Shown in pieces: positions 1 to 64,000 of a DNA stretch of 64,000 nt. Origin of the DNA: Deuterostichococcus epilithicus (Eukaryota > Chlorophyta > Trebouxiophyceae > Prasiolales > Stichococcaceae). Within the stretch, counting starts at the first letter, position 1. Each line of letters opens with the position of its first letter. Below the pieces are notes generated by a model that had not been told where the DNA came from, made no database searches, and saw nothing but the letters and a program-made list of their open reading frames with translations. A program made the position numbers and the translations under genes. The DNA is taken from positions 186,001 through 250,000 of the forward strand of contig JAVTLE010000005.1 in assembly GCA_033439295.1 (NCBI GenBank), in the 5' to 3' direction.

Positions 1-107
1 TCCTGTTCTACTTTGCAATCCTGTATTATCCTCTGTTCTCATGCTCTCCACTGTTTCTGGTGCTGATGCGCCTCAGTGGGAACCCGTGGACGTGTCCTCG
101 CCCGCAG

Positions 108-696
108 GCCAAGCCCACCAGCGCATTCTACCGCTCGCCGACGTCGGCCGGCGGCCGGGCGAGCGCCTGCAAGGCCTGCTGCCGCGCCAACATGTCGCAG
201 TACTTCGCGGTGCTTCGCGATAGTGCGCAGCCGGTGCTGGTGGCGGGCCACAAGGCGTGCTCGCGCTGCGGCGAGGTGAGCAGACCTGAAGTGCATGCAG
301 GGCTCATCCATGGGTTCTTTCAGTCCCCTTGCATCCAGCCGCCGTAGCCGCGCTTGTTCAGCCCCAAGCCTGCCTTTAAGCCTTAACCCTGGGCGTCAGG
401 CCGCCAGGACCCGGCCGTGAGCTGCTGGCGGCGTGTGGGGCCAGACTTCGGCACACGCCTGTGAGGCAGCGCCCGCAGTCAATAGCAGTCATGTCGCCTG
501 TGCGGCGCTGGCCCGTGCCAGCCTACCGACTGTGCCGTGTGACACGCAGACAAAGCCCCAGAGGTCCTACTACAGAAACACGTCGTCTCCGGACGGCACC
601 ATCAACGTCTGCAAGGCGTGTGTCCTCCGCCGCATGCGTGAGGCCCGGGCGGCAGCTGCGACGACAGCGCCGGCGGCAGCAGACACGGACAGCTGA
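108..696 (+). CDS. Zinc-module repeat protein 1, 3' part
   Basis: Two 3' exons of a gene that begins left of the window: 108-275 and 550-696, both phase 0, joined by gtgagc...cgcag. The first exon opens in the middle of a module (SAFYRS..., then CKAC at its second metal pair) and ends with CSRCGE. The second completes that module with SYYRN...SPDG and CKAC, then an Ala/Arg tail and stop at 694-696. The repeating pattern is C-x2-C-G-E, about 7 residues to an aromatic FY/YY, then DG-x4-5-C-x2-C, a four-cysteine treble-clef-like zinc site resembling the one in phage endonuclease VII-type proteins (resemblance by eye only). Function is unknown; nucleic-acid binding is a guess. The same module occurs in the genes at 1568-3565 and 38347-40219. 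The gene converges on the minus-strand member. Confidence 0.75.
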
Positions 697-889
697 GAGC
701 GTAAGCTTGTGGTGCGGTGTGGCGGGGGTGGAGTGACGCCAGGGCGGTAGCGGCCACTGCGGCGGGCGACTGCTGATAGATTGCTGCCGACAGAGTGCTG
801 CTGCCGAAGCATCAGGTGGTTGCTGCAGCGGCCTGGACGAGACCCTGTTGTGAGGCGTGGTTCTTGCGCGGTCTGGCGGCCCCGAGACG

Positions 890-929
<40 letters not shown>

Positions 930-1567
930 AGGTTTGACCTCTGTTTGATGGCCCGCGCTGGTGGCATAGCTGGCACCAGGCATCGTGCAGACAGAGACGT
1001 TTGCCCTGTGAGATTTGAAACTTGCAGCCTCAGGTTCGCACGGCATGTGAAGGCTTGCGCCGTTTGGCGTTGAATTGTCGGCGGAAGGACTGGTGACAGT
1101 GAGGATTCGTTAGTTGCAGATATGGCACTTCCTGGTTCGTCCTGATCGGCAATTGGCAAGTCCAGTCCAGACTTGTATCCACTCAAGCCTGGACCTCACT
1201 GTCATCTCGTCGACTTGACAAGATTGTGTCAGGCGCAAGGCCGTGCAGCTTTTGATCGTCAAACACTTTCGAGATCCTGATATATACTGACCCAACTATC
1301 TCTGCACTGAGGTTTTTTCAAGCACACTGCATTGTGCCTCTGCACAGCGCACTTTGAGGTCTCGAGGACGCGGAAGAGTATACGAACATCGAAACCCAGA
1401 TGGAATGTCCAATCGTCAAGGCAATTACTGCCTTGGCCAGCATTTGGGGCCTGCTGCCACAGGGTACCACAATGCCGCACAAAATGGATGTGAACTCACG
1501 CTGGCAGCCTGGAGGGAAATCCGCAGCTGGAGTTCATGAGCCGAGCCCATGTAGCAGAGCAAACCCG
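697..1567. other. Intergenic space between convergent zinc-module genes
   Basis: This is 3' flanking sequence of both zinc-module genes. It holds a 13-unit CTG run (891-929). The open frames here are short, low-complexity or translate the CTG run as Leu/Gln tracts. No TGTAA signal was found on either strand. Confidence 0.5.
891..929. repeat. (CTG)13 microsatellite
   Basis: Thirteen uninterrupted CTG units about 195 nt past the stop of the upstream zinc-module gene, so probably in its 3' UTR or in the spacer. It reads as poly-Leu on the plus strand and poly-Gln on the minus strand, but neither frame is part of a supported gene. Confidence 0.95.
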
Positions 1568-3565
1568 TCAGCTGCCCTTCACTTCTTCCGGCGCATGCGC
1601 CGCGGCTGCCTCCGCCGCCTTCACTGCCGGGCGCAGTGTGCGCTTCCGCCTTGTGGTGCAGCCCTTGCATTCAGCCCGTAGGCCGTCTCTTTGGTCTCGT
1701 TGCTGGTAGAAGGCATGGCATGGTTGCACCTGTATTGACAGTGGTTGACTGGCATGTAGAGGTTGGTTCGGAATATAGGGCGACCCCAGCAGTCAACAGA
1801 CGAAGCAGCCGGGATCCGCTCATGCGTCAGCATGTCAGCAGGTGCGAGGCACATGCCCCGCAGCTCGCCATCCGCCGCACTCAGCAAGCTGCCTAGAAGT
1901 GCGAGCGCCGGCAATCTACCTGCTGCAGGAGCTCCCTCACAGGCCGGGTGCCGGGCCACGCACCTCGCCACACTTGCTGCACCGTTTGGCCTCGAGCTGC
2001 ATCATAGGCCCGACGTCCGAAGCCACCACCTCTGTATAGTACTTCAGTTTCGTCTGCACAGTGCACCGCTTGCACAGGTTGCTGCGGCCGTCCGGGCGGT
2101 GCGGGCTCCGATGAAAGGCGGCCATGGGCTGCACCTGCGGTGCAAAACGTCAAGGGCGGCCTTGTGCTGCGCCCTTTGGAGAAATGGGCGTAGCTTCTGG
2201 AGATAAAGAAGGAGGGAGGGGGTTGTTGCACCAGTGGGCCCCGCAAAACAAGTTTCAGTATTCGTGTTTGAAATTCGCATTTACACACCAAAGAGCACGG
2301 CACTCCTTAAGCCCCGCAGCAAGTCCATCACATAATGAGGACGCAGCGTAGTAGCCGGCTGATTGATGGCTTGCCTGGTGGCATTCGCGGCAGGACTTTG
2401 TGGCAGGCGCCGCAGCAGCCGGCATGAATTCGAGCCTGCGCCTGTGTTCCGCCACCCGCGCTGCCTCCGTCGCGTAATGGCACGCCCTGCAGCGTGCACC
2501 AGAGCAGCAGCGTGGATTGGCGGCAAGTGCTGTGCGATGCAGGGCGACAGACGAATGGTACACGCACACGTGGTACTACCTTCGACTTAGGCATGAGGCC
2601 CCGAAGCGCCCTGCAGTAAGCGGCATGTGCGGGCACATGCCTTTGTGGGCCGTCGACCAGCATGCGACCAGTGACTGCCTCCCTCCCCTAGACAACCGAG
2701 CGCTATGCAGGGAACCCTGCAGCCCCTGTGCTCGCGGCCGCCGCCAGCTCGACTGGTGCACCCTTGTATGGATCGCACCCGCGGAGCACTGTGAGGAGCG
2801 AGATGGGCCTGCCACGCTCACGACCGGGGGGGGATGCAGGCATGGGTTTGATCCTCACCTGCACATGTACATGCGGCCCGTCACGTTGGTGCTTGCCACA
2901 GAAAACATGTCGGCCGGCAGCGTCAGGCTGCACAGCCTGCACGTTTGCGGCTCGCTCCAGGTGGACGCTGGCCTGCCGGCTGGGCACTGCAAGGGCACGA
3001 TCGACACGATTTCTTACCCGCATGAGGTTTTGCAAAAGCGCCCCCCCTCCCCCAGCCGCGGGAGATGTTATCCCCTCCTCAAGTGGAGTGTGCAGATACG
3101 AATTAGCTGCAAGGTTCCCCATAACATCTTTGTATCCGTGCCTCAGCCGGTGCTGCCAAACGCCAGCCAGGCAGCTGAGCCGAGGGGCCCTCGAGTCCCT
3201 TCAGATGTGCATCGAAAAATGAGCAAACACAATGAACTCCTGATCGCTCTTGAACCCGTTGAAAAGCGGGTGTTCACTGCAGCAGCAGCTTACCGGGGCC
3301 GCTTGGGGCGGCGCGCCCTGTAGCGCTTGGCCCTGCAGGCATAGCAGAGGGTATGGCGGCCGTCCGGAGCCGTTGTTGCCGTGGGGAACAGCCGCATGGG
3401 GTACTCGTGCCCACAGTCTGCGCAGCGCTTGGCGCCGGCGCTACTGCTGCCAGGGCCCCAGGCCACCGCTGTTCCGGCGCCGTCTGCAGCCGCCGCTGCT
3501 TCCACGCCGCCTGCTGCCGCTGCGACTGCGGCGCCTGCGGCTCCCCTGGATGCTACGAGTCGGCC
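1568..3565 (-). CDS. Zinc-module repeat protein 2 (four modules)
   Basis: Exons seen, 5' to 3': 3294-3565, 2859-2986, 2375-2486, 1964-2134, 1568-1729 (stop 1568-1570). Modules: CADCGHEY...APDGRHTLCYAC in the first exon; CRLC...VTGRMYMC joined across the intron to RAC; CRECHQ joined to AAFHRS...PDGRSNLCKRC; CSKCGE joined to HAFYQQ...DGLRAECKGC. A basic, Ala-rich tail follows. All eight metal pairs are intact. The last three junctions keep frame exactly, and 2375 uses a GC donor (gcaagc). The junction 3294 to 2986 does not keep phase in my model, so an extra small exon lies between them or there are two genes here. The start lies upstream: open sequence continues to about 4050 and a possible ATG (MADKRCTACE) is at 4100. 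Function is unknown; same family as the genes at 108-696 and 38347-40219. Confidence 0.75.
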
Positions 3566-4571
3566 CTGCGATGAGGTCCCAGGTGTCAATGAGTTGCAGT
3601 GCGTGCAGCTATTGGGTGGAACGAGTCAAAAAGCGAACCAAACCCAGCCGTTGGATTTCAGCAGGGAGTGGGTGGCTTGCCCACCAGGCTGGAGCTGCTT
3701 GACAGGCACGTCGAAGGGGAGCTGCGAGCTTTTCACGTCGCTGCGCGACAACAACATGCTCACCTCAGTGAAAAGCTCCTGCACAAGATCGTCCGCGGCG
3801 TCCCCGCCAGGCAAAGACACTGCCCTGCAGCGCTGCGGCAGCTGGCGGTCCTGACGGGTCAAAGCGGCTGCTGACCGGCCCCTCCGCCAGCAGCAACCAT
3901 CCTTGCAACCTGCGGTCTGCTGACAGCGGTGTACAGGATGCCATGCTGCGGGCGCGAGCCGCTGCAGCCGATGCTGCTGATGCAGCAGCGTGACATTCAC
4001 GCCGCCCGGGTTTGTGGCGGACTGGTTCGCCAGCATGCTCAATGCACACGTTTCAGGCGTGTGCAGGAGGCTCGCAAGCCGTGCAACGCTTGTCTGCCAT
4101 AGCAGGCAGTGATGCCTAGTGGCGCTGAAGCTGGCATCAGCTTACACTGACATCAGTCGTCTAGGTTGCACAACCCAGTGAACCACGATCTCAACTGTTT
4201 CAGCGGCAATCAATGATCAATGCGCTTTGCAAGGAGAGGATGAGGTGTCGCGGCTGCACTCAAGCACTGCAACTGCAGACAGCTCTGTGCTCTGTGCATC
4301 GGTTGATGCCAATTGCAGCAGAAGCTGGATTCTGCTAGATCTAATGTATCAGGGAGTGAATACTGCAGAGCTTGCAGACGCTCGGGCGAGCTTTCGCGCT
4401 GCCCACGTGCTGCCCACTCCACATCAGCAATGCCTGGATCCTCCACTTGTGTCACTGCTGCACTGCCGTTTCTTGCACTGCCTGGTCACCTTGCACGATC
4501 AAGAGGCTTTGTCCAACTACTAGAAAACCTCTGTCAGCCCGTCTGCCTCTGTGCGCCACATCAGCCTTGCA
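3566..4571. other. 5' region of zinc-module gene 2 and 3' region of the mL45 gene
   Basis: The minus strand probably carries one or two upstream exons of the zinc-module gene between 3770 and 4100; one candidate ends in DDLVQELFTE before a gtgagc donor at about 3770. Their frames are not resolved. From 4100 to 4571 I see only 3' flanking sequence of the mL45 gene. Confidence 0.35.
4142..4146 (-). terminator. TGTAA poly(A) signal of the mL45 gene
   Basis: TTACA on the plus strand, so TGTAA on the coding strand, about 430 nt past the mL45 stop. TGTAA is the usual poly(A) signal in chlorophyte algae. The assignment rests on position only. Confidence 0.4.
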
Positions 4572-7453
4572 TCACTGCAGCGCCGGGTCCAGCCGCGCGG
4601 CAAGGCGCCAGCGGTTGGCGACCCCCTTCCGCAGCGACCTCTCAAACACCCACAAGTCCGTCACGCCGAAAGCATCCTCCACGTTCCCTGCCAGCAGCCG
4701 CCCCCGAGCGTCGTAGGCGGCGAAGGACTGCTGGCTGCGCAGCCGCACCGTCAGCTGAGCAAAGGCACTGGCGTCATCCTGCGGAGCAACGTACGCCGCA
4801 GCCATTTGTGCGCAAGTCCCTGCAAGGCTGATGTTCAGCTGTAGTGTACGCTTCCGAAACAGGTCGGCAGGCACGGAAATATGCTGAGTGAGGACGTTCA
4901 AAATCCATGGTCAAAATGCACGTTGCACTGTGTGCGGCAAGCCCAAGGCATCTGTGCATCGACCCGCTGCACCGCCGCCGGTGTGGGTTTGCAGTGCAGG
5001 GTTTGCATACACAATGCCAGCAGCTGTTGAGAGCACGTGTGCAGGCGCTGAACTCGACAGTGTGCAGTATGTAAGGCACGTCCCAGGACTCGTGTCTTCC
5101 AGCTCAGCGCCTCCCACGCGATGCCCCCTGCTATCCTGACTCACTCCCTTAGAGTCAGGACTTACTTCTCATGCATCCCAGGCACTGCTGTTTGTCTGGC
5201 TTTGTTAGTAAAAGGTCTCGCTGACGCGGCTTTACATAGAGATAAGAACAAAGCGCTTGCCTTGGGGTTCAGGTAGATGAGGCGGCCGTGGACGACCTCC
5301 ATCTCGTTCAGCGCCGGCGGCTGGACCAGGTCCCACTTGACGCGCGCCCACCCTGCCGCCTCCCGCTGCCGCAGCTCCCGCTTGAGCTCCGAGAACATGC
5401 CGCTGGTCACCAGCTGCACACTCGCAGCAAGGGGGGCAGGTCAGCAGAAGTCGGAGCTTCCTCTCCGGTCGCTGCCGCCCGCTGCCTATGTATCTGCCAA
5501 GAATGGCTGGCTGCACGCTCGCAGCGTACCTGCCGATGCATGCAGTTCGGGCGCTGGAGTTCCACAATGGCATCAACCTCCTGAATGGGCGCCGGTGCAC
5601 GCCACCCCTACCATGGCGCTCAGCACCTTGGCAGTTGAAATCCATTGCACCTCGCCTACAGCGAGACTCTGAGCATGACACGCAGGATCGCCGAGGGATG
5701 CGCCGCTGCAGGAGCAGAACCGCACCTGGCGCAGCGCATTCTGGTTGCCGGCCGCCAGCGCCCGGCAGATGCCGCTGTACGCCTTGAGTGCCTCCCCCTT
5801 GAACTTGGGCAGCGACCAGCCGTCCACGTTCTTCTTGCACCTGTCGCATAACATGACATAGATGATCATTATGTTTTCAGAATAAGGCAACAGTCCTCTG
5901 CCATCCAGCCGTCCATGTTCTTCTTGCACCTGTCATGCAAGGAGTGGGCGTTCTTCAGCCCTAAACCCTGCTGCGCAAGGAGGCAGCCTGTGCACAGCAC
6001 TCGGGCAGGCGCATTTGCTGGTGCCTGGCGCCAGCAGGCAGTCGCAGCCCAGGAAGAATCTGGGCCAACCGCCATGGCGGTTGCTAGCCCTCCAAGCCAG
6101 TGGGACTTCGGCTGAAAGCATCGCTCGTGTCAACAGCGCAGCGCTTGCTTGATTGTCGTGTAGGACTTGCTCTATCAGGATGGCCGCCATCGCATAGACA
6201 GGCAGGGCGTCCTAGGCTGGAGCAGGGCGATACGGCCGTGTGTTGATAGTGGCGGCTGCATAGGCACCGCCGCAGAAACACTGCCATCACGGCTGTGGCT
6301 GGACGAGGGAATGTTGGAGAGCAGGGTGCCTCACGCGCGTATGGTGTACATGCTCTTGGCGCCGGCCATGAAGCGCTGCCACCGCTCCCGCCAGCCGGTG
6401 GGCGTGAACCAGGCCGTCACAAACGGCAGCGGCGCAGGCGTCCCGCTGCAGGCATAAGAAGGCGGCATCACCATCTGTCACCACAGCCAGTCGCAGTTGT
6501 CTCCCTCACGTTGGACCATCCCCGCGGACCATTTGGCGCCTTACCTGTGGGTATGGCCCGCGAGCACTGCTGGGCAACTCCGGTGCCGACCGTGCTGCAG
6601 CAGCTGCTGCCACGAGAGCAGTTCACTCGGAAGCTCGTCCGGGCACGCTCGCGAAACGCACCTGTAGGGCTCGGCGAGCTGGTTCGGGCTTTCGATGGCG
6701 ATGCGCAGAGACATGCCCTGTCCCCCGCCCGCTGGCGGCGCCTGCCCCTTGCCAATCTGTGCAGCCCGCGTTGCAAAGCCCCTGCGATGCACCGCCACAT
6801 CGTCGAGCTCGGTTGCGATTACTTTGGAATGGCCGCCCACTGCAAACGCTCAACTGTTGATGTCGAACCAGTGCCTGCTGATTCCTGGCGCTGCTGGAAG
6901 GGTGGACAATGCCTCCACTGCCACCCTCAATCGCATCCTTGGCGACATGCACTGCCGACCCAGACATTGGAACCGTCTCTGAATGCACACTCAGCAGTGG
7001 CATACTGAGTCACGCACTCGCTTTACAACCATGGACGCACAGACGCACTTTGCTTTCGCACCTAAGTGAGGGGAGAGGTGCTGCCAGCGGTCTGCGGTTG
7101 GCAGCATCACAAAATAAGCCCGCTGGGTTTGCAGGCACCCAATCGAGGTCTGCACCACTAGCCGCCCGGCTGCCGCCACAAACACCCTGCCGCGGCGCTG
7201 CAGCCGCCGCCCACTGGCTTGTCACTCTGCGGCACACGGTGCTGGAATGCCGCCAGGCGCGGGCTGCTGCGCTGCCGCCCCAGCTGCTGTCCACTGCGGT
7301 GCTGCCGGACCTGCTGCTCAGGCTGTTCACGGCCCGCGATGCGGTCGAAGGCAGGTCCACCGTGGCTCCGGCTGGCGAGACCGGAGAAAGGATGCCGCAC
7401 TGGCGCCCGGCTGCAGATGCCGCGTGACTTGCTGCTGCGGCCAGGCGCCGCAT
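4572..7453 (-). CDS. MRPL45: Mitochondrial large-subunit ribosomal protein mL45 (Tim44-like domain)
   Basis: Exons: 7215-7453, 6662-6781, 6335-6445, 5726-5840, 5261-5413, 4572-4778, all in phase, giving about 314 residues (human MRPL45 is about 306). The N-terminus (MRRLAAAASHAAS, Arg/Ser/Ala-rich, no early acidic residues) is a typical mitochondrial presequence. The mature part shows AYSGICRALAAGNQNALRQ, LVTSGMFSELKRELRQRE, LTVRLRSQQSFAAYDARG and LWVFERSL...RWRLAARLD, which match the Tim44/MBA1/mL45 domain in order. mL45 sits at the exit of the mitoribosome tunnel and helps dock it to the inner membrane. The intron after 5261 has a GC donor. The end of exon 1 (donor at about 7214, CA|gtgggc) is the least certain join. 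The intron before 5840 holds a copied exon start (5903-5929). Divergent from NSE1. Confidence 0.85.
5903..5929 (-). pseudogene. Ghost copy of an mL45 exon start
   Basis: Twenty-seven bases preceded by acag repeat the first bases of the real exon at 5840 (GTGCAAGAAGAAC.TGGACGG, one change), 89 nt upstream of it inside the intron. The copy reads CKKNMDGW against CKKNVDGW and then diverges. It carries its own acceptor, so it could act as a decoy splice site. Confidence 0.85.
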
Positions 7454-8487
7454 GTTGCACCGGCTACCTGATCCATCAGGACAGGAATGCTAGTCTGTGT
7501 GGGCACTGCCTGAGTCGAGCTGCGTGATTAAACTGCATCAAGCATGGCAGCAGCATTTGAGGATCACTCTGCACTTGTGTAAGACTTTAACATCTGAGCA
7601 GCACCTGTATGAGGCAGTGACCGCCTGATCACTTTGATATTTCTGAGGCACTGACGAGCAGCGCCCTATCCGTGATAGGGTTCCGGCTGTCTGAGGCGAC
7701 CAAGAGACGCAGCGATGCGCTGATTCATCACGCTAGCTGCATTTCAATTTGATCAATTACACGTCATCAATTACACGTTTGGTGAGGATGCATCTCAGCT
7801 GTATTGCAAGCTCAAAATTGCTGCCCGCTCTCGCTGGGCTGGCCTGAACGTGATGATGATGGAAGCATGTTCGGCGGCGGCAGGAAGCACCCGTACAACT
7901 TCCGTTCAAATTCAAGTCCAGAACAAATTGTCAAGTTCTGTGCTGGTCTATACCGGATCCACGTTTGATACACAAGTTTCGCTGTAAATCAAGGCGTGCG
8001 GCGGTTTTGGCCCGCACAGGCGCGCTGAGCGACATTGCAACATAGTCTGAAGGTGAGGTTCTCAGCCGGACGCTGATGGTTCTGTACCTGCAAGACTGGA
8101 TGGACGAAAACTATCTGCGTGATCCTGTCTGCCCATGCTTTATTCAATGCCCGCAACAGCCAGTTGATGATGCCTGGTGGGCATGCTGTGGTACTAACGG
8201 ACCGCTCAGCCTTGAAATGGCCATCGTGGATCGTTTGGCTTCCGGTAACTCCGGGACATGGTAGACAGGTCATGCCAGGCTGCATCTGCCTGACAGCTAT
8301 CCTGATGCCGCAGGCGCTGCTCGCAGGCGCTGCTACTCCAGCCGCTTGCAGAGAGACCTCGCCATCGCAAAGCCCGCTGTACAGCAGCACGTGCAATGCA
8401 GCAGCGCATATAGTGAATTCGGCCTTGGTTTGGTGGTCTGTCGCCCTTGCGCCTGCTGCCAGGCCCCCGGTACCAGCGGCAGCAGCC
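7454..8487. other. Divergent spacer between mL45 and NSE1
   Basis: About 1 kb between the start codons of two divergent genes. It is richer in A+T than its surroundings between about 7530 and 7990 and has no convincing reading frame. It should hold both promoters, but no clear TATA box or operator was recognised. Confidence 0.45.
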
Positions 8488-11400
8488 ATGGTCAAGGCAA
8501 AATCGCAGAAGCTGTCAAAGTCGCAGCGGGCCTCTGCAGCAGCGCGGCTCGGAGAGGACAGCGAGGATGAGGTGCCGACGCAGCCGCGCAGAGCGAGCCA
8601 GGTGAGACTGATGAAAAACGTTTTCCACTCGGAAAGAGCTCTGGCGGTGGGGATGACGCTCAGGCAGCTTTGATCTCAGACAGTTGCTCACTTATCACGA
8701 CACGACCACGAGGTCTGTCGCTGCATCTGCCGACATGGCTGCATGCTACTGGCGCAGCCACGCATATCTGGCACGCTGCCATTGCCGAACTGCCTGCACG
8801 GCATCCTGCAGGGCGGCGCGGCGGCGGCGGGCGGCGGCGGCCGGCGGCGCGGCGGCTGGCGTGCGGCCAGCAATGTCTCTGAGGACCTGCAACCACACAT
8901 CAAGCGCGCCTTCATTCAGGTGTGCCTAGTGCACCACCCCAAGTCTGCCGTTGCGACTCCGGGATCCTTGTTCAAGTCTGCGTCCCTTGACACCCCTTCA
9001 TGCGCCATTGGTTGAGTGTTTGCTTGGTTCAGTGTTTGCAACCGGCAGGCGCTGCAAGGTCGCTCACATATCCCCAAGCGAAAAGGTGCCAGGCGTACCG
9101 CAACCTGCCAGGACACCAGCAACGCACCTGCTCAGCATTGGAGGCATCTGCCGCAGGGTGTGCCGGCGCCGCATCCGGCGCCGAGCGGCACACACGCCGC
9201 ACGGCTGTGTGCGTGGGGCTGTGAGCGAAGCCAAATACTTTGAGCGCGCTGACACTCCGGGACCGACCCGCTGACGGCAGTGTCCTGTCGTGCCCGCAGG
9301 TGATGATGAACCGCGGGTGCATGCCACAGGACCCTGCGCCGCCCGGCGCCGCCCGGCAGTACGACGAGTGTGCTTCCGGCATCTACCAGGAGCTCGCCGG
9401 CGCACCCGATGGTGAGACCAGCTCTGTTTGTGAGCGAGGATCGCGTCGAGCTTCAGTGAGATCAGCTCCAGGACCCAGCCGCAGTGCAAACCAGAACCGC
9501 AGTGCAAGACGGAACACACACAGCCTGCAGTGCTACGCTGCTGCTGGTGGAGTGATGGCTGTGCTTGGGCAGCGTCATCTGGGTATTCGCCACATGGGCA
9601 TGCGCTGCGGCAGCTGCCCTGGAGGGGTGCGACGCGGCAGCCCGCGGCCGGCCGCGACAAAGTCCGCCAGGCTGGACGGTTAGAGCTCACAGGTTGTTCG
9701 GCGTCCTGCGATGCAGGAGCCTGTGGTCGAAATGGTTCCCCCGATGCTCAAGGGTTTCAGAGGGTTGAGATGTTAATGCACATCCAAATGCCAGTCTCAG
9801 AACCGTTCTGGTGTCCCTGCTCCGCAGCCTCTGCCTTTGATGACTTCCTGGCCGACTGCAACAGCAACCTGGCGATGCTGGAGTTCCAGATACGGCGCAT
9901 CCTGTTCCCGGTGAGCCGCCCGCGCTGATCAGATTATAGACGCATGATGTCTCCTCCAGTCTTTACTGCCGCACCCCTTACGGCGCAAGACAGAGATATG
10001 GCGCTCGGCGCCTGTGATAGTGCATTCATCTTGCTTCAGCGGGCAGCACGAGTGATGGAGTGTTTATAAGTGCATTCTCCAGGTCTCCGACTGTCCTTGA
10101 GGCGCTGTCTCAGGCCACGAAAGTGCCGCCATGCAGCTACACCCTGGTGCCGTGCAGGGCTCCGGCACCTGGTACGTGGCGTTCGTCAACACAGCTGCGG
10201 ACGAGGCATCCAAGATGCTGACGCACAAGTACTCCCTCGCCGAGCTGGCCTACTTCAAGGCCCTGGTGCGCATCTTCCGGGCTTTTGCCGAAGTCAACTT
10301 TTGCCGAAGTCAACAAAGCAAGATTAGGACCAGCTTGAACCTGGTAAGGTGTGGTAGCATGGAACCAGCGTCGTTCATTACACAAATAGAGAGCTGGCCC
10401 ACTTTGGGCGAAGCTCTGATGCGCATGTTGAGGAACACTGCAGGGCATTCTCGCCCTGCTTTCCAGACGAAGCAAAGAGAGTTCTGTTGCAACATATTTG
10501 TGTCCAGCGCATGTCCTGATCAGGATCTGGGCATCCCCACGCCTTCCGGTACAGGGAGGAGGTGTCTGCCACATGCGATTGCGCCGACCACAATGGCATA
10601 CCGTGCACATCTGCGCTGCGTGCCTTCCTCCAGCATGCAGCCCTCCCACAACTCACAGGCTCACTTGTTTTGTTGAAAATTTTAAACTTTATGTCGCTCC
10701 AGGTGGAAGAGATTGCGGGACGGGAGGAGGCGGACTGCGATGGCGTGCCGCACATCCGCGCCACCGACGCACTCAACCTGGACGTGGACCTGCCCTCGCC
10801 GACGGCCACACAACTAGACGCCGCTCAGGTGTGTGCAGGTTGCACGTCACATGAATGCTGGCTTTTTCACGACACCGTGGTGAGTTGTTGCCCGGTCTTG
10901 GCAAGAGGGACCGTCACAACCTGCAGTTGCAGGCAGTTGCAGGCAGTACTGGTGGCAGCAGCACTGTCGATACGCGATTTACTGCAGTGTTGATGGGAGG
11001 CAGGATGAAGTGGCACCTGCACCGCGCCGGCGCATGCAGCCAACCAACAAGGCACCGCCGGGGGCATGGCCATGGGCCGCTGTGCCCTGATGGCGCAAGC
11101 ACTCATCGAACATAGTAATGACTGCTCCTCCCGCCTGCTCTACACCTATGCCAGACTCGCTGACTCCTCCTGCTTCCTGCTGCCTCTCCCCGCAGCCATC
11201 GCAGGCGTCGCAAGCGCGCAAGACGCTGAGCATGGAGGCGAAGCAGGCGGCGCTGGGCCGCTTCACGGAGGACGGCTGGATGGCGCGATCATCGCTCAAG
11301 GGCTATGGCATCATCGGGGTGGGGGTTACCTGCCTGCTTCTTAGGGTTCAGGGTTTCTTTGTTGTGACATCGCCGAGGCAGAGACACCAGCGCTGTGCAC

Positions 11401-11679
11401 TGCGGTTGGGACCCTGATTCGCACCTCATCCGCTGCAGCTGCCAAAGCGGCGGTTAGGGGTGCACTGGGTGTCCATGTGGACATGCCCGTGCCGAGTGTC
11501 ACCTCTGGCTGCCACACGGCTGAGCCTTCTGTGAAGCATGTTGTTGCAGCAGACTTTTCATATGCGACTCAAAGTTGCACCTGCTGGCGCAGCCGCGCAC
11601 GTTCATGGCGCTGGGGCCGTGGCTGCGGAGCCTGGAGACATCTGAAGCCACCAAGCTGGCCTGGGACAACCTTCTGTGA
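8488..11679 (+). CDS. NSE1: NSE1, subunit of the SMC5/6 complex
   Basis: Exons: 8488-8601, 8812-8919, 9300-9411, 9828-9910, 10158-10265, 10703-10828, 11196-11318, 11575-11679; phases agree throughout, about 292 residues. Conserved features: IKRAFIQVMMNRGCM near the start of the winged-helix region; YVAFVNTAADEASKM and YSLAELAYFKALVEEIAG; IRATDALNL; GRFTEDGWMARS; and PRTFMALGPWLRSLE. This order matches plant and animal NSE1, which pairs with NSE3/NSE4 in SMC5/6 to serve DNA repair and chromosome segregation. The last exon runs to TGA just where the family's C-terminal RING-like zinc domain should begin. A gtgagt donor overlaps that stop (11676), so further exons are possible, but I found no clear C-x2-C...H-x2-C segment downstream. 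A TGTAA signal lies at 11962. Confidence 0.8.
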
Positions 11680-13725
11680 GTCCGGTTGGCGGAAGCTGCA
11701 TGGCTGCCCCAAGGAGACCATTTGTGTCCCGCGGCGTCGCCCGGCGGCGTGCGCCCTGGCGGTCGGCGGCACGCAGGCTGCGGTGCCGCCGTCTTGAGCC
11801 GCGCCAGGCGCTAATGCTGGCATCGCACAATGCTGCCTGTGCTCGAGCAGAGCACAGGGCCCCGACCGCCAGCATCCTTGCGCGGCGGTGTCGAATGGTC
11901 AGAAGATCGGTTGCCGAGTGGAGATTGTGGCTGCAGAAAGTGCAGTGCCGCGCACGGGTGCTGTAAGCACTACAGCTCACTGCTGATACTACGCCATGCT
12001 TCACTCCCTGCTTCCCGAGGACTTGCGGATGAGATTAGAAACCGGACCACCACAGCTGTGAGGGCTGAGCTGTGAGGTGTTCGCAATTCGCAGAGGACAA
12101 GATTGTGTTGATGAGCTGCCAAGCAACAAAGCCGGATTGCCATTTGGCCAGCTCACTGCCGCTGCCGCCAGCCGCAGCAGCTCTATCTTCCCGCGTCCGC
12201 TGTATGCGGTATGGCTTGCAGCAGGACAGCACGCCGGAGACATCCCTGGTGCATCGTCCGGACACCGCCACGGGCAGCACGCGCCGGAGCTACTTGCAGA
12301 CCAGCTGCACAACCTGTAGCGCCCGCTGCGGCGGCGGGACCGCCTGGGTCCGTTCATGAGCAGCCTCTACGCAGCACTGCCTGCACCAGGCCGACAGCTC
12401 GCCCGCGCAATCCACAGCTGGCTGAGGCCATGGAATGTGCTTATGCGTTGATGAAGGCCAGGATGCCGCCAAATGCCATGACGACGCATCAATCTTAGAC
12501 TGCGCCGTGTCGGCGGCGGCGGCAGGGGCGGCGCCCGCCTGCACTGTGCTCACCGCCACAGACGAGCAGGCATCCGGCATGGTCTAGCTGCGCTTCGGCT
12601 GCTGTGCAGATATTGGAGGTATAGATGCTCAGATGGCCTGCATCATTTGCTGAGCCCTGCGGTCGCGGTGTGTCAGGCGGTCTGGCAGCCAGGTCAAAAT
12701 TCGTCCGACAGCCGCATGCTAACCCTGGGAGCTCAAAGGAGCAGTCTGGCAGCCAGCTAGATGCAGCGGAAGCCGAGCTACAGCGGCGGGACGACAGGCC
12801 GATGCTGCCTGCGAGCAGCATCGCTTGCTTCGGGGTGCAGTCGAGGGGACGTCGCGCGCGGTCTGAAAATATGTGCTGTGCTGGCGGTGCATCGATCGCC
12901 ATGGTGATATCGGCAAATTGTGTGGTAGTGTTGCTGCACCTGGCGTGATTGCCGTTCTGCGACTGGCCCGACTGGTCAGAAGTCATTTCTTGATTGTTGC
13001 TGGCCCTCAAGTCTGGCCCATCACCAGCTCTGACGCCCTTGTGTAGTGCGGCGAGGTACGACGCCTTCGCTTCGACACTTTGACTGCTTGGTGTGTTGTC
13101 AATCCTCGGCATCAACACGTCAAATTGTCGCAGCACAGTCCATGAACCGCCTGAGCACTCATTCGCCCTGCATCCCCTGCAGCTTACACTGCTTGGCCTG
13201 CGACTGCAGGTTCTGCCAGATTTTCAAGCCACTGCGTACACATGCGCCCGCGGCGCCCTTCCTCCCTGTGCTAGGATCCAGAAGGACTGCTGCGCCCGCA
13301 GCTGCTCGCTGCAGAGTTGAGGTCGGGTCGCGCACTTGGATCAGAGCCGCGGCGAGGCAGCCTGGAGGCTAAAGTTCACCGGCCTACCATGACATAGGCA
13401 GTGCCTCACCTCTCAAGTGGCGCCCAGCGGCGCCCCCGGCCAGCACCTGTGCCTCGGCTGCGCAGGGTAGGCGTTCGCCACAGCGGACCTGGCTGGCCGG
13501 TGCCACACGCAGTCCAGTTCTGCGCCGCCGCCGGCAGGCAAATTGCAGGCACATTTGGCGCAGCCGCTGCACGGCCGGCACAACCAGCAGGAGCAGCTCA
13601 GCGCCTGCTCCCATTCGGAATCCGCAAGAGAGCGCAGGCGCGTCCAGCCGTAGCCAGCCGCGGCAGCGGCCCACGGCCGGCAGCGCAGTTGCGGCGGACC
13701 GGGGGGTTTTGGCAGTAGCACAGCG
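11680..13725. other. Spacer between NSE1 and TRAPPC6
   Basis: Likely NSE1 3' UTR up to about 11985. Plus-strand bits such as CTTCSARCGG (about 12310) could belong to a missing zinc-binding exon of NSE1 but do not join in frame. The longest frame is a 213-codon minus-strand one at 12495-13136, Ala/Ser/Arg-rich with no recognisable domain. No supported gene. Confidence 0.4.
11962..11966 (+). terminator. TGTAA poly(A) signal of NSE1
   Basis: TGTAA 283 nt past the NSE1 stop at 11679. If used, it fixes the transcript end here and supports the short NSE1 form without a RING. The same bases can be read as a gtaagc donor, so this is ambiguous. Confidence 0.4.
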
Positions 13726-15495
13726 ATGGCGGCCGTGGCGCCCCGTCAGCGCATTGCAGCAGAGGCGGGGCTGGAGGCGCTGGCCGCCGAGCTGGTGCGG
13801 CACTACAGGACCGTCGGGCAGGGCGCCGTGCCGCCGGCGCTCATTGAGGCGATTGGTGCGCCATCCTGCCCCCTGCCATCACTCGCCCAGGGTGCTACGC
13901 TGTTCTGACAGTACTGACAAGGAGTGACTTCAGTACCAGCTTCAATACCATATTGGTGACTTTAGTGGCCCTTGGCAGTGATCTAATGATGATGCGAAGA
14001 TGAGTCCTCTGGCTCACCATGCTGGCCGCTATGATGCCTCGTGCTGCGACTTGCCGGCATTCGGAAACGGCACCGTCACTTTGCAACCCCTGTGTCAGTG
14101 CATGACCATGGGTTCGCTGCGCCGCAGGGCTGCTCGTCGGGCACACGCTGGCAGAGAGACTCACGTGACAGCAGCGGCAAATTGAACTGCGGAAGATCAC
14201 TCCTCTGGAGGCCTCAGGATTCTCCAACACCTTTGCTGCTCCGATCGCAGAGGGCTGCCCTGTGGAGAGCACGTCGGCGGCGCGGCACTCGTTGCGAGTG
14301 CAGGTACAATTCGCACCCTCGCCCCTGCACGTCTCCCGTCCGCATGAGTCGTCCCCGCTGCTGCTGCTACAGGGCTGCGCGTGGGGCGCGCGCTGGCGGA
14401 GCGGCACACGCGCGAGCGGCCCCGCATGACCGAGCAGCTGGACGTCATTAAGTGGGCGTGCAAGGAGCTGTGGGGCGAGGTCTTCCGCAAACAGGCAAGC
14501 CCTGCTGCGCGTGCAGCTGCCTGTGAGGTGCACGTCATGCGGACGCCGCCGTACCGGGAGTGCAGCTGCCATCAGTCGGGCATGCAGGGCGGCTGCGCTC
14601 GCTCCGGGACGCCTGCAGAGCGTCGCGCATTGCACAGCACGACAAAGCAGAAGCGGCGCTTTTGATGTGTCGCTGCTGTGAGAGCGCCTGCCCCGACTGC
14701 TGTTGATGCCATCGAGATTCTGAATCCAAAACCCTAAAACCCGCAGGTGGACAGTCTGCGCACCAACCATCGGGGCACCTTCGTGCTGAAGGACAACCAC
14801 TTCCGGTGCGTGCTTCTTCATGCCTCGAATTCCTGGCGCTAGGTGTTTTCAAGGGTCCCTTTATGCCCCTACTAGCGCAGTCTCGGATGAGTGGTGCTCC
14901 GGGAACCATTGCTTCCGACCGTCCAGAGAGGTAGCCACCTGTTATGCATGTGTCAGCGTCGGTGGGCATCCGATTTAAGGTGACGCAACTGCTGAGAACC
15001 CGAATGCAACAGATACAGCGGTTCGTGGGCATCGAAGTCAAAACCACGATCTGCTATGAAACCTGGAACCTGAAAACCGCGCGGATGGAACCGGCAGGTG
15101 GACGCGCGCGCTGTCGACGGACGTGGCGGATGCAGGCGCGGCGGCGGGTGGCCCGCCGGCGGCGGAGGCGGCGCAGGACTACCTGCACCTGCCCTGTGCC
15201 ATTGTGCGTGGCGCGCTGCAGGCGCGCTCTTGGCAGCTGGCGCGCTGTCACATATAGAACAGTACTAACGATGTGGATCGAGGGCGGCATCGCCGCGACT
15301 CCGGGTCACGGCGCCTGCGGGCGCCGTCTGACCTGCAGCACTTTGGATCACAACAGCCTGCCAGGGCTGTGCAGCGGCTTGTCCCACTGCGCCCTCCGCT
15401 GCTTGCAGGCGCTAGGCGTGGACTGCGCGGTGGCGGCGGATGCGGCGCACCTGCCGGCCGTGGACTTCACCGTGGTCATCCGGCAGCCGCGGTAG
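13726..15495 (+). CDS. TRAPPC6: TRAPP complex subunit 6 (Trs33/Bet3 family)
   Basis: Exons: 13726-13855, 14373-14494, 14747-14805, 15098-15221, 15409-15495; 173 residues, the normal length. Diagnostic segments: GLRVGRALAERHTRERPRM, LDVIKWACKELWGEVFRKQ, VDSLRTNHRGTFVLKDNHFR and the end CAIVRGALQALGVDCAVAA ... FTVVIRQPR. These align with human TRAPPC6 over the whole Bet3 fold. The protein is a core subunit of the TRAPP vesicle-tethering complex that activates Rab1/Ypt1 in ER-Golgi traffic. Two introns use GC donors: gcaagc after 14494 and, less usually, gcgcgc after 15221. The second is forced by the RGAL/ALGV alignment and frame. The start ATG at 13726 is preceded by no other in-frame ATG in the exon. 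Confidence 0.95.
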
Positions 15496-16443
15496 ACGGC
15501 AGCGGCAGGGCGCTTCGGATCCGGCGGCTGGGATGGCTTGGCGGTTGTCCTGGCTGTGCGGGACTGCTGTGGCTGGCAGACTGTCGAGTGCCCGTCCGCC
15601 TGGTTGCCAGCCGAAACGGGCACTGTCAGAGAATCCGGTTGCAACGCCGCTGCCAAGGCCGTGAACGCCGGCGGCAAGGACAGCAGCAGTGTGAGCTGCT
15701 GCGTTGCCATCGCCGCACAGTTGGGGAGCCAGGGTTGGGTCGCGGACAAACGTGATGTTGTAGCATCAGGCACTGCAGCGACTTCTTGCAGGCCGGCCTC
15801 CAGCCATGCAATGTTGCCATCCTCTGCATGCTGCAGCAGCCGCATGCGGTGGCAGCAGTTGTGGGGAAATGAAGCGCAGGCTTGTGTACGAGCTGAGTAC
15901 TCGTACAGCGTTGATCACAAACTGAAAACGTAGAAAGCCGGCTTGGCTGCAGCAGCTCGGATACAGCATCTTTGAGTGAACCGTCTGATGTGTTGATGGT
16001 GAAAACATGCCGCTTGTTCTGCGACAGCTGTTGTGAGATTGTTCCAACAACATGGGTGCGATGTTAGCATGAAACTGCTTGCGAAATTTCCGCGTTTCAA
16101 ACAACGACCCATGTCATACAGACTTCCAGAATACCCATAACCTCAATCATCACGGATAGTTGCAAAAGTTCTACCTGTCCCAAAACCTTATTCCGCCGCG
16201 CAGGCCATGACTCCCAGCAGTGAAAGGTCGTGATTGGTGCAGAGGCATTGCCAGATTGTCTGGCTTGCAGCACTGCCTAGAGCACCTGTGTCGAGCTGCC
16301 GTCTGCCGGACGGTGGCCGCCAGCGGCGTGCCGGCCCAGCGCTGCAGCAGCGGCTGCGGAGCGAGCCACCGGCGGCAGCCTGCTGCTGATGGTGCAAGCG
16401 CCTGTGACCGGGGCCTTTGCCGGCTCGGCTGCCGGTGACGATG
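15496..16443. other. Spacer between convergent TRAPPC6 and EMC10
   Basis: Shared 3' flanks of two convergent genes. It contains only short frames without domain signal, and no TGTAA on either strand was found. Confidence 0.45.
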
Positions 16444-18583
16444 CTACTGCGGCCTGGGAGCTGCAGCACCCGTCGCCGCGCCGCCGGTGCCAGCAGAGTT
16501 GGGCTCCGGCGCAGCAAAGCCGCCGATCACGTTGAAGATCTGTGGACGGATGACTGGCACACGCCGTCAGCGCTCAAGCCCACTGCTGAAAGGGAGAGTG
16601 GCGGTTTCGGCTCATGTGGCTGCTGAAGATCTGGGGCTGCCGTGTCGAGCAGCTTGAATGTCACAAACCGGCTCCAGACGAAACATGGACAGTCGGAGGG
16701 GCAGATGGCAGGCCACTCTCCGGTACAGTTTCAGATGTTTTGTTTGCATTGCCACGCACCAGCAGGCCAACGGGCACCATGAAGATCCAATGCTTCTGCA
16801 GGAAGTTGCGGTCGTCCAGCGGCGGCGCCGGCTTCCCGCCCTTCCCCGGCTTCCCCTGCTGCCGCCCCTGCTGCGGCTGCCCGCCCGCGGCGCCGGCGCC
16901 GGGAATGCCGCCGGATGCCATTGGGTCGCCCAGGGGCGCCCCTGCGGACAGGGAAACTGGGGTCAACTAGGGAGCAATGATGGGGCCGAGTACTGCTGTT
17001 TGATCAAGGAGAAAAAGCCCCCCCCCAGTGGCTGGAGATGCCCTGACGTGTGGCGCGCGGCTCCTGCCGGCGCTTTTTGGCTGTGCACACGCCCCCGTGC
17101 CCTCATTCGCGTCAGCATGCAGGGGCAAGATGCATTTCTGTGCACATGATCATTTTGAAAGGCAACCCCCACCGTGTGCAGCAGCGGTCCTACGGAACTC
17201 TTCCGGTCGCCATCACTGGACGCACGTGTCGTTGAGGATTCTCCGAGCAAGTCATGCGGCGAGACCTCGACACACTACACACCTGTAGTGTGTGAACACT
17301 TGACACTACACACGTGTAGTGTGTGACCTCTACACGCTACACACCTGGCGCGCCGGCAACGGCGAGGTACAGCTCCAGTAGGATGCGTGGGGCGCTGGCC
17401 GGCGGCCGCACGTCGACGGGCAGCGGCGCGGCGCTCGGCGCCGCGCCTTCCAGCTTCCGCTCGTCCAGCGGCAGGCCCGGGGGGCAGGCGGCCGCCGGCG
17501 TGTCGTAGGCCAGGCCGGTGACGCTGGCATCGCTGCCCACCTGAAGGGCCAAACGCTCCTGTGCCCATGCAAGAGGGAGGCTCGGTCTCACTGCCGCGAA
17601 ACCGACTCGCATTGGCGTTGATGTGCAGCAAGCCGAATGCTTGCTGGTCATGGTCGACCTGCCTGCCAATACAGGATGATACTGAAATGGTGGTGCAGGC
17701 GAGTGCAATGCCAGGCGACATTGCTCGTGTCGCTGAACTGCGCCACAGCTGTGTCAGGTTTCACAACGGCCGCCTGCAGCGCAGCACTCGCTTTTAGCGC
17801 CTTATGTCCTGCAGCTGATCCCACTGCGTGTCCCTGAGAACCAGACCCTTTCAAACGGGTTCCATCACGTCTTACGAGGCCGACCTGGAATCCGGAGGCG
17901 ACCAGGCATCGCGCCCGCTGCGACGCCAGCACATGGGTGCTTGCGCTGCCTCCGCCGCCTGGCAGCAGCCGCACCCGGTAAAACCCGTCACGGCGTGCCA
18001 GGTCGGCAAACGCCTCCGCGTCGGCGGCACTCCACGCGTCCCGCTGCAGTTCCAGACCGCCAAAGCCCTGCATGTGGTGCCGCAACACACGGCCTTGCGG
18101 TGAGGAATGTACCGAGACGCAAGTGCGGCTGGCGATTCGAGTCCGCCCGGGTTGTTTGCAGGCTTGGCGCTGGCAGAGATGGGCGCGAGCAGATGCAGGC
18201 TGCACCGCGAGGCAGCCATTTGAGCAGCCATCGTAGACGCCTTCAAAAAGCACCAGGTGTCGGACAGTAGAATGTGCATGCCATGCGATGGGCGGCGCAT
18301 GCAGTGCGGCGCATGCATCTGTACGTCAGGATGAGCTCGACCGAGCCGCAAAGCCGTCAATTCTGCCCGGATCACATCCGTGAACTGAGCTCACCTGCCC
18401 ATCGAGGTCGCCCACCAGCCTGCCGGCCTGTGCAAATGCACCGCCGCCAAACGCATGCTCGAACGGCAGGTCTACCACCGCTGCTGCAACGCTGCGGGGA
18501 TGTACCAGAAGTAGCAACGCGACCGCGCACAGCAGCGCTGCTGCGAAGTCTCGTGGTCTTTCTAACGCGCACATGCAGCGCAT
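16444..18583 (-). CDS. EMC10: ER membrane protein complex subunit 10
   Basis: Exons: 18395-18583, 17885-18067, 17345-17540, 16760-16941, 16444-16539; about 281 residues. The first exon encodes a signal peptide (FAAALLCAVALLLLV) and the luminal start VVDLPFEHAFG. The second has AFADLARRDGFYRVRLLPGG, the hallmark of EMC10 (DGFYRVR). The fourth ends in the membrane anchor HWIFMVPVGLL, continued by IFNVIGGF in the last exon. EMC10 is a luminal/membrane subunit of the EMC, which inserts tail-anchored and multi-pass proteins. The short stretch between SGFQ and GSDASVTGL lacks about ten residues present in animal EMC10, so a micro-exon may hide in the 17541-17884 intron. The intron after 17345 starts with a palindromic ACAC/GTGT block. 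Start: ATG 18583, with a second in-frame ATG three codons on. Confidence 0.85.
17271..17343. repeat. Cluster of short hairpin palindromes
   Basis: Two adjacent inverted repeats: CACACTAC (17271-17278) with GTAGTGTG (17285-17292), loop 6; and CACTACAC (17304-17311) with GTGTAGTG (17314-17321), loop 2. A third half-copy (CTACACGCTACAC) follows up to the EMC10 splice donor at 17344. So the 5' end of an EMC10 intron is packed with self-complementary sequence. Confidence 0.85.
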
Positions 18584-19233
18584 TCTGAGAACGTGGGTCT
18601 CCGGATTGTCAAGGCCACAGCGGTATGACTGTCCAGCTGATGCTCGATCTCTCGTCAGGTGTCAATCACTGATACCGACTCGATCGGTACATGCGTGGAC
18701 AAAGCGTGCCAAGGCCAATATTGGAAGTGATCTCCGGGCGATTTCAGGGGCACGCTCAGGCGCCGTGAGGCACAGCTCTTTCCTGCTGGCCGTTGACAGT
18801 TGCAAGGTGAACGCAAAGCTGGAAGTGCCACAACGGTACACATTGGCTGTGGACTTGCCCCACGAAAACCCTGACTGCTGCTGGTTGCATCCGAGACTCC
18901 TCCAAGACTTTCGAATGTGCATTTGGACACGCCCTTATGTGTGCACACATTCGACGCCACACCAATCATCGAATTTGAGGAGAATGTACGCCTACCAGGC
19001 AGAAGAGCGGCCGGTCTGAGGTGAGTCGACGTCCAGCTGCAGGCACGTTGCAAACGTTCGGTCGCACTGCGACACCAGAATTTATGCGTGATATGCGCGC
19101 TATTTGGTGTCTTTCGTCATCACAAAATCACGTTCTGCAGCTGACAATGACGATTTGATGCAACAGTCGGATTTCGTCTCTCGACTTCGGGACACCGGGA
19201 CAGCAGCCGTTGAGCTTGAACCACCAGCCGGAC
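18584..19233. other. Divergent spacer between EMC10 and a plastid-type gene
   Basis: 650 nt between divergent start codons, presumably holding both promoters and 5' UTRs. A 149-codon plus-strand frame (18573-19019) has no domain signal. No clear promoter motif was recognised. Confidence 0.4.
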
Positions 19234-21855
19234 ATGGCATCGTCATACAGCCTGATAGCCTCCGGATTTCCGACCTCCAGCAGCCCGCCGGTGCTGCGCT
19301 GCCGCTCCTCCGGACTCGACGTGCGCCGTAGCCGCCCTCTGCCGCGCGCCACAGCATTTGGGGCCCCGATCCTGCTTTGCCAGCCGACTGGGCAAGTCAG
19401 CTATGAGGTAAGGCATGGCAATGAAATTAAGAATGTAGCAGGCAGTTCACAGAACTTGCAAATAACTCCTGCTCGGCGAGGCCAGCGGCTGATGGACGCA
19501 GGTGAGCGCCGCCTGGCTGGCCGCGTATGCACCGATGGCAACACATCAATGGCTGCGGCATCTCTTTGCACGAGCTTGGCTTTATCCTCCGAACTGTTTG
19601 GAACACTGCCACATGTTCCGGAGCGATTTATCTGTGGTATAGGCATCAGCTGGCGTGGCCGTGCTGGGCCCTGGCCACCTACGAGCCGTCACGCCTCTGG
19701 GGCTTGCCGTCGGCAGGCGTGGCGGCAGCAGCGCCACCGGCGCCACAGCCGTCAGCAACGCAGGCGGCGGCGGCCCAGCCGGCGGCGGCGTCGTGGCTGT
19801 GTTCGGCTCACGCCTGGTGCGCCGCGCCGCTCCCGTGGTGGGCGCCGCCGCCGCCGCCGTCGCTCGCTGGCGTCTGCCGTTGTGGCCGCTGCGTTGGCAG
19901 CCCATTTGGGTGTGCGCCTGCAGCATTGATTTTCTTGTGGAAGCATCTCCTTGCCAGAGCCCTCGTGTACATCCTTCACTTCCGCCAGATCTTGGTCGGC
20001 TGCCAGGTCCAGCGCCTGCACATGTATGACGGGCTTTGGACGTCATGCTTCTGGCATAGTCACTACACGGCAGTGCAGCTGAGGGCATGCGGCTTCTGAT
20101 TATACACCGGCACAAATATGGACTCACAGCAGTCTCGCTGCCAAAAGCAAGCCAGCTTTGCCATGCTGTCAGCAGGGCGGCAGCGCCAGAATCGCTGGAC
20201 AGCCGCCTCAGTAGCCAAATTATCTTTCAGTTGTGCGATTCATGCTGCGGCCCGGCTGTCCGCAGGTGGCGCTGCGATTTGCCGCGCTCGCCGCGCTCTG
20301 CGTCAACTTAGGCGAGCAGCTGCTGCCCGCCGTGGCGGCGGCCCTGGGGGCGCGGCCGCCTGGGCGGGAGCGCTGCGTCGGCCTTCCTGACGCAGCGCCC
20401 GCCGCCGGCTGCAGAGGAGCCCGCTGACATGGCGGAGGAGCCGGCAGCTGCCGGCGAGGGTGTGGGNGGCGGCGCNNGCCAGNCGGGTGCANCTGCCATN
20501 GCTGGCGCTGCGCCTGCCGGAGCCTCGGCGCCTGCAGCGCCCGACAAGGTCTGCCACCCTCCGCCGCACGCTGCGGCCGTGGCGGCAGCCGCTCTGGCAA
20601 CTGAGCAGGCGGTACCAACGAAAGCCGAAAAGCTGGCTGCGGCATCAACGGCAGCGGCGGCCTTGCCGCTGCCAGCAGCATGTGCAATGGCAATCTCGGC
20701 GGCGGCGGCCAAGCTGATGCCCGCACCGTCGGGCTTCGCGGCACCCACTGGAGCACCCTGGACATCAGCAGGTGCTGTTTGACTCTGGCTGATGTGTTCA
20801 TGTTGTAGTCGTGTCGCCCCATTGCTCGAGTGACCTTAAACTGTGCACGAGGAAGGTTCCATAAATGCCAGAGCCTCCCATGAAGTGCACACACACGCTG
20901 ATTGGCTGTTGGCTGCCACACCAGCTGTGATGCGCGGCCCATGTTACTGAACCCGGTGGCGCTTGTGCCTGCATAGACTACGAGTATATGGGCGAGCTTC
21001 ACGACCTGTACAATGCCGCCCAGCACGCTGAAGTAGATGATGCTGTTCGGGAGGTGAGAATCTGCTGATCATGATGTGTGCAAGGCGCTGCCATACCAGC
21101 ATTCGAGCAGAAATGCAGCCAGGGCAGCCACCCATCGAACATTGATAAACCTTCGATGGAACGCTACAGCTCGAGGGCATGCAGTCATGTCGCTCAGGGG
21201 CCTGTCATGTCTTGTATATAATGCAACAACGGTTCATCAACACAGGTCGACAGTGATGACCGGAATTGAATGCTCAACTTCAGAAAGCTTGTGCTGACTT
21301 ACAGTATAATTGCACTCCAGGCGATGGGTCGTCTGGTGCTGATATTCGAGATGAATCTGGAACATGCAAACACCATCACCGAGCTGCAGGTGCGACCACC
21401 GCACAGCACACCAATGGCCAATGATAAAGTCGTGCAATATGCTTGTACGAGCAGCCTGTGCGACACCCAGGCCGATCGGTCATTTGCACATATAACGAGT
21501 CACACAGCATCCTGGATGTCTGTGCAGGTGCATGGCCGCTGCAGCAGTCCAGGCTTGATCACGCACGAAGAATTGTGAGGGGTGCGCATAGACACGTTGG
21601 GGCTGTCGAGCGAGGCCTGCTGATGCCTAAGATCAAATCATTCTTTGAAATTCGTGTTCTCATCGCTGACTGCCAAACTGTCTGCCTCAACAACCTCAAC
21701 CTTGTGATGCTTTCGTTGACCATTGCTTTTGGCATCATCTGCAGGCTGATGTTGACGCGCTGCGGCTGGAGTACCTCAAGGCAGGCGTGCTGTGCTGACA
21801 ACATCCATCCAGCACACAGCAGCCAATCGTCGGCAAGGGCGGCGGCAAGCTATGA
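19234..21855 (+). CDS. Probable plastid-targeted protein of unknown function
   Basis: Supported exons: 19234-19407 (phase 0), 20977-21053, 21321-21389, 21745-21780, 21823-21855 (stop 21853-21855). The first exon starts MASSYSLIASGFPTSSSPP and is Ser/Arg-rich with almost no acidic residues, a typical chloroplast transit peptide. The last four exons join in phase into a helical, acidic C-terminus: YEYMGELHDLYNAAQH, AMGRLVLIFEMNLEHA, ADVDALRLEYLK, PIVGKGGGKL. I do not recognise the family. Between 19650 and 20780 further exons are likely: one begins at 20266 with VALRFAALAALCVNLGEQ, a membrane-like helix, and an Ala/Pro-rich stretch follows in another frame (MAEEPAAAGEG at 20429). That region has five N bases and an apparent frame change, so the middle is unresolved. 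The intron after 21780 has a GC donor. TGTAA lies 170 nt past the stop. Confidence 0.55.
20466..20501. other. Ambiguous bases (five N)
   Basis: Five N calls in about 35 bases of a very GC-rich, Ala/Gly-coding stretch. The reading frame changes between the exon at 20266 and the open stretch at 20429, so an indel error nearby is likely. Confidence 0.9.
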
Positions 21856-22835
21856 TTGAGCTATTCACAGGGCAAGAAGCTTGCGAGTCATCTAGGGTGA
21901 CGCAAGAGATAGTTTGAGTGTATTAGGGTCAGCTGTAGGGCGAGGATATGATGCATTTTAGGTGGCTAAAGAGAAGCTGAACCTGTCATGCCTCCCGCCA
22001 CTGTGTGTATATATGTGGAGCAAGTGTAACGCCATGCGGCCACACCTGCCTGCCGGCGATGAAACTGGTGAATAGGGGAGTGAGATTGGAGCTCTATTAC
22101 GATTTGGACCTCAACACCTCATCAAACTCAGCTTTCATCACTGCCTGACCAGCTTGCAGCTTCAAATGTGCGCCCTCGAGGGATCTCCACGCACGCACGC
22201 GCCGCTGCCAGTATGCAGTGTGTGCCGTTGGTACCGCTCTGTCACCAAGCAAGGCCCGTTCAGCATCTCATAGTAGATGAGAAATCTTTGGCCATAAGCC
22301 TTCTTGTGAGACTGTCAGCTGAAGGAATTGGGCCTGATGTTACGCATCGTCTACCGCCATGAATGCCGCCGGCGCGAGGGGCAGATCTAGGTCGATTTCG
22401 CTGGTCCGAGACAGCAGCATCGAGCAGCGGCAGGCCAGCAAGTTGCAAATTTCGTAGCATCGAACGAACTCGTGATACCTCATAACCACAGGAGCCTGCT
22501 CAAGCGGTGAGACCTGCATCGCTTGTGCTGCGTTTGTGCACATCAACGTGCAGCAGCCCCTTTGTCTCGGGTCTGCGCATCCTAGCGGTCTTTGAGCAAC
22601 ATATTCAAATTTCATCACCGTCCGAATCGCTTTGAAAGTCGCGCTGCCGAAAGCATGCGACTTGTAGGTGTGAGACATCGAAGTCATCACCTTGGCAACG
22701 AGAACGGCAAAGCCACACAACATGCTCTGAAGTGTTCACGTGTTACGCAGTGGTCCGGTTGCTTCTCGCATTGCGAGGCGCGGCTCACAAGCACATCCTG
22801 CCGGGAGACATGCATGCAGCAGCTTGACGCGCGGC
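21856..22835. other. Spacer before the SbcD-SbcC fusion gene
   Basis: 3' flank of the plastid-type gene (TGTAA at 22025-22029), then upstream region of the fusion gene. It is less GC-rich than the genes and holds no supported frame. The fusion gene's frame stays open upstream to about 22740, so its true start could lie before 22836. Confidence 0.4.
22025..22029 (+). terminator. TGTAA poly(A) signal
   Basis: TGTAA 170 nt past the stop of the plastid-type gene, a typical distance for a chlorophyte poly(A) signal. Confidence 0.45.
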
Positions 22836-25800
22836 ATGCTTGGTGTCGCCGCTTGGCCTGGCAGCCGGCTGCAGCCGATGCGGATGAGCCGCGGCGGCAG
22901 GCTGGCAGCACTGCTGCGACAAGCCGCCCGGACTGCCGCCCAACATGACGCGCCTGGCATGGGCGCCGGCGCTGCCCTCCCATGCCAGCTCACCAAGGCG
23001 GCGCTGCATGGCTGCAGCAAACATGGTTGCAGCCCGGCTTGCAGCGCGGGCCCAGCGCAACAACTGCAAATGGCGCTCAGCCGCGCCAGTGCGCCAGCAG
23101 GCATGCGCGGCAGCGGGAGTACAAGCCCGGCCATGGCCCTTCAGCGCGGCATGCGCACAAAAGCCGGCGCACGAAAAGCGGCGCCCAAGGGCGTGCCGGC
23201 TGCAGCCCAAGCTGATGTAGACGCCAGAGACGCTGCAGCAGGAGAGGCTCTAGCTGCAGACACGCCGCCGAAGGCCAAACGCGGCCGCCCGCGCAAGGCC
23301 AAGGCGGCGCCCGCCGCCGACGCACCGGCGGAGCTTGACCCCCTGTCCGATGCCTCCGCCACGGCGGTGATCACAGTCTCAGCCCCTGGCGAGGCAGCCG
23401 CGGCGCACGGCAAAGCCAAGCGCAAGCCGAGGCAGGTCGCCGCGGCGAGGGCGGCAGCTGCGGCGGTGGCGGTCGGCCCGGCGCCGCCACTGCGGCCGCC
23501 CCCGGACCTGGCCGCCTGCGTGCCGGCGGATCCAGGCCCCTGGGCCGCCATGAAGCAGTGGGTCGTGTTCTCTGACCTCCACGTCAGCCCCGGCACCGTC
23601 GGCGTGGCGGTGGAGGTGCTGCGGCGGGTCCATGAGGAGGCTGTCGCTCGAGACGCCGGCATTCTGTTCCTAGGTGAGAGAGTGTGGGCGGGGAAGGGCA
23701 GTGTTCCTGCGCCCAGGGCTGTACAAGAGCTGTGAGGTGTAATTGATTCAGGCATGGAGGACGAAGTGGCATCACACGGTGCTGGCCACTTCGCCCTGTG
23801 CATGCCAAGGACTCATGCCAGCACGTGTCCCTGCTTCAGCTCCAGTTTACAGCCAGTCTCTCACAAGTGCTAAGCCATCACCGGGCGGTGCTTGCAGCAG
23901 GGCCAGCGGCTTGCTGCGGCATGAGACGAAACTCGTTCCTGACGAGTCCCACATCGATTCCCATGACTGAAGTATGTTCAGACCCAGAATGCTAAACACC
24001 TGCAGGCGACTTCTGGCACGCGCGGGGCGCGCTGCCCGTGGAGCCGCTGAACGAGGTGCTGCGGGTGCTGCGCGGCTGGACGCAGCCCACGCTCATGCTC
24101 GTCGGCAACCACGACCAGGTGGCTGGCAAGCGAAGCTCGTAGAGTTCGAGGCTGGGCAGACTGGGAAGGTTGCGCTGTCTTGGACTGGATGCTGCTGCCG
24201 GTGACCTGGCCAGATGCCTGCTTGCTTTCGCCTCTGCCACAGACATGTGGGGAGTCGAAAGCAGAGTCAAAGCGATCTGGCCAAGTCATCATCGCCAGTT
24301 CACCACTCGCGAGGTTTTTACTTCAAGGCGAACTCTTCAAAGCCTTGCAACACACGTCAAAGCTCCCTACGCAGCGGCGATACACTGATCTGCAGCATGC
24401 CTGCAACTGCATGTACAGCGACCCATGGTATTGGCCGCTCGGCATATTTACCAGTGTTGCAAGTGAAAGGCGGCTGGTTGCGTCCAACCATACTCGTTGT
24501 ATGCACATTCCACAGGCTGCAGCCCATCGCCTGCAGGTGTCCCTGCACGCGCTGACGCCCGTTTGACATACATTCCAACACCCTGCGGCCACCGCCTGCA
24601 GGTGTCCCTGGGCGGCATGTCGCATGCGCTGACACCGCTTGCCGCCGCGTCGCCGGCCGTCCACGTGTTCGACGCGCCGGCGCGCTTCCTGGGTGCCCTG
24701 TGGCTGCCCTACCGCCGGGACCACGACGATCTGAAGGCGGCCATCGACGCCGCGGGTCCTGTGGACGCGGTCTTCGGCCATGCCGATGTGGTGAGCTCCC
24801 TACTGTTGCGCTCGTTGCCTTCGTCCCTGCCCTACCGCAGGATGATGATTGCAAGACGTCACTGACGCCGCCTGGACCGCAGGCGCTGTCTTCGGCAGCG
24901 CTGAAATGTTCTTTTTCCTTTTGGTTTCAATTGGCGCGTGCTCGCGGCATGCTTGGCTGCGGGAGGACTTCCTCTCGCAAAGACCAAAACGTGTTGCATG
25001 TGTGAGCATCAGCAAAAGCATGTGGCCCCAGCCCCCTCTGGCGAGCTCGGCGGCCAGCGCTGCAGGTCAAAGGGCTTGCGCTGCTGGGCGGCCAGCAGAC
25101 ACGGCAACCAGCGCGACATCTTGGGCGCCTCTGCCCTCCGTGGTCCCCCTGCATATGTCAGCAGCCAGGCGCATGAACAGATTGCACTCACAGTGCTCGC
25201 GGCGTCAGTCGGTTCTCAATGTGAGCTGCCACCGCACAGGTCGGCACCTTCAAGGTTCTACAACCCTTCTAGGTCTTAGAAACCTTGAAGGACTGGTGCT
25301 GTGCGGCGGCAAGACCAGACTTGAGGATGGTTGAGATGTTTCACTAGTTGAGACAATGCACGACTCAGTCCAGCTGCATGCTGGACATGTGCACAGATCG
25401 GCGCCTTCATGAACGAGGCCTACCAGGCGCAGCACGGGTTGCAGCCGGGCGTGTTCCCGGCCGCGGTGCCGACGTTCCTGGGGCACTACCACGTGCCGCA
25501 CACCGTGGGCGGATCCAACGTCCGCTATGTCGGCTCGCCCTACCAGGGTGCGCGATTCCAGTAGCGGCTCCTGAACCCGTTGCTGTTTGTGGCTGGGGGC
25601 GGTGTTGGGAAGTCCTCCTGGAGTGCTGCGCTCAGGGGGCTGCAGCACAGGGGGTAGGTCGTCAAGGCAACAGCCAGCTATCTCTCGCGTGAAGATGCAG
25701 ACCTTCAAAAGCGAGAGCGCGCCGTGTGGTGAGTGGACCGCAGCATTGGCCGCTCGCGATCCCTCACGGTGAAAGGCATTTCTAGGGTTTTGCCGTTTCA

Positions 25801-28800
25801 CCTTGCGGTGCGGCCCAGGCTTATGTCTCTGCTGTGCGGCAAGCTGGCTGACTCTTAGCAGGTTTCAGGGAAGTCTGGCGCTGCAGTATTGTGGTGCACA
25901 CGGCTTGCAAACCTGTGAAAAGCCTCGCTCGGTCGACTGCCTAACAGGCCTGTGTGACCCAGTAAACTTTTCGCTTGGTGGTGTCACCACAGGGTAGCTA
26001 TGCCGCCGCTGTCATACCCGAGGTGGCAACTCACAGGCATGCTGCAGCCCACTGTAGTCCCGAGGCACACACCTGGAAGCTTCGCTTCAAGCGCCAGGAT
26101 GCAGATGCACGTGCGAAGGAACATGGGAGCTGACGTATTTGACACAGTACAGTGATTTGACAGGTATGGGAAGACTTGGCATTCTCGTGCGACATATCCT
26201 CTCACATGTCCAAGTGTGCCGCTCGCCGCAGTGTCGCGCAGCGAGGCGGGTCAGGACAAGGCGCTGCTGGTGCTGGAAGCCGGAAGCTGGAAGCAGATCG
26301 ACGCGGTGCCGCTGGACCTCGGGCCGCGCCACTGGTCGGCCGCATCCGTCGAGACGCCGCCGCCGGCGGGGGTGCGGCGCGGCGACCGCCTGCGGTGGAC
26401 TGTCGCCGAGGCGGAGCTCGCGGCGGCAGAGCCGCACATACAGCAGCTGCGTTCGCAGGGTGGGCAGGCCTGGATTTCAGTGCCCGGCAAACTGTCCCTC
26501 CTGCTGCGTGCTCGTGAGGGTGCGGCAGACCAGTTCAGTGTGCTGCCAACATCTCCTGAGTACAAACAATGCCCAAACCCGCGTGCGAGATCACACAAAC
26601 ACCTGTGACAAATGCCACCGTGCAGCAGGCGTGGATGTGGAGGTGGTGGTCGCGCCGGCGGCTGCGCCGGCTCTGCACCACTCAGAAGCCTGGATGGCAG
26701 CAGGACGAACAGCCTGGCATCGGCAGCGATCGCAGGGCAAGCCGTAGCAGTGGTGTTTGACGGGAACAGCCTCTCTTGCATATGCAGGCGTGGACGTTGA
26801 GATCGTGGTGCCGCCGGCGGCGGCGGCGCCGCGCATCACCGACGCCGAGGAGCTGCCGCCGATGCAGCTGTTTGAACAGTACGTGGCAGCCCGCGGCCTG
26901 TCGCCCGAGGTGCCTCCCAGATGCCCACCTGCACACCGTGTCGAGGATTGCGTGGACTGAGGCCTTCCTGCGGACTCTGGCAGCGTTCCTCATGGCAAGA
27001 CATCGAGCGGCAGCGGCGCCGGCGCGGCAAGCGACCGCCCTCAGCCCTGTCATTCGCTGCACATCGTGACATCTGCACATGAAGGGGCCAACGCTGCCGT
27101 GGCCTCTGGGCCAATCAGCAGGGCTGCAGGTCGAAGTTGCGACGAAGCTATCCACCAGCAGAAGCCGCCCGGGGCCATCGAGTGAAGAACCCCGCGCTTT
27201 CGACGGCGGGCCATCGCTCGACCCTGCTGGGCGCCCTCTGCTGGCGATGGCCTTCGCCTGTCAAAAGTGGTCTGTTGGTCGCACTTTCTGCCGAGCTTCG
27301 GTCGGATTTCTTAAAATCGGATTCCCGATTCCTATTTCGATCACAGATCGAATTCCTAATCGGATGCAACCACAGGCGGCGGCCATGGGCGAGGCCACGC
27401 TGCGGGATCTGCCGGGAGGGCTGGCGGCGCAGCCGCGGTTGGCGACCGATGTGGAGTTTCACGAGGTGGAGCTGGACGGCTACGGCCCCTTCAGGTGCGC
27501 AATTCAATTTCAAAAACGAAACACAATCAATCGTTTCATTGAAAATAATTGCAATTTTCAAAAACACGTTCAGCGAATTTGCCACCTTTCTCTCACTCTG
27601 GACCTGTCGCTGAGCTTCACGCCTTTCAGCCTGCACCCATGCTGTCGTCTTGCCAGCCTCGCACATGCACCTGCCGGCAGGGACACGCACTTTGCGCACG
27701 TTTTAAGCGGCTGCCTGGGATGCAGCCGCTCAAATGCGATTTTTGTGCGTCCCTGCTGGCTTCAGGAAGTGCAATGCTCAAGAAGCACTGCCACATGCAA
27801 ACAGTCTTGTGGTTCACCCAAAGTCACTTTTCCTGTTGATATGCTTTTTATGCATAATTCTTCTACGCCACGGCCTACCCGCTGCCCCGGCGCAGCCTGC
27901 GGTCGTCAGGCGTTGCAGCTGCAAAGAGGCGGCAGCAGGCTCAGCTGCGCGACCTGACGCCGCATCGCCCGTCCGTTGCAGGGACGTCACAACCTATCCG
28001 CTCCACCGGCGCAGCCTGCGCGTCGTCAGTGGCCGCAACTGCGACGAGGCGGCAGCGGACTCGAACGGCGCAGGCAAGTCCGCGCTGGTGATGGCGCCGC
28101 TGTGGGCGCTCACGGGACGCTCAGACGCGCGGTCAGAGGTGCGAGGCAAATCTGTTCGGGGGTAGGGTTTAGAGCTTCAAGGTTCCCCAAGGACGGACGG
28201 CTGTGAGTGCGAGTGAGGGTTGTGGCAAGACGCAGCGCCAGCATGGGAGGGGTTGACGCTGGTGCGCCTGCGGGTTGTGGGATGCTAGCGCGTGGCCTGA
28301 GGAGCCGCAAACGCACCCAAACAGCTGCACTCCCGAGCTGCTGCCAGCTGCAAATTTTCTGAATTTGAGCGTTCTTCCTTGGGACAACCAGCCGCTGCAG
28401 CAGTGCAGGCGTGTTGCATGCAGCCGCCGCTGGCAGCACGAGCACTCTGGCCGCTCACGTATCCAAGGCAACACAGCCTGAGCCGTGCGTGCTTTGCCCC
28501 AGGGCGGCTTTGGCCGCGGCCTGACGAATGCGGACGTGGTGAATGATGACGCGGCGGCGGCGCGGGTGGCACTGCGCGGCCAGGTCAACGGGCAGCCGTT
28601 CCTCGTGGAGCGCACCGTACGGAGGTGCGATTGGAACCACCATTTGAGCAAGGGAGCATTTGGCAAGTCTCTCGTCATGTGGCCCGGGCATCTTCGTAGG
28701 GGACTGCGGGGGTAATGACGTGCAACAAAGCCAACCCATCGCTTGAAAGTTCAGCGCAGCGTTTGAGAGGTCTCTCGGTAGCCCCACGCTACAATCGACA

Positions 28801-31800
28801 AACTGCAACGTAGTGCCGTATCGAAGGTCAAGCAACAAGCGCCTGCAATACATGACCCGCTGCGCCTCGTGCTCGGACGTGTGAACATGGCGCTTTGATC
28901 ATGGACTTGCTGACGCTTCTTGCTACCAAGAGCCACATGATTTTCAAAACCTGTGCTGCAAAATCATGACCGTTACAGCTCGGGAGATGGCTGCATTGCT
29001 TCTGCTGCAGCTAGGTGCAGAAAGGAGCGTGCCATCATGCACCTCAAGAGCTCAGCGGCAACCGCAATGTCGTACACCAATATCCCGTTGAACCTGGACG
29101 TGCTTGGTCTTTGCGAGTTCAGTTTCCGATGCATGACTGCTGAAATGGGCTGCTCGTTGAGCTGGGCGGCATTGACAAGTTTATGCAGGCGACATGAAGA
29201 TGATGCAGGAGAGCATCAGCGGCGGCGGCAAGTTTGTGTGATCATTGCTGCTTTGGCACTCGTCGAAGTGCATCACTCTGAGCTGGGCTCCCCGATGAAG
29301 CTGCTGCCGATAGGAAACTCGCCCAAAAGATCATCACCAGCCTGCATCACGTTGCTGTACTTTCCTTGCTCTGCAATTGCAGGAAAGGGCGCGGCGGGCT
29401 GCGGTTCGAGCTGGCCGGCGCCGACAGGACGGCCGCGGAGATGAAGCTCACCCAGGAGGCCATCGACGGTGCCTTTGCCACGGACCTGCTGACGCGCGCC
29501 GTGTTCTTCGGCCAGACCGAAGTCAACGCCCTGCTGGAGGTTGGAAAATAATCCTTGAACAACTGCTGTGGTTCATGGGGGCACCCTCCGCTGCACCATG
29601 CATGCCAGCTGAGTTGGCAGCCGTGCGCGGCATTGGCTCTGGGAGAAGGACTGATTATTCTTCCGTTCGGTTACTTCCAAATCTGCAAGGTCTTCAGACC
29701 GTTCTTGCGAAGGCCAACGATCTGAAACCTCAATGGGTGGAGTTGGCCAAGCCTATGTTCGTGGGTTTCAAGTCGTGGGACAGGCCTCACCCTCCGTTTT
29801 TCGAGTTGAGATACATTCTCCACTTACCCGCACAGGCCAACGACTCCGATTTCAACGCGAAGCTGGCCAAGCTGGTGGGCTCCGAGGAATGAAACAGGCC
29901 TCGCTCTCCGTGATGTCGAGCTGAAATGGAAAAGAATAAACTCATTCTTTCGAATACTCGTGCAGGCCAACGACTCCGATTTCAAGGCGGAGCTGGCCAA
30001 GCTGGTGGGCTCCGAGGCGTGGGACTCTGCCCGCGTAGTCGCCGGCGCCCGAGCCAAGGCGCGCGGCTTTTGCTTGTGCACTCACGTCTGTGTTCACACC
30101 TGCACCCACCACTGTTAGAAGCCGGCAGCAGGGCGACAAAACATGCCCGCAGTTGCGGCTCCTGGTCCCCGGCCCGTGCCTGTGGTGCGTGGATTGTCGC
30201 CCTGCTGTCGCAAAATCAAAGTCTGCATCATGTAAGCTTGCGAGCAGCTCTGTGCAACGCCCCGCTTTTCTGCAGTCTAGCATCCCTTCTGCAGTCAAGC
30301 ATCCCTTCTGCAGTCAAGCGTCCTTCCTGGAGGCAACCTTGAAGCAGCAGATGCAACGACGCAGGCGGCGAGGGAGCGTCGCACGAAGCTGGACGGCGAG
30401 CTGTCGGTGCGGGGGTCGACGGCTGCAGTACTGCAGCAGAAGGTGTTGTGCTGCGGGCCTCGCTCCTGAAGCAATATCTAGACTTGTGGCATATGCGGTG
30501 TCGCAACAAACCTCAGCAGGTGTGCATTAGACACTCGCCTGCAGCTGCCAGTATTGCGCCGCACATGTGTTACAACACACGATGGCGCTTGTCAAGTCAC
30601 CACAGAGATTGGATTCTTTATGGCGCTCGTCAAGAGTTGCAACCAGATGCAAGGGGGCACTCGGAGGCAAGGGGGGCATTGGGTGGGCGGCTGCGGCGCC
30701 ACTGATGTCAGCGGCTGAGGTTCACGCCGCCGCATGCAGTGGCAGCTCGCTTTGCCATCCAATGCCCAGCATGATATCCGGTTGGTCCGACTGTAGCCTG
30801 CGCTATCGAATCTGATGGGCATATGCCCACATCGAGCAGCCGTCCCGGGTCGGGTCGTGGGTCAGGCTCGCGATTCGAACAGCGGCAGCTGTCAAGGCAC
30901 CTCCGGACTCCTCAGCCGACAGCCCCGATCCTCAAACCTCAACCCTCAATCGAGCGCAAGAGTCGAAGCAGCTTTCCTTCATGTACTTGCACGCTCGTGG
31001 GTGCCACTACCCACAGGGCTGGCCTGGGTAATGGTTGCCCGCAGGCCACTGCCTGCACAATGGGCGCTGCGGGGGCGCCTCTCTGGGGTAAGCCTCATCC
31101 AGCCTCAATCACGTGTCCCTGTGTGTGCCCTTTCTGCAGGCTGCCGCCGCTGCGGAGGCGGGCCGCTCGTGGGCGGCGCAGCAGCTGCAGCGCGTGCAGC
31201 GGGCGCGGGAGCGCGCCAACGACGCGGCGGCGGCGCGGAGCGCGAGCCTGGCCGAGGCTCAGCAGGTGGGCTCGGCCCTGAACCTGCATGTGTCGACAGT
31301 CAAAGGGTCGCGCAAGAGAACGGCGGCGACGCTTGCGAGGGGCCGCCCTAGTTGCGCCGTCCTCGCGGCTCTGCTCGAGTGCCGTTGCTCCCTGTACCGA
31401 GCAGTCGAGCCTCCTCTGCGCAGACCAGAGTTCATGGGTGGTGCCGGGCACATTCCCCAGGCGTGCCATCCTCGGGACGGCTGTGAAACCGACTGTGATC
31501 AAGGACCTCTGGTGGTGATGCGCAGTTGGTGATGTGCCGCAGGTTTGATTGGCATAACGTCCTCAGGACCCCTGGGTGTCGGGACCAAAGGGCTGGCGAA
31601 CTCTAGTGCTGCACTCCATGTGCATCGACACTGTGGTCCAACCCTCCAACCCGCAGTCGTGCCCAATGTGTCACGTGCATGGGCCTGCTCGAGACACAGC
31701 GCCGGATACTCTGCTTCTGACAGGCACGATGTTGCATGCGTGCAGGGCGCAGCCCGACTGCAGCTTTGGCTAAACACCGTCAGCGATGCCGCCATCGGCG

Positions 31801-34800
31801 GCGGCGGCGGCGGCGGCAGCGGACTGCGGGATGCCGACCTTGCTGCGGCGGGCGGCGCAGCAGACATCGGAGAGGAGGCACCCTCAGCCGAGGGACTGCC
31901 TCACGCCCAATCGCAGGTGGACAGCCAAGCACTTGTGCAGCCCATTCCGACATCTCACACCCGCCCTGAGCCGCCCATCCCGTCATCCTCACATGCCCCA
32001 GGACGCACAGACCTGTCACCGTGTGCACGTGCTGCTGGTCACAGCTAGCCTGCTGGGGCTCAGCAGGAAAGGTAGATCAAGGTAGATCTCTCTGTTGATT
32101 TTTTCGCACCTCTTGCAGGCGCCTTCCGACACGGACGTCACCGCTCTTGAGGCTGCCGCCGCTGTGGCGGATGGGGCGGCGGCGCCCATCGAGCAGGAGC
32201 TAGCACGCCTGCAGGCCGGCCTAGACGAGCAACTGAGCAGCTTCTACGAGCTGCGCGGCGCCTTGCAGGTTTTCTCTTTTCGGATCTGTTTGCTCGAGTT
32301 CGTTGAAGGCGGCGGAAGATGCATTTCAAAGCCAGTATGCCTGGCCATCGCAGGTGTCTCCCTGCTATTCGCATGTCTGTGCTTGCGCCCGTTCTTGCAG
32401 CAGGGCAGCCGGCTGATGCGCCTGTGCTTCGCATGGCCCTCCACGTGCCTTGCTGGTACCGCCTCAGTCGTGATATTTCCGGTTCGAGCCGGACCTGCTG
32501 CAGGCAATGTGTGTTTGTTCGGTCGCAAAGTGCAGAAACTGTGTGTTATCTAGCCAGTGCAGCTGCTCACGAACAGCCCACGCCTGGGGTGACACAGACC
32601 TGCACGCCTGGCTCAGCATCGGAAGTGCTATGGTATATTGTGCCTCATCTTGAAGAAAGATAAAATTCCCGGCAGGCGGCGCAGCAGCGGCGGGACGAGT
32701 ATGCTGCGCTCGGCGACGGGAGCCACGCCCGCGCAGGGGACGCAAACGGCTCGAATGGTGGCGGCCCCGCAGCCGCCGCCGCCGCCGTGCTTGGAGGCTC
32801 CGGCTCCTTCGGCGTCTGGGCTGCTGACGAGGCGGCCCCAGCAGCAGCGGCGGCGCAGGCGCAAGTCGCGGTGTGCGACCGCTGCCTGCAGCCTGTGGAC
32901 CGGGACACATTCATCGCCAACCTGCAGCGGCTGCAGGTGTGGCTCGCCTCTCCCGGTCCTGCCTCGTCCGGCTGGCTTGCCGCCTCTCCCTCCACTATAC
33001 TGTTTGGCTGTATGTGCCGTTTGGCTGTCGTGTCAGAGCAGATCACAACTCCACCGTTTTGAGGCTCCCGCCTGCTGAGTGTGGTGCTTTGCCAACACCG
33101 ACATTGGTCAACGGGTGCCTCGGCTGTCGCAGGCCGCAATTGGTATGGACCGCATTCAGCACACCCAATTAACGGACTTGGCATCAGCAGCTTTCTGATG
33201 AACCCTGTGCCGCTCTGGCGTCCAGAGGCCAGGCCAGGCGCAATCACAACGTTCCTTTTCTGGTATAGATTTTCCCAAATGTGAATCCACCTTTTCTGTA
33301 TCAACTCTTAAAATCCATGACATCGGCACAGGCCGACGTGAGCGCCGCTGAGGTCGCGCTAGAGGCTGCGCGGCGAGCCGGGCAGGAGCAGCGCGCAGCA
33401 ATCAGCAAGGTGGAGTGGCGCCTGGCAGTTGCGCGCCAGGCGGCGGAGGATGCTGCAGCACGCTTGCAGGTGCGCACAGGCGTAACAATTGACAATCTAC
33501 CTTGGTTGACATTGGGTAAAATGAGGGTAATGCTGTCTGGAGAGCCTGCGTGTGCTGCGGTTGGGTGGTCAGGGTGTGCTGTGTTGGCACCCCTTTGCGG
33601 GGCTGCCTGCTGCCTTGCACGACAGGCAGTTGAGAACGAGGTGCAGAGTCGGAACCCTAAACACTGAGCAGTTCCTCCTGGGAGCTGCAGGCGGCACGGG
33701 GTGCGCGGGACGCGGCGCTGCGGGCCGAGGAGCTGCGCCTGCAGGAAGCGGCGGAAGCGGCGTGGCGCTCGCAGCAGCGGGCGCATGAGGCGCAGCTGGC
33801 CTCCATGCGGTGAAGCGCTTTCGGGTTTAGGGAATCCTGGATATCGCGTCAATCCTTGCGACAGTGGGCTGACACTACTCTTTCAGCGCAGTGCCTTGCG
33901 GCCCGTTCATCATGCAAGTCAGGGCTGTCACTCGATGGCTGCCTCCCAACAGCCAGCCATGGGCTGCTCTGCCGCCGCTGATGTCGATGGCATCACGGGC
34001 GGCAGATGGCCACCTGGCAGGTTCTCGAGAAAGTCTGTCAGTAGTGTCACCCTGCAACGGTGCTGCATGCTCGAGATCATCTGCCGCGATGGCATCAGAC
34101 TTGTGCACAGGGTCCTCCTTGTTCATCAGTCGCAGGTAGTGGTTGCATGCCTCGCGTCAAGCCTCGCTGTCGGTCCCATGTATTGGGGCTGCCATCCGTC
34201 ACCCCACTGACACTCCGCCGGACACCACCACTGTTTGCACAGGGCGCGTGAGGCGCTGCAGTCGCACATCCACGCCGCTCGGGACGCCTGCCGCCGCGTC
34301 GCCGCCGCCGTCGCTGCCGCTTCAGCGGGCGAGCCGGCGACTGGCCGCGCCGCCGCCGAGCGATCTCAGCTGCTGGCGCCGCTGCCGGCCGGCGGCGGCC
34401 CCAGCGGCGGCGCCCTGCAGGATGACGAGGTGGCGGCGGCGGCGCGGGCAGCGCTCGCGGCTCTTGACGCCTCTGCCTCCGCAGGCGCGCAAAGCTGTCG
34501 CGTGGTATTTCGGGCAGAAGCTGCGGCGCTGCCGCCAGTGGGCACGCAACGTCAGCTGCATCGCCAGCTGCATCGATGCACCTTCAGAAACTGCACATCA
34601 TTATCCCTTCTGCAGCGGCGCTCTGGCTGCACTTCCCATCAGCATGACCAACCTGCTGCATCCTGCAGGTGCGGAAGCGGCAGCAGCGCAGCAGGAAGCG
34701 GCCGCCACCGAGTCGGCGGCCAACCCGCAGCAGGGCCGCGCCAAGGAGTTCGAGGCGCTCCTGGCGGAGCAGCAGGCGGGCATCGACGCCGCGTCCGCGC

Positions 34801-37659
34801 AGCGCGCCGCGGCAGCTGACGAGGTGGGTGAGGATCGCATCCGGTGCGGGGGCGGAGCGGACAGAATAGGTTCGTATCGGCAAGTCAGCAGCAGGCAGTC
34901 TGCTTTGCCGTGGAGTGTGTGGTATGAAACATCTGCATCAAGCACATGGACAGTGACAATCAGGGCATGTTCGGCAGGGGCGATGCCAACCACTCGGGCC
35001 TGTGGACCCACTTCGGACGTTAGGGCAGCACTCTATCACCCTCGCACTTATCTCCCCTCACACTGAGCTGCTTTGACAGTCAAGAGATTCTGGCGCACAG
35101 GAGGCGCATGCGGGGGAGCTGGAAGACGCCTTTGGCGGCGGCGGCATCAAGGGCTTCCTGCTGGAGGGGGTGCTCGGCGCGCTGCAGGTATGAGCAGGCT
35201 GCACGCAGGCTTTTGAAACCAGGTTCGGGGGATGACAGGAAGCCTTGATATCTGCCTCGAAGCAGTGCAGCAGGCATCTTTGAGTTGTCGGCTGCACCCG
35301 CCAGCATGCGCCGCCCCTTGGCGCCGAGGGCTTGCCGGCAGTCCAGCCATGCTCGGCGCATCGGCATGGCTGGCATATCAGCGTCGACTGGCCCCAGAAG
35401 TTGAAGGTGTCTTCCGTTGGTACCTTGAATCGACACAACCAAGTGCCAGCTGCACCGTTCGAAGGTTGTGTGGCAAGCCAGCGAGCCGGTGCCAGCCTGC
35501 TGCTTGTCGGAAGTTTGTGTCAGGGCGCGCACAGCAGCAGGTGGTGCACAGACGCCATGTGCGTCCAAGCTTGGAAGTCGCCGCAAGAGGAGCTACCTGT
35601 CGCAGGAGTGCGCTGGCACCATGCTGGCGCATTCTTATTGATGATTAAATATCGGCTTGTCCAATGCATGGGCACCCTCGTCTTACGCACTCGACTTGCA
35701 TTTTGATGCTGTGGCGGAGGAGCACATGGGAGCCGTGTGGCTTTGCGCCAGACACCTCGCCGGCAACGCTGTTCGCATCAGCCTCAGCTCCACCCCTACG
35801 TGTCATTGAGGCACCAACCAGGCTTGCGCCCAACGCACAGGAGCGCACGGGCGGCTACCTGGCGCAGCTGTGCGCGGGCACCACGCTGGTGCTGTCGGCG
35901 ACGCGGCCGGCGGCGGGCGCGCGGGGCCGCGCAGGCGGCGCCGAGATCGACAAGATCGCCAAGACCGTCACTGTGCGCGCACCGGCGGGCGCCGACGGCG
36001 AGGTAGGGGGCCTGGTGCTGCAGCGCAGCCGCCATCGATCTGGACACAATTGAATGTGAGCAAGCATGGCAGGAGGAAGATAGACTCTGTGACGGGCCCA
36101 TCGCGTCCGTCCGGCGCTTGCCGGCCTGCACCGAGATAACCCCCCAGCAGCCCCAGCAGCCGCAGGCTGTCAAGCTGCCGTGCCGGTGCGGGAAACTGCA
36201 TTGACGACGCGCTGTTCATTAAATGGTCCTGCGCCCATACCCTGAGGCGTTGCTGCGCCCTTAACCCTGCTAAGGTGGCGCCGGCGCGCGAGCGGTCGGT
36301 GCGGCAGCTGAGCGGCGGCGAGCGGCGGCGCGTGGCACTAGCCCTGGCGCTGGGTTTCGGCGACTTGGTGGCGCAGCGCGGCCGCCTGCGCTGCAACCTC
36401 ATCGTGATGGACGAGGTGGGGGCCTGCAACAACGAAACACGAGCACGACGGAACGACTGTTTCATTCTGGGCAACACCTACAAGTCGCCCGGACAGCCCA
36501 GAATAGAACGACGACTATACCATCCTGCCGAATGCTCGCAAGTCGTCCGGACGGCCCATGGGGACCACCCTGGCGCGACAGCCTCCGCTGCGCCATCCTT
36601 GCTGCGTGGAACGGGGCGGGCGTCCGGGCAAGGGATGGTTCCCATACATGACAGGTCAGGAATTGGTCGACCGCAGCTGTCCGTCGTGCTCGACGGAGCA
36701 GAGGATCTCGCAGGAGGGAGGTTGCGGGTGTTGCTCGATGCGCGACCACAAACGCTGTACACAGCCTGTGACGCGCCTGGCTGGGCCGCCGGCGCAGCAA
36801 GCTCTGCTGGCTCGCCGAGGCAAGGTCTCAAGCCAGACAGTCTCACGAGCATAAGGAGCTTGTTGAGGGGCTTTTGAGGGACTTGTCGGACTGGGAGCAA
36901 GATGCTCAGTCGCCAGGCGCGGGCGAGCCAACAGGGAATCGGCAACCCTGTCGACAATAGCGACAGGCTTCGACCAGCGAGGTTGTCAATGTCATCCTGT
37001 GGCCCCTATGCGCCTGCGCCTCTGAGCAGTGACCATGCGCGCTTGAGGGGTGCTCGAGCCTGCAGCGCCATGTCAAGCCGACGAGCATAGCACGGCTTCC
37101 GCCATCGCAGATCGCGCTGCTGGGCCTGCAGGTTGGCAAGGAGGGACGCGCGTTTCGCACTTGTGCCACTTCAAGTCCAACTGTCCAACTCACGTCTGCA
37201 AAAACGCTCCTTTGGCAGCATGCCGCAGGCACCGCAGCACCTGCAGACAAGATGTGTCTGTGCCGCCACTGCGCCGCCGGATGCTGCATGGAAGACAAGA
37301 TCACCTATTGGAAGTCACAAACCTTTTCCTTGCAGTCGCAGCTGCTCGGCATCTCGAGTCGGTGGGCCGCCTATGCGATTTCCATGCTCTGCGCCTTGCC
37401 GGGCCTTCTGACTGTGCACTCAAGCAGACAGACTCTGCTGTTCAACTCTTGCTGAAACCCACATGTCACTGCATGCCTGCAGGTGCTGCAGCACCTGGAC
37501 GAGGAGGGCTGCTCCCGCGTCGCGGCCGCGCTGCGGGCGCTGCCGCAGTCCAGCGTGCTGGTCGTGGGCCAGGCGTCAGGCTTCGCCAGCCGCGCCATCG
37601 ATGCGGAGGACACCGTCGTCAAGTCCGGCGGCGCGGCGGCCATCGAGCTCGGAGCCTGA
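22836..37659 (+). CDS. SbcD (Mre11-like) nuclease fused to SbcC (Rad50-like) ATPase with zinc hook
   Basis: About 24 exons, near 1468 residues. SbcD half: 22836-23673, 24006-24118, 24602-24790, 25397-25547, 26232-26459, 26788-26909. SbcC half: 27376-27494, 27982-28138, 28503-28624, 29383-29539, 29966-30058, 30314-30442, 31140-31265, 31746-31916, 32119-32268, 32676-32936, 33332-33469, 33691-33809, 34243-about 34545, 34669-34823, 35101-35187, 35841-36002, 36275-36415, 37483-37659. The N-terminus is Arg-rich and organelle-type, with an AT-hook-like KRGRPRK. Nuclease motifs: SDLH (about residue 247), GDFWH, GNHD, FGH, GHYH. ATPase motifs: SNGAGKS Walker A (about 617), FFGQTEV, LSGGERRRVALA signature (about 1374), CNLIVMDE Walker B, HLDEEG D-loop. 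Ala/Glu/Arg-rich coiled coils flank a CDRC zinc hook (32874-32885, about residue 1022). Exon 26788-26909 (...GLSPE) joins 27376 (AAAMGEATL) in phase 0, with no TGTAA between. SbcCD/Mre11-Rad50 process DNA ends and hairpins. The donor near 34545 is unsure. Confidence 0.88.
24536..24563 (+). pseudogene. Ghost copy of fusion-gene exon 3 start
   Basis: gcctgcag followed by GTGTCCCTGCACGCGCTGACG, 66 nt before the real exon at 24602 (GTGTCCCTG...CATGCGCTGACA). It reads VSLHALTPV against VSLGGMSHALTPL: the same peptide with four residues missing, then a stop. Confidence 0.8.
26629..26695 (+). pseudogene. Ghost copy of fusion-gene exon 6 start
   Basis: After cagcag the intron reads VDVEVVVAPAAAPAL, against VDVEIVVPPAAAAPR at the real exon (26788), 159 nt downstream. 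Many differences are at third codon positions, so this copy seems to have been coding for some time before it decayed. Confidence 0.8.
27863..27945 (+). pseudogene. Ghost copy of the Walker A exon start
   Basis: The intron before the P-loop exon (27982) holds a copy of its first about 80 bases: CGGCGCAGCCTGCG is identical and GAGGCGGCAGC recurs, with small indels between. The copy stops short of the Walker A codons. Confidence 0.75.
29713..29889 (+). pseudogene. Two ghost copies of a 93-nt fusion-gene exon
   Basis: The real exon 29966-30058 begins ANDSDFKAELAKLVGSEAWD. A near-identical copy (about 52 of 54 bases) lies at 29836-29889 after cacag, reading ANDSDFNAKLAKLVGSEE then stop. An older copy at 29713-29770 after aag reads ANDLKPQWVELAKPMF...SWD. 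The graded divergence suggests successive duplications. Confidence 0.85.
30273..30320 (+). repeat. Triple tandem copy of a splice acceptor
   Basis: The unit ttctgcagtcaagcatccc occurs three times in a row with small changes. The last copy supplies the acceptor of the exon at 30314, so the splice site is present three times within 50 bases. Confidence 0.85.
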
Positions 37660-38346
37660 GGCGGCGCGTGCCGCTGCCCGCGGGCTTTGGCATCGCCATG
37701 AAGGCTGCCAGGGTCTGGCCAGGATGATGCAGGGCGGCCCAGGCGCAGGCTGCAGCGGTGCCGCCGTTTTGGTGTTCGAGCTTGGGTTCACTTGCAGATT
37801 GCGCCAGCCTTCAAGCTCGGGCGACTGCTTCTGACACTGGAGTGTCAGGGTTTGGATCGTCCAATGAATGTGTTAGGTGTGTTAGGTGATGGGTAGGTGT
37901 GCTTAGCTCCGTGTCAGGCAGGACGTGTGCTTTTCCCCTGCAAACGGCCAAACGCAATGCGGCATAGTCAAGTCGCGAAGGATCCCGCCGAAACACCAAC
38001 ATCGCGCACCAGCTGCAACTGAGTGGCCTTGCAGCAGCGTAAAGACTGTGTGGCCACTGAACCTGAATCTGATGCTCGGTCGCATCCGCACTCGCATGGG
38101 GCCTGGACGCTGCTGCCATGCGCTGCGAGCTCTGGCATCGCATCATACCATTCCTGCTATACTTCTACCACCGACGCGGGGTCACACCAGCGTCGCAGCA
38201 TGCCACAGCACCGCATCGCACCCCAGCTGTAGGAGCAGCCTCGCGGTGCAAACGCTGACATCCGTCGACGGCGACGTCGCAGTTTCCACGCCATTGGCTG
38301 GCGCAAGCCCGCAGGATACGCTGCAGGCGCGTGCCTGAGTGCTGGG
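37660..38346. other. Spacer between the fusion gene and zinc-module gene 3
   Basis: 3' flank of the fusion gene and upstream region of the next plus-strand gene. No supported frame, and no TGTAA found. It includes a short GTTAGGTG repeat near 37870-37890. Confidence 0.4.
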
Positions 38347-40219
38347 GTGACTGCGGCATGGCCAGCGGCCTTCGGGCGCTCAATCATCCGACCGCCGCCG
38401 CATGCCTGCTGTATGCTCCCACGAGTTTGCGGCTCAGCAGCTGCTGCTGCACCGCAGGGCGGCAAGCGGTGCGCCCGGTGCGAGGAGACATTCGCGCTGC
38501 GCTACTTCCCGCCGCATGCGGCGCTGCCGGACGGTCACTCGGAGTTGTGCTGGGGGTGCAGGTCTGAAGAGAACCAGCAGCGCTTCCCGCGCGCCTCCAG
38601 GCACGCGTCTGCAGCTCCCATTCTCGATGCTGAGTCCCAGACGAGGCTGCCGCACGCCACCATCATGACCGCAAGGAACAACAAAGCCGTCCATCGATGG
38701 TGTGCACGACCGCCGACAACGCTTCACACGCGTATGTGCTGCCGCAGGCGGCGGACGGGCGCAGCCCCAGCATCAAAGGGCCATCCACCGACCAGCGCAC
38801 CGCAGTTCTGCCGCACCTGCGGCACGCTGCTGCCGGCGCGGCACTTTTCGATCGCCGCGGCCATGAAGACCGGCAGGTCGTCCGCCTGCAAGGCGTGTGC
38901 TGCGGCCGCGGCGGCGGCGCGGCGGCCGCAGCTGCGGGCGCGATGCGCGGCTGCGCCGCCGCCGGCGGGCGCTTCCAGGGCATGCCTGGAGTGCCGCCAG
39001 ACGCTGCTGGTCGACCAGTTCTATGCAGGCGAGTGTGAAGGGTTAGGCGCTTGCGCCCCGGCATCCATGTGGTACCCACATACCTGTTGACTTCCCCCAA
39101 TGCAGCACGCTGTTCCGCAGTGTCAGTGTTGCTGCCCCTCCACACCACAATGGTGTCAAGAGGGATCTTACAACAGCAGCAGGCTCCAGGGTGAGGTTTG
39201 GTTTCATCGGAGGCCATGCTCATTGGCCGCTGCCTGCTGCCGCAGAGCCCACCGGGCGTGCCGGGCTGTCAGCGGTGTGCAAGCAGTGTCACAAAGCGCG
39301 CTCGACAGCGTACCGCCAGGTGGGAGGCGCCCCCGCTGCAGCTGCCTCGTGCCCGCCTGCATTGCTGGCAGCTGCAGACGCGCCAGAGAGGGACCCAGCA
39401 GCCATGTTGCACATATGGCGGCAGTCCTGCAGTCCACGTGGCACAGGGCACAGGATCTAGATGTAGCTCACAAACAAGGCCCTACAAGAAGCAGTATGTG
39501 CTTGGCTTGGGCTTCGGCCCAGCGACCTGTGGCTCGACAACATCCAACTCGAGCAGCATTGGTCACCTGAGGTCAGGCCTCGTGAGGACCATTTCAGCGC
39601 CGATGCGCTGGCGATGGTGACCGTTTGGTCTGCCATTATCGCGAGCACGTTGGTGCCTGGCTAAACCCTAAAACCTGGCCGCCGTAGGCCCGCCGTCCGC
39701 CGCGGACGCCGCCGCCGGAGCAGCGCAAGTGCCTGGTCTGCCGCGAGCTGAAGCCAGCATCTGAATACGGTGGGGCCTGCAACAGCATGCCCTTGCGGTC
39801 TGCGTTCCCATATGCAACAGGGGGCGCGGAGCGCAACAAGCACGTGCCGGCCGGTCGCATGAAGCGGTTCTGATGGCAACATGCGAGCAGCCTCTCCTAG
39901 GCAGCAAGACGTTGTCAACAGTGCTCAAGCGTGTGGCATCGGCTCTGCCTCGAATTCACTTACCATGGGGTTTGTTCAGCGCAATCAGGCAAATAAAAGC
40001 CCTCGTTTCGGGAGATCACAGAGCGCTGCCCCTGGTGTCAGCTGTGCTCATGTAATCATGTCTCCCTGTGCAGTGCGGGAGAGCGGCACGGCGCACGGCC
40101 TGCGGAATGTGTGCAAGGCGTGCGATGCACAGTCCTACCTCTCGCGCAAGCCCGCAGCGCACGGCACAGTGCGGCTGCAGCCGCACCACCGTGTCGGCGG
40201 CGGCGGCGGCAGTGGCTAG
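38347..40219 (+). CDS. Zinc-module repeat protein 3 (four modules)
   Basis: Exons: 38347-39028, 39246-39319, 39688-39769, 40074-40219 (stop 40217-40219); all junctions keep frame, about 327 residues if the ATG at 38347 is used. Modules: CARCEETF...LPDGHSELCWGC; CRTCGTLL...KTGRSSACKAC; CLECRQTLLVDQFYA joined across an intron to EPTGRAGLSAVCKQC; CLVCRELKPASEY joined to AHGLRNVCKAC. All sixteen cysteines are present. The protein is rich in Ala/Arg between modules and ends Gly-rich. The segment between modules 1 and 2 (38558-38800) may contain an intron, since it reads less like protein. The first intron has a GC donor (gcgagt). An acceptor-like ccgcag sits at 38460, so the first coding exon could start there and the real start lie further left. 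Function unknown; same family as the two genes at the left end. Confidence 0.78.
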
Positions 40220-40713
40220 AACATCAGGCAGCAGCAGCCTTGCTGGTGGCGATGGCAGCCGAGGCGAGCGAGCACTCCGACAGCAGCAGGCACGCCACTG
40301 GCGGCGTCATTTGGGGCGGACACATGCTCTGGTAGCGTACAGGAGCGACACAAAAGGGCGGCGGCAGCGGCGGCAGCGGCGGCAGCCTCAGTGATCATTG
40401 CTTGCGGTAGCCCGGCAAAGGGAGCGGCTGCAAAGGAGCGGCAGAGGCCAGGGTGGCAGGCGGCAATGGCGGCCCGGGTATGCAGCCTCTATGAGAGGAG
40501 GTCCTCGCCGATGCAGCAGAAGGCCACAGTAGCCCCGGGCAAAGTCGCCGTCGTAAGTAGTCGGTCCCTGCCAGTGGGCGGGCCCGGCGGTCTGGGGTGG
40601 CACCGAATGGGGGCATAGGGTGCCGACTGCATCTGACGCTGTGTCAATCTACACCAGCACCAACCCTGGCTTGCGGCGGGCGGCGGCAGCGGCAGCGGCC
40701 CCAAGGCGGCGGC

Positions 40714-40753
<40 letters not shown>

Positions 40754-41943
40754 TAGGGCTTGAGCGGCTGGCTCAGGGTTTTGTTGCTGCAGTCAGCATG
40801 CCAGCCCCTGGCCAGCCAGGACAGCGGCTCACTTCCCCCAACAGCCGCTCAACAGCTGGGCGTGCATGCAGAATGGGCTCTGCGCAGCGGCGCGGACATC
40901 AGCAGGCCCGCATACCACCGCTGAGACGTCACCCACGAGCAGGTGAGATTGAGACAGATACAGCAATGCCATGTTGCCATTTGCATGCTGCTACGTGGGA
41001 CATGCTACACAGGACCGTCTCGGTTGATGCATCCGAAATCTGCAGAGTCCAGAGTGGTCGTCTTGTACTAACTATTCAAGCTGTGCTGCAGGTGTGCACG
41101 GGGGCCACCATCCCTCTTGTGACAACAACATGGTACCCAGCAAGGCGGGTGTGGCGGATGTTCCAGACCAGTCGTATACCGTGGTACACTTTACCGTGGT
41201 GTGAGGGCGGCGCAGGCCTTGTACGCGAGATGCAGCCAGTACTTAAATTCCTCGATGCAGCCAGCTCCTTGACTGCGATGCCTGCAAGCTGCTGTTAAGG
41301 AGAGGTCGCCGTGTTCTCCCTCACAAACCGTTTGTCGAACAAATGTCCGTCATCTGTCTGTCACATGGTGCGCACATGTGAAAGATCTTGGTCATGTGCT
41401 TCACCGTAGGTTCCTGACTGCGCCTGCACACTATACTTCAGTCCCAACTCTGACAGTCACAGCCACCTGAAAGGCACGTGGAGGCAAGCGGCGGCTGCAT
41501 CAGTGCAGGCTTCTGCGTGGCAGTCTGTCCGACATCGCAGAGGTGCGCCGTCACAGGCTGGCTTCAACTCGCGCCCCACGGTGCACCAGCGCAGCATTCA
41601 TGTGATGTTGCAACCTTACATGTCAAGGGACTGCATTTAGCTTTCTTCAGTGTCAAGCGCAACGGAGCTGTATCTGCGGTTTGGTATTCTACACTGTGCT
41701 AGATTCGGTTTGATGCCTGCACCGGTTCTGCCATCTCCTGCTGCTCATAGCTCTTGGGCCGCCCATCCAGTCAAAACAGCCGCTTAGCCGCACTCAGTTC
41801 TGATCTCGTGGTTTATGAGGTGGCGAATGAGCACTCGCACAAACAGCGAGTGTGCACTCAGTGCCCCAGCTGCTGACCTGAATCTTGCGCTTGTGCAGAT
41901 CAGTTTTTCTACAACTTTCTGAAAGTGAGACCGTCCAGCCGCC
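40220..41943. other. Spacer with a CAG run before the transporter gene
   Basis: 1.7 kb without a supported gene. A 233-codon plus frame (40597-41298) owes its length to the CAG run (poly-Ser) and shows no domain. The part from 41300 is less GC-rich and probably holds the promoter of the SLC35F6-like gene. Confidence 0.4.
40716..40751. repeat. (CAG)12 microsatellite
   Basis: Twelve uninterrupted CAG units about 500 nt past the stop of zinc-module gene 3, preceded by imperfect GGC/CAG triplets. Confidence 0.95.
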
Positions 41944-44900
41944 ATGAGCAGCTTCGCGGAGTCCTTGAATGTGGGCGGCCTCGTGGTTTTTGGCACCGTC
42001 TCATCGCTGCTGGCGAAGATCAGTGAGCATTTGTGCTTCGTGTCGAGTCCGAAACAGTGTCACATCGTTGGCACTACGGCGGCCGTGGGCCCCTGAGAAG
42101 TTCCTGGCTGGGCGGCGGCGGCAGTTGTGGATGCACTGCTGCGCTGGGCTCTGATGCCGCTTGCATTCATCTGCCTGCTGTCGTGACACAAACTTGAGAG
42201 CTCACTCGCGCTATCTGTGCGCAGTCTACGAACTGCACGCGCCGGGCGCCGATGGCCACGAAAAGCCGTTCCACAAGCCATGGGCTTGCACAACCATGAT
42301 GTTCGTCGGTGCGAGTCCATGTCCCCGTCTGTTTGCGACAGGACTTGAAAGGTGTTTCTGGCCCGCAACCTGCAATAGCAACAGTGGAACAGCTCAGCAA
42401 GACATGGGTGACGGTGCAACACCGTGTGCCGCCACAGGGATGACCTTTTGTCTGCCGCTGTCGTGGGTCCTGGACCGTTACCAGGCCTGGCAGCGGGGCC
42501 GCACGCGTGCCAAGGAGGTGTGCACATCCTCAGAAGCTCAAACGCAGGACAAAGTTACTCTGCCCTGCATGCAGTCGAGATGGCCTCCAGCTCAGGTCCT
42601 AAGCGTGTCTCTGTGCAGCCGGCGGGAGCCCTCTTCGCTGACTGACTGATCAAACCGCACGCTCGTCGCGGCTTTACATCTGGGCCAGCGTCTCAGGAGC
42701 TCCACTGACGCAACAAATTGTTGTGCCAGCAGTCGTGTCAGGGACTCAGTGTCAAATAGCAAGGCACCGTGTGGCCGCGCAGGCGAGGGAGGCGTCAAAT
42801 GGCGACGACGCGACCGCGGCGCTGCTGCGCACCTCGCCCTTTGCTGCCCATGCTGACAAAGCGCCCGACGTGAGGCCCTGGCCACATGCTTGGGACATGT
42901 CCCGTCAATCCCCGCACAGCATCACTGCAGGACGCACCGCATCATGTCGCTCCCGTTTCCTTGCTCGTCACCACACTTGCAGCGGTGCTGCGCCAGTCCT
43001 GTTTCTGGCCTGGTCAGCCCTTGATTGGGCAGCCCACGCGAACGCTGCCGCACATCCGGGCTGCTCATGCTGCGAAAGGTGTGCCCCTGGGACGGGTCGC
43101 TGTGGAGGGTCGCACTACATGCCGCACTGGAGGGTGGCCTGCGAATCAAACACTTTATGTGTGTGCCCCTGCAGCCACCCAGCTTCCGCAACATCCTGCT
43201 GCTCTCCATCCCCATGGGCTTCGACCTGGTGCGTGTCCCTGCTGTGCGGCCGTCTGTCAAAGTCCATGAAGCACCACAGAGGAAGCACCCACAGAGGAGC
43301 TGCACGTTCAAAAAATCACTTGCTCAAGCATGAGTTCCTTGCGTCAAGGGATGAGCACGATCTGAATGCGTGCTTCTGCATGTTTTTGAAATCCAGACAC
43401 CGCTCAAACCTGCAGGTCGCGACCATCCTGCTGAGCGTCGGCCTGCTGAGCACCTCTGCGTCGGTCAGCCAGATGCTGCGCGGCAGCGGCATGGTCTTCT
43501 CCGCGCTGTTTGCTGTGTGGTTCCTCAAGCGCAGCCTCAACAAGTGCGTCGGTCGCGCACCGGCCTCTGCTGAAGCAGGCTTGCGGGTCTCTCATCAAGC
43601 GGGTGGAGAGGGTTGGTCATCGCAGGCTGCGGACGCGGCCTGCATGCAGCAGCCACTGCGCGGCGGTGCACCGACCAGACAGCATCTTGTGAAGCAGCAA
43701 TTGTGGCTGCCGTCTCAGAGACTGGCTTCCAGACCTTCCTGATGACGACTGCCCGCTGCCGGTCTCGCAGGCTGCACTACTGGGGCATCGCCGCGGCGCT
43801 GGGGGGCATGGGCCTCGTGGGAGCATCCAGCCTGCTCTCCGGCGACAGCGGCGTCTCAAAGGTCAGGAAAGCCTGAGGTCTCCCAATAACACCTCCGTTG
43901 TTGGGCGCTGCGTCTGATAGGGAGGAGCAGGCTCGGTGCAACCAGCGCACTGCGAGTCAGCCCCGTGACTGATGCCGGGACGGCGCTCCAGGGGGACCGC
44001 ATGCGCCGGCGATCGCAACCCTCCCCTGCTATCGCAACGCCCGCAAGGAAGAGAGATGACCTGAATACACCTTTCTAGCCTCACTCACGCTGGTCAGGGT
44101 ATGCCATAGTACACGAAGTGCCCTACAGTCCGAAAGTCGGTGCACGTGCCTCGCAGGTGGAGCCTCTGCAGATGGCCATTGGCATGATCCTCATTGCCGC
44201 CAGCCAGGTGCGCCTCCAACATCAAAACGAACTACAGCGTCTTCCCCCCCTGAAAATGGTGGCTGCAATCATGGCAGACTTGGATGAATCGGTTTGCTGG
44301 GCGCGCACGTGGCATGTACATGCTGTCAATGGCACGACGATTGAACAAGGTCGCCACAAACCTCCCCTCCCCTCCCAGCTGGGGTGGCGGCAGGAGCGTT
44401 TGCCTTGCATGCACAGCAGCAGCAGTGACCGATCGGATCCTCTGAAGCTGCCCAGGCGGGCTGGTCAGGATGTCATTGTCACTCTGCCGCAGGCGACCCA
44501 GTCGGCGCAGTGCGTTGCCGAGGACTACTTCATGTCGGAGATGGACATTCCCGCGCTGACGGTCGTCGGCGTGGAGGGCCTCTTTGGCTCAATCGTGCTG
44601 TTTGGCGCCATCCTGCCCATTGCCCAGGTGCGTGCGCCATGTCGCAGTGACAACTCGGATGTGATTTTCAGAGCCGCTGACGCGCGGCTAGCGTCCAGGC
44701 AGCATGAGAGTATGGAGTCAATCTTCAAACTCATGGAAGGGCAGATGAGGTTGCGTCATGTAAATCCATACGACGACGAGCCTGGTCATGGTGTTGGGCA
44801 CATTCGGGCACATGGTGTGGTATCGTCGGAAGCATCGCTTCTGGCGTGCGGCGGCATCTCGGCGGCAGCTGTGAACTCGGCAGTGCTTGCGAGAGAACGT

Positions 44901-46919
44901 CGCTCGCGAGGGAACCTACGAGTGTATGTCGCTGACAAACTTCGACTGCGTGCTGTGCAGTTCCTGCCCTTCAAGGAGGGCGGCGGCCTGCATGAGAATT
45001 CGCTGGAGTCGTGGCACATGATTACGCACGACTCGGTGCGCTACGGTCTCGATTGTGCTTTCGAAACTACAGCCCCTCCATTGACGCATGATCATCAACG
45101 ACGTTGTCAGCTTATATCCGATCCTGCGGGAGACTGACGGTCCACGGCGCCTGTGGATTTGTTGTCAAGCCGACGCAGGCATTCATCGCTCATCCTAAAT
45201 CATGTGAACAACGCTTGATGTGAGGGAGTTGCACTTTGCCTTATGGATGAAGCGGGTCGCATGTTGAAGTGCAGACGCTAGCATGGGTCACACTGGCGTC
45301 GGTGGTGGTGCAACCTTGTGTGGTCGGTTTCTGGGTTTCTTGCTAACAACTATATGCATCTCTACATGTTGACGTGTCATGCACCGTCGTGCATCAGACG
45401 CTGGCATGGGTGACCCTGGCGTCAGTGGTAGTGTACCTGGCCTACAACACCGCCGGCATGTATGGTGAGCGCAAGGGACGCCTCTCTTAGCCATCTCTTG
45501 CTGGTCCTGCACTCTTGAGTGCCAGCAGTCCACTTGCTGGTGCGGACATCAGCTGCCATGGCGGATAGCTGCTGATATGATGAGGGTGCCTGCGCAGTCA
45601 CGGAGGAGCTGGGCGCAGTTACCCGCACGGTGCGTTGCTTCTATTGGCCGAGATATGTGCATCGCAAGGGTTTCATCGTATGGGTTTTATCTCGGGCTGG
45701 CGCCCGTGCGAGCCAGTGTCTCTCTGCTGCTGACAAGGGGTGGCTAGCAGTGCTGCCGGAAGCTGGGCAGCAATGTGCATGTTCGAACTTCTTGGCAGCG
45801 GAGCTTCATTGCTGTAGCTGTGCCTGAGCCACAGCCTGACTCCAGAACTTTCGGTCTTCCAGGTGCTGGAGACAATGCGCACGCTGTTTGTGTGGATTGG
45901 CGGCCTGGCGCTGTACTACTCCAGCGGGACCGGCAAGATCGGCGAGCAGTGGACCAAGTACTCGTGGTTCCAGGTGCGAGGGTAGCGTAGACATTGCTGT
46001 TGAGTTGCGGTCTCCTGTTGTCCGGGGGCCGTGCAGTGCATGAGCCGGCTGGAGGTGGTACCAGCCAGAGGGCTGCCTGCAACCCGTGGCAGCGCTGTGG
46101 AAGCGGGAGTTGAGCGGCGGTCCAGTGCAGTCTAGTGGCACTGTCTCTCAGCGCTGCGTCAGCGACGGTCGTTGCCCGAGTCCAGTTTGAGGACCGTGGG
46201 CAGGCCGGAGGCCATGCCACACGCCTCGATGGAGCCGCGTCTGCAGGCCACTGCGGCAGAAAGAGGCGGCGCTGAGCCCGTCGAGCCTGGTGCTGCGCAG
46301 GCGATTGGCTTTGCGATTTTGGCCGTCGGCACCATCGTGTACGGCCGGGGAGACGACCTGGAGGCGACTCGGCAGGTGCGCCGGTACCCGGCAGCCCCTT
46401 ACAGCGGGAGGCACCGTGCACCGGTCCCACAGCAGGGTCTTTGGTCTGAAGTTGCCACGAGCTGCACTGTGTGAAACGCATGCCTGCAGTGGGCTCGTAG
46501 CCGAGGGCTGCATCCATCGATGCTGAACTTGCTGAGCTGAAGTTCTGCTGTTTGCCGACGATGGGGGATGCCGAGGACTGTCCTCCGCCGCCGCTCGGCC
46601 CTGAGCTGGACCCTGCTCAACTGAGAACTAATGCAACACGCAGGGAGTTTTAGGACCAGCATGATGCCCTGCAGACACTCGCGGATGGCGAATGCTAGGC
46701 GCCGCCGCCGCTGGGTCCCGAGCTAAAACCGGCCGAGCAGAATCGTGCTACAGCAGCGAGATATGCTGACATGGTTATGGTGCCTCGCAGACGACTGCGG
46801 ACGGGGAGGATTACGCGCCGCCGCCGCTGCTGACGCGCACTCTCACACGCCGCCCCATGTGGAAGGCGACGCACTCCATCCTCGCCACCGTGCACGCCAA
46901 GAAGTTCATCCGGCAGTGA
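41944..46919 (+). CDS. SLC35F6: SLC35F6-like multi-pass transporter (drug/metabolite transporter superfamily)
   Basis: Fifteen exons: 41944-42022, 42225-42308, 42438-42517, 42750-42869, 43175-43228, 43416-43543, 43771-43861, 44157-44207, 44493-44627, 44961-45035, 45398-45464, 45598-45629, 45863-45973, 46301-46375, 46791-46919; every junction keeps phase, 436 residues. Helices visible in order: VGGLVVFGTVSSLLAKI, FRNILLLSIPMGFDL, VATILLSVGLLSTSASVSQM, GMVFSALFAVWFLKR, WGIAAALGGMGLVGAS, MAIGMILIAASQ, VGVEGLFGSIVLFGAILPIA, LAWVTLASVVVYLAYNTAG, LFVWIGGLALYYSS, AIGFAILAVGTIVY. YELHAPG, VTEELGAVTRT and VEGLFG match animal SLC35F6, a lysosomal/mitochondrial DMT-fold protein of unsettled substrate. 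The hydrophilic insert at 42750-42869 is Ala-rich and variable. Introns before 45398 and 46791 contain ghost exon copies. Confidence 0.87.
45275..45312 (+). pseudogene. Ghost copy of a transporter helix exon
   Basis: After tgcag the intron reads TLAWVTLASVVV, identical in protein to the first twelve residues of the real exon at 45398, with several silent base changes. Similarity ends abruptly at GTGCAACC. The copy lies 123 nt upstream of the real exon. Confidence 0.9.
46561..46735 (+). pseudogene. Two ghost copies of the last transporter exon
   Basis: The real last exon (46791) begins TTADGEDYAPPPLLTR. A copy at about 46564-46610 reads DAEDCPPPPLGPEL and another at about 46683-46735, after gcag, reads ADGEC-stop-APPPLGPEL. 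The two ghosts resemble each other (PPPLGPEL) more than the real exon, so one was probably copied from the other. Confidence 0.75.
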
Positions 46920-47381
46920 GTTGCTCCTCTTTTCCTGCCCACAAAATGGCACCGCTCGAACCAATGTCCTGGCCAGGCGGCTGAACCGTTTAGGCTGTGC
47001 TCTCCGATGCAGCTGCCGCCTTGCTCTTCGTGACAAGAGAGTGCCAGGCGATGGGATTGTTGCAGCCTTGGACCATGCCTCAATGTCGGGCTTGTGCACA
47101 CACAGTGTCAAGTTCCCTGCAGTCAGTGTGGGCACAGCTTGACGAGCACACGACTGTCGAAGTCAAGTCATGGTATGGGCCTGCAAGGGTGACCCCAGAC
47201 CCTTTTCTACTGTGCAGCCTGCAAGAAGAGGTGGAGAACAGTCACCACGGCGACGCGGAGGACGGCAATGCCGGTCGCAACCGCACCAGAAACGGCGATG
47301 CTACCAGCAGCTAGGGAGCAACACGTGTCTGCGTTGGCGGCAGCGGCAGCCTGTGCCTGTGGAGGCAGTGCCGCCGTCCAA

Positions 47382-47394
<13 letters not shown>

Positions 47395-47427
<33 letters not shown>
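47395..47427. repeat. (CAG)11 microsatellite
   Basis: Eleven uninterrupted CAG units in the 3' flank of the SLC35F6-like gene, with imperfect CAA/CAG triplets before and after. Confidence 0.95.
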
Positions 47428-47428
<1 letters not shown>

Positions 47429-47874
47429 GTAGCAGCAGAGGAACAATTCAGCAGAGTCTATCCTTCAAATCGGCCCTGGATTTTTGCAGCATCATTCCGG
47501 CTGCTGGGCGATACTCTTGCCGCCATAACCCTTGCATCTGTCGACTAGACGTACGGCAGCACTGCGACAGCACATGCTGTGCTGTACAAACTGAATGAAA
47601 TAATACGCTTGTAGGAGGAAAAAGGAATGAGGATATGTAGGTAGAACAGCGCTTTTAGTTCTTTAGTGCAGAACGTTCAGCAGTCATGCTCAGAACTGAA
47701 AACTGGAATGTTGTCCTATTGACCCTAGTGAAGACAAGGCAAACGGTTTCAACTGCTGTCCTCTTGGTTGGTACGATGACCACCCCCGGCACTGCTTCAT
47801 CATCACAGCCTGATGGAGGGAGGGTGGCGGTGAGTCTATCTATATGTTCGTTGTCAATTGACCACGCACATCTT

Positions 47875-47916
47875 CGATATTGGCACCCTCGTGTTGTCAC
47901 GAGGGTGCCAATATCG
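47875..47916. repeat. Perfect 19-bp inverted repeat with 4-nt loop
   Basis: CGATATTGGCACCCTCGTG (47875-47893), loop TTGT, then its exact reverse complement (47898-47916). A near-perfect cruciform/hairpin in an A+T-richer spacer between convergent genes. It has no flanking target duplication that I can see and no poly-U tract. Confidence 0.97.
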
Positions 47917-48044
47917 TATCGTGGAGTTGACATCGTGTTAGCTTGTATGACACTGAGGTAGAGACTCCGCATAAGGTTACGAGTTTGTGGCGCCTGCACC
48001 AATCTGCCTGCTACCTATGCATGCCAGCCTGATTATTGCGACGT

Positions 48045-48049
48045 TTACA
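48045..48049 (-). terminator. TGTAA poly(A) signal of phytocyanin A
   Basis: TTACA on the plus strand, so TGTAA on the coding strand, 330 nt past the stop of the minus-strand phytocyanin-like gene. Confidence 0.4.
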
Positions 48050-48378
48050 ACCGTTGACCAAGAACAACGCCAACGGCCTATGCGTGCTCTGTCGTAGTCT
48101 ACCGTTGACGAATGCCATCGACTGAACCCGCCCCATGCTTCCTGGTCCTGCTCCTGCTTAGCGGTGCCAGCCGCCAGAGCGGTGCCAGCACGTCATCATC
48201 AACTGCAGCCAGAGACCCGCCCCTCGTCACATACTGCTGCCCGAGCGCATTGGACAGAGTTGGGCACTAGTAATACAACCAGAGCCCCAGGTGGCATCGA
48301 TAAGGGGTGGCTTGCAGGCCCTGCAGATTGGTGCGCACACTGCCCAGCGGGCTCAGCCACTGCTGCTCACCGTCACCG

Positions 48379-50358
48379 TCAGAAGCCCATGCCGGCCAGC
48401 AGGCCGCGCAGCATCTTGCGGCCGTTGCCGGCCGAGCTGAAGGACATTCCCCGAGCGGTCGCAGTCTGTGGGTTGGGGCCCGATGCGCCAGCGGCAGAGC
48501 CCGGGCTGGTGGAGGTGGATGTTTGGCCTGGGGGACCCAAGGCGGCAGCCTGTAGTAATATAATGCAGCACCATGGATGCTCTAAAATTGCGTGCGGGTT
48601 TCTGGTGGGATGGCGCAGGTTCGTTTGTGCCGCCTCATGCTGCCGCTTGCACGCTGGTGCTGGGCAAGAGCAGGTATCGCAATTTTGCGTGAACCGTTTT
48701 GGCATCCTGTGCAGGTAGGCAGGCTGCCAAGCAGGCAACTGGCAAGGGCAGCCGCTGGATATGCCAAGGAAGACTGCTCAGCAAGACAAACAAGCGGAAG
48801 CAAGCCATTCCGACAGGGGAACATGCGGGGAGGAGCCCGAGTAACAGAGAGGCACACCATGGAACCGGGGCCAGTGCTCGTCTGCGGTCCAGGCGCGGGC
48901 GGCGGCGGCGGCGCCTTGCCAGGTGCGGTCGTGGTGACGGTCTTGGCAGGCGCCGCGGGCACGCCGATGGGGCAGACAGTGCCAGAGCCTGGCGGGACCT
49001 GGACGCGGAACAGGAGACCTGCGGCGTCGGGCACAGAATTCTTTGAAACGGAAGCTGTCGCAGCTGAGAGGAACTTACATTTCCAACGCATGTGGCTGGT
49101 ACATCGTCAGCTTTGAGGGCACCACTGCCACACCGGTTGTTGCGCATAGGTGGAGCTCTGGCAGGATTCCTAGGCACAGCAGTCCTAGCTGGTGAACATC
49201 CAGTGCAATGACGGCCCCTTAGTTGGAGAGTTAGTGTGCCGGCGGTCCATGAGGGAATAAACAATGGTTGAACAGCAGCAGCTGTCGAGCGAGCAATGAT
49301 CCAGCATTGCTCCCACGCACCGCCGGCGCAGTTGGAGCCGACCGGAGATGTAAAGTAGAAGGTGCCTGGCGTGGGCAGATACAGCGACTTGACACCGCTG
49401 GAGCCCTGCGTCGTCGGCAGCAGCTGGCGCGCTGTGGTGGAGTTGGCAAAGTTTGCTGGACAGGTTGCAGTTGACAGCTGCCACACGCCGCTCAGACCCT
49501 GTGGCAGCGGATAGAATCACATCCTCAGGAGGCGAGAATCAAACTATTGTTCAATGTCGGACAGACAGGCAGGAAGTCCGGTTTGCAATGCCATGGTTCT
49601 CCAAATCATCAGCAGATCGCATGTCATTGGCGCCTTTCCTTTGGGCTCTGGCAAAGGCCGAGCTCGCTCGGGGACGCCAAAACAGCGTTGCAGATCGTAA
49701 GCCGGTCCTGTGCAGATGACCGGCAGGGCAACATCAGGATTCGGAGATGCGGGATCAGGATGGGGACGCACGCTCCACTGAAAGTTGAGGGAGCCGCCAC
49801 AGCAGATGATGACGTTGGGGAAGTGGTTGCCGGTGTCGAAGGGAGACACGCTGACTGCCGACTGGCACTGGCCCGCCAGGCTTGCCGCAGGCTGCGTGCC
49901 TGCCGCTGCCTGCGTCGCAAAAGCGGATACCATCATCCCCAGCAGACCCGAAGTGCCACGCAGCATCACAATGCTGGATCCACCTCGCAGCCAGCCTGCT
50001 GGCGCCAAGTCTGCCGTCTTACTCTCGACCAGACTCGAGAAGCCCAACCCATGCAGGCAGCACCGTAATGCTGATCATGCAGCAGTTGCATGCAACGAAA
50101 GATAGCAATACTGTGGGGTCTTGTTGTGCGTGATCCTATCGAGCTACAGCATCAACGAATGAGGAATTTTATGGCGTATCTTTGCCCCGCCTTGCGACAT
50201 TCTCAGCACGATGCAGCATGAAGCTTCGCTGCAGGACTCACGACTGCACCGCCGGCCCTGGCTGCCGCTGCTGCTTGAGCTGAGACGGTCTGGACGGCCA
50301 CCGCTAGCATGCAGGCGGCCAGAGCACAAATGACGGCTTGTCGTCGCTGGTTCCCCAT
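48379..50358 (-). CDS. Secreted phytocyanin-like protein A
   Basis: Exons: 50242-50358, 49772-49909, 49321-49498, 48858-49018, 48379-48549; phases agree, 254 residues. The signal peptide is ICALAACMLAVAVQTVSAQ. The cupredoxin-like core runs VIICCGGSLNFQWS, GVWQLSTATCPANF, LPTPGTFYFTSPVGSNCAGG, LLFRVQVP, followed by a Pro/Thr/Ser-rich linker and RGMSFSSAGNGRKMLRG at the end. The order matches phytocyanins (L.F.W; HxV..y..C; G.yYF.C...HC..GM...V). Here the first His is Ser (LSGVWQ), the ligand Cys is Ser (FTS), the second His is Asn (SNC) and the axial Met is Leu, while the two disulfide cysteines remain. So it should not bind copper in the usual way; extracellular or wall role, function unknown. 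Three paralogues follow on the other strand. Confidence 0.75.
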
Positions 50359-50920
50359 GGTTCTCAGCCAACAGCTGACAGGTTGTCAACGCAGACGACC
50401 TCACGCCGCAGAAGTGCTGCAGGACACGGTCCGTGGTATGTTCTATGCGTGAATGAATTGTGGTCTCATTGATGAACTCCCCCCGGAATTCAATGCAAAC
50501 CAGCTATCGATGATGCTGCCAGTTGGCCACAGCATCGATGAGGCTATCTCCTTGGAGCCTAGTCGGCCTGGCACGTGGCCACTTGACAGACCCGAGCAGC
50601 TGCACCCGTCGAAAGCTCGGATTTTCCTGGCGGATTATCCGGTGGGGGCCGTGCCCCGACATGCAGCGGCGTGCAGCATCGTCGTCCGAGTGCAGGCTGC
50701 AGCGACGGGATTGCGATTGATGACACGTGTGATGGAAGTCACGCACAGTTCTTGACCGTCCCATTGCAGCGCCTGGACAGCGTGCGCCACTTCTGAGCAC
50801 AATCAGCAAACGAATGTTGTCCTTTCAATTGTTGTTGCCAGCTGGCCGCCTCTAGCAGGTTCGGCAGCTCAACGGACGGCGTGAGCGGTACCCTCCGACC
50901 TCGGTGGACTTTCGACGATA
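50359..50920. other. Divergent spacer between phytocyanin A and B
   Basis: 562 nt between divergent start codons of two paralogues, likely sharing promoter elements. The 100-codon plus frame at 50453 has no domain signal. Confidence 0.4.
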
Positions 50921-52289
50921 ATGGATCAAGTGGCGCGCCTCGCTCTTCTCGTCTTCGTAGGCTGGCTGATCGCTCTTCCTGATGCAGCATCAGCACAGGC
51001 CTTCGCTGCGGCCGGAGCCGTCGCCGGCGCCCTGGTGAGTGGTGTATGCAGAGACCGCGTTGAATGGTTAACGTGCTGTCTGTGACACATGCTGGTGCAC
51101 AGCTATAAGCATTGGTACCCAGTCCAGTCCTCATGGAGGTCATCCAATTCCCCTGCAGGCAGCAGCAGGCTTTCCAGTTGCGGTGCCAGCGCCGGCGGGG
51201 TGCGTCTTCACGGCGACGCGGTCGCCCTGGGGCCAGCCGGCGCTGCTGTTCGGCGAGCCAGCCGGCCTGCTGACGCCGGAGCGCACCGCCTACTCTGACA
51301 TCACCCTGTGCTGCGCTGGCACCTTGGACTTCAGCTGGACGGTCCATCCATTGTCAGCTGTACTCGATCGATGCTGTCTGTCATGGGGCGCAGAAACTGC
51401 AAACTTACCCTGACCCAGCCTAGCTACTGAAGACGTGTGTCTGTTGTGGGCGGGATGCATGCAGCAGCAGATGCTGCCAGAGTACACAATCTCAGCAAGA
51501 CAGCTAGCTTCTTAGACAGATTCTCAGCTTCACAGGCACGAGGCACCCGCGCTTTGATATTGCTACGCAGCAACCGCACGGCATCTGGCAGCTGGCGTCC
51601 CCCGTGTGCCCAGCAGCATTCGTCAGCAACCCCGCCGCCGGGCAGGCGCCGCTGCAGGCGATCACGCCGAATGGCACCTGCACTCTGACCTTCCCGCAGC
51701 TTGGCACGGTGTGTGTTTTGGGGTGTTGACGGCAGCAATCCGCCTGATGGCCTCCTCAGGCGACGCCTGGTGCCTGCTTGCGTCCAATCTTGCAGTGGTG
51801 GTTGACACAAGAGTGGGTCGTGCAGCATTATGCACCTTTCCGTCCTACTGTTGCAACTTCAGCGATTGGCCAGCAAGCTCATTTGGGCGCCAAGGTTTCA
51901 GTGTGCTCCGTCGGCGTGATATCAAGCAGGCTGACGTTCTGTGGTGGGTGCTCTGCAGTACTTCCTGACTTCGCAGTACGCGAACGACTGCACGACAGGT
52001 GGGCTGGCGCATTCCTCAATGCAGCATGCTACGTTGTCTGAACCTTGTATCGTATCTGTCAGTAGTAGCGCCAAACAAATTCACGAGCATTTCTCACGCT
52101 TAGCTGTATCTACACTGCTATCCAAGATTCACATGTGTTTATGCATGCGCAGGCATGCTGTTCCAGGTCACTGTTGTTGGCACCTGTCCTGCCGCGCCTG
52201 GCTCGCAGGCCGCAGCATCTTGGTCCCCCGTCGGCACCTCTACATCCACAGCCCCTGGCGCAGCCGCCGCAGCCTCAGGACCTCCCTGA
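50921..52289 (+). CDS. Secreted phytocyanin-like protein B
   Basis: Exons: 50921-51034, 51159-51341, 51571-51708, 51959-51998, 52153-52289; all in phase, 203 residues. The signal peptide is LALLVFVGWLIALPDAASAQ. Core: YSDITLCCAGTLDFSWT, QPHGIWQLASPVCPAAF, CTLTFPQLGT, YFLTSQYANDCTTG, MLFQVTVVGTCP, then a Ser/Thr/Ala/Pro-rich tail ending SGPP. The first copper-type His is present (HGIWQ), but the Cys ligand is Ser (LTS) and the second His is Asp (NDC). Compared with A and D, an extra intron splits LGT from YFLTS. The same split is found in C, so B and C form one sub-pair by tandem duplication. The tail is shorter than in A and D, which have an additional last exon. Confidence 0.78.
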
Positions 52290-53012
52290 ACCTCGTTCAC
52301 AGCTTCGTCCCCTGGCCAGTCCTACAGCCAGTCTGGCGGCCGTCGCCGCCGGCGGCTGCAGGCACCGGGGACCGTCGTGTAGCGAGGCGGTCTGCGCAGC
52401 GAGTGCTCGAACGAGAACATGCAACAATGCCGCCGCTGAGTCTTCATGGTTGTCCGAAACGACTTCGTGATGAATGGATACGATATGCATGCTGCGATCA
52501 AGTGATGGATCATCATTGATGTATGCAAAGCAGACCCCAGACGACTTGATGCATACACAAGCAACGGCGCTGCTGGCGGCAAGTTGCGGCCGGAGGACTT
52601 CCACTTTTCTCGCAGCAGTTTCCGGATCGACACTTCATGGTATACTACGGTGTTGTACAGTCGATCAACCACAGCTGACCAACAGCTTGCATTTGTTGCG
52701 ACAATACCGCCGCCAAAAAGTTTTATGGCGGGCTGTAGTCCAAGGCCGTCCTTGATTCAACTATGGTTCAGCGAGGAATCAGTAGCCGGTCATCCTCGTC
52801 GATGTCGCACTCAACAGTGGTTGCTGTTCTTACGTTGCTTCGACAGCTGCTCAAAAGAGCCGCAATGAAGACGCAGGGCCTGGTGACGATCTGACGACGA
52901 TCCCGTGCTGGAGGTGCCACCTTGCGAGTCCCACCTTGCCACGCTGCCAGTCCGACAGCCTTCGCAGGGCTGGTGCGGCGCTCGCGTGACTGTTGGTTCC
53001 GAAGCCGCCGTC
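52290..53012. other. Spacer between phytocyanin B and C
   Basis: About 720 nt of 3' and 5' flank between two tandem paralogues. Short frames only. The part 52420-52700 is less GC-rich. Nothing else recognised. Confidence 0.4.
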
Positions 53013-54568
53013 ATGGCTGCCAGGTTCGTCAGATCCTGTGGCCTGTTGCTCGTAATTACCTTGTGCTGCTCGGCTGTCAGGCCTGCAGACGCGCAGGCTG
53101 CAGCACCAGGGGCCAACAGCACCATCAACTCGGTGAGCTTGATCTGCAGCTGCAGTCTTGCCGGGCCACGATCCTTGACATTGCATCATGTGCGCTACTG
53201 CCAGCTAGCCCATTATTGGCTCATTCTGCTCACCATCAAGTGTCGGCAAAGCCATCGCCATCCCCCTGTGAGCCGGCATGCATCCACTTTGTGATTGATG
53301 CATGAAATCAGTGCGCTGCGCCGTGGGCGCACAGCCAGATCCTGCTGATGCACGCCAGCTGGCTTTATCCTGACCCTCTTGCGCACTTGTGTGTGCAGAC
53401 TTGTGACACCGATGTGTCACGCACGCCCTGGGGCATTCCCGAATTACTGTTCGGCGTGCCAGTGGGGCTGCTGACGCCCGACAACAGCACATACTCCGAT
53501 GTAATCCTGTGCTGCGGCGGCACCTTGGAGTTCCGCTGGTCGGTGAGCAACACTGCTTGTGCCAGAATGCGGCGCTGGAGCAGAAAACATCAATCCGGAG
53601 TGTTGTGCACCCTTCATCCTGTCTTCTAGTAGTGCTGGCTTCTGCTGCTGCATGGAGTTCATCTTCGCAGCAACTGGCGACACGGTGACAAGCGAGACGC
53701 ATCGTTGCCGCCGCAGCGACCGCACGGCATCTGGCAGCTCCGCGCGGGCGCCTGCCCCGCCAGCTTCACAGACAACCCAATGGCCGGCTCCAAGCAGCTG
53801 GTTGCCGTCACCAGCAGCGGCTCTGCGACGCTGCGCTTCCCCCGCCCCGGCGTGGTAAGATGCCCATCCCTTTCACGAATTATTTTGACAGGGTTTTTTC
53901 GGATTGCAGCAGCCGTGGCGGACTCTTCGTCGCTGCTGTTGCAGAAACTGCTGCAGAAGTCGTGGCCCTCGCAACAGCATGATGATGGTCTTTGCACTGA
54001 AAGCAGTAGTACCAAGCCAGCAACAGAGCCTTTGAATGGACTCAAGTGTTCCCTGATGATTTGCAGTACTACATCACGTCGCAGTACGAAAGTGACTGCA
54101 CCCGAGGTGCGACAGCAGCTGGGCTGCACGGCCTGCCAACAGGCTGCTAAACAGGCCGCTTGCATGTGCTACCCCTGTATGTGCGCAGTTGCATGGCCGC
54201 TTGCAGTGCGCTTGTCTCATCATGGCATGCATCGACATCCGGATGACAACACGGACTGCAGCCCGACCGCCCCCGTGACCGTAGGCATGCTGTTCCGCAT
54301 CAACATACCCACTGGAGAGGCTGGTCAGTGCACCAACGGCACCAGCGGCTCGGGTGCGCAGAAGTCTGCAGTGCACGAATGAGTCGTTGTTTGCGATCAA
54401 ATGCTCACATTCAGACTCCAGCAAGGTGTCGAGCCCTGCTATATATACAGCAGGTGTGGCTGAGGTGCTATCGCATGCGACACCCCTGGCATGGTGATGC
54501 ATGTAGGCAGCGGCGGCAGCGGCGTCGCCTCCATCATGCAGTCCGACTCGGGTGCTTCTGGCAGCTGA
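53013..54568 (+). CDS. Secreted phytocyanin-like protein C
   Basis: Exons: 53013-53132, 53399-53542, 53717-53854, 54067-54106, 54285-54353, 54507-54568; all in phase, 190 residues. The signal peptide is CGLLLVITLCCSAVRPADAQ. Core: YSDVILCCGGTLEFRWS, RPHGIWQLRAGACPASF, ATLRFPRPGV, YYITSQYESDCTRG, MLFRINIP; the tail is Gly/Ser-rich (GSGGSGVASIMQSDSGASGS). The intron layout equals that of B except for one more short tail exon. The His of HGIWQ is kept; ligand Cys to Ser (ITS) and His to Asp (SDC) as in the other copies. Two cysteines that would form the conserved phytocyanin disulfide are present. Function unknown. Confidence 0.76.
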
Positions 54569-55120
54569 CGACAGCTGCAGCATGACACGACAGATCTTCT
54601 GCGCCATGAGTGCAGACCCATGAAGAAATCTTTTAACGCTGCAATACCTGTTCCTGCGGAGCTCATAACAGGCTCATCAGCAGCGTTGATAAAGGCGTCA
54701 CATGCACACTCCGACAGTGGGTAGCTGCGTTCGTTAGTACTATTCAGCAGCTAAAACCGGCATCCCAACACAGCTCTGCACACAGTAGTTCCTAACACAT
54801 CGTAAGCGCGCGGATCGTTAACGCAAGTAATGTTGCTGAAGTATTGGACAAAACAGCTGGCAAGTTACACGTGTGATGACTGCACGCGTGTACCAGAGAT
54901 GGGCCCTAAAGATGCACCCAACGGCCTTCTCTGGCGCAAACCGGCACAGCAATCGGCCAGGTGTACAGCCAGTTGTGCACTTCAATCAGCTAGGCAGTTG
55001 ACCGCCGCACAAATTCGTAGCGGGAAACATTGTGCAGTATCACGCCATCGGTCTCAGCAGCCTCGTCAGAGTTTGAACCACTTTCAACAGGCCCGTAATC
55101 TTGATTGTGGAAAGGCGTCG
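54569..55120. other. Spacer between phytocyanin C and D
   Basis: About 550 nt of flank between tandem paralogues, relatively A+T-rich near 54700-54830. No supported frame; nothing else recognised. Confidence 0.4.
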
Positions 55121-57298
55121 ATGTCCGCTCCACGCTTGGATGCGATGCTGGTGCAGCTGGCGGCAGTGGTAGGCGCAGGGTTGCTGCTAGCGGTTGTGCC
55201 GTCGGCACATGGCCAGGCCGCAGCCGTTGCAGGAGCAGGCAACGCCTTCGCCGGGGTGAGCCGTTGAAAATCGTTGCTGATCATCTCCAAGCGTAATTGT
55301 TGCGATGCTTCAGCGTGTCCAGGTAATTGGAAAGCCAAGCATTTCATGATGGAAGGCACCGAGCAGCTGTTCGGCAAGCTGAACGAGGTTGGCGTGTGTT
55401 GCTGCGTGAAGCAAGCGTGGCGTTATCGCCTCCTGCATATCAGATCTCATCCTACATATGCCTGCAGTCCTTTGTCTGCGCTGCCCGGATTTCTGAGGGC
55501 ACGCCGTCATTGCGCCGCCGCCGCCGCCGTCGGCCCGTGCATCAGCGTTTACACGGCGGGCTGCATGTCAAGAGATGAGCTTGCTGATACGATGGACTGC
55601 GGCTCTCATTGTATGGACACATGTGATGGACTGCCTGCAGGCGGGCTTCCCCTTCAACGACTTTTTCAACCCATTCGCGGTGCTGCCCTTCCCCTTCTGC
55701 ACGGCGGGCGCCACCATCAACCCTTGGACATCGCCACGCACTATTGTCAACCCGGCGGCCGGGCTGCTGTCCACGATCAATGGCGTGCCCGTCTTCTCCG
55801 ACATCACGCTGTGCTGCGGCAGCAACCTCAACTTCAACTGGGCGGTGCGGATTTTGTGTCTCTGCCGGGCTTAATGCGCTCAAAAACAGCTATAATCAAG
55901 TTCCTTTCAAACATGCCGTCTGTGCCTGCGTTCCTTCCAGATGACTGCACGACTGCTTGGCTTGGGCACGACTTGGAACCTTGCACAAAACGATTCGCAG
56001 GTCCTCTGCAAAGCACGTTCTTGGTCTGCCGTAGGCCGTTATCGGCACGAGGACTTGACCCTTGGTCCAATGCCCCGCATCACCCAACTACTCCCTACTG
56101 AGGTTGCGCAGAACACCCGCCGAGGATGTCAAACCCGTGCGTCATGCAAAAATGCAGGGCAACGGCAACCACGGCGTGTGGCAGCTGTCTTCGCCCGTGT
56201 GCCCTTCCGCCTTCATCAACAATGCCACCCTGGGGCAGCGCCAGCTGTTCGCAGTGGACCCTGCCGTCACGGCCGCCTCGCTGACACTCAACACGCCAGG
56301 GACCTACTGGTTCACCAGCCAGGCGGATTCTGACTGCGCCAACGGTGATTCACCGCCATGAGATGTTTATGAAGGTCCAACCTCTCTTGGTAACCCTCCA
56401 GTGGTTTTGGTCGTGGCTGCCTCCACCAGAGTGTCCTCGTCACCCCATCTGGACGCGGGTTGAGAGTCTCATCACAGGCGATGCAATTACGCCCTACCTG
56501 TCACCCGGAACGCTGTGCTGTGCCGCTGCTTTCAACAGGCCAGATCGTCAAGGTGGTGGTGCCAGCTGGCACGACCTGCACACCCTCCGGCGCCGTCGCT
56601 GCGTCCACCTCCGGTGGCGGACAGCTGCAGGTCTCCCAGGGCCCCGGCAGCCAGGCACGCTGCTGCTTTCTTTTGTCTCGATCTGCGAGCTGATGCTGGA
56701 TGTAAGGATTCGAGGTTATCAACGGAGGTCTTCGACAGTCAAGTTGCAGCCTGCGCTTGAACAATTGACTGCCAGATGCACGCTGTGCGCAGTAACCACA
56801 GTATACATCATGCAGCTGATGCAATCGCATGGTGCTGCTTGGCTCCACGATTTGAAAACCCTGATGGCCAAGTATCGCACTTGAGCGATGTCGATTGTGA
56901 CGAGTCCACTGCTGCGCAGGCATCAGCGGTGGGCCCGCCCGGCGGCACATCCACTAGCGCCAACAATGGCAGCGCCGCCTCGGCCTCTGGCGCCCCAGGC
57001 ACGACAGCAGTTTTGAGTGCTGGTGTCCCACTTCGCGATAAACCTGAGTCGGTGAATATTCTGAACTGTCGAGAATGCGTCCTATCAACATGCTGGCGCA
57101 AGTTGTCACCGCGCCCCAGCGGTCTGAAGTCGCACCCAGCCCCTCTGCCAAATTGCTTGGTGCGGTTTCCTGAGGAATTGAGTTTCTGCCGCGGGCGCAG
57201 GTCAGCAGTTTACGAACACCGGGCCAGGCTTCTCCTTCAGCTCTTCGGGTGGCCGCCGTCGCCTGCGCGGCTCGCACACTGCGGCGGCGCTGCAGTGA
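55121..57298 (+). CDS. Secreted phytocyanin-like protein D
   Basis: Exons: 55121-55255, 55641-55844, 56158-56344, 56539-56630, 56920-57022, 57201-57298; all in phase, 272 residues. The signal peptide lies in VVGAGLLLAVVPSAHGQ. Core: FSDITLCCGSNLNFNWA, NHGVWQLSSPVCPSAF, SLTLNTPGTYWFTSQ, DSDCANG, IVKVVVPAG; then a Ser/Gly/Ala linker and an end GPGFSFSSSGGRRRLRG that matches A's RGMSFSSAGNGRKMLRG. It shares with A the unsplit domain exon and the long tail, so A and D form the other sub-pair. Exon 2 carries a longer N-terminal part (FNDFFNPFAVLPFPF). The His of NHGVW is present, but FTS and SDC replace the Cys and His ligands. The donor after 57022 (gtgtcc) is chosen on phase; a GC donor at 56997 is possible. 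Confidence 0.75.
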
Positions 57299-58000
57299 GA
57301 AGCTGATGTTGAGGATGTGCAGCCTCTAATCAGCGGAGTGAGGTGTGGATTGAGAATGCGCAAGGTAGCCAACTGAAGGGCTGGATTTGGTGCGCCTCCA
57401 CGGAACACTTGCAGCTGTGTCGGGAGGGTCGTGAATATGGAGAGGCGCTCCCCGGCTGTGGCCCGCCCTCCAGGCGTGCAGTTGCTTGGGGCTAACATTT
57501 CCGAACTCCGAGGTGTTTCGGCGTCAAGCATGGCAATGTTGCAGCAAGTATGCAGCGTTGCCGGCCTCGTGGATGATGTGAAGCTGTTGCGCACGCAAGT
57601 GATTGCCAAGCTGGTAGGTAAATGCACGATGTTTTCCAGCGAAGGAGCTGCAGCATAGCACTGAAATATGCCCTTGCATCCGCTGCTGTTTTGCCGAGAA
57701 CAGCAGATGACAGCTTTTCATGGAGTTGCCTGCCCGTGAAGTTCAGTGCGCGTTTGTCAACAACCTCCGCTGGCATTCCTCGTCAGTGTCTGTGCTATCA
57801 CGTGGTGCACCAGGACGGCAACCCTTCAACTGGATCTCGCATTCGCTCAGGTAGTGCAAGAGCCATACGGGCTGTGAGCGAGAGGGGCTCTGCCTGCGCC
57901 TATTGTGTCATACCAGGTTACCAGCCGCCTGAAGCCGTGGGCTCCTGATTTTGGAACGGCACCACCTCCCCTGCCGCTGACAAACACTCTCACTTCCGAC
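57299..58000. other. Spacer between convergent phytocyanin D and GMP synthase
   Basis: 700 nt of shared 3' flank. A 75-codon plus frame at 57431-57658 has a plausible composition but no exon context or domain, so it is not called. Confidence 0.4.
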
Positions 58001-61000
58001 TTACTCCCACTCGATGGTCCCAGGCGGCTTGCTGGTGATGTCGTACACGACACGGTTGACGCGCGGCACCCGATTGCAAATGCGCGCAGACACCTCCCGC
58101 AGATCCGCATTGCTGAACTCGTACCTGCAGGCACACAAGTTTCAGGACGACGTTGACTTCACAACAGCGCATGCACCAGTCGTCATGCCGGCAATTCGAG
58201 CAATCACTGTGCGGTGAGCGACACTGTCCGCGGGGGGCAGCAGTCAGCTGACACGGCGCCAATGGGGCGCTGCCACCGTCAGCAGCAGGCAGGGCGTGCT
58301 TACCAGCAGTGCTCTGCAGGTGACAGGGTACACGGAGGAGCATGTGCACAGGACGCACGCTGCTGTCGGCCCACATGTCATAAAGATGATAATTTCTAGG
58401 GGCAAGAAGCTGAGAGATTTCCGGTCGAAAAAAGAGTCGGCCGCAGCGGCGCACCAGTCGGCCGTCATGCCATCGGCGGAGGTGACCGCCCGCAGCGCCA
58501 CCACGTGCGAGTGCGTCCGCTGGTCCCCCTGCAGGAGTCAAGCACATCGTCAGTCGATTTGACTGATCAAATTGAAGTGCGCATCGATGGCGTACGCCCG
58601 GCAAGGGTGCAGCCGCTTGGCAAGAGACATTACAGGTTAATATGGTCGGAACAGCATTGAGCCGTGTCCCAGTTCAGGTGGTGAGCTTTGAGCATGCTGA
58701 ATTCCAAGCCCTGCACCGCGCACCTGCACGCCAACGGAGCGGACATCCAGGAACACGGCAAACGCCTGCCAGATCTTGTCGTACAGGCCCCGTTCCCGGA
58801 TGAAGTCGATGAACAGCTCGTCTACCTGCAGGGGTCCATGATGACATCGGACAATCAATGGGATCGGCACGTGGCATGCCAGTGAGAGTAGGCTCAGACT
58901 GCCCGAAGGACAGGTGCCTGTGACTTCGACTCAATAACGATTTCAGGCGCACCCAGCGCATCAGAGCCTGAGATGACACTTCTCACAACCGCCTGTACTG
59001 CAGCCTGCCAGGCCACTGCCACCGTCCCGAGCGCATTTCGCCCCGCCGTCATCAACAAAGCTTTGCGCAGAATCAAACATATAGCATTGCCTTCGCATCG
59101 CAAGAGAGCTTGGCTGGCGCAATTCAAAGGCTTTACAGATTCCAAAGACTGCCAAGCCGCACCTCCCGCAGCACTTGCAGGTGGTCGGCGGCAGTGACGT
59201 CGCCCAGCACCCGCACCGCAAGGCCTGGGCCTGGGAAGGGGTGTCGCGCCACGAAGTTCTCGGGCACACCCATCGCCGGCAGCCGCCCCAGCGCACGGAC
59301 CTCGTCCTGCGTTGCAGGGGTTTTTCCCCTCATGACAGCGGGTTCACAAGATGTCGGACACCTTGCCGTCGAAGGTGTGTCGTCTTGCAGCTCCAGCGCA
59401 TTTACTGTGCGATTCACCACTTCATGCGATGCCCGCCTGCCGCATCATCTATAGGCCCTTGGGCAGGCCCGCCACTCGAGCCATGGCAGCCTGCAAGCCG
59501 CCTGAGTTGCGATGACATCCAAGACATGACTCAATCAGCCATCTGAGTCAAGGCTCACACCTTGAACAGCTCGCGCAACGGCTCGATGAGGGCGAACTGC
59601 AAGTCTTTCGGCAGGCCCCCCACGTTGTGGTGGCTCTTGATGGTGTGGCTCTTGCCCTTGGCCTTGGCGGCGCCCGGCGGCGGGCACGACTCGATGACGT
59701 CCGGGTACAGCGTCCCCTGCATGGGAATCAACCACGATCAAACATGCAGCGGCCATGTCAGGCAGTCGTGGTGCTCGGCATGGCCACGAGGCGACGGCAG
59801 CGGGCAGCTGCTGTGTCAGGCATCCAAGGTGATCGGCATGGCCGCCAGGCGACGGCAGCGGGCAACACGAGGACAGCCTGTCAGCTGAGCCAATTCGCAG
59901 CAGGGTGGAGTGCCGCGTGATATATCCTTCCAGATGCATGTGGAATTAGACCCCTAACCCTCAGGAACATTGGGGCTCCGAAACAACAGAGCCCTTCACA
60001 AGCGACGCCGATCGCCCAGCCTGCAAGCGCAGGGGTTCTTGATGACACATGCACGCACCTGCACCAGGAAGCGGGGCTTGATGCCGTGCTTCGCCTCCAG
60101 GCCCTTGGCGAACTCGTCGAAGACGCGGATGAAGCCGGCGCCAATGGCCTTGCGCTTCGCCTCGGGATCCACCACGCCCTGCGGCAGGCGAACCGCAGCG
60201 CGGGGTTTAGGGTGTGAAGATGAGGCACGTGCAGCACACGGCAAGATCTAGACGCGCCACGCCTTGCATGCAGGATTAGGCTTAGGGTACCCTATGAATC
60301 CGACCCTGCAGCGCAACAGGCGCGACAGGTGGTTGCTTCGACGAGTGCTTGATTCAAAGGCAGACGGATGGCAATCCGGAGGGACGCTGGAGCCGCCGCA
60401 GCGTGCAGCACAGCATCACGGCCAGATGGGCGCCAGGAGGCAGGATCGGCACGAGTCCTGGATCCGACGTGTAGGCATCAACGGCCGTGCCTTGAGTGTG
60501 GCCATCATGGTGGCGGTGTCGTCGACCATGGTGACCGGCAGGTGCAGGTGATCCTTGAACGTCTTCATCACGCGCTCCGCCTCCTGGAGAAGCAGGAAGA
60601 TGCTGTCGGATTCCCAGCTCGGTAGACACTCTGCTGGTGACATGCCGCCGCCACTGTCGCTGCTGCCAGGCCGCCGCCACGTCTTTTGGTGCACAGAAAG
60701 CAACCTCCCTCGCTTGTGCTCAAAAGATACTTTCCCCTCCGATACGCCTGCACTTTCGCCAGCAGCTCAGGGAGCCCCGATGGTGTGCACCGGCTCCCTC
60801 AGGCGCAAGGTTGCAGACCGCCACCTTGTAGCGCAGCAGCCCGTTGTCGACGAAGACGCAGTGCAGGCGGTCCCCGAGGACCTTATGCACCAATGTCGCC
60901 GCGACGGTCGAGTCCACGCCGCCGGACAGCGCGCAGATGACGTGCTCCTTAGGGCCCACCTGCGGCCAGCGAGCAGGACCCGTCTGAGGACATCTGAAGA

Positions 61001-63179
61001 CATCAGAAGAGGGGTATCAGGGGTGAAACTGGAGCGGCTGGTAGTCTGCAGGGCCGCCGCAGCGACAGGGTCCATGCCGCCGGTCGCCGCGCAGGTCACC
61101 CGGCTCTTCGGGAGCCCTCCTGCAGCCGGGAGGCAGCAAGCACACTGGATGCATATACGAATCTAGACTGGTGGGCATGCTGCCACGTCGCCGCGTCGGT
61201 AAAGCCCAGGACGCTGCCGAGCACGCAGACGAGATGCTCTTGCGGTCCGCCCCCACCTGCGGCCGCGACACGGCCTGTAAAACACTTGCATGGCCTGAGA
61301 CCCAACTTCGGTACAACCGTGCAGAGACAGCAGCAGTTTCATGCGTGGGGCGCAAGGGGAGTCAAAGCCGGCTCTGCAGCAACTGTGCAGCCGGAGCTTG
61401 GCCATGTCTCCCTGGAAAGAAGTGGATTATGTCCGCATAAACCAAGCGTTCAAGCGGCAGCCAGATGTTTCGGAGTGTGCCGCACTGTAGTCTGACACCC
61501 ACCAGCTCAGCGATCTTTGTCATCTCCTCCTCCAGCACATTCTCCATCTTCCAGTCCGCCGGCACTCCGGCGATTTTGAACAGGAAGTGCGCCAGCATGT
61601 CGCGCCCCCGCTTGGTGTGGTTGACCTCTGGGTGGTACTGCAGCCCGAAGAACCGGCGCTGCGGGTCCTCCACGCCCACGATGGCGCCCTGCGGCCGGCA
61701 GGCGTCACAGGGGTTTGGGTTTGCTAACTCAGCGGAGGAGTCCGGACAAGGCTACCGACGTCTGTTGCCCTGATAGCGGGGTCAGCATGCTGGCGTGTGT
61801 AGCTGCAGCAGCAGCAGCAGCAGCAGCAGCTCGGCAAGTGCAAACGGACCCGCTGCTGAACACCGAGCAGCGCCTGCTGCGGTGGTCTAGAAGCCCCGCT
61901 GGGGTGCGGCAGCCCGCCCCGCCGCAGCAGCAGTGGCGGCACCCGAAGCGGATGGAAGCCGTCTGCGCTGGTAGCTGACCAAGTCAGCGCCCCCCAGAAC
62001 CTCAGCAGCCTTCCCACCTGGTCGCTCTTGGCGACGACAGAGAAGCCAGTCGGCAGCTGCACCACGCTGTCGCCATGGCTCATCCACACGTCCTCCCGCG
62101 CGCCCGGCTCACCGTACGCATAAAGTGTGCTGCCTGCCGTGGTCCTGCGGGGTGTCCGCAGAAGAGGTATCACTGGCATGGTCAGCATCTTGGGAGGTGC
62201 TGCAGGTGTGCACACAGGGGCAGGCTGCTCAGCAAGCGTGCGCCTCAAGCAGCATTAGCGGCGGAAGTTATTACATGTTTGCATATTCAACATTCTATCG
62301 CAAATGCATGCTCAGGACAGACCGTGCACTGGTGCACAACGTGCAGACCCGCTGAGCTGTAGTATGCTGTCCGTCTGCAGCTGGCGGCGCGCCACACTGC
62401 TCAGCAGCCGCCACACTGCTGGCCCACAAGGTCAGTACTGCAACAGCTTGTCAACAGCAGCGGCGCACTGGATGGGCATGGGGCCGTATTCGCCGTCGCC
62501 CGCCTCCACGCGGCCCCCTTCCAGCGAGTGCACCAGCAGCTGCATGCCATAGCAGATGCCCAGCAGCGGGATCTTTTTCTTCGCCACGTACTCCAGAAGA
62601 CCTTCTGGCAGCCGCGGCGCGCCTTCCACGTGCACCGACTCCGGGCCGCCGGACAGGATGATGACCTTCGGGTCCGCCCCCTGGATCTCCGCCTGCGCAC
62701 GGCGGCCCGGAGGCGTTCGAACACCGCAGGTGGCGTGGCGGGGATGGAGAGAATGGAAGCGTGGCGTCGCATGCGGCGGTTGTGCGGCACGGCCGGGCGG
62801 AATGGGATAACTGACATACACGGTATCAGGAGCTGCTGAAACTTCACCTGATCCTAGCAACGTTTGAACAGCGTTGGCGCATCCTTGACGAGGAGCAAGG
62901 CAAGGTGTGTCCGGCCGGCGGCTGGGAGCGGATGTGTGGCATTGAAAGACAGCGCACCAGCGTGGTGTCCGCCGGCTTGAGCATGGAGTACACACCCAGC
63001 TCGCGCACGCGGCGGCCGATCAGCTGCGTGTACTGGCTGCCGAAATCCAGGACAAGGGCCACAGAATGCTGCTGGAACAGCGCCAGCTTGGGCTTCTGCG
63101 TCGCCCGGCCGTTGGCCAGGCCGGCCTCCACATCTGTTTTTCCCGCATCCGTGCGGCCGTTGGCCGTTGCATCTGCCAT
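58001..63179 (-). CDS. GMPS: GMP synthase (glutamine-hydrolysing)
   Basis: Twelve exons: 62958-63179, 62469-62692, 62018-62144, 61503-61688, 60825-60959, 60491-60583, 60059-60178, 59561-59716, 59163-59306, 58724-58825, 58455-58528, 58001-58124; all in phase, 568 residues. The N-terminal glutaminase domain has [26 protein letters not shown], the nucleophile in [16 protein letters not shown] and the His/Glu of QYHPEV. The ATP-PPase domain has the PP-loop [13 protein letters not shown] and FVDNGLLR. The C-terminal dimerisation domain has [31 protein letters not shown] and the family end KPPGTIEWE. It converts XMP to GMP with glutamine and ATP. A 20-30 residue Ala/Asp/Gly-rich leader ([13 protein letters not shown]) precedes the domain. 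The 60490 donor is GC. The intron before the PP-loop exon carries two decayed copies of that exon. Divergent from the right-edge gene. Confidence 0.97.
59754..59870. repeat. Direct duplication in a GMPS intron
   Basis: Two copies of a unit of about 58 nt in tandem: tgtcaggca...ggtgctcggcatggcc then tgtcaggca...ggtgatcggcatggcc, each ending in aggcgacggcagcgggca. It lies wholly in the intron between 60059 and 59716 and does not resemble an exon. Confidence 0.85.
61045..61119 (-). pseudogene. Ghost copy 1 of the GMPS PP-loop exon
   Basis: After ggctgcag the intron reads [20 protein letters not shown], aligning with [20 protein letters not shown] of the real exon (60959). The PP-loop residues SGG-D-S are only partly kept (TGG-D-P). 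The copy lies 160 nt upstream of the real exon. Confidence 0.88.
61183..61256 (-). pseudogene. Ghost copy 2 of the GMPS PP-loop exon
   Basis: After ggccgcag (the same eight bases as the real acceptor) the intron reads [20 protein letters not shown], aligning with [20 protein letters not shown]. The PP-loop is lost and a small indel near the start shifts frame. It lies 297 nt upstream of the real exon. Confidence 0.88.
61806..61832. repeat. (CAG)9 microsatellite
   Basis: Nine CAG units inside the GMPS intron between exons 62018-62144 and 61503-61688. Confidence 0.95.
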
Positions 63180-63742
63180 CGCGCTGCCGCGACTGCCGCG
63201 CCGAGACCAGCTGGCAGCTGAATGCGACTTGCGGGGTGGCAGAAACAAAACGGGTCCTGCTGCAGTCCTTGTTGCACAGATCCGACGGCTGTGGATCAGA
63301 AGAGGTTGCCGATCCAGCAGCAACCTGCCTTCCGAGGTGAAACTGCACCAGCAAATAGCGCAGAACCCTGCCGGTGTACTGCACTGCGGCCTTGACGCGA
63401 TGCCAAACGGCGAAGGGGTGCTGTTGTTGTACCAAGGCGATTTTTGTGCAGCGAACAATACAAGAGCGTGTGTCTGACAATGCCTGGATTTCAATTCTAC
63501 ACCAAGTTCTTTCAAACAGCCGGAATGGAAGCAGCAGCTCACGTGCATCACCTGTCGAAACCCTTCCTCTGCTTCTGACAGCACCAGACTGACCATATCC
63601 ACGCAGTCAAGTTGAAGCCGCAACATCTTGTGTGAGCAGTGTTCGACGCAGATTGGAAATCAATATCGAACGCTCGCCAATTGGTGCCGCGATGTTTGCC
63701 TCGCGTTCTTGTTTGTGATACAGTCAGACTGAAGGCACAGAT
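63180..63742. other. Divergent spacer between GMPS and the right-edge gene
   Basis: 563 nt between divergent start codons, so probably the promoter region of both. Minus-strand frames run through it upstream of the GMPS ATG but add no conserved sequence. No clear promoter motif recognised. Confidence 0.4.
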
Positions 63743-64000
63743 ATGAGGGGCTGGCTGCGCCGCCTCGGAGGCCGTGACCAGGATGAAGAAGCGCAGGAGG
63801 ACACGGTCAGCAGGCTGCCGTTCATTAGCAGGCAGAACAGCGAGGCGAGGCGCGCTTCGGACGACAGCAACGGATCCGAGGCCTCCAACGGCGGGTACGA
63901 CATACACAATTCCCAAGTTGTGTAACCAAATAAGCCTTTGCTGCCCTTCCAGATGCATCCTTGAACCCCGACCGCGGTCACGAGCGCGACTCACGTCTCA
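63743..64000 (+). CDS. First exon of an unidentified gene, cut by the window edge
   Basis: ATG at 63743 opens MRGWLRRLGGRDQDEEAQED and then an Arg/Ser/Asp-rich, phosphosite-like stretch (FISRQNSEARRASDDSNGSE). The frame stops at 63925. A gtacga donor at about 63896 would give a first exon of about 50 codons. The composition and the divergent position next to GMPS favour a real gene start. Family unknown. Confidence 0.4.

Follow-up and report, generated by a model that had tools for sequence, protein, structure and literature searches.

A green-algal gene for a probable nuclease-ATPase in a single chain, one of the phage-like, non-canonical Mre11/Rad50 fusions

Does this stretch of green-algal DNA carry one gene in which an SbcD/Mre11-like nuclease is joined to an SbcC/Rad50-like ATPase, or two genes that lie in tandem, and to what kind of nuclease-ATPase would the product belong? 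In the usual Mre11/Rad50 complex the nuclease is docked at the root of the ATPase coiled coil, in a 2:2 architecture. A summary of this architecture is given in the excerpts of PMC3175470. We analyzed a window of 64 kb (61% GC), by which we mean the whole stretch of Deuterostichococcus epilithicus DNA presented here, and assembled the exons of the candidate gene from reading frame, splice signals and similarity.

The resulting model runs from an ATG at 22836 to a TGA at 37659 on the + strand and comprises 24 exons that encode 1421 amino acids with no internal stops. Exon GC3 is 0.85, and the 23 introns are 190–1067 nt long, with a median of 426 nt. Exon 1 (22836–23673) encodes a basic leader (aa 1–238) and the start of the nuclease with its SDLH motif (aa 246), exon 2 (24006–24118) carries GDFWH (aa 280) and GNHD (aa 313), exon 3 (24602–24790) continues the nuclease with FGHAD, and exon 4 (25397–25547) contains GHYH (aa 409) and GSPYQ. 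The capping region follows in exon 5 (26232–26459) and ends in exon 6 (26788–26909), which also encodes the first helix of a helix-loop-helix (HLH). Nuclease, capping region and HLH together extend from aa 239 to about 559. Beyond the junction intron (26910–27375), exon 7 (27376–27494) encodes a possible second HLH helix, a linker that we assign to 13 residues (aa 560–572) and the first ATPase strand. The ATPase N-lobe (aa 573–755) continues through exon 8 (27982–28138), with the Walker A motif SNGAGKS (aa 614), exon 9 (28503–28624) and exon 10 (29383–29539), whose FFGQTEV we take to be the Q-loop, and ends in exon 11 (29966–30034), which has a weak donor (GTAGTC).

The first coiled-coil arm (241 residues) is encoded by exons 12 (30365–30442), 13 (31140–31265), 14 (31746–31916), 15 (32119–32268) and 16 (32676–32936), the last of which also carries the CxxC hook (CDRC, aa 997–1000). 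The second arm (233 residues) is encoded by exons 17 (33332–33469), 18 (33691–33809, with a weak donor), 19 (34243–34501) and 20 (34692–34823). This coiled-coil part was modelled from frame and splice signals, not from relatives, and the Gly-rich exons 14–16 as well as the boundary between the 3' end of exon 19 and the 5' end of exon 20 are uncertain. The ATPase C-lobe (aa 1234–1421) begins in exon 21 (35101–35187) and runs through exon 22 (35841–36002) and exon 23 (36275–36415), which holds the signature LSGGERRR (aa 1328) and the Walker B motif CNLIVMDE (aa 1356), to exon 24 (37483–37659), from the D-loop LDEEG to the stop. Both motif sets and the hook, as listed in a sequence-only reading of this DNA that preceded our analysis, are present, in order, in one spliced frame. 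Also in exon 24, at aa 1393, the sequence reads VVGQ, with Gln at the position of the H-loop His; the three phage relatives looked at read ITH, ISH and VSH there.

Family searches gave a consistent picture for the two halves. Against PHROGs, the nuclease half matched an SbcD-like family (1e-23) and the ATPase half an SbcC-like family (7.3e-30). In Pfam, SbcC_Walker_B was matched with 28.4 bits (cut-off 27) by a stretch that spans exons 22–24, while SMC_N, AAA_23 and Metallophos were matched below their own cut-offs. Because PHROGs and Pfam match both halves, the resemblance is more than a chance one. The NCBIfam models of SbcD, SbcC and prokaryotic Mre11/Rad50, a collection that contains no eukaryotic models, scored far under their cut-offs (28.7 bits vs 77.65 for sbcd, 37.5 vs 478.5 for sbcc). 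Sequence matches to solved structures were weak (SbcD, 4.5e-4; SbcC, 0.0014, ranked behind EttA proteins), and the ATPase N-lobe by itself matched no solved structure at E up to 1. The seven positions that we take to be the metal ligands of Pyrococcus Mre11 (D247, H249, D281, N314, H377, H410 and H412) are all kept. Three of the seven are named in the excerpts of PMC3175470.

Whether the halves form one gene is decided at the junction. The phase-0 splice without a stop that had been proposed there is borne out by the 1421-codon model: exon 6 closes in phase 0 at 26909, and after an intron of 466 nt exon 7 opens, likewise in phase 0, at 27376 behind CCACAG. The missing TGTAA, which had also been brought forward for a single gene, is indeed missing and carries no weight, because TGTAA is scarce (14 copies on the whole + strand of the window vs about 28 expected from base composition) and the next one lies 2.4 kb past the stop of the gene. 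Compared with the 22 other introns, the junction has an unremarkable acceptor, which outscores 13 of them, and a weak donor, GAG/GTGCCT, which still outscores 4. The weakness of this donor is one of the points in favour of two tandem genes, a nuclease that ends at the TGA at 26958–26960 and an ATPase that begins at an ATG nine bases inside exon 7 (27385), the context of which looks good by eye; moreover, most of the phage kin are split, and in one of them (L180) the two ORFs overlap. We analyzed the region with a codon model trained on the exons and introns of this same gene, and the coding signal drops at 26909 and returns at 27376, exons 6 and 7 scoring 0.77 and 0.80. Reading through after exon 6 adds 16 codons, to 26957, ahead of the TGA, and this tail reads as non-coding: it scores -0.75, vs an exon median of 0.57, and scores this low occur in 8 of 1056 leave-one-out exon windows and in 32% of 6544 stop-free intron windows. 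Upstream of exon 7 the frame is open back to 27070, again with non-coding scores (-0.53 for 27079–27375 and -0.98 for 27253–27375), and an ATPase begun at 27385 would have about 25 residues ahead of its first strand.

The fold of the nuclease end offers a second view of the same junction. Free phage nucleases terminate in a helix-loop-helix; the possible second helix of the window protein (PE/AAAMGEATLRDL, the slash marking the splice) spans exons 6 and 7, and in a MAFFT alignment exon 7 lies opposite the C-terminal end of L101, a free phage nuclease. We compared the 119 open continuations of exon 6 with seven relatives at their HLH ends. The 27376 acceptor came 6th by summed similarity (6th, 32nd, 9th, 53rd, 36th, 18th and 35th in the single comparisons), and the read-through required by a separate nuclease gene came last. 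With an HLH profile-HMM built from split phage nucleases, HMMER reported 23 of 151 candidates, and the 27376 acceptor was not one of them; exon 7 aligned to the fused relative L100 no better than shuffled sequences (1845 of 5000). These mixed comparisons are only suggestive and count against the read-through more than they prove the 27376 acceptor. Fusions already in print for Micromonas and a moss (excerpts of PMC3175470) also argue against two genes, an arrangement that we consider quite unlikely here. From the open frame and the codon signal, one gene with an in-frame spliced junction, as the sequence-only reading had it, is likely, with an SbcD/Mre11-like nuclease preceding an SbcC/Rad50-like ATPase in one frame; the canonical two-gene arrangement is likely absent from this locus.

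We then asked which kind of nuclease-ATPase the gene resembles. In a tree of 66 nuclease rows the eight canonical SbcD rows stood apart with 100/100 support, although these rows all come from one bacterial phylum and the choice of rows, by phage-type searches, favours phage types. The window sequence fell among the phage-type rows on a long branch and was paired (93/91) with L076; since this partner is another long branch, the window has no firm sister. By sequence, then, the gene appears to lie outside the canonical clades, as do members of the fusion kind, and the kin that could be detected are of phage type and do not belong to canonical SbcCD or MRE11/RAD50.

Most of these kin are split. 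Among the matches listed, the best-scoring relatives were split phage SbcD/SbcC pairs in two ORFs (PHROGs 100 and 77), represented by L101 and L180, with nuclease scores of 95 and 92 bits and ATPase scores of 96 and 87 bits, respectively, compared with a nuclease score of 77 bits for the fused L100. A query of nuclease plus N-lobe matched 640 GenBank phage records, none of which matched >80% of the query in one place. One-ORF genes were found nonetheless. In Rhizobium phage RHph_TM30, gp240 is a single annotated gene of 959 aa with both domains (motifs by eye), and a query from the viral contig L063 aligned to this phage in one piece, from the nuclease through Walker A. It is the only Rhizobium phage record that we count, because RHph_TM21B lacks an annotated gene where the match lies and its ORF there is only 412 residues long. 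Listeria phage LMTA-57 (1009 aa) was likewise set aside as a firm precedent: contig L036 carries a very similar ATPase in a separate ORF, so the LMTA-57 fusion may be strain-specific or a matter of sequencing.

In IMG/VR, both domains were found in one ORF in two of 80 loci retained out of at least 346 relatives in a first scan (L063 through a similarity screen and L066 through a motif screen), in 2 of the 80 kept from at least 138 relatives in a second, one of them the L063 contig again, and in none of five new loci in a third. The three contigs concerned (L063, L066 and L100) give no measure of fusion frequency, because the samples were chosen by similarity to a nuclease pattern. L063 is truncated by the end of its contig; L100 is 1008 aa long from its ATG and adjoins an ORF that looks RecA-like by eye. 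These one-ORF genes, together with that of RHph_TM30, have the same domain order as the window gene, lack introns and are 21–35% identical to it. L100 and the window protein have GDFWH, GNHDQVSL and GSPYQ in common, whereas L100, unlike the window protein, has no full Walker A motif (by eye).

Searches with the window protein alone matched six stretches of the viral_contigs set, none of which was confirmed, and found no relative among plasmids at E up to 1e-3. Degenerate DNA patterns on viral_contigs picked out no stretch for Walker A and two for Walker B, neither with a detectable relative. In genome_contigs, 1 of 129 stretches was confirmed, an open stretch of 219 aa that resembles the nuclease alone. 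The same bacterial genome contains a 1033-aa frame (L098:1033–4131) that matched neither nuclease nor ATPase queries; it has an N-terminal metallophosphoesterase and a part that by eye resembles a NACHT-kind NTPase, and is perhaps a defence protein.

An AlphaFold2 model of the fused relative L066, computed from an alignment of 14 rows of which two included the nuclease, had a mean pLDDT of 72.9 and a pTM of 0.46, with pLDDT <50 over most of residues 157–322 and in the linker 354–362. Helices at 323–333 and 342–353 are placed directly ahead of the first ATPase strand (364–374), and on docking the model says nothing sure. Foldseek against viral models returned 143 matches at E up to 0.001. Among the 50 listed were proteins of 1193–1389 residues from Harvfovirus, Yasminevirus, Catovirus, Tupanvirus, Pyramimonas orientalis virus and Tetraselmis virus 1, which we infer to be fusions from their length and alignment span; the name of the Tetraselmis virus 1 protein, 'DNA repair exonuclease SbcCD', was taken as a further hint. 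Their low TM-scores (0.21–0.37) are as expected, because the arms are long and flexible. The hosts of the last two viruses are presumably green algae.

Several introns contain copies of exon starts just upstream of the real exons, 73–92% identical with weaker copies included: 29825–29887 repeats 29955–30017 at exon 11 and runs into a stop, 26625–26669 repeats 26784–26828 at exon 6, 27865–27942 repeats 27984–28062 at exon 8, and 24524–24558 repeats 24589–24623 at exon 3. Such copies may have arisen by exon duplication and then decayed, or may be left over from intron gain. Taken with the Gln at the H-loop position, the long branch and the phage-type kinship, they could mean that the locus is degenerating or was recently inserted by a virus and holds no working gene. 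That explanation is very improbable given the intact frame, the complete set of metal ligands and ATPase motifs, the high exon GC3 and the 23 introns, and the surroundings of the gene also argue against it. Pfam matches nearby are to cellular families: Tim44 (4575–4799, − strand), TRAPP (14375–14560, + strand), a GMP-synthetase-like GATase (62483–63203, − strand) and, in an exon-like stretch at 10149–10280, the SMC5-6 subunit Nse1 (23.7 bits, cut-off 23.3). With neighbours such as GATase, Tim44 and TRAPP, the window has the look of normal nuclear DNA. Scanning it with Rfam and for tRNAs produced no matches. Repeated CxxC...CxxC stretches that resemble zinc ribbons by eye occur downstream of the gene (38821–40200) and at the left end of the window (99–257); one of them, searched against Pfam, had no match at E up to 0.05.

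Together, the gene structure read from the sequence, the motifs, the phage-type kinship and the lack of coding signal in the two-gene alternatives make it probable that this is a nuclear, intron-rich gene in a GC-rich genome encoding a single-chain nuclease-ATPase of the phage-like, non-canonical fusion kind.

Where such a protein would act is less clear. The leader is basic, with one acidic residue in its first 100, and it includes the AT-hook-like motif that had been pointed out before, as KRGRPRK (aa 148–154; 23277–23297, + strand); when aa 1–238 were searched against Pfam, nothing matched with E up to 0.05. The one test of its description as an organelle-type leader gave no backing: its amphipathic moment is not above that of sequences shuffled from the same residues (in 280 of 2000 it was at least that high). 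Import into the plastid or mitochondrion, where the same fusion would act on organelle DNA ends, is a possibility that we lean against: the basic leader suits it, the amphipathic moment does not, and an AT-hook would fit the nucleus equally well. Basic residues need not mean import, because the phage fusion L100 also starts with a basic stretch. In nearly all the published cellular cases, according to the excerpts of PMC3175470, separate MRE11/RAD50 or SbcD/SbcC genes exist beside the fusion, so a different role for the fused protein is likely; action on plastid or mitochondrial DNA is a guess. A rather doubtful extension would be that the green lineage retained a phage- or virus-derived single chain for processing DNA ends in an organelle, separately from nuclear MRE11/RAD50, and that the H-loop Gln in this chain alters the coupling of ATP hydrolysis to cutting.

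As with the compartment, we infer docking in cis, pairing and activity. By analogy, the fused chain most likely works like the usual complex, with each nuclease seated at the root of the ATPase to which it is fused. The terminal HLH of the nuclease would dock on the coiled-coil root of the same chain, connected to the first ATPase strand by the 13-residue linker, and two chains would pair through their ATP-bound heads, perhaps also through the CxxC hook, to give the equivalent of a 2:2 complex with the stoichiometry fixed at 1:1. ATP binding would close the heads, and ATP-driven movement would allow the nuclease, with its metal ions, to process DNA ends and hairpins by cutting or trimming them. 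What a fusion might gain is this fixed stoichiometry together with joint expression. A natural single-chain 1:1 enzyme of this kind would be convenient material for studies of nuclease docking at the ATPase head.

The fusion had been thought not to be described, which is wrong: Yoshida, Claverie and Ogata (2011) list, in the excerpts of PMC3175470, 13 Mre11/Rad50 fusions, Mimivirus R555 and twelve others. The eukaryotes among them include two Micromonas species (green algae), Physcomitrella (a moss), Phaeodactylum (a diatom) and two slime moulds; the rest include plasmids of two Clostridium kluyveri strains, a Deferribacter megaplasmid and a Bacillus phage (excerpts of PMC3175470). The window gene therefore extends a published series instead of opening a new one, and with it another green alga probably joins the sporadic carriers of covalent nuclease-ATPase fusions. 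Orthologues that are always two separate genes would have spoken against a fusion; the green-lineage fusions in these excerpts, if orthologues, are not of that form. Viruses, plasmids and transposons were suggested there as the source of the fusions (PMC3175470), and the phage-type kin of the window gene fit this published idea of viral carriage. Some Ostreococcus viruses carry a Rad50-domain gene for which no Mre11 part was found, as stated in the excerpts of PMC12906663. Among open-licence PubMed Central papers we found no other report of such a green-algal fusion or of its cellular location.

Set against known systems, the window protein has the fold-defining motifs in common with canonical SbcCD and MRE11-RAD50, which, unlike it, are encoded by separate genes. 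With the fusions of Yoshida et al. it shares, as far as the excerpts of PMC3175470 go, a single chain in which the nuclease precedes the ATPase, as well as kin outside the canonical clades; the putative short linker, 13 residues by our assignment, would agree with the nine to twelve estimated there. Mimivirus R555 and the window protein both have GDxxH in place of GDxxD, and whereas R555 has Asp for one of the ligand His residues (excerpts of PMC3175470), the window protein keeps all seven.
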